Below, piece after piece: positions 1-45,280 of a stretch of DNA of 45,280 nucleotides. Made by a program: the position numbers and the translations under genes. Position 1 is the first letter of the stretch. Each line of letters starts with the position of its first letter. The stretch spans positions 1 through 45,280 of the forward strand of contig SIBR01000031.1 of the NCBI GenBank assembly GCA_009695065.1, given 5' to 3'. Below the pieces are notes generated by a model. That model was not told where the DNA came from and searched no databases. It saw only the letters and a list, made by a program, of their open reading frames with translations. The stretch comes from Opitutus sp. (GTDB taxonomy: Bacteria; Verrucomicrobiota; Verrucomicrobiae; Opitutales; Opitutaceae).

Positions 1-327
1 CGTCGTTGCACCGCGCGCCAAACCCCACGCTTTGCTTGCGACTGAGCCGGGGTCGCTTTCCGGTCGAACAGTTCTTCCAGCGTGACAAGACTGACTTGGG
101 CCTGGATCATTACGAGGGACGCTCCTGGCGCGGATTCCATCATCATTTGGTTTTGGCCGCGGTCGCCTACCTCTTCGTCACGGCAATCTACCTGCGCTCC
201 AAAAAAAACTTCTGGTGTTACATGGGAGCAGGTGCTCCACGCGATGCAGCCGTGGTTCGTGCGGCTCATCGGCGGCGGCCCGTGTTGCGGAACAACTTTT
301 GATCCGAAGTTCTGCGACTCTATATAA
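1..327 (+). pseudogene. IS701-like transposase, 3' fragment, frameshifted
   Basis: This is the C-terminal end of a DDE transposase, cut by the window edge. One reading frame gives VEQFFQRDKTDLGLDHYEG followed by RSWRGFHHH, which resembles the conserved 'E..K.ELGLDH.EGR.WRG.HHH' block near the C-terminus of IS701/IS4-group transposases. Just after an A-rich run near position 200-215 the sense continues in another frame (TWEQVLHAMQPWFVRL) to a stop at 325-327. A one-base indel therefore separates the two parts and the copy cannot make an intact enzyme from this strand. Family placement comes from motif recall. The left part of the element and its terminal repeats lie outside the window. Confidence 0.7.
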
Positions 328-343
328 CGTAGTAATGTTAGCC

Positions 344-367
344 CCGATCCCGCGGCCACGGGATCGG
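344..367. terminator. Perfect 9-bp hairpin after the transposase relic
   Basis: CCGATCCCG and CGGGATCGG pair perfectly around a 6-base loop. The hairpin lies between the plus-strand transposase relic and the 3' end of the minus-strand DUF721 gene. That position suits a terminator, but no U-run follows. It could equally be part of the IS end or a REP-type palindrome. Confidence 0.4.
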
Positions 368-458
368 CCCGACAGGGTGCATCCATCACCCCTCTGAGTG
401 TAATCGATGCAGGCTGAAACTCCGCTTGGGCGGCGTTCGCCAGACGGAGCCTCGCGGA

Positions 459-842
459 CTATCCCGTGCGGACATGGATTGCCTTCACGTCGCCACAACC
501 GGGCAGCTTGCGGATGCGGGCGACAATCTCGTCGCGATGCAGAAAGAGTTCGTTACGCACGACGGAATGGGCGGTGAGGACGGTAAGCATGTTGCGATCG
601 AGCCGGGCCGGGTGCGAGTAGGCGGCGTTGGCGTCGCCGACCAGGGCCGGCCACTGGGCGCGAATCTCGTGCTCCGGAGCCTCCCGACCGATGTGGTATT
701 TCTGCAGCAGTTGTTCGACCACAGTGGCAACGGGCTGGGTGGCTCGCTGGATGGAACGGCGCGGGACCGCCGATGGCACTCCGCGCAGATCGGCGATGAG
801 CGTCTCGGCGCGTTTGCTGAATTTGTGCGGCTGGTCGGACAC
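459..842 (-). CDS. DUF721/DciA-family protein
   Basis: This 127-residue protein has the layout of the DUF721 (DciA-like) family: a short charged N-terminus, then a small domain around IRAQWPALVGDANAAYSHPA and LTVLTAHSVVRNELFLHRDE. DciA proteins help load or operate the replicative DNA helicase in bacteria that lack DnaC or DnaI, so a replication role is the best guess. The start is a GTG at 842-840 and no clear ribosome binding site is visible. The GT2 gene lies next upstream on the same strand, 48 bases away. The family call rests on the weakly conserved W-x-x-(I/L)VG core and the length, so it is good but not certain. Confidence 0.7.
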   Translation of the reverse strand: MSDQPHKFSKRAETLIADLRGVPSAVPRRSIQRATQPVATVVEQLLQKYHIGREAPEHEIRAQWPALVGDANAAYSHPARLDRNMLTVLTAHSVVRNELFLHRDEIVARIRKLPGCGDVKAIHVRTG

Positions 843-890
843 GAAGGAAATTAAACGGGAGAACCGGGGTGGCGGGTGGGTGTTCGGCCA

Positions 891-1838
891 CTACACCCGG
901 CGAGCCATCGAGCGCGGGATTTGGTAAAGATACCCGCAGGAGCGCCAGAGCCGAACCATGGCCTTCTTGGTCGCGCCCGATCGGAAAGTCAGGGCATTCA
1001 ACAGGGCGAGGGCGGTGAAGCCCACCACCTTGGCGATGTTGGCCACAAACCGACTGGCGAAATATCCCGCGGCGCCGGGCTGGCCGGCGCAATCGACGAC
1101 GCGGGAGCGGGCCGAATCGAAACCGTGGCGCGCGGCGCTGCGGAAGGTCGTGCGACTGGCCGGCATCTGGTGCTTGACCGCGGCGGTAGGGACAAACCAC
1201 ACGTCAAATCCCGCCTCCCGTACCCGGCGGACCATCTCGCCGTCCCCGCCGGAAAAGTAGTTGCGCCCCTTCCGATCGAGGTCGGCATTGAACAGGCCGA
1301 CCTGGGTAAACACCCATTTGGGGAACGCGAAATTAGCTCCCATTGGCGAGTTTTTTGCTGGCATTAGCCCGGTATCGGCGCGGAAGGCCAAGGGCAAATG
1401 CCACTCGGCGACCCATTCCGGCATGCCGTCGGGAAACACGGGAATAACCTCGCCGCCGACGACACCGATGCGGCGGTTCCCATCGGCGATCAGGGGCACG
1501 ACCATCTGGGCCAGCCAGTCGGGCTCGACCAGAATGTCGTCGTCGCCGAAGAGAATGATTTCACCCCGCGCCTCGGCGATGGCCCGGTTGCGCGCGTGAT
1601 TGAGCCCCTGCCTGGTTTCGAAAACATGGCGCGGCGCGGGCCGAAGGTGGGCAAATTCCGCCACGACGGCGCGGGTTTCGTCCGTGGAGTTGTTATCGAC
1701 GACGATTACCTCAAAGTGGTTCCGTGGGAATTGCTGCGTTCCAATGCCGGCCAGCGTCTGCCGCAGGAACGCGGCGCGATTGTACGTGGGGATCGCGACG
1801 GTGACCTTAATGACAGTTTCTGGAGGCAGGGGGCTCAT
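891..1838 (-). CDS. Family 2 glycosyltransferase
   Basis: The 315-residue protein begins with the GT-A fold signature VTVAIPTYNRAAFLRQTL (residues 12-29). VIVVDNNSTDET follows near 45, and the nucleotide-sugar/metal motif DDD is at 99-101 (ILFGDDDILVEPDW). A GGDGEMVRRVREAGFDVWFVP segment near 190-210 corresponds to the acceptor-side ED motif. It should transfer a sugar from a nucleotide donor to an envelope glycan or lipid, acting at the cytoplasmic face. The open frame runs further upstream, but ATG at 1838-1836 puts the IPTYNR motif at the usual distance from the N-terminus. The upstream extension lies inside the opposing methyltransferase gene. Donor and acceptor cannot be told from sequence. 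Confidence 0.88.
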   Translation of the reverse strand: MSPLPPETVIKVTVAIPTYNRAAFLRQTLAGIGTQQFPRNHFEVIVVDNNSTDETRAVVAEFAHLRPAPRHVFETRQGLNHARNRAIAEARGEIILFGDDDILVEPDWLAQMVVPLIADGNRRIGVVGGEVIPVFPDGMPEWVAEWHLPLAFRADTGLMPAKNSPMGANFAFPKWVFTQVGLFNADLDRKGRNYFSGGDGEMVRRVREAGFDVWFVPTAAVKHQMPASRTTFRSAARHGFDSARSRVVDCAGQPGAAGYFASRFVANIAKVVGFTALALLNALTFRSGATKKAMVRLWRSCGYLYQIPRSMARRV

Positions 1839-1956
1839 GCGGGGCGGCAACCAACCTAAAATTGCCGGCCGAAAACTGCACGCAGAATTTCCACGGTCCG
1901 AGCGGGACGGGAAGAATAAGCTTCCCGCCCGTGGGTTCGCCGCGTTCTCTCGGGCC

Positions 1957-2667
1957 ATGGCGTTCAAGCACTGGCCCCTCGTGCGGGACCTCCGTTTCGC
2001 GCAGAAATGCGGCCGCTTCCTCCATGGCGCGCGCAAGCGCCGGCCCGACCTAAACTGGGACGAATACCGGCGCATCGCGCGCCACTTCAAACGCGACGAC
2101 ATGGGCAGTTTCACCGAGCGGGGGTACTTGTTTCAACTCGCCACCGACCTGCCGGTGGATGCCCAGGTGATCGAGGTGGGCTCGTGGATGGGGGCCTCAA
2201 CGTGCTTCATAGCCGGCGGGTTGAGGGGTCCAGCCGCACGGATCCTTGCCGTGGATAATTTTGCCGGACTCTCCACGTGCGGAGAGGATGCGGCCTGGTA
2301 CGATCGGCATTTTCGCCAGCTCGGCGTGAAGAGCACGCTGGAGATTTTTCAGGCGAATTTCGCCGCTTTGGGTTTTGCCTCGCGCGCGGAACCGGTGGTG
2401 AGCGATTCCGTCGCCGCGGCGGAGAGACTGGCCCAGCGGCGGAGCGCGATCGATTTCGTCTTCATCGATGGCGACCACTCCTACGCGGCCTGCCAAGCCG
2501 ATATCGCGGCGTGGGCCCCCTTCGTGCGCCGCGGCGGGGTGATGGCGTTTCACGATTTCGGCAGTCGCGCCACGGGCGTTACCCAGGCGATTTTCGAGGC
2601 GATCAAGCAGGGCCGCTTCGCCGAAATTGTCGGCGTGGCCGAGACGATCATCGCGTTCCGGATGTAG
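1957..2667 (+). CDS. Class I SAM-dependent methyltransferase
   Basis: The protein has 236 residues from ATG 1957. The SAM-binding motif is VIEVGSWMGASTCFIAGGL, followed by ARILAVDNFAGL and the acidic-loop motif FVFIDGDHSYAACQADI, and then GGVMAFHDF. This is the Methyltransf_24-like pattern seen in glycan or small-molecule methyltransferases of surface polysaccharide clusters. The frame is open further upstream. ATG 1837 has a GGAGG at 1822-1826 and would add 40 residues of low-complexity sequence. I prefer 1957 because the region before it looks like antisense of the GT2 gene. The gene is divergent from GT2 and convergent with the DUF4254 gene. The substrate is unknown. Confidence 0.85.
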   Translation: MAFKHWPLVRDLRFAQKCGRFLHGARKRRPDLNWDEYRRIARHFKRDDMGSFTERGYLFQLATDLPVDAQVIEVGSWMGASTCFIAGGLRGPAARILAVDNFAGLSTCGEDAAWYDRHFRQLGVKSTLEIFQANFAALGFASRAEPVVSDSVAAAERLAQRRSAIDFVFIDGDHSYAACQADIAAWAPFVRRGGVMAFHDFGSRATGVTQAIFEAIKQGRFAEIVGVAETIIAFRM

Positions 2668-2673
2668 CGGTCC

Positions 2674-2720
2674 GGCGGTCCGGGATTGCGGAATCCCCGT
2701 GGAATAAAATCCCGACCGCC
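2674..2720. terminator. Convergent-gene hairpin
   Basis: GGCGGTCCGGGATT (2674-2687) pairs with AATCCCGACCGCC (2708-2720), giving a 13-bp stem with one bulged base. It sits between the 3' ends of two convergent genes. Seen on the plus strand, the loop ends in an A-rich tract (GGAATAAAAT), so on the minus strand the stem contains a T-rich side. A bidirectional terminator is the likely role. Confidence 0.55.
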
Positions 2721-2745
2721 GCCCGCAAACCTCATACCGAAAACT

Positions 2746-3351
2746 CTACTCTGCCGCGGGCGCCCCGCGTGCCGCGTACAGCGCGGGATTGAGCGTGGGA
2801 TCGTTGTACATCTTGAACTGGAAATAGACTCGGAAGGTCCGCCGGCCGCGGGCGATGTCATCGGGCAATTCCTGGAGGCAGGCTTGGAGGTCGCCGCGCT
2901 GCCGGTTGATAATCGCGAGTTTTTGGGCGGCCTTCTGTCGATGTTCGGGCGTGGCTTCGGTCCGCTCCGCCTCGACGGCCATGTGGTAGCTCTTGAGCGC
3001 GAGGATCGAAAGGCGGTCGATCATCATGCCCGGCGTTTCCGAGTTCAGGGGGCAGCCGGCGGTGGGGGGATGCAGTTCGTTGATGAGCCATTCATCCATC
3101 CGCTGAATGAAATCGTTGCGTTCCTGATTAAGGCGGTCGATGGCGCGCTTCGTCCGATAGACATGCGCCGCTCCGAGGTCATCCCGCCGGGCTTCGTCCT
3201 CGGCATGCCAGAGATCAAAGTTGCGGCGATGGTTCTCGCCGGCCAGCCGGAGGAGATCTGCCGCCTCGGGGAGGCTCGCCGTCGGCTGGTCGTGCCAGAG
3301 GCGGGTCAGTCTGGCCTGCAGGCCGGTGACGTCGGCGGCAATATTTGTCAT
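2746..3351 (-). CDS. DUF4254 domain protein
   Basis: This 201-residue protein carries the DUF4254 hallmark HRRNFDLWHAEDEARR (residues 41-56), followed by a helical region with DRLNQERNDFIQRMDEWL and DRLSILALKSYHM. The biochemical role of DUF4254 is not established to my knowledge. The gene follows the GT9 gene on the same strand after 73 bases and lies in a block of glycosyltransferases, so a part in glycan or lipid assembly is inferred. The frame is open for another 96 codons upstream, but that stretch overlaps the GT9 3' end in another frame and looks like shadow sequence. ATG 3351 (MTNIAADV) is therefore chosen. Confidence 0.82.
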   Translation of the reverse strand: MTNIAADVTGLQARLTRLWHDQPTASLPEAADLLRLAGENHRRNFDLWHAEDEARRDDLGAAHVYRTKRAIDRLNQERNDFIQRMDEWLINELHPPTAGCPLNSETPGMMIDRLSILALKSYHMAVEAERTEATPEHRQKAAQKLAIINRQRGDLQACLQELPDDIARGRRTFRVYFQFKMYNDPTLNPALYAARGAPAAE

Positions 3352-3424
3352 GACCAAGGCATGATCGCCCAGGCGCGACCGGTCCAGAACGTTTGGCAGG
3401 GCGGAATTTGGCGGCCGCCTCTGG

Positions 3425-4498
3425 TCACAGCCCGGCCAGCTCCCGGGCGGCTCGGGTGACGGTCGTGGTCGCATTGCGGCTTGCCAGTCTGGCGTCGTCA
3501 TATCCCTCGGTGAGCCCAAACGGCGGGCGGGCGATGCGATTATCGAGGACGATGACGGCATTGGCTGCCCGCGGTCCCCAAATGATTGGCGCGGTCGGCC
3601 CCCAGATAACCAGCGAGGGACAGTGGCAGGCGGCCGCAAGGTGCATCGCGGCGGTGTCGACCCCGATGAACAGGCGGGCGCCCTGCAGCAGCGCGGCGAG
3701 TTGGTTCCACGGCAGGGCTCCGTCGGGGCAAAAGATTTTTTCCGAAGCGATCGCGGCCAGCTGCCGCGCGAGTCCGACTTCGCTGGCGGAGCTGCCGGTG
3801 CTTACAAAGATCTGATCGAAGTGCGGCGCCAGCGTGCGAACCAATTCCATCCAGCGGTCATCCGGCCAACTTTTTGCGGCTACGCGCGTGCCGCAGTGGA
3901 CCACGAGTCGGGACCGTGCGAGCGTGAAACCGGCCGGCACGCGCAGGTTCGCCGCGGCGGCGTCAAAGGTCATCGGCCGGAAGTCGAGTCCCGGGGGCTG
4001 GGCTGGCAGCTGCAGAAAATCGCGGGCCAGCCGGTAATTGCTCTCGACCGCGTGGTGGGCGCGGATTTCGCAGTCGACCGAATAGCTGAACACGATGGGC
4101 CACAGGCCGCGGTTGTAACGCGAGCCGTGCTGCCGCAGTTCGAGTCGGTTGAGCACACGATGGCGACCGCGGGCGAGCAGCGCCGCATAACGGCCGCGCT
4201 CCGTGTCACTGCATTCGAAAATCCAATCGTACTTTTGCCGCCGCAGCGCGCGCAGACTGGCCCAGGTGCCACCCCAGGTCTTGCGCGCCTCGTCCATGTG
4301 CGGCGGGGCGGTGGTGAAGACCTCGTTGTGGGCGAGGCAGCCGCCGAGAATCGATTCGCAGCCGCTCCGCACAAACACGTCGATGATCGCGTCGGGATGG
4401 CGCGTCCGCACGGCATTCAAGGTCGGGGTCAGCAGCAGCGTGTCCCCAATCATCTTGGGCTTGATAAAAAGACAGCGCAGGCGCGAAGGGGCGGACAT
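3425..4498 (-). CDS. Family 9 glycosyltransferase (heptosyltransferase-like)
   Basis: The 357-residue protein has the GT9/GT-B layout. The N-terminal LFIKPKMIGDTLLLTPTL is the 'K..x-GD-x-x-x-x-P' start typical of ADP-heptose:LPS heptosyltransferases. In the C-terminal half, VVHCGTRVAAKSWPDDRW lies in the nucleotide-binding region. FIGVDTAAMHLAAACHCP followed by SLVIWGPT is the conserved 'D-T-G/A-x-x-H-x-A-A' block. It likely adds a heptose or related sugar to the lipopolysaccharide core on the inner face of the inner membrane. The MsbA-like exporter immediately upstream on the same strand fits lipid A-core assembly and flipping. Whether the sugar is heptose is inferred. Confidence 0.88.
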   Translation of the reverse strand: MSAPSRLRCLFIKPKMIGDTLLLTPTLNAVRTRHPDAIIDVFVRSGCESILGGCLAHNEVFTTAPPHMDEARKTWGGTWASLRALRRQKYDWIFECSDTERGRYAALLARGRHRVLNRLELRQHGSRYNRGLWPIVFSYSVDCEIRAHHAVESNYRLARDFLQLPAQPPGLDFRPMTFDAAAANLRVPAGFTLARSRLVVHCGTRVAAKSWPDDRWMELVRTLAPHFDQIFVSTGSSASEVGLARQLAAIASEKIFCPDGALPWNQLAALLQGARLFIGVDTAAMHLAAACHCPSLVIWGPTAPIIWGPRAANAVIVLDNRIARPPFGLTEGYDDARLASRNATTTVTRAARELAGL

Positions 4499-4564
4499 TG
4501 TTCTATTGCTGCGCGGGCGCCCCGTTGGCTCAAATCGAAACTGACAAAATTTCCATCACGGGCG

Positions 4565-6310
4565 TCACACCGCCGTGTTCTGCCGGTCGTAGAGCGACTT
4601 GTAGAGGGCGTTGGCGGCGTAGAGTTCGGGGTGGCTGCCGGACGCGACGATTTCGCCGTCGTCGAAGACTAGGATCTTCGTCGCATCGCGGATGGTCGAG
4701 AAGCGGTGCGCAATGATCAGGACGGTCTTGCCGATCACGAGTTGCTTGAGCGCGAGTTGGATGGCGGCCTCGCTGTCGCTGTCGAGGGCGCTCGTCGCCT
4801 CGTCGAGGATGAGGATAGGCGCGTTGCGGAGAAAGGCCCGGGCGAGGGCGAGCCGCTGCTTCTGGCCGCCGGAAAGTCGCGCCCCGCGTTCCCCGACGAC
4901 GGTCTCATAGCCTTCGGGGAACGCTTGGATAAAATCATGGGCGAAGGCGGCCCGGGCGGCGGCCTCGAGTTCGGCGCGCGTGGCCGTCGGGTGCGCGATG
5001 AGGAGGTTATTGGAGATCGTGTCGTTGAAGAGCACGGGGTCCTGCGAAACAATCGCGATGTTGCGGCGCAGGTCGGCCAACCGGAGCAGGCGCAGGTCGT
5101 GGCCGTCGAGTGTCACCCGACCTGCGACGGGGTCGAAGAAACGTGGCACCAGGTTGGCGAACGTGGATTTGCCGGCTCCGCTGGGGCCGACCAGCGCGCA
5201 CACGGTGCCCGCGGGAATGCGCTGGTGAATTCCACGCAGCACTGGCTCGCCGCCGGTGTAGGAAAAGCGCACACCCTCGAAAGCCAGGTTTCCGACGGCG
5301 CGGGCGTGCGGAAGGGCCTCCGGAGCATCGACGATGGCGACGGGCGCATGCAGCACTTCCTCCAGGCGGTCGAGCGCGCCGAGGCCGCGCTTCAGCTCGT
5401 TGTTCAGGCTGCCGAGCTTTTTGATTGGTTCGTAGCCGGCATAAAGCGCGGTGATGAGGGTGAGAAAGGTGTCGCGGTCGAGATGGACCCGATAGGCGTA
5501 GAGCAGCGTGAAGGAGATACCGGCGGCCGAAATAATCTCGATCAACGGGGTTAGGGCCTTCTCGTACTTCATGAACTTCATCTGGGCGCGGATGAGGGTC
5601 TGCGAGGCGCGCGTGAACCGGGCGACTTCGCGCTCCTCGAGGTTGAACGCGCGCACTTCCTTCGTCGCGCTAAGGTTTTCGTTGTAAATATTCGTCACGC
5701 CGCCGAGCTCTGCCTGAATCTGGCCGGCGCGCTTGATGAGTTTCTTGCCGACGTAGCGAATCGGCAGAACCGAGAGCGGGACCACCGCCAGCGTGACGAG
5801 CACCAGCGCCACGCCCTGTTCCCGGTAGGCGGTCCAGGCGATGAAGGCGATGCTGCCGATCAGGCTGGCCGGGCTGCGCACAATTTCGTTGGCCACCGTG
5901 GTCAACGTGACCTGGAGCTGGTTGGCGTCCGCGAGTCCGCGGGACAGCAGGTCGCCGGTGGAGTTTTTTTGAAAAAACGAAAGTGGCAGGATCTGGAGCT
6001 GGCGGAAGAAATCCAGGCGAAGCGCTTCGAGGACCCGGGTGCCGACGAGCTGGATGAAATAGGTGTTGAGGTAGGTGGCGACACCGCGGACGAGGAAGAC
6101 GGCCGGGATCCAGAGCGCGACGGCGAGGAACTGCCAGATGGCGAGGGGGGCGGCGTCCTTGGCGAAGATGACCGGGAAAACCGTCTTCACCATCAAGGGC
6201 AGGCCTGCGCCCGACGCCACGCCGGCCACCACGCCGCAAAGAATCGCGAGCGTCAGGAGACCGCGCTGCGGGCGCAGATACCGGAAATAAGGGCGAAAGC
6301 GGCTGATCAT
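4565..6310 (-). CDS. ABC exporter, MsbA-like half-transporter
   Basis: The 581-residue protein is a fused permease-ATPase. Residues about 1-320 are the six-helix exporter membrane domain and residues about 340-581 are the nucleotide-binding domain. Visible motifs are Walker A GPSGAGKST (375-383), Q-loop SQD (422-424), signature LSGGQ (479-483), Walker B ILILDEATSALD (499-510) and the switch histidine in IIAHRFST (H535). It should work as a homodimer that flips a lipid, most likely lipid A-core, across the inner membrane. The adjacent GT9 gene supports that substrate. A multidrug or other lipid exporter of the same fold cannot be excluded. It lies 40 bases downstream of the OppC-type permease gene. 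Confidence 0.9.
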   Translation of the reverse strand: MISRFRPYFRYLRPQRGLLTLAILCGVVAGVASGAGLPLMVKTVFPVIFAKDAAPLAIWQFLAVALWIPAVFLVRGVATYLNTYFIQLVGTRVLEALRLDFFRQLQILPLSFFQKNSTGDLLSRGLADANQLQVTLTTVANEIVRSPASLIGSIAFIAWTAYREQGVALVLVTLAVVPLSVLPIRYVGKKLIKRAGQIQAELGGVTNIYNENLSATKEVRAFNLEEREVARFTRASQTLIRAQMKFMKYEKALTPLIEIISAAGISFTLLYAYRVHLDRDTFLTLITALYAGYEPIKKLGSLNNELKRGLGALDRLEEVLHAPVAIVDAPEALPHARAVGNLAFEGVRFSYTGGEPVLRGIHQRIPAGTVCALVGPSGAGKSTFANLVPRFFDPVAGRVTLDGHDLRLLRLADLRRNIAIVSQDPVLFNDTISNNLLIAHPTATRAELEAAARAAFAHDFIQAFPEGYETVVGERGARLSGGQKQRLALARAFLRNAPILILDEATSALDSDSEAAIQLALKQLVIGKTVLIIAHRFSTIRDATKILVFDDGEIVASGSHPELYAANALYKSLYDRQNTAV

Positions 6311-6350
6311 GCGGCCCAGAGGAAAAGAGCGGCGCCGGGTGAACTCGATT

Positions 6351-7253
6351 TCAATCCTTCGACGACCGCACGTCCAGTGCGTCGCGCAACCCGTCGCCGA
6401 GGAAATTGAGCGAGAACAGCGTGAGGGAGAAAACGGTGCCGGGAAAAATCAACAGCCACCAGAACTCCTCCATTTTTTCCGCCCCGTCCTTGATCAACAC
6501 GCCCCAGGAACTCATCGGCGGCTGCACGCCGAGGCCGAGAAAACTGAGGAAGGCCTCGAGCAGCATCACACCCGGGATGGTGAGGGTCGTGTAAACGATG
6601 ATCGGGCCCATGATGTTGGGCAGGATATGGCGGAAGATGATCCGGCGCCGGCCAAAACCGAGCGAACGCGCCGCCTCGATGAACTCCATCTTCTTCACGG
6701 CCATCACCTGGCCGCGGACGATGCGGGCCATCGTAAGCCACTCGACCGCGCCGATCGCGACGAAAAGCAGGATGATGTTCCGGCCGAAGAAGACCATCAA
6801 GAGGATGACGAAGATGGGGAAGGGCAGGGAATACATGATGTCGACTGCGCGCATCATCAACGCATCGCGCTTGCCGCCGAAGAAACCCGCCACGGCGCCG
6901 TAAACCACTCCGATCGTCAGGGCGACAAACGTGGCGCTGAGCCCGACGGCCAGCGAAACGCGGCCGCCATAGAGCAGCCGGACGAGGAGATCGCGGCCGA
7001 GAGTGTCGGTGCCGAGCCAGTGGGCGCCGCTGGGCGCCGAGGCGCCGAGATCCAGATTCTGCTCCTCGTAGCCGTAGGCGCTGAGAAACGGGGCGATTAC
7101 GCAGGCGAGGGTGATGACCGTGAGCGCGATCATGCCGAAGACCGACAGCTGGTTCTTGCGCAGCCGGAGCCAGGCATCGTGCCAGAGCGAATTGCCCTTT
7201 TCGACGGGCTCGGAGACGGCGGTGGGGAGGACGGCGGAGGGCGCTGCGCTCAT
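6351..7253 (-). CDS. Peptide/nickel-type ABC permease, OppC/DppC family
   Basis: The protein has 300 residues. It carries the N-terminal cytoplasmic stretch and first helix typical of OppC (LWHDAWLRLRKNQLSVFGM), the periplasmic segment HWLGTDTLGRDLLVRLLYGG (79-98) diagnostic for the OppC/DppC subfamily, and the cytoplasmic EAA loop EAARSLGFGRRRIIFRHILP (193-212) that contacts the ATPase. It forms the inner-membrane channel with the OppB-type partner encoded just upstream. The cognate OppD/OppF ATPases and the OppA binding protein are not in the window. The substrate could be an oligopeptide or, given the neighbouring uronate genes, an oligosaccharide. Confidence 0.92.
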   Translation of the reverse strand: MSAAPSAVLPTAVSEPVEKGNSLWHDAWLRLRKNQLSVFGMIALTVITLACVIAPFLSAYGYEEQNLDLGASAPSGAHWLGTDTLGRDLLVRLLYGGRVSLAVGLSATFVALTIGVVYGAVAGFFGGKRDALMMRAVDIMYSLPFPIFVILLMVFFGRNIILLFVAIGAVEWLTMARIVRGQVMAVKKMEFIEAARSLGFGRRRIIFRHILPNIMGPIIVYTTLTIPGVMLLEAFLSFLGLGVQPPMSSWGVLIKDGAEKMEEFWWLLIFPGTVFSLTLFSLNFLGDGLRDALDVRSSKD

Positions 7254-7260
7254 CTTGAGG

Positions 7261-7331
7261 TGTAGGGCCGGCGCTTGCCGGCGGGCCAGACGATGGAAAA
7301 ACGCGGCGCGGCGACGAGCGCCGGCCCTACA
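7261..7331. repeat. GTAG-headed REP pair, copy A
   Basis: TGTAGGGCCGGCGCT (7261-7275) is repeated perfectly inverted at 7317-7331. Each arm starts with GTAG and continues into its own hairpin (GCCGGC-loop-GCCGGC in the left arm). This is the arrangement of a bacterial REP doublet. It lies between the two permease genes of one operon, so it may alter the mRNA between oppB and oppC. Confidence 0.75.
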
Positions 7332-7359
7332 TCACATGACGATTCAATTCGTCGCATGT

Positions 7360-8280
7360 TCATCCTTCCAATCGCACTTTCGGGTTCATCCACGCCTGCA
7401 CGATGTCGACCACAAGGTTCAGCGCCATGATGAGCACGGCGTAGAGAATCACGGTGCCGAGCACCAGGGTGTAGTCCCGGTTGAAGGCGGAGTTGACGAA
7501 CTCGCGGCCCACGCCGGGGATTTGAAAGATCGTCTCGATGACAAACGAGCCGGTGAGAATGCCGGCGACGGCGGGACCGAGATACGAGACGACGGGCAGG
7601 AGCCCGCCGCGCAGCGCATGGTGCAGCACGACGCGCAACTCGGAGGCGCCCTTGGCCCGGGCGGTGCGGATGTAGTCCTGATGCAGGATTTCCAGCATGC
7701 CGCCGCGGGTCAGACGGGAGATCGGCGCGGCATAGGCGATGCCGAGCACGAGGGCCGGCAGCACGCGATCGGCGGCCGTGTACCAGCCGGACGCGTTGAA
7801 CCAGCCAAAATGGATCGCGAAGAGGAGCACGAGCAGCGGGCCGACCACAAACGTGGGCACCGAGATGCCGACCATGCCGAAAGAGGAGGCCACGTAGTCG
7901 ATCCACGTGTTGCGCTTGACGGCCGCCAGCGTGCCGAGCGTGACTCCGATCACCAACGCGACGGCCAGCGAAATGCCGCCGAGCTCGGCCGAGACCGGCA
8001 GCTTGTCCAGGATGATTTCGTTGACCGTGCGATTGGGGTATTTGAATGACGGGCCCAGGTCGGCGCGCAGCAGGCTGCCGAGGTAATCGAGATATTGCTG
8101 CCACAGCGGCTTATTCAACCCATAGTGGGCTTCGAGATTGCGCAGGATCTCGGGCGTCACGGCCTTTTCCGCGGTGAAGGGTCCGCCGGGCACGAAGCGC
8201 ACCATGAAAAACGTCGCGGAGATGACCAGAAAGAGCGCGAGGAGCGACTGCAGGAAACGCGACGTGGTAAAGCGGAGCAT
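7360..8280 (-). CDS. Peptide/nickel-type ABC permease, OppB/DppB family
   Basis: The 306-residue protein begins with the OppB-type signature LRFTTSRFLQSLLALFLVIS and FMVRFVPGGPF, followed by LEAHYGLNKPLWQQYLDYL. The EAA loop is near DYIRTARAKGASELRVVLHH. About six membrane helices are expected. It pairs with the OppC-type protein downstream. The ATG is at 8280-8278. The 120 bases between this gene and the divergent uxuA must hold both promoters, and I see no convincing -35/-10 pair there. No ATPase or solute-binding protein is encoded nearby. Confidence 0.92.
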   Translation of the reverse strand: MLRFTTSRFLQSLLALFLVISATFFMVRFVPGGPFTAEKAVTPEILRNLEAHYGLNKPLWQQYLDYLGSLLRADLGPSFKYPNRTVNEIILDKLPVSAELGGISLAVALVIGVTLGTLAAVKRNTWIDYVASSFGMVGISVPTFVVGPLLVLLFAIHFGWFNASGWYTAADRVLPALVLGIAYAAPISRLTRGGMLEILHQDYIRTARAKGASELRVVLHHALRGGLLPVVSYLGPAVAGILTGSFVIETIFQIPGVGREFVNSAFNRDYTLVLGTVILYAVLIMALNLVVDIVQAWMNPKVRLEG

Positions 8281-8400
8281 GTGTCAGTAAGACCGGTGAC
8301 GGGGAGACAGGAGACAGGGCAAAAGCCGAAGAGCCAAGCGCGAAGAGGCGGGGCCGCTTTGCGCTTCGTTCCTCGCCGGGCGCGGCTATAACCGGGGCCG

Positions 8401-9609
8401 ATGCAAAATGTGATGGAAGACGGCATGCGCTGGTTCGGCCCCGACGACAGCGTGAGTCTGGCCGAGATTCGGCAGACCGGGGCGACGGCAATTTTCTCGG
8501 CGCTCCATGAGATTCCTTTCGGTGAGGCGTGGCCGGTCGAGCTGATTACGCGGCGGCGCGACGCGATCGCGGCGGCCGGGCTGGCCTGGCGCGTGGTCGA
8601 GTCGGTGCCCGTGCACGAGTCGATCAAGACGAGGACGGGGGACTTTGCCAGCCACATCGAAAATTACCGCATAACGCTCGAGCGGATCGGGGCCGCCGGC
8701 ATTGAAGTGGTCGTCTATAATTTCATGCCGGTGATGGATTGGGTGCGCACCGATTTGCATCACCGCCTCCCCGACGGCACCGAGGCCCTGCTGTACGATC
8801 CGGTGAAATTTGCGGCCTTTGATCTTTTCGCGCTGGGCCGGGCGGGTGCCGAGCGGGATTTCACCGCGGCCCAGCGCGCGGCGGCGAAGAACTTCTGGGG
8901 ATCACAAACCGACGAGGCCCGGCGGGCGCTCATCGCGCAGACCCTCGACCTCTTTCCGGGCGTGCGGCTGGGGCTGACCCTAGATGGCCTGCGGACGATG
9001 CTGGCGCGCTACGCGGCGATCGATTCCCGGCAACTGAAACAAAATCTGCTGCTGTTCCTCGAGGCGATTGTGCCGTCGGCGGAGGCGGCTGGGGTGCGAC
9101 TGGCGATTCACCCGGATGATCCACCGTTTCCGGTCCTGGGCTTGCCGCGGATCGTTTCGACGGAGGGCGATCTGCGCGACATCCTCGCCATGGTCGAGAG
9201 CCCGGCGAACGGCCTGTGTTATTGCACGGGCTCGCTGAGCGTGCGGGACGACAATGACCTGGCGGGGATCGTCCGTCGCCTCGGCCCGCGGGTGAACGCG
9301 GTGCACCTGCGGAGCGTGCAGCGCGAAGCCAGTGGCATTTTCTACGAGGCCAATCACCTCGAAGGCAGCGTCGACATGCCGGCGGTCGTGCGCGCGCTCC
9401 TGGAGGAACAGGCCTCGCGTCAGCGCGGCGGCCGTCGCGACTGGCAGCTGACTTTGCGGCCCGACCACGGCCACGTGATGCTGGATGACTTCAAGCGCCC
9501 GGCGCCAGCGTGTCCGGGCTACTCGCTCATCGGCCGGCTCCGCGGCCTCGCCGAGTTGCGGGGCTTGCAGCTGGGGATTTCCCGCTCGCTTGACCGCGGC
9601 GGAGATTAA
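8401..9609 (+). CDS. uxuA: Mannonate dehydratase UxuA
   Basis: The 402-residue protein matches the UxuA family throughout: MRWFGPDDSVSLAEIRQTGA at the N-terminus, ALHEIPFGEAW near residue 40, then VVESVPVHESIK, VVVYNFMPVMDWVRTDLH and the C-terminal HLRSVQRE and RPDHGHVMLDD segments that hold metal-binding residues. The enzyme converts D-mannonate to 2-keto-3-deoxygluconate in glucuronate breakdown. Length is normal for the family (about 390-400). ATG 8401 is used; an in-frame ATG at 8413 is also possible. An ExuT-like hexuronate transporter lies 7 kb downstream. The other glucuronate genes (uxaC, uxuB, kdgK) are not in the window. Confidence 0.93.
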   Translation: MQNVMEDGMRWFGPDDSVSLAEIRQTGATAIFSALHEIPFGEAWPVELITRRRDAIAAAGLAWRVVESVPVHESIKTRTGDFASHIENYRITLERIGAAGIEVVVYNFMPVMDWVRTDLHHRLPDGTEALLYDPVKFAAFDLFALGRAGAERDFTAAQRAAAKNFWGSQTDEARRALIAQTLDLFPGVRLGLTLDGLRTMLARYAAIDSRQLKQNLLLFLEAIVPSAEAAGVRLAIHPDDPPFPVLGLPRIVSTEGDLRDILAMVESPANGLCYCTGSLSVRDDNDLAGIVRRLGPRVNAVHLRSVQREASGIFYEANHLEGSVDMPAVVRALLEEQASRQRGGRRDWQLTLRPDHGHVMLDDFKRPAPACPGYSLIGRLRGLAELRGLQLGISRSLDRGGD

Positions 9610-9738
9610 CGAGCAGGCGCGACTGAGATTCCGTTAGCAGCGTGGACGGCCGCCGCGCTCCGATCGGGGCGCCGCGTCTTCGTGGGCCAGCCGGGGATTG
9701 ATTAACACCGGTTTCCGGGATAGGGATTTTTTGCCTTC

Positions 9739-11135
9739 GTGAAAAAGATTCCGCTGCGTTCCGTTCCGATTGACCGGCGCGATTTTTGCCGTCGCCTCGC
9801 GGGCGTCGGCGCGGTGATGGCGGCACCGCTGCTCATACCGTCACGATTGCTGGGCGCCAACGCCCCGAGCAGCCGGGTTCGCGTGGGTCATATCGGTTGC
9901 GGTCGGATTGGGCAGGGTCATGACATGCCGGGAGTCGTAAAGTCGGGCCTGGCCGATGTTGTCGCGGTGTGCGACCTGGACGCCCGGCGCCGGGCCGAGG
10001 GAGCCGTGGTGGTCGCGCAGCTGGGCGCGGGAACCGGTGCGCCCGTGGCGAAGGTGGACCAGTATGGCGATTACCGTGAACTGCTCGCGAGACGGACCTC
10101 GACGCGGTCGTGATCAGGACGCCCGATCACTGGCATGCCCAGCTCGCGATTAGCGCCGTCAACGCTGGCAAGGATATTTATCTGCAGAAGCCAATGACGA
10201 TGACCCATGCCGAAGGGGTGCGGTTGCGCGAAGCGGTCACCCGGACCGGTCGGATTTTTCAACTTGGCAGCCAGCAGCATTCCTGGGGGCCGCATGAACA
10301 GTTTCGCCAGGCCTGCGAATTCGTGCGCAGCGGGCGCGTCGGCCAGCTCCAGCAGGTCTAAATCGGGCTGCCCATCGATCCGACCGCCCCGGACGAACCC
10401 GAGCAACCGGTGCCGGCGGGATTTAATTACGAAGCGTGGTTGGGCCCCACGCCGAACGTCTATTATACCGAGCAACGCGGCCATCCCCGGCGCGACTACA
10501 GTCGTCCCGGTTGGTTGCGCAACGATGCCTATTGCCTCGGGATGATTATGGGCTGGGGCGCCCATCATTTCGACACGGCGCATTAGGGCATGGATGTTGA
10601 ACTGGGCGGTCCGAAGTAAATCGAGGGCTGGGGCGACTTCCCTTCGAACAAGATTTGGAACGTCCACGGTGCCTACCGCGTGGAACTCACCTATCCCGGC
10701 GGTGTGCGCCTGTCAGTGTCGGACAAATTTCAAAACGGGATCAAGTTCATCGACGATGAAGGCTGGATTTTGTGTGCCGTGACGGGGTGGCCACCGCCAG
10801 CGATCCTGCTGGTTCGGGCGGGCCGTTAAAATGGCTCGATGCGAGCAAACCGAGCTTGCTCGAAGCCCAAGGCGTCACCGTGAAGTTTCCGTCCAGCCTT
10901 TCGCATCATCGGAACTGGCTCGAAGGCGTGAAGTCGCGCCGGACGCCCTTGGCGCCCGCCCCGGTGGCGCACCGCGCCAACACCGCGTGCATCGTGAGTT
11001 GGATTCGATGAAGCTCGGCCGTCCGCTGACGTGGGATTTAGCCGCCGAGCGGTTCGTCGAAGATGAGGCGCCAACTCGATGCTCGCGCGGACCGAGCGCG
11101 CACCCTACGGAATTTTCCGGCCCGCCGAAGTCTGA
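9739..11135 (+). pseudogene. Gfo/Idh/MocA-family oxidoreductase, multiply disrupted
   Basis: The parts can be joined in order. A GTG start is followed by a twin-arginine leader (RRDFCRRLAGVGAVMAA) and the Rossmann motif VGHIGCGRIGQGHD. A frame change near 10085-10095 leads into DLDAVVIRTPDHWHAQLAIS and DIYLQKPMTMTHAEG, the NAD-binding/catalytic 'TPDHWHA...KP' block. In-frame stops follow at 10359 (TAA), 10584 (TAG, where W is expected in DTAHWGMD) and 10617 (TAA). Further frame changes near 10770, 11007 and 11066 precede a C-terminus reading MLARTERAPYGIF and a stop at 11133-11135. At least four indels and three nonsense changes show a genuinely decayed gene. The intact form would be an exported sugar oxidoreductase, common in Planctomycetes and Verrucomicrobia. 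Confidence 0.9.
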
Positions 11136-11213
11136 GGGCCGTGGACGGCTCGTGCGCCACCGGAACGAGGGCTGCGGACCTCGCGCCGATTCACCGACCG
11201 GATAGAGGTGGCC

Positions 11214-11842
11214 CTAGAAATACTTCACGCACGTGGCGCCGTTCGCGTCCGTAAAGGTCAGCATGCCCGGTTCAACCTTGGTCAGTCGCAGGCTGAGATT
11301 CCGATCGACGATGTCATTTACCGATAGACCCGGTCGTTCATGAGAACGCGGCTTTCGGTGCCGGATGGGCGGACGCCCGCGACGGTGGCTGGCGGGGACG
11401 TCGTGGGCGCTGCCGCGACTGGTGCCGCCGCGGGAGAATCGATGGAACGTGGGGCCGTGCTGACCGGTGTCGCCGGGGGCTTTTCCATCGGCGGCGGAGT
11501 TGGCTCGACTGCGGTGGCGGCGACGGGCGGTGGCGTTATTTTGGGTGCCACGATCGCCGGCACGGTCGATGCCGTTTGGCTTTCCCCCTTGGCCACCGCT
11601 GGTGGCGTGGTCACGGCCGCCGGCGCGCGGGGCGACGGCCGATTGATAAAATAGACGGTCGTCACCACAGCCAAAACGAAAAGCACCAACCCGCTGCTCG
11701 CGTAGAGGACGAGGGTCTTGGCGTTCCGGGGCGGGGCGCGTCGTTCCACCCGCATCCCACCGTCGGCCCCCGGCGTGAAGCCAACGGGGTCGGCGGTTCG
11801 CAAACGCTGAGCCTTTTTCAAGGCTTCATTGATCAAGCTCAT
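11214..11842 (-). pseudogene. GspB-like secretion accessory protein, C-terminal frameshift
   Basis: The N-terminus MSLINEALKKAQRLR is typical of GspB/ExeB-type proteins. A membrane helix (TLVLYASSGLVLFVLAVVTT) and a long Pro/Ala/Thr-rich periplasmic linker follow. The frame stops at 11318-11320 right after RVLMNDRVYR. One base further on, the neighbouring frame continues with NDIVDRNLSLRLTKVEPGML and TFTDANGATCVKYF to a stop at 11216-11214. That reads as the missing part of the small C-terminal GspB domain. A single-base deletion after CGG explains it. It could be a real truncation, a sequencing error, or a tolerated shortening. The gene follows the GspA-like ATPase gene after 7 bases, as in known gspAB pairs. 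Confidence 0.72.
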
Positions 11843-11849
11843 GCGCGTT

Positions 11850-12663
11850 CTAGGCGGTCAGATTCTTCATGTCCCGCACCGCCCGGCGCACGTCCCAGTA
11901 ATTGACCTCATCGGACTCGCGGATGAAGGCGGACAGGATCGCCTTGTCGCAAAGATTGTTCACGATGCGCGGAATTTCCCCGCTACCGCGATGGATGGCG
12001 CGCAGGGCCCACTTCGTGAATCCGGGCCGGCCGCTGCCGCCGGCCAACGAAAGGCGGTGCTGGATATAGTGGGAGATGTCCGGGCTGGATAACGGGTGCA
12101 GTTCGTAGTGGACGAGAATCCGCTGGCGAAGCTGGCGCAGTTCATCGCGGGTCAGCACCTCCTTGAGCTCGGGCTGGCCCATGAGCACAATCTGGAGGAG
12201 CTTTTGCCGGTCGGTCTCGAGGTTGGATAGCAGGCGGATTTGCTCGAGCACATCGACCTTCAGGTTCTGGGCCTCGTCGATGATCAGGACGATGTCGCGA
12301 CCTTTTCGATCCGATCGAGCAACACCCGGTTCACCTGGGCGCCGAGATCGTTCTGGCTGCGGGAGATCTTTGTCTCACCGAGTTCGGTGAGGATGGACTT
12401 GAGCATCTGGGTTTCGGTGATTCGCGGATTGAGGATCAACGCCGTGTCAAAATGCGCCGGATCTAGGTCGTTCAGGAACCGGCGGCAGAGGGTCGTCTTG
12501 CCGCAGCTCACTTCGCCGACAAGCACGATGAAGCTCTTTTTTCGCGCACCCCGTACTTGAGGTGCTGGAGGGCCTCCTGATGGGTCGGACTGAGGTAAAG
12601 GAACCGCGGGTCGGGAGTGATGTTGAACGGCATCTCTCGAAACCCATAATAGCTCTGATACAT
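11850..12663 (-). pseudogene. ExeA/GspA-like AAA ATPase, two frameshifts
   Basis: The family start MYQSYYGFREMPFNITPDPR is followed by FLYLSPTHQEALQHLKYGVR. At a run of six A (about 12537-12542) the frame breaks, and the sense continues with VLVGEVSCGKTTLCRRFLND, a Walker A motif with S where G is usual. A second break near 12297-12302 precedes DIVLIIDEAQNLKVDVLEQI (Walker B, split over the two track frames). The sense then continues through LMGQPELKEVL and the sensor region to the stop at 11850. With seven A and one extra base the whole protein of about 270 residues would be restored and no nonsense change is present. Both real decay and consensus sequencing error are therefore possible. GspA with GspB helps place the type II secretin in the envelope. 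Confidence 0.75.
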
Positions 12664-12790
12664 GTGGAAACTCGCCGTGGCGCGACCCGGGCGTGAACGC
12701 ACGCCAAATTCAACAGACCCGAGTCGGTGGGTCGGTTTGAAATCTCCTTTACTCCGCTTAATCGCGTCCTGTTTATCCGATTAACCCTTC

Positions 12791-13072
12791 GTGAACGTCC
12801 ACCGCCTCATCGCCAGCCTCTATGTCCTGCTCCTGCTGGGAATGGGCTTGGGCGCGGGGGCATTTTTCCTCGAGGCCCGGGCGCAGTACCGCCAGCTGAA
12901 GCAGACTGAGCTGACCAACCGCCTGCGGCTCGAAGAGGCGACGACGCGGCTCCGCGAGCAGGAGAAGGTACTGGAGCGGCTTCGCACGGATCGCGACTTC
13001 GTCGAGAAAGTCATCCGCAAACGTCTCGGCTACGCCAAGCCGGGTGAAGTCATCTTTCGTTTCGAGGACTAA
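12791..13072 (+). CDS. FtsB/DivIC-like septum formation initiator
   Basis: This 93-residue protein has one N-terminal membrane helix (about residues 7-27) and then a charged coiled coil (RQLKQTELTNRLRLEEATTR onward). It ends with the conserved DRDFVEKVIRKRLGYAKPGE patch, which matches the 'E..AR..LGM.KPGE' end of FtsB/DivIC proteins. Such proteins bridge FtsL and FtsQ in the divisome. The start is a GTG at 12791. The stop codon overlaps the start of the next gene (TAATG at 13070-13074), so the two are very probably co-translated. The size is typical. Confidence 0.85.
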   Translation: MNVHRLIASLYVLLLLGMGLGAGAFFLEARAQYRQLKQTELTNRLRLEEATTRLREQEKVLERLRTDRDFVEKVIRKRLGYAKPGEVIFRFED

Positions 13073-14478
13073 TGAATAACCACCACGTGCTGGCCGCCTT
13101 TCAAAAGGCCGGACAGGGCCAGGTCTTTGCCTTCTTCGACCAGCTGGCTCCCGCGGCGCAACAGCGGTTGCTCGCGGAGGCCGCAGAAATCGATTTGGTC
13201 GAGGTGGACCGATTGAATCGGACGTTGCTGGCTAGGCAGGTCGCGGCGGGCGCCAACGTGGACGGCTTGGCTCCGGCACCGTACGAGAAGCGGCCGGAGC
13301 ACGGGGGCGATCGCCCGGCCTGGGCCACGGCGAAGGCGGCGGGCGAGGCGGCTTTGCGCGCCGGGCGCGTGGCCGCTTTCATGGTGGCGGGCGGCGAGGG
13401 CACGCGGCTGGGTTACGATGGACCGAAGGGGACGTTCCCCGTCACGCCGCTCAAGCGCAAACCGCTCTTTCAGGTGTTGGCCGAAAAGATCCTCGCGGCG
13501 GGCCGGCGATACGGCCGGCCGCTTCACTGGTTCATCATGACGAGTCACGCGAACCACGCGGCGACTGAGGCGTACTTTGCCGAGCACGCGTACTTCGGGC
13601 TCGTGCGGGCCCGCGTGCATTTCTTCCGGCAAGGCCGGATGCCGGCAGTAAATTTCGAAGGCAAGATTCTGCTCGCGGCGAAGGATGCGATTGCCCTTTC
13701 GCCGGACGGCCACGGCGGCTCGCTGCGCGCGCTCGAGCGGAGCGGCGCCCTCGACCTGATGCAGCGCGAGGGGATCGATATCCTCAGTTACTTCCAGGTC
13801 GATAACCCCCTGGTACGTTGCATCGACCCGGCCTTTATCGGCTGGCACATTCTGGGCGGCTCGGAGATGTCGAGCAAGATGGTGCCGAAGGCTTATGCCC
13901 GCGAAAAAGTTGGCGTCTTTTGCGTCCAGAACGGGAAGACGGTCGTGCTCGAGTATTCGGATTTGCCGGGAGCGGTACAGGACGAAACCGACGCGCAGAG
14001 TCAGATTCGTTTTTGTGCCGGCAGCATCGCGATTCACCTGTTGGATCGGGAATTTGTGCGGCGGATGGCAACGGGTGCCATCGCGTTGCTGTGGCACCGG
14101 GCGGACAAGAAGATTCCCACTGTCGACGCGACGGGCGCGGCCACCAAGCCGGAGAAGCCGAACGGGGTAAAATTCGAGATGTTTGTGTTCGATGCACTGC
14201 CCTTTGCGCGCCACCCGGTGGTGATTGAGACGCTGCGGGAGGACGATTTTTCCCCGGTCAAGAATGTCGAGGGCGTCGATTCGCCGGCCAGCTGTCGCGA
14301 AGACCAGCTCAAGCAGTTCGGGCGCTGGCTGGCTGCCAACGGGGCCACGCTTCCCGCGACGCCCGTCCCGGTCGTCGAGGTTTCGCCGTTGTTCGGCTAT
14401 GACGAGGACTCGTTTGCCGACGCGTGGAAAAAACTGTCGCCCAAACCGTTGGTCCATGACGGACTTTATCTGGAATAG
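13072..14478 (+). CDS. UTP:sugar-1-phosphate uridylyltransferase (UDPGP, AGX-like)
   Basis: The 468-residue protein belongs to the UDPGP type 1 family. The nucleotide-binding signature GGEGTRLG is at 107-114, followed by PKGTFPV (118-124), the UTP/sugar site around LSYFQVDNPLVRCIDPAFIG, and KMVPKAYAREKVGVF with VLEYSDLP. It resembles eukaryotic-type UDP-N-acetylglucosamine pyrophosphorylase (AGX) more than bacterial GlmU or GalU. It should make UDP-GlcNAc or another UDP-hexose from UTP and the sugar 1-phosphate in the cytoplasm. The phosphoglucomutase gene 27 bases downstream would supply glucose-1-phosphate, so UDP-glucose is an alternative product. Confidence 0.88.
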   Translation: MNNHHVLAAFQKAGQGQVFAFFDQLAPAAQQRLLAEAAEIDLVEVDRLNRTLLARQVAAGANVDGLAPAPYEKRPEHGGDRPAWATAKAAGEAALRAGRVAAFMVAGGEGTRLGYDGPKGTFPVTPLKRKPLFQVLAEKILAAGRRYGRPLHWFIMTSHANHAATEAYFAEHAYFGLVRARVHFFRQGRMPAVNFEGKILLAAKDAIALSPDGHGGSLRALERSGALDLMQREGIDILSYFQVDNPLVRCIDPAFIGWHILGGSEMSSKMVPKAYAREKVGVFCVQNGKTVVLEYSDLPGAVQDETDAQSQIRFCAGSIAIHLLDREFVRRMATGAIALLWHRADKKIPTVDATGAATKPEKPNGVKFEMFVFDALPFARHPVVIETLREDDFSPVKNVEGVDSPASCREDQLKQFGRWLAANGATLPATPVPVVEVSPLFGYDEDSFADAWKKLSPKPLVHDGLYLE

Positions 14479-14505
14479 ACTTTCAACCACGGCGGAATTT
14501 TTTCC

Positions 14506-16455
14506 ATGTCGACTCTCGTTCGTATCAATGCCGCCGCCAAAGCCGGTCAGCTCCTGCCCGGCGCCGCGGAAAATCTGACCGCCTTTCTCGCCGCCGAGCT
14601 GCCGGCCTGGGCCGTCGCAAGTATCGATGAACTCGTGGCCAGACAGGCGTGGGACGAACTCAACGATCGCTTCTTTCGGTTTCTCGAATTTGGCACCGGC
14701 GGCATGCGGGGGCGTACGATGGGGGTCACGGCCGCCGCCGCCGAGACGGGGGTGTTGAACGCGAACGGTTCGCCGGAGCACGCGGCGATCGGCAGTAACC
14801 TGCTCAATGACTTCACCCTGATCCGCGCGGTGATCGGGCTGTTTCGGTACACGAAGAAATACCTCGGGATAAAGGTCAGCTCCGCCAAGCCGCGGTTTGT
14901 CGTGGCGCACGATGTGAGGCACTTCTCGCGGCATTTCACCGAGCTGGCCGTGTCGACGTGGATGCAGCTGGGCGGTGAAGCGTTCATGTTTGATGGCCCG
15001 CGTCCGACCCCGCAGCTGAGCTTTTCGGTGCGGTGGCTGAAGGCGCACGCCGGCGTCGTCATCACCGCGAGCCACAATCCGCCGCACGACAATGGCTTCA
15101 AGGCGTACTTCGAGGACGGCGCGCAGGTGGTCCCGCCGCATGACAAGGCCATTGTCGCGGAGGTGAAAGCGGTGCCGCTGGCCGAACTGGGGAAATTTCT
15201 CACCGCCAGACTCGAGGGCGTAACGACCCTGGGCCGCGAGGCCGACGATGCCTACCTCGCGGTGGCGACCAAGGCCGCGCTTGATCCGGCGGTCTGCCGG
15301 CAGGCGAAAATCAAGGTGGTGTTCACCAACATCCACGGCACCGGGGCGGTGCATTCGCTGCCGCTGCTCCTGCATGCCGGGTGCGAGGTTCGCCCGGTAC
15401 CCGAGCAGCTCGATTTCGACGCCCGTTTTCCCACGGTGAAATCGCCGAATCCCGAAAATGCCGAGGCGCTTTCCCGGGCCATCGCCATGGCGGAGCGCAC
15501 GGGTGCCGACGTGGTGCTGGCGACCGATCCCGATGCGGACCGGATGGGCTGTGCGGTGCGCAATGCCGCGGGCCGGATGGAACTGCTCACGGGCAATCAA
15601 ATCGGCGCCCTGCTCGCCGACTATCGGCTGACCAAGTTCAAGGAACTGGGTTGGATTCCCCGCGACGGGTCGCAGCGGGTCGCGATCGTCAAGACCTTCG
15701 TGACGACCCAACTGCAGGACGCCATTGGACGCGGTCAGGGGGTCAAGGTCATCAACACGCTCACTGGGTTCAAGTGGATCGCGTTGAAGCTGCGCCGGTA
15801 CGAGGACGAACTCCGTGCCGCGATGGGCCCCGGCCTCGACTACGACGCGACGTCCTTTGAGGAGCGCGCGAAACTATTGCAGCAGCACAGTACTTTCTAC
15901 GCGTTCGGCTGCGAGGAAAGTTACGGCTACCTCCCGAACGATTTGCTGCGCGACAAGGACGGCAATTCCGCCTGTCTGATGTTCGCCGAGCTGTGCGCCT
16001 GGGTGAAGAGCCGCGGGCTGACTGTGCCCGCGTATCTGGACGAGGTTTTTCTGCGCTACGGCTTCTATCTCGAGGGCGTAATCAACATTTACTACGAAGG
16101 CGCGAGCGGCAGTGAGAAGATTAAGCGGATTATCGATTCCTACCGGAAGAATCAGCCGAAGGGCTTTGGCGAGGTGCGCGTGGTGCAGTTCCAGGACTTT
16201 GGTCGCGAGAAATTCTTCGATGCCGATGGCGAACAGATTCCGTCGCAGGATCTTTATATTGTCTCGCTCGCCAACGGCTATTCGTTTGCTGCGCGTGGGA
16301 GCGGCACGGAGCCGAAGATGAAGTTCTACCTCTTTGCCAACGAGAAAGTCGCGACGGCCGCCGAGCTGCCCGCCGTGAAGGCGAGGGTGCGGGCGACACT
16401 CGATGGGCTGAGCAAGTTGATCGAGGCCGATGCGAAGGCCAGGGCGGAAGGGTGA
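14506..16455 (+). CDS. Phosphoglucomutase/phosphomannomutase (alpha-PGM superfamily)
   Basis: The 649-residue enzyme has the four-domain alpha-D-phosphohexomutase layout. The phosphoserine loop TASHNPPHDNG is at 187-197 (catalytic S189), the metal loop DPDADR at 341-346, the sugar-specificity loop around GCEESYGYLPND, and the phosphate-binding loop GSGTEPK near 598. The N-terminal RFLEFGTGGMRG is characteristic of the PGM2/PgcA-like branch. It interconverts hexose 6- and 1-phosphates. Sitting directly after the UDP-sugar pyrophosphorylase gene, it probably feeds nucleotide-sugar synthesis for envelope glycans. The ATG at 14506 follows the preceding stop by 27 bases. Confidence 0.92.
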   Translation: MSTLVRINAAAKAGQLLPGAAENLTAFLAAELPAWAVASIDELVARQAWDELNDRFFRFLEFGTGGMRGRTMGVTAAAAETGVLNANGSPEHAAIGSNLLNDFTLIRAVIGLFRYTKKYLGIKVSSAKPRFVVAHDVRHFSRHFTELAVSTWMQLGGEAFMFDGPRPTPQLSFSVRWLKAHAGVVITASHNPPHDNGFKAYFEDGAQVVPPHDKAIVAEVKAVPLAELGKFLTARLEGVTTLGREADDAYLAVATKAALDPAVCRQAKIKVVFTNIHGTGAVHSLPLLLHAGCEVRPVPEQLDFDARFPTVKSPNPENAEALSRAIAMAERTGADVVLATDPDADRMGCAVRNAAGRMELLTGNQIGALLADYRLTKFKELGWIPRDGSQRVAIVKTFVTTQLQDAIGRGQGVKVINTLTGFKWIALKLRRYEDELRAAMGPGLDYDATSFEERAKLLQQHSTFYAFGCEESYGYLPNDLLRDKDGNSACLMFAELCAWVKSRGLTVPAYLDEVFLRYGFYLEGVINIYYEGASGSEKIKRIIDSYRKNQPKGFGEVRVVQFQDFGREKFFDADGEQIPSQDLYIVSLANGYSFAARGSGTEPKMKFYLFANEKVATAAELPAVKARVRATLDGLSKLIEADAKARAEG

Positions 16456-16477
16456 CCCCAATTTTGGGTGTTTTGGC

Positions 16478-16510
16478 AGGTGGACGGCGACCTCCGGGCG
16501 CCGTCCGCCT
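16478..16510. terminator. Bidirectional terminator hairpin
   Basis: AGGTGGACGGCG (16478-16489) pairs with CGCCGTCCGCCT (16499-16510) with one G-T wobble and a 9-base loop. It lies exactly between the convergent phosphoglucomutase and MFS genes and overlaps the MFS stop codon (16511-16509). A T-rich tract (TTTTGG) lies on the left side. Confidence 0.6.
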
Positions 16511-17798
16511 ATGCGGCTGCTTTTTCGGTGCCCGCCTGAAACTCGGGCAGCGGCTTCAGTTCGCCCAGCGCGAAGACCACGAGCGCGGCCGAGATCAGGG
16601 GCATGCTGCCGTAGCCGATGAACACCGGCATGTAGCCGTGGCGGTCAATCACCCATCCGCCCAGCCACATAAAAAGCATGCCGCCGAAACCGGCGCCCAT
16701 GCTGGCGAAACCCCAGATGGAACCGACCGAGTTGCGCGGGAAAACATCGGACGGGAACGCCAGCGTGTTGGTGTTGAAGCCGGTGTAGCCAAACGTGGCG
16801 GTGGAGATCAGCGCCATCGCGACCCAGACATTTGACGTGAAGGCGGCGGGAATTGCGGAGGTCATGAGCACGGCGAAGATGACGACGACCGTCTTTCGCG
16901 CCCGGGACGAAGGCACGCCCCGGCGGATCAATACGCCCGTCAGCCAGCCCCCGACGAGATTTCCCAGGTCGGCGGTGACGAAGGGAATCCAGGCCGTCAT
17001 TCCGATGCGGGCCAGGTCGAAGCTGTGCACGCTCTTCAGGTACTGCGGAAACCAGAAAATATAGAAGTACCAGGCCGGATCGAGAAACACCTTCGAGAGC
17101 GTGAGCACGCGGACAAATCGCGTTCGCAGCAGGCGCAGGGGCGCCACCGGCGGTACGTGTGCCTGCTGTTGGACATGGGCGGGCATCCGGTAAATTAACC
17201 ACCAGGCGACGAGCCAGCCGTAGCCCGTCAGCCCGACGACGAGAAATGCCGACGGCCAGCCGAAGCGGAGCACCAGCCACGCCATGACGGGCGGAGCCAG
17301 GATCGCACCGACGGAAGATCCGCTGTTGAAAATGCCGCACGCGAGGGCGCGTTCGCGCGCCGGAAACCATTCCGCCGCGATCTTGACGCCGGCCGGCCAG
17401 TTGCCCGCCTCGCCGATGCCGAGGAGAAAACGAAATCCCGCCAGCGACCACGGACCGCGGGCCAGGGAGTGGAGGAGCCCGGCGGTCGACCACCACGCAA
17501 TGCACATGGCGTAGCCGAGCTTGGTGCCGAGCTTGTCCACCAGCGGGCCGGAGAGGCCGTTCGAGATGGTGTAGGCGAGCATGAACGCCGAGAGCACGAA
17601 GCCGTAGTCCTCGTTGGTCATGTGGAACTCCTCGCGCAACACGGGCGCGACGACCGAGAGCGCCTGCCGATCGAGGTAGTTGATGACCGTCGCCATGAAC
17701 GCGAAGCCGATCATCACCCAACGCAGTCGCGACGGACGCGTCTCGACGTCATCGAGCGGTTGAGGAACGGGGGTCGCCGGCTGATTCAGCGCATTCAC
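16509..17798 (-). CDS. MFS transporter, anion:cation symporter family, ExuT-like
   Basis: The 429-residue protein has 12 predicted membrane helices. The family signature NYLDRQALSVVAPVLREEF follows helix 1, the loop 2-3 motif is GPLVDKLGTKLGYAM, and LLGIGEAGNWPAGVKIAAEW is characteristic of ACS-type hexuronate transporters. It most likely imports glucuronate or galacturonate with protons. That fits uxuA 7 kb away and the DUF2264 pseudogene directly upstream. The start is a GTG at 17798. Other organic acids are possible substrates of this family. Confidence 0.88.
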   Translation of the reverse strand: MNALNQPATPVPQPLDDVETRPSRLRWVMIGFAFMATVINYLDRQALSVVAPVLREEFHMTNEDYGFVLSAFMLAYTISNGLSGPLVDKLGTKLGYAMCIAWWSTAGLLHSLARGPWSLAGFRFLLGIGEAGNWPAGVKIAAEWFPARERALACGIFNSGSSVGAILAPPVMAWLVLRFGWPSAFLVVGLTGYGWLVAWWLIYRMPAHVQQQAHVPPVAPLRLLRTRFVRVLTLSKVFLDPAWYFYIFWFPQYLKSVHSFDLARIGMTAWIPFVTADLGNLVGGWLTGVLIRRGVPSSRARKTVVVIFAVLMTSAIPAAFTSNVWVAMALISTATFGYTGFNTNTLAFPSDVFPRNSVGSIWGFASMGAGFGGMLFMWLGGWVIDRHGYMPVFIGYGSMPLISAALVVFALGELKPLPEFQAGTEKAAA

Positions 17799-17978
17799 CG
17801 TGGGGAAGGAAACAGCCGCGGAGTCGGTGGGCCAGCACGATTGTGGCCAAATCGATCGAGCAGCCGATCGTAACCCTGCGCGGGTGGGCCGGGACCGATC
17901 ACCCCTGGAGTACCCCGTTCAACGCGGGCTTCGGAGCGCGTGATCGGCCGGAAGATTTTTCCCGGACAAAATTTTCTC

Positions 17979-19193
17979 TCACGTCGTTTTCGCCGGGGGC
18001 TCATTCCAGAACGGATCGCTGGGAGACAGGCCGAGCGGCAGCAGGGCGGCGCTGCAGAGATAAAGACTGCCGGTGGAAATGTAGCTTTCGCCCAGCGATG
18101 GCTGGTGCCCGCCCAATCCAATCTGCAGCCACCCCTTGGCGCCCCAAGTGCCGGGCGCTTCCAGGGTTTTTCGAATGACTGCCGTCAGGGCGACCCGAAC
18201 TTGGGCAGGCTTCACTTCCGCGGGAAGCGAATGGCGGAGCGCGGCAAGGGCGAGGCCCTGGAACGCGCCGCAGCGGTAAGCGATCGAGCGGCCGATGACC
18301 GGATAAGTGCCATCGGGGAAATGAGCCGTTCCTGCACGGCGGCCAAGCGCATGAGCCGTTCGCGCGCCTTTTCGGACAGCGTTTTTCACTCGGTCGACTC
18401 GGCTCCGATGACGTCCAGCGCCTCGACGAACATCGGCTGGATGACGAAGGAATTGTAGTAGTCCCAGTGAAACTCCGGGCCGTCGCCGTTCAGTCCGTCG
18501 CCGATATACCACGCCTTGTGTTTGCGCCCGCCTTCGAGCAAGCGGGCGTCGGCGCGCGGTTCGCCGGCGCGGTGGAGGAAAACCTCCACGGTCGTGGCGA
18601 AGAGTTTCCAGTTGTTTCCCCGGGCGGGATGGGCCGGGAGGACTTGAGCGCGGCGATCACGTTGCCCCGGACCCGCGGTTCGAGCTTTTGCCAAAGTTCG
18701 GTCGGCGCGCGGAGCATGGCCTGGACGAGGAACGCGGCGTCGACGAGCGGCTGCCGGCCCTGCGAGAAATTCATGAAGTCCGGCGATGCGGGTTCGGTGC
18801 CGGCATCGATCACCCGGCGGGCGAGGTCGGCGAGGCGCGCGCGTTCCCGTCCTTCGGGCGAGGGGTCGCCGCCGAGTTCCAGCCATGGCGCGATGCCACA
18901 GAGCAAACGGCCGAGCGTCTCGAGGTAGGTGTACTGCGGGCGGTCTTGGACGTTCGGGGCAGCCTCGACGGGCATCGTCGCTTTCAGTCGGCGCGCCGCG
19001 AGCGCTTCTAGTACCGGTGTCGAGAGCCGCTTGGCAATCTGGCGCCAGTAGTCGCGGTCCGCCGAGCCTGACGGCAGGTTGGCCGGAGCCGGAGCGGACG
19101 CGGGTGCTGGCTCGGTCGGGCTGCGGGTCGCGCCAACGAGGCTGGCGGTGGCGGCAAGAGTGAGGAAATCGCGGCGGGTTTTCGTGGGAGCAT
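17979..19193 (-). pseudogene. DUF2264 protein with Tat-like leader, disrupted
   Basis: The parts in order are as follows. An ATG at 19193 is out of frame with TKTRRDFLTLAATASLVGA, a twin-arginine-type leader. Then come DYWRQIAKRLSTPVLEALAA, YLETLGRLLCGIAPWLELGG and FMNFSQGRQPLVDAAFLVQA, the DUF2264 core. A frame change near 18625-18640 leads to NNWKLFATTVEVFLHRAGEP, HKAWYIGDGLNGDGPEFHWD and YYNSFVIQPMFVEALDVIGA. A TGA lies near 18386-18388 and another frame change near 18318. The C-terminus is IGRSIAYRCGAFQGLALAAL and WLQIGLGGHQPSLGESYIST. DUF2264 proteins often occur in polysaccharide utilisation loci. The nonsense change together with several indels supports real decay. Confidence 0.85.
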
Positions 19194-19207
19194 CGCAGAT
19201 TTGTCGG

Positions 19208-19232
19208 CCCCGACTCTCCCGAGGCGGGCTAC
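19208..19232 (-). repeat. GTAG-headed REP hairpin, copy E
   Basis: On the minus strand this reads GTAG followed by CCCGCCTCGGGAGAGTCGGG. The hairpin has one mismatch and a GGGA loop. The same GTAG-CCCGC-type hairpin occurs at 19631-19654 and 27034-27057. Confidence 0.7.
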
Positions 19233-19630
19233 CAAAGTCGACCGTCGTCGTACTGCATAGCCCTTTGGTGACGGAGTCGTAATCAAACACGATCCGCCAA
19301 TCCTTGGGCCACAACAAGGGACGAAAAGGGCTGGAAGCTGCGGAGGAAATCATCCGCGCGCCTAGAAGCGCGACAGACGTTTGCGTCGGGCCCCTTGATT
19401 TTTTGCGCCTTTTGTGGCCAACTGCTCCGACTCCTCGGGAGGCGGGCTTCGTCGTGCTGGGTGGAATGCGGGCCAATGCTCAACCGCCTCGCGTGGTTTC
19501 TTCCTGGTGCCCGCTTACTTCGGTGGGTCGACGAAATCGGGTTCCTGCCGGGCGTGAACCGGGTCGAACGAGGCAGCGCGGGGCAACCCTTGGGCGCACC
19601 GGTCGATGGTCTGGTGATATCCGATCCAAT

Positions 19631-19654
19631 CCCGCTTCTCTCGTAGCGGGCTAC
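19631..19654 (-). repeat. GTAG-headed REP hairpin, copy F
   Basis: On the minus strand this reads GTAG then CCCGCTACGAGAGAAGCGGG, a hairpin with a CCCGCT/AGCGGG stem. It is the same type and orientation as copies E and G. Confidence 0.7.
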
Positions 19655-19760
19655 AGTGCGGCGTCCGACTGCGGTTGCCAGCCTCGTGTGAGGCGGGGTC
19701 GACCACTCGGAGGTGCGTGGCCTTTGCCTGCCGGGTCAGGACCGGACCTCGCCGGCGGTT

Positions 19761-21119
19761 TCAAATCAACAAGAGCGCGGGTGACTCGAGAACTTGCTTC
19801 AACGCATTAAGAAACTGTGCCCCCACCGCGCCGTCCACGACGCGGTGATCGCAGGAGAGCGTGAGCGTCATCGTCTGGCCGATGACGATTTGCGCGTTCT
19901 TCACTACCGGTTTTTTCACGATCGTGCCGATGGCGAGGATGGCGGCGTTGGGCGGGTTGATGATCGCGCTGAAACGCGGGATGCCCATCATGCCGAGATT
20001 GGAGACGCAGAAGGTGCCGCCCGTGAATTGCTCGGGCTTCAATTTCTTTTCCTTGGCCAGTTTACCCAGCGTCTTGGCTTCGGTGCTAATTTGGAAAATG
20101 GACTTCACGTGCGCGTCGCGAATCACCGGCGTAATCAGCCCATCCTCGATCGCCGCGGCGAACGAAACATGCGCGGCGCTGAAATAACGGATGGCCGCAG
20201 GCCCTGAGCCTGTCGAAGGGGCTCCTTCCCACGAGCCGTTGACCGCCGGCACGCGACGCAGCGCCTCGGCGCAGCCCTTGAGGATGAAGTCGTTGACGGA
20301 AAGCTTCACGTCCTCGGCTTCAAGCCCGGTATTGAGCTGCTCGCGCAGCGCGAGCAGCGGCGCCGCATCGATTTCGATCTCGACGTAGAAGTGCGGGAGC
20401 TGGGTCTTCGACTCCACGAGCCGGCGCGCGATGGCACCGCGCATGTTGGAAACGGGGACGGTGCGCTCGGCCTGGATCGGACCCTTCGAGAAGTGTGACG
20501 TGTGACTTGTGACGGGTGACGAGCCAGAGGATGAGCGCGCTGTGAGTGGCGCATTTCCATGCTTTTCGCCGGCTAACACGTCGGCTCGGACGATCCGGCC
20601 GCCGGGGCCGGTGCCGGTTAGTCGCGAAGGGTCGAGGCCCTTTTCGGCGGCGAGTTTCTTCGCGAGGGGTGAAATCTTGATCCGGGAGCCCGGTGCTGGA
20701 GCGGTGACGCCCTCTTCGCCGGTTTGACGCGACGAGGGCGTCGCGTCCCCAGCGGGAACGGGTGCTGGCAATATAGCCGGGCTCGTTGAGCCCGGACCGG
20801 GGTAGGCTACCCCGGCTACAACCGCAGGCTTCGCGACGGGTATGGACGGTGCGATCAGCACGGGAACGTCGACCGTTTCGCCGGGTTTGCCAATCGCGCA
20901 GAGCGGAGCGCCGAGGGCGACTTGCGCGCCTTCCGGGGCAAAGATTTTCAGCAGCGTGCCGTCGAAGAAGGACTCGAGTTCCATCGTGGCCTTGTCTGTC
21001 TCGACCTCGGCCAGCATGTCGCCGGTCTTCACGACCTCGCCCTCCTTCTTGAGCCACTTCACGAGCGTGCCCACGGTCATCGTGTCGCTGAGCTTCGGCA
21101 TTTCGATTATTTGCGGCAT
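19761..21119 (-). CDS. pdhC: Pyruvate dehydrogenase E2 (dihydrolipoamide acetyltransferase)
   Basis: The 452-residue protein has one lipoyl domain (1-80; lipoyl lysine K43 in ETDKATME), a linker, the E3/E1-binding domain (146-180, KISPLAKKLAAEKGLD), a second linker and the catalytic acyltransferase domain (about 215-452). The active-site DHRVVDG is at 424-430 (His425). It transfers acetyl groups from lipoate to CoA and forms the core of the complex. It is the last gene of an E1-alpha, E1-beta, E2 run on one strand. Oddly, both linkers and one catalytic-domain loop are encoded by sequences that look like dispersed repeats (20773-20819, 20728-20753, 20494-20520, 20202-20221), without breaking the frame. 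No E3 gene is nearby. Confidence 0.93.
   Translation of the reverse strand: MPQIIEMPKLSDTMTVGTLVKWLKKEGEVVKTGDMLAEVETDKATMELESFFDGTLLKIFAPEGAQVALGAPLCAIGKPGETVDVPVLIAPSIPVAKPAVVAGVAYPGPGSTSPAILPAPVPAGDATPSSRQTGEEGVTAPAPGSRIKISPLAKKLAAEKGLDPSRLTGTGPGGRIVRADVLAGEKHGNAPLTARSSSGSSPVTSHTSHFSKGPIQAERTVPVSNMRGAIARRLVESKTQLPHFYVEIEIDAAPLLALREQLNTGLEAEDVKLSVNDFILKGCAEALRRVPAVNGSWEGAPSTGSGPAAIRYFSAAHVSFAAAIEDGLITPVIRDAHVKSIFQISTEAKTLGKLAKEKKLKPEQFTGGTFCVSNLGMMGIPRFSAIINPPNAAILAIGTIVKKPVVKNAQIVIGQTMTLTLSCDHRVVDGAVGAQFLNALKQVLESPALLLI
20202..20221. repeat. Dispersed-repeat-like insert in the E2 catalytic domain
   Basis: CCCTGAGCCTGTCGAAGGGG encodes residues of APSTGSGP (about 300-307) in a loop between VNGSW and IRYFSAAH, where homologues usually have only a few residues. 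The motif is an imperfect palindrome, and I recall it as a recurrent dispersed sequence in many bacterial genomes. It is translated in frame. Confidence 0.55.
20494..20520. repeat. GTGAC-type short tandem repeat in the E2 linker
   Basis: The stretch is built of GTGAC units spaced 7-8 bases apart (GTGACGTGTGACTTGTGACG...). It encodes SPVTSHTSHF (residues 201-210) in the linker between the E3-binding and catalytic domains. Such GTGAC-rich tracts look like intergenic repeat material, not normal Ala/Pro linker coding sequence. Confidence 0.5.
20728..20753. repeat. Palindromic repeat in the E2 linker, second copy at 39434
   Basis: CGCGACGAGGGCGTCGCGTC and the following CCCAGC match 39434-39459 at 24 of 26 bases. 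The core GCGACG-AGGG-CGTCGC is a hairpin. Here it is coding (AGDATPSSR, residues about 123-131); at 39.4 kb it is intergenic. Confidence 0.75.
20773..20819. repeat. GTAG-headed REP pair, copy B, inside E2
   Basis: The left arm is ATAG plus the hairpin CCGGGCTC-GTT-GAGCCCGG. The right arm, on the minus strand, is GTAG plus the hairpin CCGGGGTAG-CC-TACCCCGG. The head-to-head REP doublet encodes residues about 101-117 (VAGVAYPGPGSTSPAIL) of the first E2 linker. Confidence 0.75.
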
Positions 21120-21231
21120 GGGGAGAGGAAAAGCGGAAAACTGGGGGAAGCGGAAAATTGGGAGACGACGGGATGTTTAAGACAAGCGGGACTTCGTTTT
21201 CCGATTTTTCGCTTTCTCGCTTTTCCGCCTT
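21120..21231. repeat. Imperfect inverted repeat between E1-beta and E2
   Basis: The left side has the purine-rich motif GGAAAAGCGGAAAACTG (repeated as GGAAGCGGAAAATTG). The right side has the matching pyrimidine-rich CGTTTTCCGATTTTTCGCTT and CTCGCTTTTCCGCC. Together they form a long imperfect palindrome that fills the 112-base gap. No gene is visible. Confidence 0.55.
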
Positions 21232-22209
21232 TCAGGCCAGCGCTTCGAGCGCGGCTTTGAGGACACGCTCCGGGTTGGGCAGTTGCTCGGTTTCGAGCGG
21301 CGGGCTGTAGATCGCCGGCGCATCGATGGTCGCAAGCCGATGGATGGGGCCATCGAGTTCGTCGAAGGCCTCGCGCTGGATCATGTAGGCCAGTTGCGAG
21401 CCGACCGAGGCGAAGGGTTTTTGCTCTTCGACGATCAAGACGCGATGGGTCTTCGCGACTGAGGCGAGCACCGTGTCGATGTCGAGCGGGCGAATGGACC
21501 GGAGGTCCACGACCTCCACCGACACACGGTGCTTCTTTTGCAACACCTCGGCGGCGGCGAGCGAGTGGAGCACGCAGCGGCCGTAGGTCACGATCGTCAG
21601 GTCAGTGCCGGTGCGCTTCACGTCGGCCAAGCCGAGCGGGACGAGATACTCGCCGTCGGGTACTTCGCCCTTCTCACCGTAGAGAATGGTGTTCTCGATG
21701 AAAAATACCGGATCGTTGTCGCGAATGGCGGACTTGAGCAGGCCTTTCGCATCATAGGCGGTCGACGGTACGACGACCTTCACGCCAGGGTGATTCGCCA
21801 GCACGTTCTCCGGAGTGTGCGAGTGAGTCGCGCCCACATTGGTTCCGCCATTGGCGGGACCACGGATGACGATGGGACAGTTGATCTGGCCGCCACTCAT
21901 GTAGCGGACGTTGGCGGCGTTGTTGAGAATCTGGTCGAAGGCGACGGAGTAGAACGACCAGAACATCAGTTCCATCACCGGGCGCACGCCGAGCATCGAA
22001 GCACCAATCCCCATGCCGATGAAACCGGCCTCGCTGATCGGCGTGTCGACGACGCGCTGCGGACCGAACTTGGCGAGCAAGCCCTCGGTGACCTTGTAGG
22101 CGCCGTTGAACTGGGCGACTTCCTCGCCCAAGACGACAACATTGCGGTCACGCTCCAACTCCTCAGCGAGGGCATGGCGAATGGCTTCGCGGTAAGTGAT
22201 AGCGGGCAT
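21232..22209 (-). CDS. pdhB: Pyruvate dehydrogenase E1 beta subunit
   Basis: The protein has 325 residues from ATG 22209 (MPAITYREAIRHALAEELER). The pattern is that of the transketolase-like pyrimidine-binding domain (VVLGEEVAQFNGAYKVTEGL, TPISEAGFIGMGIGASM, MELMFWSFYSVAFDQILNNA). The C-terminal domain follows (VEVVDLRSIRPLDIDTVLAS, VLIVEEQKPFASVGSQLAYM). It forms the E1 heterotetramer with the alpha subunit. The frame is open 32 codons further upstream, but that part is low-quality repeat sequence. The gene lies downstream of E1-alpha with a 241-base gap carrying a REP pair, and upstream of E2 with a 112-base repeat-filled gap. Confidence 0.94.
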   Translation of the reverse strand: MPAITYREAIRHALAEELERDRNVVVLGEEVAQFNGAYKVTEGLLAKFGPQRVVDTPISEAGFIGMGIGASMLGVRPVMELMFWSFYSVAFDQILNNAANVRYMSGGQINCPIVIRGPANGGTNVGATHSHTPENVLANHPGVKVVVPSTAYDAKGLLKSAIRDNDPVFFIENTILYGEKGEVPDGEYLVPLGLADVKRTGTDLTIVTYGRCVLHSLAAAEVLQKKHRVSVEVVDLRSIRPLDIDTVLASVAKTHRVLIVEEQKPFASVGSQLAYMIQREAFDELDGPIHRLATIDAPAIYSPPLETEQLPNPERVLKAALEALA

Positions 22210-22264
22210 CTTAGATTTGAGAGCTGAGCTCTGAGAGTTGGAGACAAAACCGCTGACTAATTCA

Positions 22265-22298
22265 GAAGCCAGGAAGTCATGAACCAAATCCTGGCTTC
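22265..22298. repeat. 10-bp inverted repeat
   Basis: GAAGCCAGGA (22265-22274) is perfectly inverted at 22289-22298 around a 14-base loop. It lies in the E1-alpha/E1-beta gap beside REP copy C. Confidence 0.5.
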
Positions 22299-22322
22299 CA
22301 CTCAAGAAACAGCCGCTGGTTT

Positions 22323-22383
22323 GTAGTCCCGCCTTTAGGCGGAAGGCTTGAATTGGTCGGATTCCGCCTAAAGGCGGAACTAC
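22323..22383. repeat. GTAG-headed REP pair, copy C
   Basis: Two 26-base arms (22319-22344 and 22362-22387) match at 25 of 26 bases as an inverted repeat. Each arm is GTAG followed by its own hairpin TTCCGCCTTTAGGCGGAA. It lies in the gap between the E1-alpha and E1-beta genes, so it may form a strong structure within the operon mRNA. Confidence 0.85.
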
Positions 22384-22450
22384 AAACTGATCTATTTCTT
22401 CCCGTCACGGGCAAAAATCGGTTTTGCTGCTGGGGCTGCATAGATACGGC

Positions 22451-23560
22451 TCAGTTGAAAAAGAGGCGGCCTTTGGACGTGCGCGCCGCGGGGCTGTCGG
22501 CCTCCCAATAGACGTCCTTCTGGATGTCGGCCGTGGTTGGGTAGGGGCTCGCTTCGGCAAACTCGGCGGCGTTTTCGGCTTCGGCGCGGGCCTCGGCATC
22601 GATTTTATCGATCGTCGCCTCGTCGAGCACACCCTCGGCGATGAGTTGGCTTTGGAAAACCTGGATGGGATCCTTGGTCTTCCGGTATTCCTCGATCTCG
22701 GACTTGCTGCGGTAGGTGTTGTCGGGGTCGGCGACGGAATGTCCGCGGTAGCGGTAGGTGTCGATTTCGACGGTGGACGGCCGGGATTGTTCTCGAGCCA
22801 GCGTCAGGAACTTGTCCATGCAGGCGCGGACTTCGTAGACGTCGTGGCCGTTGCACTGCCCCCACGGCATGTCGTAGCCTTCGGCGCGCTTGGCGAGTTC
22901 GCCCGCCGAGGAGCGCGCCTGGCTGGTGCCCATCGAGTAGCCGTTATTCTCGATGACGAAAACCACGGGTAGATTCCAAAGGGCCGCCAGATTGTAGGCC
23001 TCGTGCACGGCGCCTTGGTTGACCGCGCCATCGCCCATGAACGCCATCGCCGTGCCCTTCCGGCCCTGGTATTTGACGCCGTAGGCCAGGCCGACGCCGA
23101 GCGGGATCTGTCCGCCGACGATGCCGTGACCGCCCCAGAAATTGCGCGACGGATCAAAATAGTGCATCGAGCCGCCCTTGCCTTTCGAGCACCCCGTCGC
23201 CTTGCCGTAGAGTTCGGCCATCAACGGATTCAGTTCCATGCCGACGGCGATGGCATGACCGTGGTCGCGATAGGCCGTGATGACGTGGTCGTTTGGCCCC
23301 ATCAAGGAGCAACACCCCACCGCCACGGCTTCCTGGCCGATGTAAAGATGGAGGAATCCGCCGATCTTTTTCGCCTGATAGGCGCGCAGGCTCCTTTCCT
23401 CGAAACGCCGGATGCGCACCATTTTGCGATGGAGCTCGATTTTGCCAGCGGGAGTCAGCGCCGCATTGCTCGGCGCGTCCTTGGCTGCCGGGATCGATGC
23501 GGTCGCCACGGGGGTGTCGTCGGCCTTCTGGTCAGCGCTGGTAGTCGGTTTCTTCGTCAC
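22451..23560 (-). CDS. pdhA: Pyruvate dehydrogenase E1 alpha subunit
   Basis: The 369-residue protein has the thiamine-diphosphate motif GDGAVNQGAVHEAYNLA (176-192) ending with ENN (204-206), and the substrate/phosphorylation-loop region YRYRGHSVADPDNTYRS. GGFLHLYIGQEAVAVG and YRDHGHAI are also conserved in E1-alpha. The protein decarboxylates pyruvate and passes the acetyl unit to lipoyl-E2. The first 35 or so residues are an Ala/Thr/Lys-rich extension. The start is a GTG at 23560. It is the first gene of the pdhA-pdhB-pdhC run. Confidence 0.94.
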   Translation of the reverse strand: MTKKPTTSADQKADDTPVATASIPAAKDAPSNAALTPAGKIELHRKMVRIRRFEERSLRAYQAKKIGGFLHLYIGQEAVAVGCCSLMGPNDHVITAYRDHGHAIAVGMELNPLMAELYGKATGCSKGKGGSMHYFDPSRNFWGGHGIVGGQIPLGVGLAYGVKYQGRKGTAMAFMGDGAVNQGAVHEAYNLAALWNLPVVFVIENNGYSMGTSQARSSAGELAKRAEGYDMPWGQCNGHDVYEVRACMDKFLTLAREQSRPSTVEIDTYRYRGHSVADPDNTYRSKSEIEEYRKTKDPIQVFQSQLIAEGVLDEATIDKIDAEARAEAENAAEFAEASPYPTTADIQKDVYWEADSPAARTSKGRLFFN

Positions 23561-23656
23561 GGAACGTGGTTCGGTTGATGCAAACGGGATAGTCTTTGCC
23601 GGACCCCGGGGAAATCAAGTGTGATTCGTGTCTGCGCCAAACCGCCGAGGCGTTTT

Positions 23657-23690
23657 AAACCACTAATTCCCACTAATGATTCACTGGTTT
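23657..23690. repeat. ACTAAT-type dispersed repeat upstream of pdhA
   Basis: AAACCACTAATTCCCACTAA and the rest to 23690 are bounded by AAACCA and TGGTTT as inverted ends. A related ACTAAT...ATTAGTG sequence occurs at about 44788-44875. It lies in the 189-base region that must contain the pdh promoter. Confidence 0.5.
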
Positions 23691-23749
23691 CAGTAGTCCG
23701 CGGGCGGTGACTGCCTCAGGTTTAGTGCCTCACTCGTGGGATGCCTGGT

Positions 23750-24265
23750 TCAAGCGTTCTTGCCCGGTGTGATTTGCTCGATTTCTACTTGGATCGGCTT
23801 GCCCGGGGCGCAGTCGGCCTTCAGCGCGACAAATCGATCGCGATAGCGATCATAGATTGGCCAAAGCGCATTCTTATCCGTCTCGGGGATCGGCAGGGTG
23901 TTGATGGCTTCCCGCGAAAAGAAGCCGAACCGGCCCTCCGCGATGTCTGGTGGCAGGGCGGGAATCGGCCGCCGGCAGCGGAACAGGAACATCAGCCAAT
24001 GCGAGTGCCCTTCGTAGGCCTTCTCGGCAATCATCGCGAACAGGTGGAAATCAGCCGCCGGCACCTGAAATCCGGTCTCCTCCTGGGTTTCCCGCACCGC
24101 GCACTCGAAGGGCGACTCGCCAGCGCCGGTTTCAAGTTTACCCCCGACCGGGCTCCAGACGCCCAGATTGGGCGATTTCGCCCGCAAAAGCAGGAGCAAT
24201 TCACCCGCGGGATTCTCGAGAAACACCAGGACGGCAATTTTGTAGGAAAGGGAGGGCGTTGACAT
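23750..24265 (-). CDS. NUDIX hydrolase
   Basis: The protein has 171 residues from ATG 24265. The Nudix box (G-x5-E-x7-RE-x2-EE-x-G) covers residues about 41-65: GGKLETGAGE, then the conserved arginine-glutamate helix in AVRETQEETGF. These residues bind the metal and hydrolyse a nucleoside diphosphate-linked substrate. The substrate cannot be read from sequence. The longer open frame upstream reads through GC-rich repeat-like sequence and lacks family features. The gene stands alone between the pdh promoter region and the divergent pilus locus. Confidence 0.88.
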   Translation of the reverse strand: MSTPSLSYKIAVLVFLENPAGELLLLLRAKSPNLGVWSPVGGKLETGAGESPFECAVRETQEETGFQVPAADFHLFAMIAEKAYEGHSHWLMFLFRCRRPIPALPPDIAEGRFGFFSREAINTLPIPETDKNALWPIYDRYRDRFVALKADCAPGKPIQVEIEQITPGKNA

Positions 24266-24404
24266 TGATTTCGGTGGCACCCCGGCGGGGCGGGGCGCTC
24301 CTGCCGGCAGAAGCGGGCCCCTATTTCGTGGGTAGCTTCTTTTGAGCGTGACCCGACCCCTTGCCCACACAACTTTTATTCGGCCTAAGCGTCGCACCCC
24401 ATTG

Positions 24405-25022
24405 ATGTACCGTGTCCTAATCACCCTCCTTCTCGCGCTGGCCGACCTGGCGAGTGTCCAGGCGCAGGACGTTGAGGTGACGGCGGTAAAGTTTGCCAAT
24501 CTCCGCTCTCCCCCCGGGGCCAACGGCAACTGGCTCGAGGCGGATATCGCGCTCAATGTCCGCCCGGGTCCGGGGGCAGCCGGGCAAATGGTTTCGCGGG
24601 TGCGGGTGACCGTGCTGCTCGGTTTCGAATTGGCGGCGCTGGCGGGCGGTGAACGCCGAATCGAGCACTTCCGGGCGGAGGCCGAGTGCGTGGTGCTGGA
24701 GGCCGGGCGCGCTAACTTGCGATTTTATCTCCCGCCGGAGCTCGTCAAACGCGACCAGTTGCACGGCGACCCGAAATATTGGGGGGTCGAACTGGCGGTC
24801 GCGGGCCGTCCCGTTCCCGCTGCGCGCGGTTCCTACGCCGGGACCCTGGCGAATTCGGAGCAGCGCAAGAGTTTCCAGACGAAGGGCACCCCCGCCGCCA
24901 CCGCCAATGAAGGGTTGCTGCAGCCGCAGTACCTCACGCCGTTTGCCACCGAATATCCCCGGGCTACCCCGTCCTTCGTGCGCCGGGATGAGCGGGCTGG
25001 ACCAGCCGCGAGCAATCGGTAA
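24405..25022 (+). CDS. Amuc_1102-like pilus-locus exported protein
   Basis: The 205-residue protein begins with a signal peptide (MYRVLITLLLALADLASVQA, cleavage before QDVEV). A single beta-rich domain follows (VEVTAVKFANLRSPPGANGN, WLEADIALNVRP, VRVTVLLGFEL, ARANLRFYLPPELVKRDQL). The Akkermansia protein Amuc_1102 is a small exported immunoglobulin-like-fold protein coded at the same place, next to the PilM-like gene. Identification here is by position, size and export signal, with some recalled similarity, not by alignment. The C-terminal 50 residues are Pro/Ala-rich. It is probably periplasmic or outer-membrane associated and part of the pilus-type machine. The gene is the first of the run; PilM follows after 61 bases. 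Confidence 0.7.
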   Translation: MYRVLITLLLALADLASVQAQDVEVTAVKFANLRSPPGANGNWLEADIALNVRPGPGAAGQMVSRVRVTVLLGFELAALAGGERRIEHFRAEAECVVLEAGRANLRFYLPPELVKRDQLHGDPKYWGVELAVAGRPVPAARGSYAGTLANSEQRKSFQTKGTPAATANEGLLQPQYLTPFATEYPRATPSFVRRDERAGPAASNR

Positions 25023-25083
25023 CGGTTAATCCTATTGCGACGTCTCGCTCCATCTGAATCGCCTCTCCTGCGTCATTATTTCC

Positions 25084-26814
25084 ATGCGATCCACCCGTCT
25101 CCTAGCAGTTGATATCGGGGCCGGCCACATTGCGTGCGGTTTGTTCAGCGTCGGACCAACCGGCCGGCTGGTTTTGCAGCAGTTTGGGCTGGAGCCGCTC
25201 AGCTCGGATCCGTCCCACGAGTCGCGCTGGGCGGTGGAAATTGCCCAGGCTCTCGGGGCGGTCGCGACGCGGCATAAATTGTCTGGCCGCTGCGCCATCG
25301 CGGTCCCGGGCCAACTGGCGCTGACGAAGTTCATCAAGACTTCGTCGGTCGCGAAGGAGAAGCGCGGCAAGATTATCGCGTTCGAGGCGGCCGAAAACAT
25401 CCCGTACCCGCTCAAGGAGGTCGTCTGGGACCACCTGGTCGTCTCCGACGACGGCTTCGATATCGAGGTGATGCTCACGGCCGTAAAATTCGAGGCGATG
25501 CAGTCGCTCTGTGCCGCCGCCGATGCCGCCGGTTTTCCGGTCGAGCGCGCGATTCCCGCGGGCCTCGCGCTGTGCCATGCGTTCCGTCACAATTACCCGG
25601 CGGTGCATGACAGCGTGATCGTCGTGAACATTGGCGCGCGCACGACCAACCTGCTTTTCTTAGAGTCCGATCGGTTCTATCTCCGGACGCTCGCCCTCGC
25701 CGGCAACGCGGTCACCCAGGCCATCGCCGAGGAGCTGCGCATCGATTTTTCCCAGGCCGAAACGTTGAAGGTTCAGGTCTTGTCGGGGCATTCCGATCTG
25801 CCCGCCAATTCACCCTCCCGCGCGGCCGTGCAGCGGGCCGCGACGGCTTTCGAGGCGCGCATCCAGCTCGAAATCACGCGTTCCGCCTTGAACCATCGGC
25901 GACAGGCCGGGGCGGGGGCGCCGGTGGCGGTCTACCTGACCGGCGGCGGCTCGTTGCTGCCGGATTTGCCCCAGGTCCTGACGGAAAAACTGAAATTGCG
26001 GGTCGAGCGCTGCGAGTCGCTGCGCAACGTGGACCTTTCCGCCGAGGCTCGCATGGGTGGCGCCGAGGCGTCCGCGCCGGTGCTCGCCGACCTCGTGGGT
26101 CTCGCGACCCAACTCGTGGTCAAGAACCAATCCGAGGCCAGCCTCCTGCCTCCGGCGATCACCGAGGCCATCGCGTTGCGCAAGCGGCAGCCCTTTTTTG
26201 TCGCGGCGGCCGCGCTCGCCGTCCTGGCCCTGCTGCCGCCCATTGTGTATTTTCACCGGGTGGTGACGGAAACGCTCTCGCACGTCGTCGAGGTCGACAG
26301 CCAACTCATGCCGCTGCGGGCGATCCAGACGCGCAAAGAGAACAATCTGCGGCAAATCGAGGAATCGAAGAAGCAAATCGCCGCGCTGCGCGGCGCGTAC
26401 GAGACCAAGTCGAATTGGATCAATTTCTTCACCGAGTTGCAGACGCGCCTCGTGGAGGTGGAAAATGTCTGGCTGGAGAAAATCCAGGTGGTCCGCGCGC
26501 CCGTCGGCGAAGGCGCGCCAGAGGCGGCCGCCCCGGTGGCCGAAACTCCGGCCGGGGACGCGGCGCCGGCGGCCGGTGACGTGGCGCCCGTGCGTCCGCC
26601 CTTTCGCCTGACCCTGAGCGGCCGGTTGCTCGATGTCGACAATCCCCAGTCCAAGGTGAGTCCACAGTCGTTCGAGCGGGTGAAACAGCTGCTGCAGAAA
26701 TTCAAACAGTCGCAGTTTGTCGCCGTCGTCGAAAACGAGCGGTTCGACAACACGCAGAACGGTCTCTTGCGTTTCGACTTCACCCTCGTGATCAACCCCA
26801 GGAAATCGCTGTGA
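25084..26814 (+). CDS. PilM-like actin-fold protein fused to PilN-like membrane part
   Basis: The protein has 576 residues. The N-terminal 355 form a PilM/FtsA-type actin-like ATPase: phosphate-1 motif VDIGAGHIACG (9-19), phosphate-2 VNIGARTTNLLFL (181-193) and adenosine motif YLTGGGSLLPDLPQVL (284-299). A membrane helix (about 371-390) follows, then a coiled coil (SKKQIAALRGAYETKSNW), a Pro/Ala linker and a C-terminal beta-alpha domain (FRLTLSGRLLDVDN...FDFTLVINP). The last part matches the periplasmic fold of PilN. Canonical PilM (about 350 residues, cytoplasmic) and PilN are separate proteins, so this looks like a fusion, as I recall for Amuc_1101. It would link the cytoplasmic ring to the periplasmic alignment complex. 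Confidence 0.85.
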   Translation: MRSTRLLAVDIGAGHIACGLFSVGPTGRLVLQQFGLEPLSSDPSHESRWAVEIAQALGAVATRHKLSGRCAIAVPGQLALTKFIKTSSVAKEKRGKIIAFEAAENIPYPLKEVVWDHLVVSDDGFDIEVMLTAVKFEAMQSLCAAADAAGFPVERAIPAGLALCHAFRHNYPAVHDSVIVVNIGARTTNLLFLESDRFYLRTLALAGNAVTQAIAEELRIDFSQAETLKVQVLSGHSDLPANSPSRAAVQRAATAFEARIQLEITRSALNHRRQAGAGAPVAVYLTGGGSLLPDLPQVLTEKLKLRVERCESLRNVDLSAEARMGGAEASAPVLADLVGLATQLVVKNQSEASLLPPAITEAIALRKRQPFFVAAAALAVLALLPPIVYFHRVVTETLSHVVEVDSQLMPLRAIQTRKENNLRQIEESKKQIAALRGAYETKSNWINFFTELQTRLVEVENVWLEKIQVVRAPVGEGAPEAAAPVAETPAGDAAPAAGDVAPVRPPFRLTLSGRLLDVDNPQSKVSPQSFERVKQLLQKFKQSQFVAVVENERFDNTQNGLLRFDFTLVINPRKSL

Positions 26815-26858
26815 ACCACGCCGATCTCCAGTTTTTCAGTTGGCTGACCGGGGCCCGG

Positions 26859-27240
26859 GGTGGGCCGGGCGCTCCGCGCGCGGCCAGGCCGGTCGGGACT
26901 TCGTTTTCCTCCTGCCCAAGCCGGAACAATGCAGCCCCCACCGCAAAACGGGTTTTGCTCCGGACGGGAAGAAACGACGGTTTTTGCATCCCTGCTCGGG
27001 AGAGCAGGGATGGCCTTCGATCCATGGCTGAGTCCCGCTTCTCCCGAAGCGGGCTACAACAGCGCTGTTTCCTAGGAGTCGAAGAATTTTTCCCTCGTGA
27101 CGACGAACACAAACGGTGGACGGCGATCGCCGGCCGCCGTTTCAAAAGGGACGCTCGAAAAACGCGCCCGGAGGTCACGTTCCACCCCAAGCCAACTGCA
27201 TCGTTACGACCAAGGCCGCGCGCGGAGCGCCCGGCCCACC
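26859..27240. repeat. Element bounded by perfect 27-base inverted repeats
   Basis: The left arm starts GGTGGGCCGGGCGCTCCGCG and runs 26859-26885. Its exact reverse complement is at 27214-27240. Each arm is itself a hairpin (GGCCGcGCG/GCGCcCGGCC type). A diverged pair of the same arms lies at 42882-42964. It is either two inverted REP copies or a short non-autonomous (MITE-like) element of 382 bases. Confidence 0.8.
26990..27057. repeat. REP-type hairpin pair, copy G
   Basis: A perfect 8-bp hairpin with a GGGA loop (26990-27009) is followed by a minus-strand GTAG hairpin (27034-27057) with a perfect CCCGCTTC/GAAGCGGG stem and the same GGGA loop. The left arm has a degenerate head in place of GTAG. 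Confidence 0.7.
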
Positions 27241-27274
27241 TCGGTCATTCGTTATTTTTTTCGGATCGCGCCTA

Positions 27275-28345
27275 ATGAAATGGTACCGCCAAAACCCGTT
27301 GTTCGCTTCCGCGCTGACGCTCAGCGCGCTGATTGCGCTCGGCGAAATTTGGTGCATCTACGACCGCTTCGCCGCTTCGCGCGCCGCCGCCGTGCGCCTC
27401 GCGCAGCGCACGACTGAACTGCAGGGCATGGCCGAACTCCAGCCGCCGCCGACGCGCGCGGTGGCCACGACGATCGAGGCGGATCTGGCCCGGGCCCGGC
27501 GTGCGGTCGCCGCCATGCAGGGTGAATTGCAGGGCCGGGGCGCCGCGGCCGAGCGGATCCGTTCGGCCAAGGTGCCCACGGCGCGGACCGATGCGTATTT
27601 TGATCTCGCGACTTTCGTCGAAAAAACGCGCGAGCTGGCCCGCAAGCATGAGGTCGAGATTCGCCCCGACGTGGCGCACTTCGGTTTTGCCGCCTATGCG
27701 AACGAAGGCCCGGACGCGGAGCGGATCGAGCCGGTCTTCCGGCAGCGCCTCGTGGCCCAATATCTCGTCGAATCCCTGTTCGAGGCGCGGCCCCGCGCGC
27801 TGCTCCTCCTCAAGCGCGAGCCGGCCATCACCAGAAAGGAACGGGAAGAACGGGAAGCAGCCCGGGCCAGCGCTCCGGCCGATTCGCCGGTCGAAGCCAC
27901 GCCGCTGGAGGATGGACCGGACTATTTCGCCATCGATCCGCGTGTGAGTGTTCGCGCCCCGGGTTACATCGACACGACGGCTTTCCGGATCACGTTCAGC
28001 GGCCAGACCGTTTCGCTGCGGGCGTTTCTCAACCGGCTGGCGACGTTCGAGCTTCCCGTCTTGGTGCGCGAAGTCGAGGTCGAGCCGGCCACCGCCGATG
28101 AAGCGGCCGCGACGGCGGAGGATAATGGGCCGGTCGCACCTTCGAGCACTGCCGCGTCGGTGGTTCTCGGTGTCCAGCCCGCTGCCCCCAAGCCCACCGC
28201 GAAAAAAGTCGCGCCCAAGGCGTCCGCCGCCGCCCCGATCGTAGCCAAGCCCTATTCGAAGTTCACCGTCACCGTCGAGTACCTCGATCTGGTGACTCCG
28301 CCGGCCGCTTCCGCCGACGGAGAAACCCCGCCGACCAAGGCCTGA
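27275..28345 (+). CDS. Amuc_1100-like (PilO-like) pilus protein
   Basis: The 356-residue protein has an N-terminal membrane helix (about 9-29, after MKWYRQNP), a coiled coil rich in Arg/Ala/Glu, then two beta-alpha domains. The second block, AFRITFSGQTVSLRAFLNRL followed by ATFELPVLVREVEVEP, an Ala/Pro-rich linker and KPYSKFTVTVEYLDLV, mirrors in order the 'EIAFQGDRESVLKAMNAI...VNSIRIRNE...KPYMGKEQVFVQVSLNLV' part of Akkermansia Amuc_1100 as I recall it. Amuc_1100 is the abundant envelope protein reported to signal through TLR2, and its fold resembles PilO/PilN. Here the likely role is the inner-membrane alignment complex. A repeat-filled 460-base gap precedes the gene. Start ATG 27275 places the helix at the N-terminus. 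Confidence 0.82.
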   Translation: MKWYRQNPLFASALTLSALIALGEIWCIYDRFAASRAAAVRLAQRTTELQGMAELQPPPTRAVATTIEADLARARRAVAAMQGELQGRGAAAERIRSAKVPTARTDAYFDLATFVEKTRELARKHEVEIRPDVAHFGFAAYANEGPDAERIEPVFRQRLVAQYLVESLFEARPRALLLLKREPAITRKEREEREAARASAPADSPVEATPLEDGPDYFAIDPRVSVRAPGYIDTTAFRITFSGQTVSLRAFLNRLATFELPVLVREVEVEPATADEAAATAEDNGPVAPSSTAASVVLGVQPAAPKPTAKKVAPKASAAAPIVAKPYSKFTVTVEYLDLVTPPAASADGETPPTKA

Positions 28346-28364
28346 GCCTGGGCGCCCCCTGACC

Positions 28365-29267
28365 ATGGCCGGAAATCTCAACGACAAAGCCCTCATCGGC
28401 GCCGCCCTGGCGCTGGTCCTGGTTTCGGCCGCGGCTTTCGCCACGCTCACCGCCCGCAAGGTCGGCATGCCTCGCGGCTCGGTGGCCACGGTGCAGTTGC
28501 AGGACGGGCCCTACACGCCCGCCATTGCGGAAGCATCACCGGTGAAGACCGACACCTGGACGCCGCCCGGCGCCCAGTCCCGCGGCCGCGAATGGATCTA
28601 CGATACCTTCACGCCCCCGGAAATTTTCTACAGTGCGCGCACGAAGCAGTTCACGGTGCGTCCGCCGCAGGGCCTGACCGAGGATGAGGTCGAGGAAGTT
28701 TTCGGCCTCGAACTGCAATCCGTAAAGCCCGAGCCGTTCCGCCTGCAGCTAATCGGCTACGTCGGCGGTGACGGCAACTGGCGCGGCACCTTCGAAAACG
28801 TCCTTACCGGCGAGGTGTTTCTCGCGTCGGCCGGCCGCCGCGTTGGCAGTCTCGCGCTCTCCATCATTAGCCTCGACGTGCAGCCTCAACCGGTCGTGCT
28901 CGACCACAGCATGACCACGAACCAGCGCGTCGCCACGGCGATCGTGCGCGACGAGCGCAACGGGCGCAACGTGACGCTCACCCACCGCCAGCGGCACTAC
29001 ACGGGCACCGGGTTCGCCTTCCTGACCCTGACCGGACAGTCCTCGATGCGGGAAGTGCGGGCCGGCGACGCGTTCAAGCTGGGCGAGATCACCTACCGGA
29101 TCGACCGCGTGCAAATCGCGCCGCCGGCGGTCGAAATCACCAAAGAAACCCCGGGCCTGCCCCAGCCGGAACGCCGCACGCTGCTGCCGCGCGACGTCGA
29201 GGACGCGCCTCCGTCCGCCTCTTTCCTTTCCAAATTATCTACTGCCGCTTTCGTCACTCTTCCGTAA
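28365..29267 (+). CDS. Amuc_1099-like pilus protein
   Basis: The 300-residue protein has an N-terminal membrane anchor (ALIGAALALVLVSAAAFATL, about 9-28). A periplasmic part contains REWIYDTFTPPEIFYSARTK, FRLQLIGYVGGDGNWRGTFE, VATAIVRDERNGRNVTLTHR and a second beta-rich repeat ending in EITYRIDRVQIAPPAVEITK. The two small beta modules recall PilP-type proteins, which link the inner-membrane complex to the secretin. The position between the PilO-like gene and the secretin gene, as in Amuc_1100-1099-1098, supports the call. The stop overlaps the next start (TAATG at 29265-29269), so translation is probably coupled. Confidence 0.78.
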   Translation: MAGNLNDKALIGAALALVLVSAAAFATLTARKVGMPRGSVATVQLQDGPYTPAIAEASPVKTDTWTPPGAQSRGREWIYDTFTPPEIFYSARTKQFTVRPPQGLTEDEVEEVFGLELQSVKPEPFRLQLIGYVGGDGNWRGTFENVLTGEVFLASAGRRVGSLALSIISLDVQPQPVVLDHSMTTNQRVATAIVRDERNGRNVTLTHRQRHYTGTGFAFLTLTGQSSMREVRAGDAFKLGEITYRIDRVQIAPPAVEITKETPGLPQPERRTLLPRDVEDAPPSASFLSKLSTAAFVTLP

Positions 29268-32017
29268 TGAATACTCGCCCCCTTTTCCCGCCGCTCCTGG
29301 CCGCGCTCGCCGCCGTTCTACTGGCGGTAAGTGTGCCGCGCCCGGATGCCTTCGCGCAAAGTCCGGCGGATGCGAAAGTCCGGCTCCTGTCGGATGCCGT
29401 GCGCGCGCGGGCCGCCGGCGATCTCGCTGCGGCGCGTGCCTTGCTCGACCAGGTCGAGGCCCTGTCCCCCAACGATCCGGCCGTCCGCCGCCTGCGGGCG
29501 GAAATCGACGCCCAGAACGGCACCCCGGCTTCGGCCGCCGCGACCACTCCCGCTGCTTCCACGCCGGCGCCGCGGGCCGAGCCCGCCGGTCCGACGCCCG
29601 AACAGCAGGCCGAAGCGCTCGCCAACGCCGAGGCCGCGCGGGTGACCGGGCTCATTAACAACGCGCAGAACCAGCTCACCGCCGCGCGCACCCAGCTGCG
29701 CGGCGGCCGGTCCGACGACGCCCTCGTCGTGCTCGATGCGGCCATCGGACAATTGCCCGTCAATCCGCGGACGCAGTCGCTCCTCGCCGACCTGAACAAG
29801 GAAAAGGCCAACGCCCTCCTCGATCGCGCGCAGGCGGCGGTCGGCCGCGGCGACATCGAAGGCGCCCGGGCCGCACTGGCGGCTTCGGACAAGATCTCGC
29901 CGATGAACGGCCGGGCGATCGGCATCGAAAGCCAGATCGCGCGGATCGAAACCCGCGCCGCCGGCGGTCGGAGCGGCAGCGCGGCCTTCATCGCGGAGCG
30001 CGCCTCCATCGCCCAGCTCGCGGCCAAGGGCCGCGCCCAATACCTGGTGGGCGATATCGACGGCGCGCAGGGCACCTTTCGTGCTCTTGAGGCCCAGGAT
30101 CCGGACAACACCGTGGCCAAGGGATTTCTCCTGCGCATCGCCGAGGAAAAAACCGAGACCGGGGCGCTCAATCGCGAGAAGACCCGCGCGCAACTGCTCG
30201 AGGAGGTCGCGAAGGGTTGGCAGCGGCCCGGCATTTATCAGGAGCGCGCCCGCGACGCCGACCAGGCCGCCGCCGTCGCGCCGCTCGCGAAGAAGCTGAA
30301 CGAAATCACGCTGCCGAGCGTGAGCTTCACCCGCACCGAGATCGGCCAGGTCGTGGCCGCGCTGAGCGCCATCTCCGAGGAATTCGACGCGTCGGGTGCC
30401 GCAGTCAAGGGCGTCAACATCGTGCTGCTCGATCCGAGCAACAAGAACCCGACCGTCACGATCACGCTGCGCAACGCGACCTTGAAGCGCGTGCTGGATT
30501 TTGTGACCGAGGGCATCGGCTATCAATACGAAGTGCAGGCCGACGCCGTCGTGGTTCGCCCCGGCGGGGAAACGAGCAACCTCGAGACGCAGTTTTTCCC
30601 CGTCACGCGCGCCACGGTGCTGCGGATGACTGGCATCACCGGCGGGACCGGGAGTGGGGGCGGCGCGACCGCCGCGGGTGGCGCCAGCAAGGATCCTTAT
30701 TCGGCCGGCGGGGCGGGTGCCGCCGAGACTTCGGGGTCGGGCGGCGAAGCCGGCTCGATGCGCGGTTTCCTCCAGCAGGCGGGCGTGAGTTTCACGGTCG
30801 AGGGGAGCTCGCTCGCCTACGATGGCTCGGCGATCATCGTGACCCAGACGGCCCGCAACATTGAGCGCATCCGGAACATTCTCGGTCGCTACAACGACGT
30901 GCGCCAGGTGGAGATCGAGGCGAAGTTCCTGGAAGTGCAGGAGGGCGCCCTTGAGGAACTCGGCGTGACGTGGAATGCGACCCGCCGCGGCGTACCGCAA
31001 ATCAACCCGGCGACCGGCGCGCCGATCCTCGACGCCAATGGCCGACAGACATTTGTGCCTCAAGAAACTTATACGACTGCTGGCAACACACGGAGCCTGG
31101 TGGGCGGCTTTCCGAGCACGACCAACAGCGCGGCGATCAATATCAGCGATACCACGGGGGCGCGGATCACCACCCCGGTCGCCCCGGCGACAATTCCCGG
31201 CGGAGTCTCCCTGGCGTCCACGGCGGGCGCGTTGGGCACTATCACCGGGTTCGTCGGCGAGTTCGATGTGTCGGCGGTCGTGCGCGCGTTGTCGCAAAAG
31301 CAGGGAACGGATTTATTGAGCTCACCCAAGATCACGGTGCTCTCCGGCAATCCGGCCAACATCACGGTGGCGCAGGAGCTGCGTTATCCGCAGAGCTACG
31401 GCGAAATCCAAAGCCAGGTCGGCTCGGGCACCGGCACGGGCACGGGCCTCAGCGCCGCTGGCGTCACGATCACCGCTGGCACGCCGCAGGAATTCGCCAC
31501 CCGCAATGTCGGAGTGGAGCTGAAGGTCACGCCCACCGTCGAGGAGGACGATTATTCGATCAGCCTCGACCTCAATCCGCGCGTCACCGAATTCGAGGGC
31601 TTCGTGGAATACGGCGGGCCGAGCATCGCGATTTCGTCGGGCGTGACGGTCACGGTGCCGCCCGGCTTCTATCAACCGATCTTTTCCGTCCGCGACATCT
31701 CGACCAAGGTGACGATTTGGGACGGCGCGACGCTCGTGATGGGTGGGTTGACGCGTGAGGAGGTCAAGAAGGTGAACGACAAGGTGCCGTTCTTCGGGGA
31801 TCTCCCGATCATCGGCCGGCTGTTCCGGTCCAAGGGCGAAAGTTCCCAGAAGCGGAACCTGTTGATCTTTGTGACCGCGAATCTCGTGAGCCCCGGTGGC
31901 TCGCCGAAGAAGCAAAACCTGAAGAACACCCCGGCCAGTTCCCTGTTCCAAAACCCGACCATCGTCACCCCGACCAGCGCCGAACCCCGGACGCGCACCG
32001 GCAGTGGCAGCAAATGA
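29267..32017 (+). CDS. Secretin, PilQ/Amuc_1098-like outer membrane channel
   Basis: The 916-residue protein has a signal peptide (residues about 1-31, ending DAFAQ). About 270 residues of TPR-like helical repeats follow (ARALLDQVEALSPNDPAVRR, ALAASDKISPMNGRAIGIES). N0/STN-like and N1-like modules come next (ITLPSVSFTRTEIGQVVAAL; FTVEGSSLAYDGSAIIVTQT), then the secretin core (QVEIEAKFLEVQEGALEELG, TDLLSSPKITVLSGNPANIT, NVGVELKVTPTVEEDDYSIS) and the hallmark end VPFFGDLPIIGRLFRSKG. It forms the gated multimeric channel in the outer membrane. The N-terminal TPR part is not typical of proteobacterial PilQ but fits the verrucomicrobial type. A Ser/Thr/Pro-rich tail ends the protein. Confidence 0.92.
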   Translation: MNTRPLFPPLLAALAAVLLAVSVPRPDAFAQSPADAKVRLLSDAVRARAAGDLAAARALLDQVEALSPNDPAVRRLRAEIDAQNGTPASAAATTPAASTPAPRAEPAGPTPEQQAEALANAEAARVTGLINNAQNQLTAARTQLRGGRSDDALVVLDAAIGQLPVNPRTQSLLADLNKEKANALLDRAQAAVGRGDIEGARAALAASDKISPMNGRAIGIESQIARIETRAAGGRSGSAAFIAERASIAQLAAKGRAQYLVGDIDGAQGTFRALEAQDPDNTVAKGFLLRIAEEKTETGALNREKTRAQLLEEVAKGWQRPGIYQERARDADQAAAVAPLAKKLNEITLPSVSFTRTEIGQVVAALSAISEEFDASGAAVKGVNIVLLDPSNKNPTVTITLRNATLKRVLDFVTEGIGYQYEVQADAVVVRPGGETSNLETQFFPVTRATVLRMTGITGGTGSGGGATAAGGASKDPYSAGGAGAAETSGSGGEAGSMRGFLQQAGVSFTVEGSSLAYDGSAIIVTQTARNIERIRNILGRYNDVRQVEIEAKFLEVQEGALEELGVTWNATRRGVPQINPATGAPILDANGRQTFVPQETYTTAGNTRSLVGGFPSTTNSAAINISDTTGARITTPVAPATIPGGVSLASTAGALGTITGFVGEFDVSAVVRALSQKQGTDLLSSPKITVLSGNPANITVAQELRYPQSYGEIQSQVGSGTGTGTGLSAAGVTITAGTPQEFATRNVGVELKVTPTVEEDDYSISLDLNPRVTEFEGFVEYGGPSIAISSGVTVTVPPGFYQPIFSVRDISTKVTIWDGATLVMGGLTREEVKKVNDKVPFFGDLPIIGRLFRSKGESSQKRNLLIFVTANLVSPGGSPKKQNLKNTPASSLFQNPTIVTPTSAEPRTRTGSGSK

Positions 32018-32042
32018 GCCCCGCCGCCCCGGAGTCACCCTC

Positions 32043-35000
32043 ATGGTCATGAAATCATTATTTAGGATTCTACTTTTCGCCGGATTGCTGGCGACTCGCC
32101 TGTTGGCGGTTAATCCGACCGTTAGTGTAACCGCGCCTTTAACGGGCGCGAACGTCCCGGTGGGATCATCCCTGTATTTGAGAGCAACCGCGGCCGATTC
32201 GGACGGTTTCGTCGCCTACGCTGAATTTCGCGTCAATACAGTGCTCGTCAAAACCGTAAACACGGCGCCCTATAATTTCGTTTACACGTTTGCTACGGCG
32301 GGTGTCGTGACGATTGATGCGCGAGCCTACGACAACACCGCCGCGACCACGGATGCCACGCAGATAAGTGTGAACGTAGTTCCGGCGATTGGAGTTGGTC
32401 CGGTCGTCACCATCGCCAGTCCTTCGACGACGGACACGGTCGTGGCAAATCAAAGAGTTTTGATAACAGCATCAGCAACCGACGGTGACGGATTCATTCC
32501 GGGCACGAGCGGTGTCACATTCCTCCTGGATGGAGACCCGTTGCCTGTGCTTACGTCGGGAAGTCAGTTGTCCAGCTCGGAAGCCAATCCAGACCTTACG
32601 CCGCCGTACCTTCTGACATGGAATCCTGGTGTAGCAAAGTCCTACGATCTGCGCGCACAGGCTACAGACGATAAAGGGAACATACGGCTGTCACCACAGC
32701 TCGTCATCAATGTAGTTTCTCCACTGCCTACGGTGGCAATTATCACCCCGAGTACTGGGTCATCGGTGACATTGGGATCTGCTGTTACGGTTCTTGCGAA
32801 TGCCTCCGGTGCGAGTGGACAGACCACTTCGATTACCAAGGTTGATTTTTATGAGGACGGTATCTTGTTCCAGACCGATACGACATCACCCTATAGCGTG
32901 ACCTGGACGCCAGCATTTGCTCGTGGGACACCGTACCTGCTTTCCGCGCGAGTCACTGACTCAAACGGTTCAACGGCCGCGTCGACTCCCATTCAGGTTT
33001 CAGTGCTGGCAAATACTCTGCCCACCGTCACGATCGCCAGGCCGGCCGCCAGTGGGTCGACAATACCGACCAACACTGCATTCAGTTTGGTGGCCGCGGC
33101 TAGCGATGCTGACATCGGTGGCTCAATTGCGAGCATAGTTTTTTATGCGAATGGCACGATAATCGGTACGGCCACGCCTGAAACGGAGTCGACTGGTAAC
33201 TACCGACTTTCTTGGACGCCTGCGAGTGCCGGGACCTTCTCGATCACAGCCGTCGCCACCGACAACGCGAATGGCTCAACCACCTCGGCGGCGCGAACAG
33301 TCACGGTGAGCGCAACGGGTGGGATTCCGCCGACGGTTTCTCTGGCCATGACGGGTGGTGGTATATCCATTCCCATCGGCTCGAGTCGTATCTTGACGGC
33401 CACAGCCACCGACGATGGAGCCGTTGCCCGGGTGGAATTCTATTACGATAGCGAATTAATTGGAACGGCCGCCACGGCGCCATACTCCCTTGTCGTCAAG
33501 GCTCCGGCATCAGCTGGACAGCATACCATTTTCGCCCGGGCCTACGACAATGCGGGGTTGGTTACCAACTCCACGCCTATTGCGATAAACATTGCCGGTG
33601 CCCTTGGATTGCCGCCTAGCATCGGAATTACCGCGCCTGCTGCCGGAGCTTTTATTCCGATCAGCACAGTGAGCACCCCGATCACAATCAGCGGTTCGAC
33701 CGCAGATGCTGACGGTTCCGTAAGCAGCGTGCAGGTCTTTGCGAACGGAAGTTCGATTGGCACCGTGGCTTCGCCCGGAGCCAATTGGTCGCTGAACTGG
33801 GTGCCAGCCACGGTTGGGGTGACAACTCTTGTTGCGATAGCGACCGACGATAAGGCCAATGCGATCGCCTCGCCGCCGCTTACCGTCAACGTCACCGAAA
33901 ACACGACGCCGACCATATCGCTGACGCTTTCACCTGGTGGTTCAACGATGCCAATCAACTCCATCCGCAATGTCGTCGCGAATGCGGCGGTGTCGGTTGC
34001 CGGTCGAGCCATCGTGCGCGTGGAGTTTTTCGTAAACGGCGGGAAAGTGGGTGAAGATACATCTGCGCCCTACACGTTCAGATTTGCGTCCGGCGCGGTA
34101 CCGGGAAATTACCTGCTTTCCGCGCGAGCGACTGATAATGCTGGAGCAGCGCGTGATGCACAAATTCCACTGACAGTGATCGCGCAGGTGGGCGCGCGAC
34201 CCACGGCGATACTCATCACGCCGGCCACCAATAGCACGGCCGTGCCGAATGCCAGCCTTAGCCTGGCGGCGACGGCAACGGCGCCCGGCGGGACGATTAG
34301 TTCGGTGCAATTTTACGTCAACGGCAGTCCGACCGGAATAACCACTGGTAATCCGTCAGTGCCGCCTTATATCGCGACCTACATGCCCACCCAGCCTGGG
34401 ACGTATGTTTTTGATGTGATCGCGACGGATGATCGTGGCAACACGGCGGTATCGAATGGTGCCCTGGTGCTTGTCAATTTTGGCGTGCCGGCTGTTACCA
34501 TTACGACGCCGCGGGTAGACAGCAGTAACTCCGTGCGCGTAACGCCCAATGTCCCGTTGCCGATTACAGCGACGGCGACGGGCGGTACCGGGGCATTGGT
34601 CCTGTTGGTTGAATTTCTTGTCGACGGCACACAGATCGGAACGCGAACCGTAGCGGCGCCGAATACCTCAAATTATTCTTTTCCTTGGACCCCAACCGCG
34701 ACGGACCTCGGGCTACATGTCTTGACGGTTCGAGTAACTGATACGAATTCCGTTAGCGCGACGTCGTCGCCTTTGAATCTCAATGTCGCGACCGTCGTCG
34801 GAACTCCACCAACGGTCACCATTACTTCGCCCGGGAATCAGTCGATTCTCCAAAGCCTTTCCACGGTTAACCTGATTGCCACGTCCTTCGCCACTGGTGG
34901 CACCGTGTCCAGTGTCGAGTTTTTCGTCAACGATGCGAGTGTCGGGCTCGCGGCGCGCGAGCAAACCACCAACGTTTACCGGCTCCCCTATGATTTCTCG

Positions 35001-38000
35001 ACTATCAACTACGCTTCGTTGACCGCCGATACCAATGGAAGATACCCGATAACAATTTATGCCATCGCGAAAGACAGCAATGGCAACCAGACCGCATCGC
35101 TTACGTTCACGGTGTTTGCAAGCCCATCGCAGAGTCTGCCGCCCAGCGTGCAACTCGTGACGCTCGGCAATCCGGCGGTCACTGCGGGCACACCGTTCGC
35201 CGTGGGCGCCACCGTGCAGGATTCCGACGGCACCGTGGCCAGCGTCCAACTCTTCGCCAACGGCACCCAGGTCGCCCAGCAAACTTTCCCGCAGTTCGGT
35301 ACGATTCTCATCCACACGCCGCAAAACGCCGGCCGTTTCAATCTCTATGCGGTTGCAACCGATGACACCGGCAATTCGAGTGTTTCGGCGCCTATCGTCC
35401 TGAACGTCACCGGCAACACGTCGCCCACGAGCGTGTTGGTGCGACCGGCGGACGATTCCACGGCGACCACCGTCAATACCCCGGTTTTCCTCGAGGCCAC
35501 GGCCAGCGATCCGGACGTGGGCCAGAATGTCAGCGTCTCCTTCATCAACACCGCCAACGGTGCCACCCTCGCGACCGGTACCCGCCTGGGCACGACCACG
35601 ACCTACCGGGCTATCTGGACGCCGAACACCGCCGCGACGTTTATCGTGGCGGCCCGGGCCGCCGATACCGCCGGGGCCACGACGACCAGTTCCGTCTCCC
35701 GCAGCGTGGTCGTGACCAACATTGTTGGCATCGCGCCGGTAGTGAGTATCAACGTCCCGGGCAGCGCGACGACGGCCTCGATGGCCAATTTTATCGCGAC
35801 CGCCACCGATTCCGACGGCTCGGTCATCGACGTGGAGTTTTTCCTCAATCGCAACAGCATCGGCCACGCGGTGCGCGATCAGTTGGCAACCAGTTGGCGG
35901 CTGACCGCCTCGTTTGTCGGCATCACGCCCGGCAACGTGGAAATCGTGGCCCTCGCGCGCGACACCGCCGGCAATGTGGCCGCGTCCTCGACGAACAATA
36001 TCAACGTCACCGCCGCCTCGAGCATCGCCCCGTCGGTCAGCATCGTGGTGACCTCCGGCGACGCGTCGTCGGGCGGCGCAACGCCGCCCGTTATTTCGCC
36101 CCCCATCGCAATCACCCCGCTGCCGGTCGAGATTTCACCGCGGGCCGATGCCACCACGCTGCCAACCATCACGGTCCCGTTCAGCCGCCAGGCCCAGCTC
36201 ACCGCCAGCGCGCGGGACTACGACGGCACGGTGACCTCCGTGCAATATTTTGCCAACGGCACCAATCTTGGCACTAGTAGCAATCCGGCCACGAACTTCC
36301 TGGTGAACTGGACGCCCAATCAGTCTGGCACGTTCAATGTCTATGCCATTGCCACGGACAACACGGGGATCGCGACGGTTTCTTCCACGGTGCTCGTGAC
36401 CGTCCGCCGCAACGATCCGGTACTCGAGGACGCCGCGTTCGTCCTGCAGTCCTACCAGGACATCGCCAACACGCAGACGATCAACCCGCTGGTGTTCGCG
36501 GATCTCGTGGCGAAGATCGGCTCGGGCGCGATGAGCCGCGCGGATCTCGTGGCCACGCTGACCGATGAGCCGGGCTTCGTTCCGCCCGTCGTTTTTCTAG
36601 CCACTTATTATGTGGTCATGGGCCAGTGGCCGACGCCGGCGAACTACACCTCGCTGCTCCCGACGGCGCGGGGCAGCCTCCCGAACGCGATCGGTTCCAT
36701 CCTCTCGTCCACGGAGTATTTTGCGAAGTACGGCATCGTGCCCACGGTCGCGCTGCTCGAAAATCCGGCGAGTCTCATCCCCGAGGCCACCTTCCTCAAC
36801 CAGCTTTGGCAAAACGCCGGCCTGGGCCCGCCTCAGGCCCTCGACCACCTGCGCTTCCGGAGCAACAATGTCGCGAGCGCCACCCTGGGTCTGGCTCGAG
36901 GGTACAACGTCGTCGGTCTCAACACCGCGATCGCCGAGCTCATCACGAACACCCTGCCACTGAATGACGCGGCGCTGTTCAAACGGACCCGGGCCGCGGC
37001 GATCTTCTATCAGCTCGATCGGCCGTCGACGGCCGTGACCACCGATCAGATCGCCGCGCGGGTCGCGGTGATGGCCCAGCTCGCCGACGACAAGTCGATG
37101 GCGGAAGCCGCCCTGAAGGATATTTTCTACAACTATCGTTATGTGACCATCACGAAGCACCCGGAGTCGCTCCTGGTGTCGCCGCGGTCGGGCGCCATCT
37201 TCCGGGTCGAGGCGGCGGGCGCTCCGCCCCTCGCGTACCAGTGGCTCCTGAACGGTGCGCCGGTGCGCGTGGCCAACAGCGCGACGCTGAGCCTCACCAA
37301 CGTCGATGCGTCGCGGGTCGGGACCTATACGGTCGTGGTGACATCTGCGGTGGCATCTTCGACTAGTGATCCGGCTACCTTGACCCTCGCCACGACCGCC
37401 ACCCGGCTCGGCAACATCTCGACGCGGGGCATAACCGCGACCGGCAACAGCGTCCTGACCGCCGGCTTCGTCGTGAGCGGTACCCCCAACCAGACCCGGC
37501 AAATGTTGATCCGCGTCGTCGGCCCGTCGCTGGCCGCGCAGGGTGTCACCGGGGTGCTCGACGATCCCCGCCTCGAGCTCTATAGCGGCTCGAATCAGGT
37601 GCCGATTCAGATCAATGACAATTGGGGGACGCAGACGGGTGGGGCCACGGCCGTCACCGCCCTCCAGCAGGCAATGACGCGGGCGAGCGCGTTCCCGCTG
37701 TCCGGGACCAACTCGCGCGATGCCGCCATTCTCCCCACGCTTCAGCCCGGCCTTTATTCGGTGCAGGCCAAGGGTCCGGCGGTGAATGCCTCGGGCGCCG
37801 TCATCATCGAGGTTTACGACGTCACGGCCGGCGGCGTGGCGGGTCCGAAGGCGGCGAACGTCTCGACGCGCGGCCAGATCGGCACGGGGAATAGTATCAT
37901 GACCGCGGGTTTTGTGGTGACCGGGACAGCTTCGCGCCGGCTGCTGATTCGCGGCGTGGGCCCGACCCTGCAGCGGTTCAATCTTCCGGTGGCGACGTTG

Positions 38001-38258
38001 CTCGCCGATCCGCAGATCGCCCTTTTCAATCAGTCGACCGGCAAGGCGATTCAATCGAACGACAACTGGGCCTCGAGTGACGACGCGGGTATTATCGCCG
38101 AGGCCGCGGTGAGCGGCGGCGCGTTTCCGCTGGCGAACGGGAGCCTGGATGCGGCGATGGTCGTGATGCTCTCACCGGGCAGCTATTCGGTCCAAATGAG
38201 TGGCGTCCGCAACACGACCGGCATCGGCATCGTGGAAGTCTACGACGTCGATCCGTGA
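32043..38258 (+). CDS. Giant Ig-repeat surface protein (about 2070 residues)
   Basis: A signal peptide (MKSLFRILLFAGLLATRLLA region) is followed by about 14 Ig-like repeats of 90-110 residues. Each has the pattern 'PTV.I..P....V..G..L...A.A.D.DG.V..V.F..NG...G......PY...W.P...G.......A.D..G' (residues about 20-1455). Then come a DUF4214-like helical region (about 1458-1700), one eukaryote-like Ig domain (PPLAYQWLLNGAPVR, about 1706-1785) and two copies of a module starting (N)(I/V)STRG and containing (V)LTAGFVV, LIR.VGP and DPRLELY (from about 1790 and 1939). ATG 32043 is chosen because GGAG at 32031-32034 is 8 bases upstream. The gene starts 25 bases after the secretin, so it is probably in the same operon. 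An adhesin or secreted client of the pilus machine is inferred. G+C rises sharply near 35.1 kb. Confidence 0.88.
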   Translation: MVMKSLFRILLFAGLLATRLLAVNPTVSVTAPLTGANVPVGSSLYLRATAADSDGFVAYAEFRVNTVLVKTVNTAPYNFVYTFATAGVVTIDARAYDNTAATTDATQISVNVVPAIGVGPVVTIASPSTTDTVVANQRVLITASATDGDGFIPGTSGVTFLLDGDPLPVLTSGSQLSSSEANPDLTPPYLLTWNPGVAKSYDLRAQATDDKGNIRLSPQLVINVVSPLPTVAIITPSTGSSVTLGSAVTVLANASGASGQTTSITKVDFYEDGILFQTDTTSPYSVTWTPAFARGTPYLLSARVTDSNGSTAASTPIQVSVLANTLPTVTIARPAASGSTIPTNTAFSLVAAASDADIGGSIASIVFYANGTIIGTATPETESTGNYRLSWTPASAGTFSITAVATDNANGSTTSAARTVTVSATGGIPPTVSLAMTGGGISIPIGSSRILTATATDDGAVARVEFYYDSELIGTAATAPYSLVVKAPASAGQHTIFARAYDNAGLVTNSTPIAINIAGALGLPPSIGITAPAAGAFIPISTVSTPITISGSTADADGSVSSVQVFANGSSIGTVASPGANWSLNWVPATVGVTTLVAIATDDKANAIASPPLTVNVTENTTPTISLTLSPGGSTMPINSIRNVVANAAVSVAGRAIVRVEFFVNGGKVGEDTSAPYTFRFASGAVPGNYLLSARATDNAGAARDAQIPLTVIAQVGARPTAILITPATNSTAVPNASLSLAATATAPGGTISSVQFYVNGSPTGITTGNPSVPPYIATYMPTQPGTYVFDVIATDDRGNTAVSNGALVLVNFGVPAVTITTPRVDSSNSVRVTPNVPLPITATATGGTGALVLLVEFLVDGTQIGTRTVAAPNTSNYSFPWTPTATDLGLHVLTVRVTDTNSVSATSSPLNLNVATVVGTPPTVTITSPGNQSILQSLSTVNLIATSFATGGTVSSVEFFVNDASVGLAAREQTTNVYRLPYDFSTINYASLTADTNGRYPITIYAIAKDSNGNQTASLTFTVFASPSQSLPPSVQLVTLGNPAVTAGTPFAVGATVQDSDGTVASVQLFANGTQVAQQTFPQFGTILIHTPQNAGRFNLYAVATDDTGNSSVSAPIVLNVTGNTSPTSVLVRPADDSTATTVNTPVFLEATASDPDVGQNVSVSFINTANGATLATGTRLGTTTTYRAIWTPNTAATFIVAARAADTAGATTTSSVSRSVVVTNIVGIAPVVSINVPGSATTASMANFIATATDSDGSVIDVEFFLNRNSIGHAVRDQLATSWRLTASFVGITPGNVEIVALARDTAGNVAASSTNNINVTAASSIAPSVSIVVTSGDASSGGATPPVISPPIAITPLPVEISPRADATTLPTITVPFSRQAQLTASARDYDGTVTSVQYFANGTNLGTSSNPATNFLVNWTPNQSGTFNVYAIATDNTGIATVSSTVLVTVRRNDPVLEDAAFVLQSYQDIANTQTINPLVFADLVAKIGSGAMSRADLVATLTDEPGFVPPVVFLATYYVVMGQWPTPANYTSLLPTARGSLPNAIGSILSSTEYFAKYGIVPTVALLENPASLIPEATFLNQLWQNAGLGPPQALDHLRFRSNNVASATLGLARGYNVVGLNTAIAELITNTLPLNDAALFKRTRAAAIFYQLDRPSTAVTTDQIAARVAVMAQLADDKSMAEAALKDIFYNYRYVTITKHPESLLVSPRSGAIFRVEAAGAPPLAYQWLLNGAPVRVANSATLSLTNVDASRVGTYTVVVTSAVASSTSDPATLTLATTATRLGNISTRGITATGNSVLTAGFVVSGTPNQTRQMLIRVVGPSLAAQGVTGVLDDPRLELYSGSNQVPIQINDNWGTQTGGATAVTALQQAMTRASAFPLSGTNSRDAAILPTLQPGLYSVQAKGPAVNASGAVIIEVYDVTAGGVAGPKAANVSTRGQIGTGNSIMTAGFVVTGTASRRLLIRGVGPTLQRFNLPVATLLADPQIALFNQSTGKAIQSNDNWASSDDAGIIAEAAVSGGAFPLANGSLDAAMVVMLSPGSYSVQMSGVRNTTGIGIVEVYDVDP

Positions 38259-38275
38259 GAACAATTGATAGTTGC

Positions 38276-38383
38276 GAGATGAGGGTTGAGAGTTGAGCGA
38301 CTCAAGACCACGGGTATCCAATCAGTGTCCCGCGTCCAACAATCGTTCACTGCCGAAGTCTCTCAACTCTCAACACTCATCTC
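38276..38383. repeat. 22-base inverted repeat upstream of the 5'-nuclease gene
   Basis: GAGATGAGGGTTGAGAGTTG (arm 38276-38297) is inverted at 38362-38383 with 21 of 22 matches. It occupies the 141-base gap before the nuclease gene, where its promoter would be expected. A related TTTGAGAGCTGAGCTCTGAG tract lies upstream of pdhB near 22215-22235. Confidence 0.75.
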
Positions 38384-38399
38384 TCAACCTCTGCTCAGC

Positions 38400-39362
38400 A
38401 TGCCCAAATGGCTGCTCATCGACGGCTTCAACCTCGCGTACCGCTGCTTTCACGCGTTGCCGGAATTGACCCGGGCCGATGGCTTTCCGACCGGGGCTTT
38501 GCACGGCTGGGTCAAGTCGATCTGGAAGCTGGCGGACCAGGAAAGTCCCGAGTCCATCCTCGTGTTTTTCGATCTGGGCGGCGCGCAGGATCGCCTGGCC
38601 CTGCACCCGGAATACAAGGCACAGCGCAAGGAAATGCCCGAGCCGCTGACGCGCCAAATCGAGCCGCTGAAGCAACTCACCCGCGCGATGGGCCTGGCCG
38701 GCATCGAGCAGTACGGCGTGGAGAGTGACGATCTGCTTGCGGCTGAGGCGGTGGTCCTGGCGGCGGCAGGCCACGAGATTGTCATCGTGAGCAGTGACAA
38801 GGATTTTGCCCAAATCGTTGGTGAACGGATCAAAATCATGCTCCCGCCGCCGTCAGCCAATCCCAAGCTGGGCTGGCGGCGGCTCGATGCCACGGGCGTG
38901 CAGGAAAAGTTCGGGGTGCCGCCGGCGCAGATTGCCGATTATCTGGCCCTGGTCGGCGATACCTCCGACAACATCCCGGGCGTGGACGGGGTCGGACCGA
39001 AGACGGCCTCAAAATGGCTGGCCGAATGGGGCAGCCTCGATGGCGTGATTGCGCATGCCGCCGAGCTGAAGCCCGAGCGGTTTCGCGAAACCGTGACTGG
39101 CGCGGCGGGTCGGCTGCGCTTAAACCGGCGGCTGACGACGCTGAATCTCTCGCTGCCGCCGGTGAAACCGGAGTGGCGCACGCCGCAACCGGAGGAACTT
39201 TTTCGCCTGCTGGAGTCATTCGAAATGCGCGGAACACTGGCGGAAGCGCGCAAGCGTTATGCCTCGTTGGCGGGAGTGTCGGCGGAAACCGCCAAACCGG
39301 CTACCACGATGGAGCCGCCGGCAGGAAACGGCGGCGAGGGCACGCAGACGGAACTGTTTTAA
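38400..39362 (+). CDS. Stand-alone 5'-3' exonuclease (Pol I N-terminal nuclease family)
   Basis: The protein has 320 residues from ATG 38400. It has the FEN/5'-nuclease pattern: LLIDGFNL (5-12, catalytic Asp8), ESDD (108-111), SSDKDF (131-136), GDTSDNIPG (186-194) and the helix-hairpin-helix GVGPKTAS (197-204). No polymerase domain follows, so it is a separate flap/5'-exonuclease, likely used for RNA-primer removal or repair. The frame is open upstream to a TTG at 38286, but that region is the inverted repeat. The C-terminal 30 residues (ETAKPATTMEPPAGNGGEGT...) are low complexity. Confidence 0.9.
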   Translation: MPKWLLIDGFNLAYRCFHALPELTRADGFPTGALHGWVKSIWKLADQESPESILVFFDLGGAQDRLALHPEYKAQRKEMPEPLTRQIEPLKQLTRAMGLAGIEQYGVESDDLLAAEAVVLAAAGHEIVIVSSDKDFAQIVGERIKIMLPPPSANPKLGWRRLDATGVQEKFGVPPAQIADYLALVGDTSDNIPGVDGVGPKTASKWLAEWGSLDGVIAHAAELKPERFRETVTGAAGRLRLNRRLTTLNLSLPPVKPEWRTPQPEELFRLLESFEMRGTLAEARKRYASLAGVSAETAKPATTMEPPAGNGGEGTQTELF

Positions 39363-39433
39363 AGGCTGTCAGGCACTTTCGACCAACGTTCACAGGAGCC
39401 GCGATACCCTCGTCGCGTTTTTTCTCATTTTCA

Positions 39434-39459
39434 CGCGGCGAGGGCGCCGCGTCCCCAGC
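39434..39459. repeat. Palindromic repeat, intergenic copy
   Basis: CGCGGCGAGGGCGCCGCGTC plus CCCAGC matches 20728-20753, inside pdhC, at 24 of 26 bases. An inverted partial copy, CCCTCGTCGCG, lies about 25 bases to its left, so this site too is a head-to-head pair. Confidence 0.7.
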
Positions 39460-39547
39460 AGAACGACCGTTGCGGAATGAGTTAAAGTTCATGACCTCCT
39501 CTAGTACGGTTTAAGTTTACAGCTCCTTCCCGCGTCGCGGGCCGAAA

Positions 39548-39859
39548 TCAGGCCAGGGACGGAACTACGAACTCGGCCAAACGCTCTGGAGCCTGCGCAG
39601 CCTGAGCGAAGACCCGCGCTACTTTTTTCCGGCGAAGCGGCGGGGGTTCGAACGTATACCCGATTCCGTACACGGTCTTGAAGGAGTTCAGATTCAGTCC
39701 GTGCGCCGTGAAAAGGTCCCGCACCTTGACGATGTATTGATCGAGCGGGCGGCTTTTGACGTCCGCGTGCTGGCCCCAGACGGAGTGGATCAGCGCCTTG
39801 CGGGGAATGATTTGGCCGGGATGGGCATTGAGGTAAGCGAGAATGCCCAGTTCCGTTGA
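39548..39859 (-). pseudogene. OmpR-type response regulator, C-terminal remnant
   Basis: Only the winged-helix DNA-binding domain remains: LGILAYLNAHPGQIIPRKAL, IHSVWGQHADVKSRPLDQYI, VKVRDLFTAHGLNLNSFKTV and YGIGYTFEP, then a basic tail. This is the Trans_Reg_C pattern of OmpR/PhoB regulators. The receiver domain is missing. Directly where it should continue (39856-39860) the sequence becomes an IS3-type transposase relic on the other strand. No receiver domain appears beyond that relic, so the N-terminal half was lost. Confidence 0.8.
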
Positions 39860-40063
39860 GCCGGCGCGTCGTCGGCTGGGCCTGCGCCCCGACCTTGGCC
39901 GCGCTCCTTGTGATTGCAGCCTGGCGGGACGCCGTGACTCGCCGGAAGCCATCTCCTGGGTTGCTGCACCATTCCGATCGCGGCTGCCAGTACGTGGAGC
40001 AGAGCTTTGTGTTCGAACTCGAACAGCTCGGGCTTGCTCGCCGCATGAGCCGGGCGGGATGCA
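39856..40063 (+). pseudogene. IS3-family transposase (OrfB) relic
   Basis: The conceptual product SRRVVGWACAPTLAALLVIA, then WRDAVTRRKPSPGLLHHSDR and GCQYVEQSFVFELEQLGLAR, matches the central catalytic part of IS3-group OrfB. It includes the LLHHSDRG-QY block that carries the second Asp of the DDE triad. Both ends of the transposase and the terminal repeats are missing, so it cannot move by itself. Confidence 0.8.
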
Positions 40064-40073
40064 GGCAAATGCA

Positions 40074-40275
40074 GCCGATGATGCAAAAGGTGCGCCGTGG
40101 AAGGTAGCAGTCGCAGCGTGGATGAAGCGGGGGACGGACGCTTCCAATGGCTGGCTGGCTGGCGGAACGACTCAAGATGGGAAGCGCCACCCGTGTCAGC
40201 CAGGTCGTCAGCGCCATTGATCGGCAACCGACAGCGCCGGCCGCGGCTATTTTCGCCAAGCTGACTGAAAATTAG
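40074..40275 (+). pseudogene. REP-associated Y1 transposase, C-terminal relic
   Basis: ADDAKGAPWKVAVAAWMKRG, TDASNGWLA, then after a frame change ERLKMGSATRVSQVVSAIDR, ends at TAG 40273-40275. The 'KG...K..VA..L...T..S..W(I/L)AERL.MGS...VS' pattern is the C-terminal tail of REP-associated tyrosine (Y1) transposases. The frame change is explained by a 4-base tandem (CTGGCTGGCTGG at about 40150-40162). The Y1 catalytic domain is absent. The GTAG hairpins elsewhere in the window are the kind of target such enzymes act on. Confidence 0.7.
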
Positions 40276-40355
40276 CAACCTGACCCCGCTCTGAGCACGT
40301 TCCCGTCTGCACATGGCACGCAAATCCGACGTTGGCTTTTTATTTGGGGTCTCTC

Positions 40356-42668
40356 ATGGTCAAAATTCCCTGCCCTTTCCAATCGCCATGTCCGGCGGAG
40401 CATCAACCTACCCAAAACATTGTGAGAACCCAACGACTCCTCCTGCGCCCGTCGATCCTGCGCGCCGTCTTGTCTCTCGGCGTAGGGTGCGTCCTTGGCT
40501 CCGGACTTTTCTTCCCATTGCTGGCCGATCCGCTCAAGTGCGATCTGGCCGGCTACGCGGCCACCACCGGCCTCACCGCCGCCGTGGAAAACGATTTGCT
40601 CACCGTCACCTGGACGGGCGCCGCGGGCAGCGAACTCCGGACGCGCTACGCGCTCGATAACGCCCAACCTGTGATCCGCGAGTTCGCCGTGAAGCGCGCG
40701 GGCGGGACCTGGGCGGTTCTCGGCCAAAACCTTCGGCCCGATTTCGCCGTGCAGACCGGTCGGCGCCGGATCGATTTCGCGGGGCTCGCCCCGCTCAAGG
40801 CGCTGGGCGTGGACACGGCGTCGCGGGAGGTCATCGATCGCCAGGCTTGGGTTTCTTTTTGGGATGCGCCCTTTGTGCTGCCCGGCGATCCCAGGCGGAA
40901 TGTCGATATCCCGCGGACCGCCGCGGAAATTCAACGCGGCTCGGCCACGTTCAACACCACTGCCTGCGACGTGAAAACGGACGGAGCCCGCCTCGAGGTC
41001 AATTTTCCCGGCCTCACCATGGGCATCTTCTCCGGCGGCATCCGCTTCACGCATTATCGCGGCACCGGCCTGTTCCGGGTCGAGGCGATCGCGAAAACCG
41101 CCAAGGACCTGGTCGCCTACAAGTATGATGCCGGCCTCAAGGGTTTCTCGACGGCCAACCTGCCCCGCGTCCGCTGGACCGACACGGGCGGCAACCGGCA
41201 GGAGAACCAATTCGGCGGCGCCAAGCACGATGGCCCGGTGACGGTGCGGGCGAAGAATCGCGTGCTGGTAGCCGAGGGCCGGGGCGGTTCGATCGCAGTC
41301 TTTCCGCCGCCCACGGTGTTTTTTCCCGCACGCGAAGTGGACACGAACCTCGGCTACGTTTGGTTCCGTAAGGACGCCGACACCGAGTACGCATTCGGCG
41401 TGAAGCAGGCCGACCACGAGGACGACCTGCGCTACCTGCAAAATTTTGCGCTCTATAACGCCCCGCCCGGCACGCTGCAGCGCATGGCGACGTATTACTA
41501 TCTCAGCCCCGACGATGCGGCGGCGACGCACGCGGCGGTACTGGCGTTCACCCACCGCGACACCTTCAAGGCAATTCCCGGCTACAAGACCATGGTGAAT
41601 CACTTTCACCTGCAGTTCACGGATCACCTGCGCGAGTCGGGTTCGCTCAACACCCAGTCGCCTGATCTTGCCGCGATGAAGGCGCTCGGGCTGAACCTCA
41701 TCGGCCTGAGCGATTTTCACGCGGACAAATTGCGGCAAAACGACCCCGGCGCCGCACGCTTCGCCGACCAGAAGGATTATTTCGAAGGCTCGCGCCGCGC
41801 CTCCGACAAGGATTTTCTCGTCCTGCCGTGGGAGGAGCCCAGCGCCTATTTTGGCGGGCACTACAATCTCATCAATCCGCGGCCGCTGTATTTTTCCAAG
41901 GTCCGGACCGCCGGGCAACCGCTGAGCGAGCAGGATCCCGCCTTCGGCAAGGTTTATCACACGGGCAGCGCTGAAGACGTGCAGCAGATGTTGAAAGCCG
42001 AAAATGCATTCTGGTATACCGCTCATCCCCGGACCAAGAGCTCGGCGGGCTATCCCGATGCGTATTGGGACAAACCCTTTGGCGCCGACGACCACTTCCT
42101 TGGAATCGCGTTCAAGCCGGGCATGGGCATGGATCTCTCGGAACAGCGACTCGCCGAGTCCCGGGCGTTCGGTTCGCTCGACGACATGAACAACCGCTAC
42201 GCCGACACCGCGCTGCGGCCGAAATATTTAATCGGCGACGTCGACACCTACCAAAAGTGGCCGCACGACGATCTGTTTCCCGGCTTCGTCGCCAATTATC
42301 TCAAGCTCGACCGGGTCCCCGGACCGGACGACGACTGGAGTCCGATTCTGCAAGCCCTGCGCAAGGGGGACTTTTTTGTCACCACGGGCGAACTGCACAT
42401 CCGCAATTATGCCGTCGAAGGCCCCGGAAACAAACGGACGATCACGGCCGACCTCGACTGGACGTTCCCGCTCGAGTTCATCGAGGTGGTCTGGGGCGAC
42501 GGAAAAAAGACTGACCGCCAGATCATTCGCGCCACGGATCTTCCGCCCCTCGGCACAAAACATCTCGCGATTCCCTTCGATGCCACGGGAAAGAAATGGG
42601 TGCGCCTCGCCGTCTGGGATTCAGCCGTCAACGGCGCCTTCGTCCAGCCGGTCTGGCTGCACCGGTAG
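40356..42668 (+). CDS. Large exported PHP-like metallohydrolase candidate
   Basis: The protein has about 770 residues with a hydrophobic signal segment (ILRAVLSLGVGCVLGSGLFF) ending near LLADPLK. A long beta-rich N-terminal part precedes a block at residues 416-455: NHFHLQFTDHLRESG and then IGLSDFHADKL. The H-x-H ... D-x-H arrangement resembles the metal site of PHP-superfamily hydrolases. LPWEEPSAYFGGHYNLINPR, FWYTAHPRTKSSAGYPDAYW and FVTTGELHIRNY could supply further ligands. Start choice is uncertain: ATG 40332, ATG 40356 (GGGG upstream at a fair distance) or GTG 40422, which would put the signal peptide closer to the start. A secreted phosphoesterase or sugar-related hydrolase is a guess. 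The gene stands alone after the transposase relics. Confidence 0.72.
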   Translation: MVKIPCPFQSPCPAEHQPTQNIVRTQRLLLRPSILRAVLSLGVGCVLGSGLFFPLLADPLKCDLAGYAATTGLTAAVENDLLTVTWTGAAGSELRTRYALDNAQPVIREFAVKRAGGTWAVLGQNLRPDFAVQTGRRRIDFAGLAPLKALGVDTASREVIDRQAWVSFWDAPFVLPGDPRRNVDIPRTAAEIQRGSATFNTTACDVKTDGARLEVNFPGLTMGIFSGGIRFTHYRGTGLFRVEAIAKTAKDLVAYKYDAGLKGFSTANLPRVRWTDTGGNRQENQFGGAKHDGPVTVRAKNRVLVAEGRGGSIAVFPPPTVFFPAREVDTNLGYVWFRKDADTEYAFGVKQADHEDDLRYLQNFALYNAPPGTLQRMATYYYLSPDDAAATHAAVLAFTHRDTFKAIPGYKTMVNHFHLQFTDHLRESGSLNTQSPDLAAMKALGLNLIGLSDFHADKLRQNDPGAARFADQKDYFEGSRRASDKDFLVLPWEEPSAYFGGHYNLINPRPLYFSKVRTAGQPLSEQDPAFGKVYHTGSAEDVQQMLKAENAFWYTAHPRTKSSAGYPDAYWDKPFGADDHFLGIAFKPGMGMDLSEQRLAESRAFGSLDDMNNRYADTALRPKYLIGDVDTYQKWPHDDLFPGFVANYLKLDRVPGPDDDWSPILQALRKGDFFVTTGELHIRNYAVEGPGNKRTITADLDWTFPLEFIEVVWGDGKKTDRQIIRATDLPPLGTKHLAIPFDATGKKWVRLAVWDSAVNGAFVQPVWLHR

Positions 42669-43224
42669 CCCGCATTTTTCCCACTCTGGCGGGTTTTCAC
42701 AGATGGCCGACGACGGATGCGGCGGTGTCTCTGTGCTAACTGCGAGTCCATGCGGGCTAGGCCAGTGTCTCGGAGTCTGGGCCAAGCCGTGCCCAGCTCC
42801 GACGCACGGTTCTCCCGTGTGAAGGTGGCGAAGCCCGACGCGACATCACGGAGCTTACCAAGACACAGCACGAACCTCACCGGTGGGCCGGGCGCTCCGC
42901 CGCGTGGCCATTTCCCATGAGAGCGAGCCCAACGTTTGGCCGCGCATGGAGTGCGCGGCCCACCAGGGACGATAATCGGTAGAGGCAGGCGCGCAGCACT
43001 TCGACCCGCTCGAATTCCCGACCTCAGCGTCTCCGCGCCTCGAGCGAAGCGGGCGGGAGCCGTAAGGCGGTTACACAGAATGAAGAGAATTTGGACGGAA
43101 TGCCCGGGCTCTGAATTTTGCCTGGTTCTGTAAATTCTGTCCAAAGCTTGGACATCGGGCAGCCCGAGTGGTGACACCGGTGACGAGTCAAGCCGACTGC
43201 GGACCCGCAGGCGCGGGACCGACG
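42669..43224. other. Gene-free, repeat-rich stretch
   Basis: No credible gene lies in these 556 bases. A weak CCCGC/GCGGG stem followed by TTTT lies right after the PHP-like gene (42669-42697) and may terminate it. Further on are a GAGTCTGGGC/GTGCCCAGCTC hairpin (about 42774-42804), the GTGG-type repeat pair, and GAATTTGGACGGAAT with an inverted partner near 43125-43147. Confidence 0.55.
42882..42964. repeat. GTGG-type repeat pair, second copy
   Basis: The left arm GGTGGGCCGGGCGCTCCGC (42882-42900) is identical to the first 19 bases of the 27-base arm at 26859. The right arm (42938-42964) is a diverged inverse of the same 27 bases. The pair spans 83 bases, against 382 at the pilus locus. Confidence 0.75.
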
Positions 43225-43767
43225 CTATTTGACGCGACCGATCCCGGCCAACGCCGCGTGCCAGACCGCAGCCTCGCGCGGATGCCCGTGGCTCTCGAGC
43301 GCCGCCGTGATTTGCGCCGGAGTCGGCTCGGTCACCGTGTGCTTGGGGTCGCCAGGCAGGTTCGGCCGCACGGCGCGGACCAGCGCCCAGCACGCCCACG
43401 CCCGCCAGCGGCGCTGTTCGCGCCGCGGCTCGTTCATGCGATCCGCGTAATGTTGAAAATGGACCCGCGGGTTGCCGGGAAACACGCCCTCGGGCGCATG
43501 GGCGATGATCCACGCCATGGCGACGTAGGGCAGCGGCTGAGTATGCAACACGAGTTCGTCGCCTCGGAGTTCGGCGCCAAAGGCACGATCCAGGCAAAGC
43601 AGGGCACGCCCGGGCAATCCGCGCTGCCATACCACATGACCATATTCGAGACACGCAAAGTAGAAATCCGCCCCGCGATCCGTAGTGCGGAAAGCATGCA
43701 GCGCGCGCCAATTGAGCCCGGGCCGCGGCTCCGGCAAATAGGGACAGGTCGGCAAAGCGGTGGACAT
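43225..43767 (-). CDS. Unrecognised protein, 180 residues
   Basis: I do not recognise a family. The protein is soluble in appearance and rich in Arg, Ala, His and Trp. Notable segments are LNWRALHAFRTTDRGADFYF, EYGHVVWQRGLPGRALLCLD, LPYVAMAWIIAHAPEGVFPG, NPRVHFQHYADRMNEPRREQ and REAAVWHAALAGIG. Codon use fits the neighbouring genes and the frame is clean from ATG 43767 to the stop at 43225, so it is probably real. The C-terminal half is helical. It is divergent from the DUF374 gene, with a 138-base nested inverted repeat between them. No function is proposed. Confidence 0.65.
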   Translation of the reverse strand: MSTALPTCPYLPEPRPGLNWRALHAFRTTDRGADFYFACLEYGHVVWQRGLPGRALLCLDRAFGAELRGDELVLHTQPLPYVAMAWIIAHAPEGVFPGNPRVHFQHYADRMNEPRREQRRWRAWACWALVRAVRPNLPGDPKHTVTEPTPAQITAALESHGHPREAAVWHAALAGIGRVK

Positions 43768-43805
43768 CCGCGCTTCGTGCCCGGGAAGCCGGCGGGCGTC
43801 AATGG

Positions 43806-43943
43806 GCGCATCTCACTTTCTTACAGCTCCCGCCCTGGCGCCTTGGTCGTAGTCCCGGCTTCAGCCGGAATCCGAGGAGCCCCAACTCTTCCGCTTGAAG
43901 GCGGAACTACGAACGACCGCAGTCTGCAAGAAAGTGAGAGCGC
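43806..43943. repeat. Nested inverted repeat with GTAG REP core, copy D
   Basis: The outer arms GCGCATCTCACTTTCTTACA (from 43806) and CTGCAAGAAAGTGAGAGCGC (43924-43943) form an inverted repeat with a short mismatch. The inner REP pair (43849-43910) has two GTAG-headed hairpin arms (TCCCGGCTTCAGCCGGAA and TTCCGCCTTCAAGCGGAA as read from GTAG). It looks like a REP doublet inside a larger flanking palindrome. It fills the divergent region between two genes. Confidence 0.75.
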
Positions 43944-44108
43944 CCGGCGTCAATCGCGGCGCGACTCTTCGCTTGGCGACTGCGCGACTTTCGGTGAGAA
44001 CCCCATAGCCTGAACCCTCCGCCCGAAAGCCTCATCACCCCCGCTGCGCCGGACAGCGGCGTCCGTGCCATCACCGGCTGGCGTCACGTCCTGTTATGGC
44101 CGTTCGGC

Positions 44109-44696
44109 ATGCTCGTGCGGCTCTGGGGCATGAGCCTGCGATTCGAGGCGTCGCCGGAGGACCTGCGCAACTGGACAAAAAAGGATGAACCCGTGGCCAT
44201 CATCCTCTGGCACAACCGGCTGTTTCTCGCGGCAGAAATCGTCCGCCGCTACCGCCAGGGCCGGCCCGCCTACGCGCTGGTAAGCGCCAGCCAGGACGGC
44301 GCGTGGCTGACCGCCTTTTTCGCCTTGGTGGGCCTGCGCATCGTCCGCGGATCCAGCAGCCGGCTCGGACGCGAGGCGGCCACGGCCCTAGTTGACGTTT
44401 TGCGTTCGGGCGATGACGTCGGCATCACGCCAGACGGTCCGCGCGGCCCATGCTACGAGGTGAAACCGGGGGCGGTGATCGTGGCGCGGCGCACGCGCGC
44501 GCCGATGCTTCTCGTCGGCGGCGAGTTCACCTCCGCCTGGCGGCTGCGCAGCTGGGATCGATTCTACGTGCCGACGCCGTTTTCGCGCGTGCGCATGCGA
44601 TGCGAGTTGATCACGGTCGATCAACTCGCCGATCGCGAGGCTGGGATCGCATTGATCCGCGACCGCCTGATGGCGATCAATCCGGAAGGTGAATAA
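44109..44696 (+). CDS. DUF374 lysophospholipid acyltransferase-like protein
   Basis: The protein has 195 residues from ATG 44109. Acyltransferase-type motifs are ILWHNRLFLAAE (catalytic-type His35), VRGSSSRLGREAA (79-91) and ITPDGPRGPCYEVKPG (106-121), the DUF374 signature related to LpxL/PlsC enzymes. It probably acylates a lipid A-type or lysolipid precursor at the inner membrane. The frame is open upstream to 43998, and the extension (SLITPAAPDSG...ITGWRHVLLWPFG) looks like a genuine N-terminus with the first membrane segment, yet contains no ATG, GTG or TTG. The real start may therefore be a CTG (44010) or may have been lost. Confidence 0.85.
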   Translation: MLVRLWGMSLRFEASPEDLRNWTKKDEPVAIILWHNRLFLAAEIVRRYRQGRPAYALVSASQDGAWLTAFFALVGLRIVRGSSSRLGREAATALVDVLRSGDDVGITPDGPRGPCYEVKPGAVIVARRTRAPMLLVGGEFTSAWRLRSWDRFYVPTPFSRVRMRCELITVDQLADREAGIALIRDRLMAINPEGE

Positions 44697-45280
44697 GGCG
44701 CAGACAGCGGTGCCGCCGCCAGCCCGGTTTTCCCGGATTGCCCAGCGCGAGGCTGCCCCAACCCAAGTGACATCCTTCTTTTGAATTACTAATTAACACT
44801 AATGGGGCACTAATCCGGCAACGAACCACCGTCTGTCCTATTATTGAGTCATTAGTGCGAATCAGTGGTGGAAGCTGCCTTGGATTGGTTTCGCTGCGGC
44901 TCGAGCTCAAAAATGTCCGTGAGAAAGCGGTAGTTTAACGCGGCTGAAAATTCGAATTGTGCATTTTATCCGCGTTGATCCGCGTCATTCGCGGAAAAGG
45001 CCCGGCCAAAATGCTTTTGGTTGTGGCGGTGCCGCTTCAGACATTCCGCGGCAAGGACTGGCCAAGTGCCTGCGCTCATCCGTCGCTGCCCCGGCAGTGA
45101 CGGATGAGTGCGCAGGACCTCCCCTGCTCAGCATTCCGGCGTGCGGGCGTCCATGAAAACCAACAACCATGAGTGCAAGTCTCATCCAGCCAATTAAGTC
45201 ATTCAGCCGGCAACCACCGGTGACTGCCTTTCCGCGAGGGAAGGTGGAGAGCAACTGGTTTAATGCAACGGGCTGAGCGT
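44697..45280. other. Gene-free right end
   Basis: No gene is supported in these 584 bases. There is an ACTAATTAACACTAAT...ATTAGTG imperfect inverted repeat (about 44788-44875), related to the one at 23657. Further on are a TTATCCGCGTTGATCCGCGT tract (about 44965-44984) and a strong hairpin at 45069-45116. The first 60 bases may hold a terminator for the DUF374 gene, but no clear stem with a T-run was found. Confidence 0.6.
45069..45116. repeat. Long near-perfect hairpin
   Basis: CCTGCGCTCATCCGTCGCTG (arm 45069-45090) pairs with the arm 45093-45116 (GGCAGTGACGGATGAGTGCG onward). Only two or three unpaired bases interrupt about 21 bp, and the loop is 2 bases. No T-run follows, so it is more likely a repeat or recombination relic than a terminator. 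Confidence 0.7.

Follow-up and report, generated by a model that had tools for sequence, protein, structure and literature searches.

In Akkermansia muciniphila, the genes Amuc_1098-1102 form a cluster that has been called type IV pili (excerpt of PMC10688800). Its product Amuc_1100 has been studied as a host-active protein, placed at the cell's outside (excerpt of PMC5332112) and regarded as a component of a surface pilus (excerpts of PMC5332112 and PMC10688800). The cluster has also been named MUL2, with MUL2A and B reported in 266 of 352 Akkermansiaceae genomes, a set without an A. species, and a figure legend on MUL2 that also names dephospho-CoA kinase and rho (excerpts of PMC13174399). 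A locus of similar appearance lies in the window analysed here, a stretch of 45,280 nucleotides from an Opitutus sp. contig. This raises the question of whether the locus belongs to a type IV pilus whose motor is encoded elsewhere in the genome or, as a preliminary description of the sequence had also allowed, to a machine that works differently. The genes concerned are:

24405..25022, plus strand: gene 1, Amuc_1102-like exported beta protein, 205 aa, recognized by fold (NCBIfam Amuc_1102, 15.9 bits, cut-off 55)
25084..26814, plus strand: gene 2, Amuc_1101-like protein, 576 aa, a PilM domain plus a membrane-anchored PilN-like C-terminal part (PilM_2, NF045709)
27275..28345, plus strand: gene 3, Amuc_1100-like protein (PilO position), 356 aa, with an N-terminal TM-like stretch (NF038287)
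28365..29267, plus strand: gene 4, Amuc_1099-like protein, 300 aa, a PilP/GspC-like periplasmic domain after an N-terminal TM-like stretch
29267..32017, plus strand: gene 5, Amuc_1098-like secretin, 916 aa, with N-terminal TPR repeats (NF042912, Pfam Secretin)
32043..38258, plus strand: giant Ig-repeat protein, 2071 aa, with a hydrophobic start, 13 Big_7 stretches and a duplicated C-terminal domain
38286..39362, plus strand: 5'-3' exonuclease gene (PF02739, E 6e-42), marking the likely insertion point

The first five genes follow the order 1102-1101-1100-1099-1098 on a single strand, and the stop of gene 4 shares one base with the start of gene 5 (TAATG). Besides Amuc_1102, NCBIfam names Amuc_1101 (332.5 bits, cut-off 650), Amuc_1100 (73 bits, cut-off 180) and Amuc_1098 (430.2 bits, cut-off 750), i.e. 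four of the five proteins, while gene 4 matched no NCBIfam family. All five proteins stay below the equivalog cut-offs and are therefore classed as homologues, not equivalogs. The gene order and the homology to Amuc_1098-1102 outside Akkermansia, both put forward in the preliminary description, are borne out at this level by the coordinates and family names, by profile for Amuc_1100, 1099 and the secretin, and by fold for 1102.

The gene 1 product has the Amuc_1102 fold; the likeness came from the fold, and a PDB sequence-profile search returned no relevant match. In gene 2, the PilM part is over the Pfam cut-off (PilM_2, PF11104, E 6e-23), compared with E 0.07 only for the GspL family (T2SSL), and matches PilM in the PDB (E 3.4e-47). 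It scores 332 bits with NF045709 and 91.9 bits with TIGR01175 PilM, below the latter's cut-off of 133. A single TM-like stretch is found at 372, and the C-terminal part gave a weak PDB match to PilN (E 0.0045, profile positions 352-455); searched alone, this part matched no structure, and Pfam gave one weak match in 14. Amuc_1100 has a PilO-like fold. The gene 3 product matches NF038287 (E 2.9e-20), its family profile retrieves the solved Amuc_1100 structure (6kny, E 6.3e-10), and hhalign pairs it with Amuc_1100 at a probability of 95.5, so that the lack of any match to Amuc_1100 or PilO, named in the preliminary description as refuting its reading, did not arise. For gene 4, GspC is the best match and a GspC/PilP-type periplasmic domain is present; searches of Pfam and of the PDB by sequence profile gave no match and no relevant match, respectively, and Foldseek alone gave no significant match for the model, with PilP-type entries at ranks 6-7. 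DUF6406 was weakly matched in 14 of 43 relatives of this protein. A division of the protein into two tandem GspC-like halves was considered and rejected (hhalign probability 10%). Finally, the secretin encoded by gene 5 contains the Pfam Secretin domain (PF00263, E 6e-36), with TPR over its Pfam cut-off and STN just below its own. Its best NCBIfam match is Amuc_1098 (NF042912, 430 bits), ahead of GspD (142) and SctC (70), and it scores 121.9 bits as PilQ (TIGR02515, cut-off 284). The secretin thus does not group with type II or type III systems in NCBIfam, the outcome that the preliminary description had named as fatal to its view, and its best PDB sequence match is GspD.

To follow the locus across the phylum, we scanned genome contigs, which gave 430 secretin relatives among 492 stretches, and 80 loci were kept. 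The five genes occur in the same order and on the same strand in 52 of them; the other 28 are cut by contig ends or have some genes undetected, most often 1102. In nine loci with more than 1 kb before the first match (L037, L049, L054, L055, L060, L066, L068, L074 and L075), 1102 was undetected, being either absent or too divergent. The kept records are mostly labelled Opitutaceae, Opitutae or other Verrucomicrobia; there are stray labels (two ‘Akkermansia muciniphila’ and one ‘Burkholderiales’), and those secretins still fall among the rest. One Opitutaceae relative is named ‘Amuc_1100 family pilus-like protein’ in its source record. An Amuc_1098-family match is present in 232 of 240 phylum genomes (25 over the cut-off), with a model that also catches other secretins and matches 8 of 14 control genomes, none over the cut-off. 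Amuc_1100 is matched in 189 of the 240 phylum genomes, 22 of them over the cut-off, against one control genome of 14 (Bacillus subtilis, below the cut-off), in line with the phylum-wide spread that had been proposed.

No match to a relative's PilB, PilT, PilC, coaE or rho was found among the 370 window ORFs of at least 40 aa, including the coaE and rho that adjoin the secretin in the Akkermansiaceae arrangement, and a home-made pattern revealed no prepilin-like start among window ORFs of at least 60 aa. The earlier observation that the window holds neither motor genes nor a pilin is thereby confirmed. The relatives do carry such genes. The operon coaE-rho-pilB-pilT-pilB-pilC is complete in three of five relatives read (L102, L103 and L105). 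In L101, the closest relative, the motor operon is truncated by the contig end; what remains is pilB2, pilC and a 74-residue stretch that we read as the end of PilT, with a rho-like gene on the opposite strand. In DG1235, the motor lies in two places, coaE-rho-pilB1-pilT and pilB2-pilC (L104, L106). All 36 relatives picked from among the 80 loci carry T2SSE-family ATPases (2 to 17 each), which does not discriminate, since all 14 control genomes match too. PilB-family matches occur in 32 of 32 genomes tested, none over the TIGR02538 cut-off. All 16 genomes tested for prepilin peptidase have it, as do all 9 tested for N-methyl prepilins, compared to 8 of 14 controls in each case. PilT is over the cut-off in 229 of the 240 phylum genomes and in 5 of 14 controls, and it passes the cut-off in 185 of the 189 genomes that match Amuc_1100 vs. 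44 of the 51 that do not (Fisher p 0.002), weak evidence of co-occurrence, since the test ignores kinship. Two genomes (G144, G181) have T2SSF and PilT, yet no Amuc_1098 or 1100 match. By extension from its relatives, the window organism would have a motor of its own.

A link between motor and scaffold comes from at least two genomes, G192 and G051, among the matches listed where the two were close. Both carry a single block, pilB1-pilT-pilB2-pilC-1102-1101-1100-1099-1098-one gene-coaE-rho, with three prepilin-like genes and a larger gene between pilC and 1102 in G051. Opitutales profiles labelled only 1101, 1100 and 1098 in these blocks, and NCBIfam Amuc_1102 scored 38.8 and 39.1 bits (cut-off 55). 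In G192, the NCBIfam scores of 1101 (493.9 bits), 1100 (55.1) and 1098 (438.1) are all below the cut-offs, and an open frame occupies the 1099 place; in G051, 1099 reached 39.0 bits of 50, the scanned piece being truncated where the locus ends. One of the three prepilin-like genes, the third (G051:C26:20151), has an N-methyl match over the cut-off, and the other two matched no NCBIfam family. A secretin labelled Kiritimatiellae bacterium is identical to that of G192 over 98% of the latter's length. In G192, PilM (135.6 bits, cut-off 133) and PilT (461 bits, cut-off 319) both exceed their cut-offs. For the first PilB, the PilB model gives 642.6 (cut-off 675.65) and the GspE model 632.2 (cut-off 630.25); for the second, GspE is best (613.4 vs. 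598.5); and the PilC and GspF models are equal at 391, below both cut-offs. These scores by themselves do not decide between pilus and type II, and PilM and PilT carry most of the weight.

In A. muciniphila itself (G149), whose Amuc_1100 and 1102 agree throughout with the solved chains, rho is found past the secretin (1098). Two PilB-type genes and one PilC-type gene are at another place, and a third place holds two more ATPases of PilT-like length. The pair coaE-rho has thus remained beside the secretin genes in Akkermansia and beside the motor genes in Opitutales, and the most economical history would be one ancestral block, split in two ways. MUL2 shares with the window all five homologues and their order, and differs in what follows 1098: rho in Akkermansia, the giant Ig protein and then the 5'-3' exonuclease in the window.

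The ATG of the giant gene is at +26 from the secretin end (25 bases behind the stop), and the two copies of its C-terminal domain are 45% identical. This domain occurs in 23 ORFs of the 80 loci, 22 of them directly behind the secretin. Of the 80 loci, 21 have the exonuclease motif no more than 0.8 kb behind the secretin, and in 19 of these the distance is at most 0.21 kb. In many loci that do not have the giant gene, the exonuclease gene comes after the secretin. In the secretin tree, the window falls in a supported clade of 39 rows. All 34 members that could be assessed have a giant match positioned -34 to +28 from the secretin end, several of these matches being contig-cut pieces; in the remaining five rows, the contig stops before the giant could show. 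Outside the clade, a large matching protein is found at +52 to +161 in four loci (L039, L044, L046 and L073), and L058 has a weak 249-residue match. A single insertion in the clade is the simplest reading. The label ‘giant’ needs 6 changes on the tree because the five contig-cut rows are counted as ‘other’, and one insertion is plain only without those rows. In some other Opitutales, this slot is taken by other large proteins, whose repeats are of the beta-propeller (PD40) or Ig type.

Taken together, these data make it quite probable that the locus specifies the alignment subcomplex of a type IV pilus together with its outer-membrane channel, most likely with the PilB/PilT/PilC motor and pilins elsewhere in the genome. 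The basis is the homology of the parts, their conserved order, the motor operons, peptidase and prepilins of relatives, and the one-block loci in two genomes. The parts would be a PilM-PilN fusion (25084), a protein in the PilO position (27275), a PilP/GspC-like protein (28365), the secretin (29267) and the exported beta protein (24405). PilM would link the cytoplasmic motor to a periplasmic N-O-P ring, the ring would dock on the secretin, and the filament would be extended and retracted through it. That the motor drives a secretin of the window type, and that a filament is made, is presumed from these parallels. The type IVa pilus of Myxococcus xanthus (3jc8) resembles the locus in its PilM, PilP-like and secretin matches, a weak PilN match and the order M-N-O-P-Q; in contrast, the window has PilM and PilN fused, a TM-like stretch in the PilP-like protein and an extra 1102-like protein, and the motor is unlinked in the Opitutales relatives read. 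Since the one-block loci place its relative between the PilM-type protein and the 1099-like protein plus secretin, together with the motor, we argue that Amuc_1100 is probably a periplasmic part of the type IV pilus machine. Of the preliminary interpretation, the homology, the phylum-wide spread and the trans-envelope scaffold role of Amuc_1100, whose relative occupies the PilO place, stand; the suggestion that the machine works differently does not, given motor genes in all five relatives with operons read and the one-block genomes.

It is conceivable that the five proteins form a fixed trans-envelope conduit for glycan or protein traffic, with neither motor nor filament. The motor-free window would fit, as would the link of MUL2 to glycan attachment and uptake in Akkermansiaceae (excerpt of PMC13174399) and the four of 189 genomes that match Amuc_1100 without PilT over the cut-off. 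Those four (G152, G172, G238 and G241), however, keep T2SSF and T2SSE genes, and among 11 genomes tested for T2SSF, the four without any (G044, G078, G187 and G093) also have no Amuc_1100 match. With the one-block loci as well, we regard a motor-less channel as very unlikely. A type II-like secretion system with a GspE/GspF-type drive, its cargo including the giant Ig protein, has somewhat more in its favour and is still doubtful. The window locus resembles GspL-M-C-D in its GspC-like domain and secretin: GspC is the best match of the 1099-like protein, whose G051 relative has a faint GspC match (E 0.014), GspD heads the secretin's PDB matches, the two PilB-type genes in the G192 block have high GspE scores, one of them above the cut-off, and the gene directly after that of the secretin encodes a giant protein that begins with a hydrophobic stretch. 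On the other hand, the actin-like part is of the PilM and not the GspL type, and in G192 it exceeds the PilM cut-off; PilT sits in the same motor operon of the relatives; and another secretin of the closest relative adjoins its own ATPase (G001:C47), apparently a type II system in its own right.

Within the split type IV pilus reading, the giant protein is our guess at a candidate cargo or adhesin. The chances are even that its gene is an unrelated neighbour merely sharing the transcript: many loci of other clades are without it and none of its domains suggests pilus assembly, but its retention at the secretin end throughout the assessable clade members speaks against mere neighbourhood. A bolder and rather improbable proposal is that an Opitutaceae clade recruited the giant as the surface cargo of its pilus locus: an adhesin, at the filament tip or bound to the channel, that would pass through the Amuc_1098-like secretin and give the machine its target, the slot being a site where tools are swapped.

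This kind of locus is already known, as shown by the published cluster descriptions and the existing Opitutaceae Amuc_1100-family record; the motor link and the giant protein are what our analysis adds. Among the titles and abstract openings listed, neither the motor link nor the Kiritimatiellae block is stated. The true location and motor of the host-studied Amuc_1100 now become testable, with the coaE-rho-linked pilB, pilT and pilC naming its partners, and the giant behind the secretin names a possible cargo.

Within the window, the PilM-like gene is separated from the 1100-like gene by an unusual gap of 460 bases (26815-27274), whereas the spacing between these two genes is close to nil in most relatives. 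As judged by eye, the gap is G+C-rich and contains many short inverted repeats. The five-gene locus is adjoined by these genes:

19761-24250, minus strand: pyruvate dehydrogenase-type E1, transketolase-type, E2 and NUDIX genes

Neighbours of the E1 and/or NUDIX type, also judged by eye, appear again in L149-L151.

In both one-block loci, where the motor genes, the 1102-1098 set and coaE-rho lie together, the gene between the secretin and coaE encodes a protein that starts with a hydrophobic stretch and is about 695 aa long:

L154:2604-4688, intervening protein of about 695 aa
L157:3717-5813, intervening protein of about 695 aa

By eye, the two proteins resemble each other, and that of L154 gives a weak match to Dpy19, below the cut-off of that profile.

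In L049 and L066, where 1102 was not detected, the secretin is shorter and a short separate ORF upstream of the PilM-like gene matches the secretin profile, as if the N-terminal part of the secretin had been split off. A single frame carries both 1100-like and 1099-like parts at L159:7722-9485 and L160:10897-12555; the genomes concerned, G152 and G241, both lack a PilT over the cut-off.

Finally, A. muciniphila (G149) has a second Amuc_1098-family secretin (L146:9147-11672), with no labelled partners from the Amuc_1098-1102 locus nearby, and among the matches listed, two secretins of this family are found in many top-scoring genomes.
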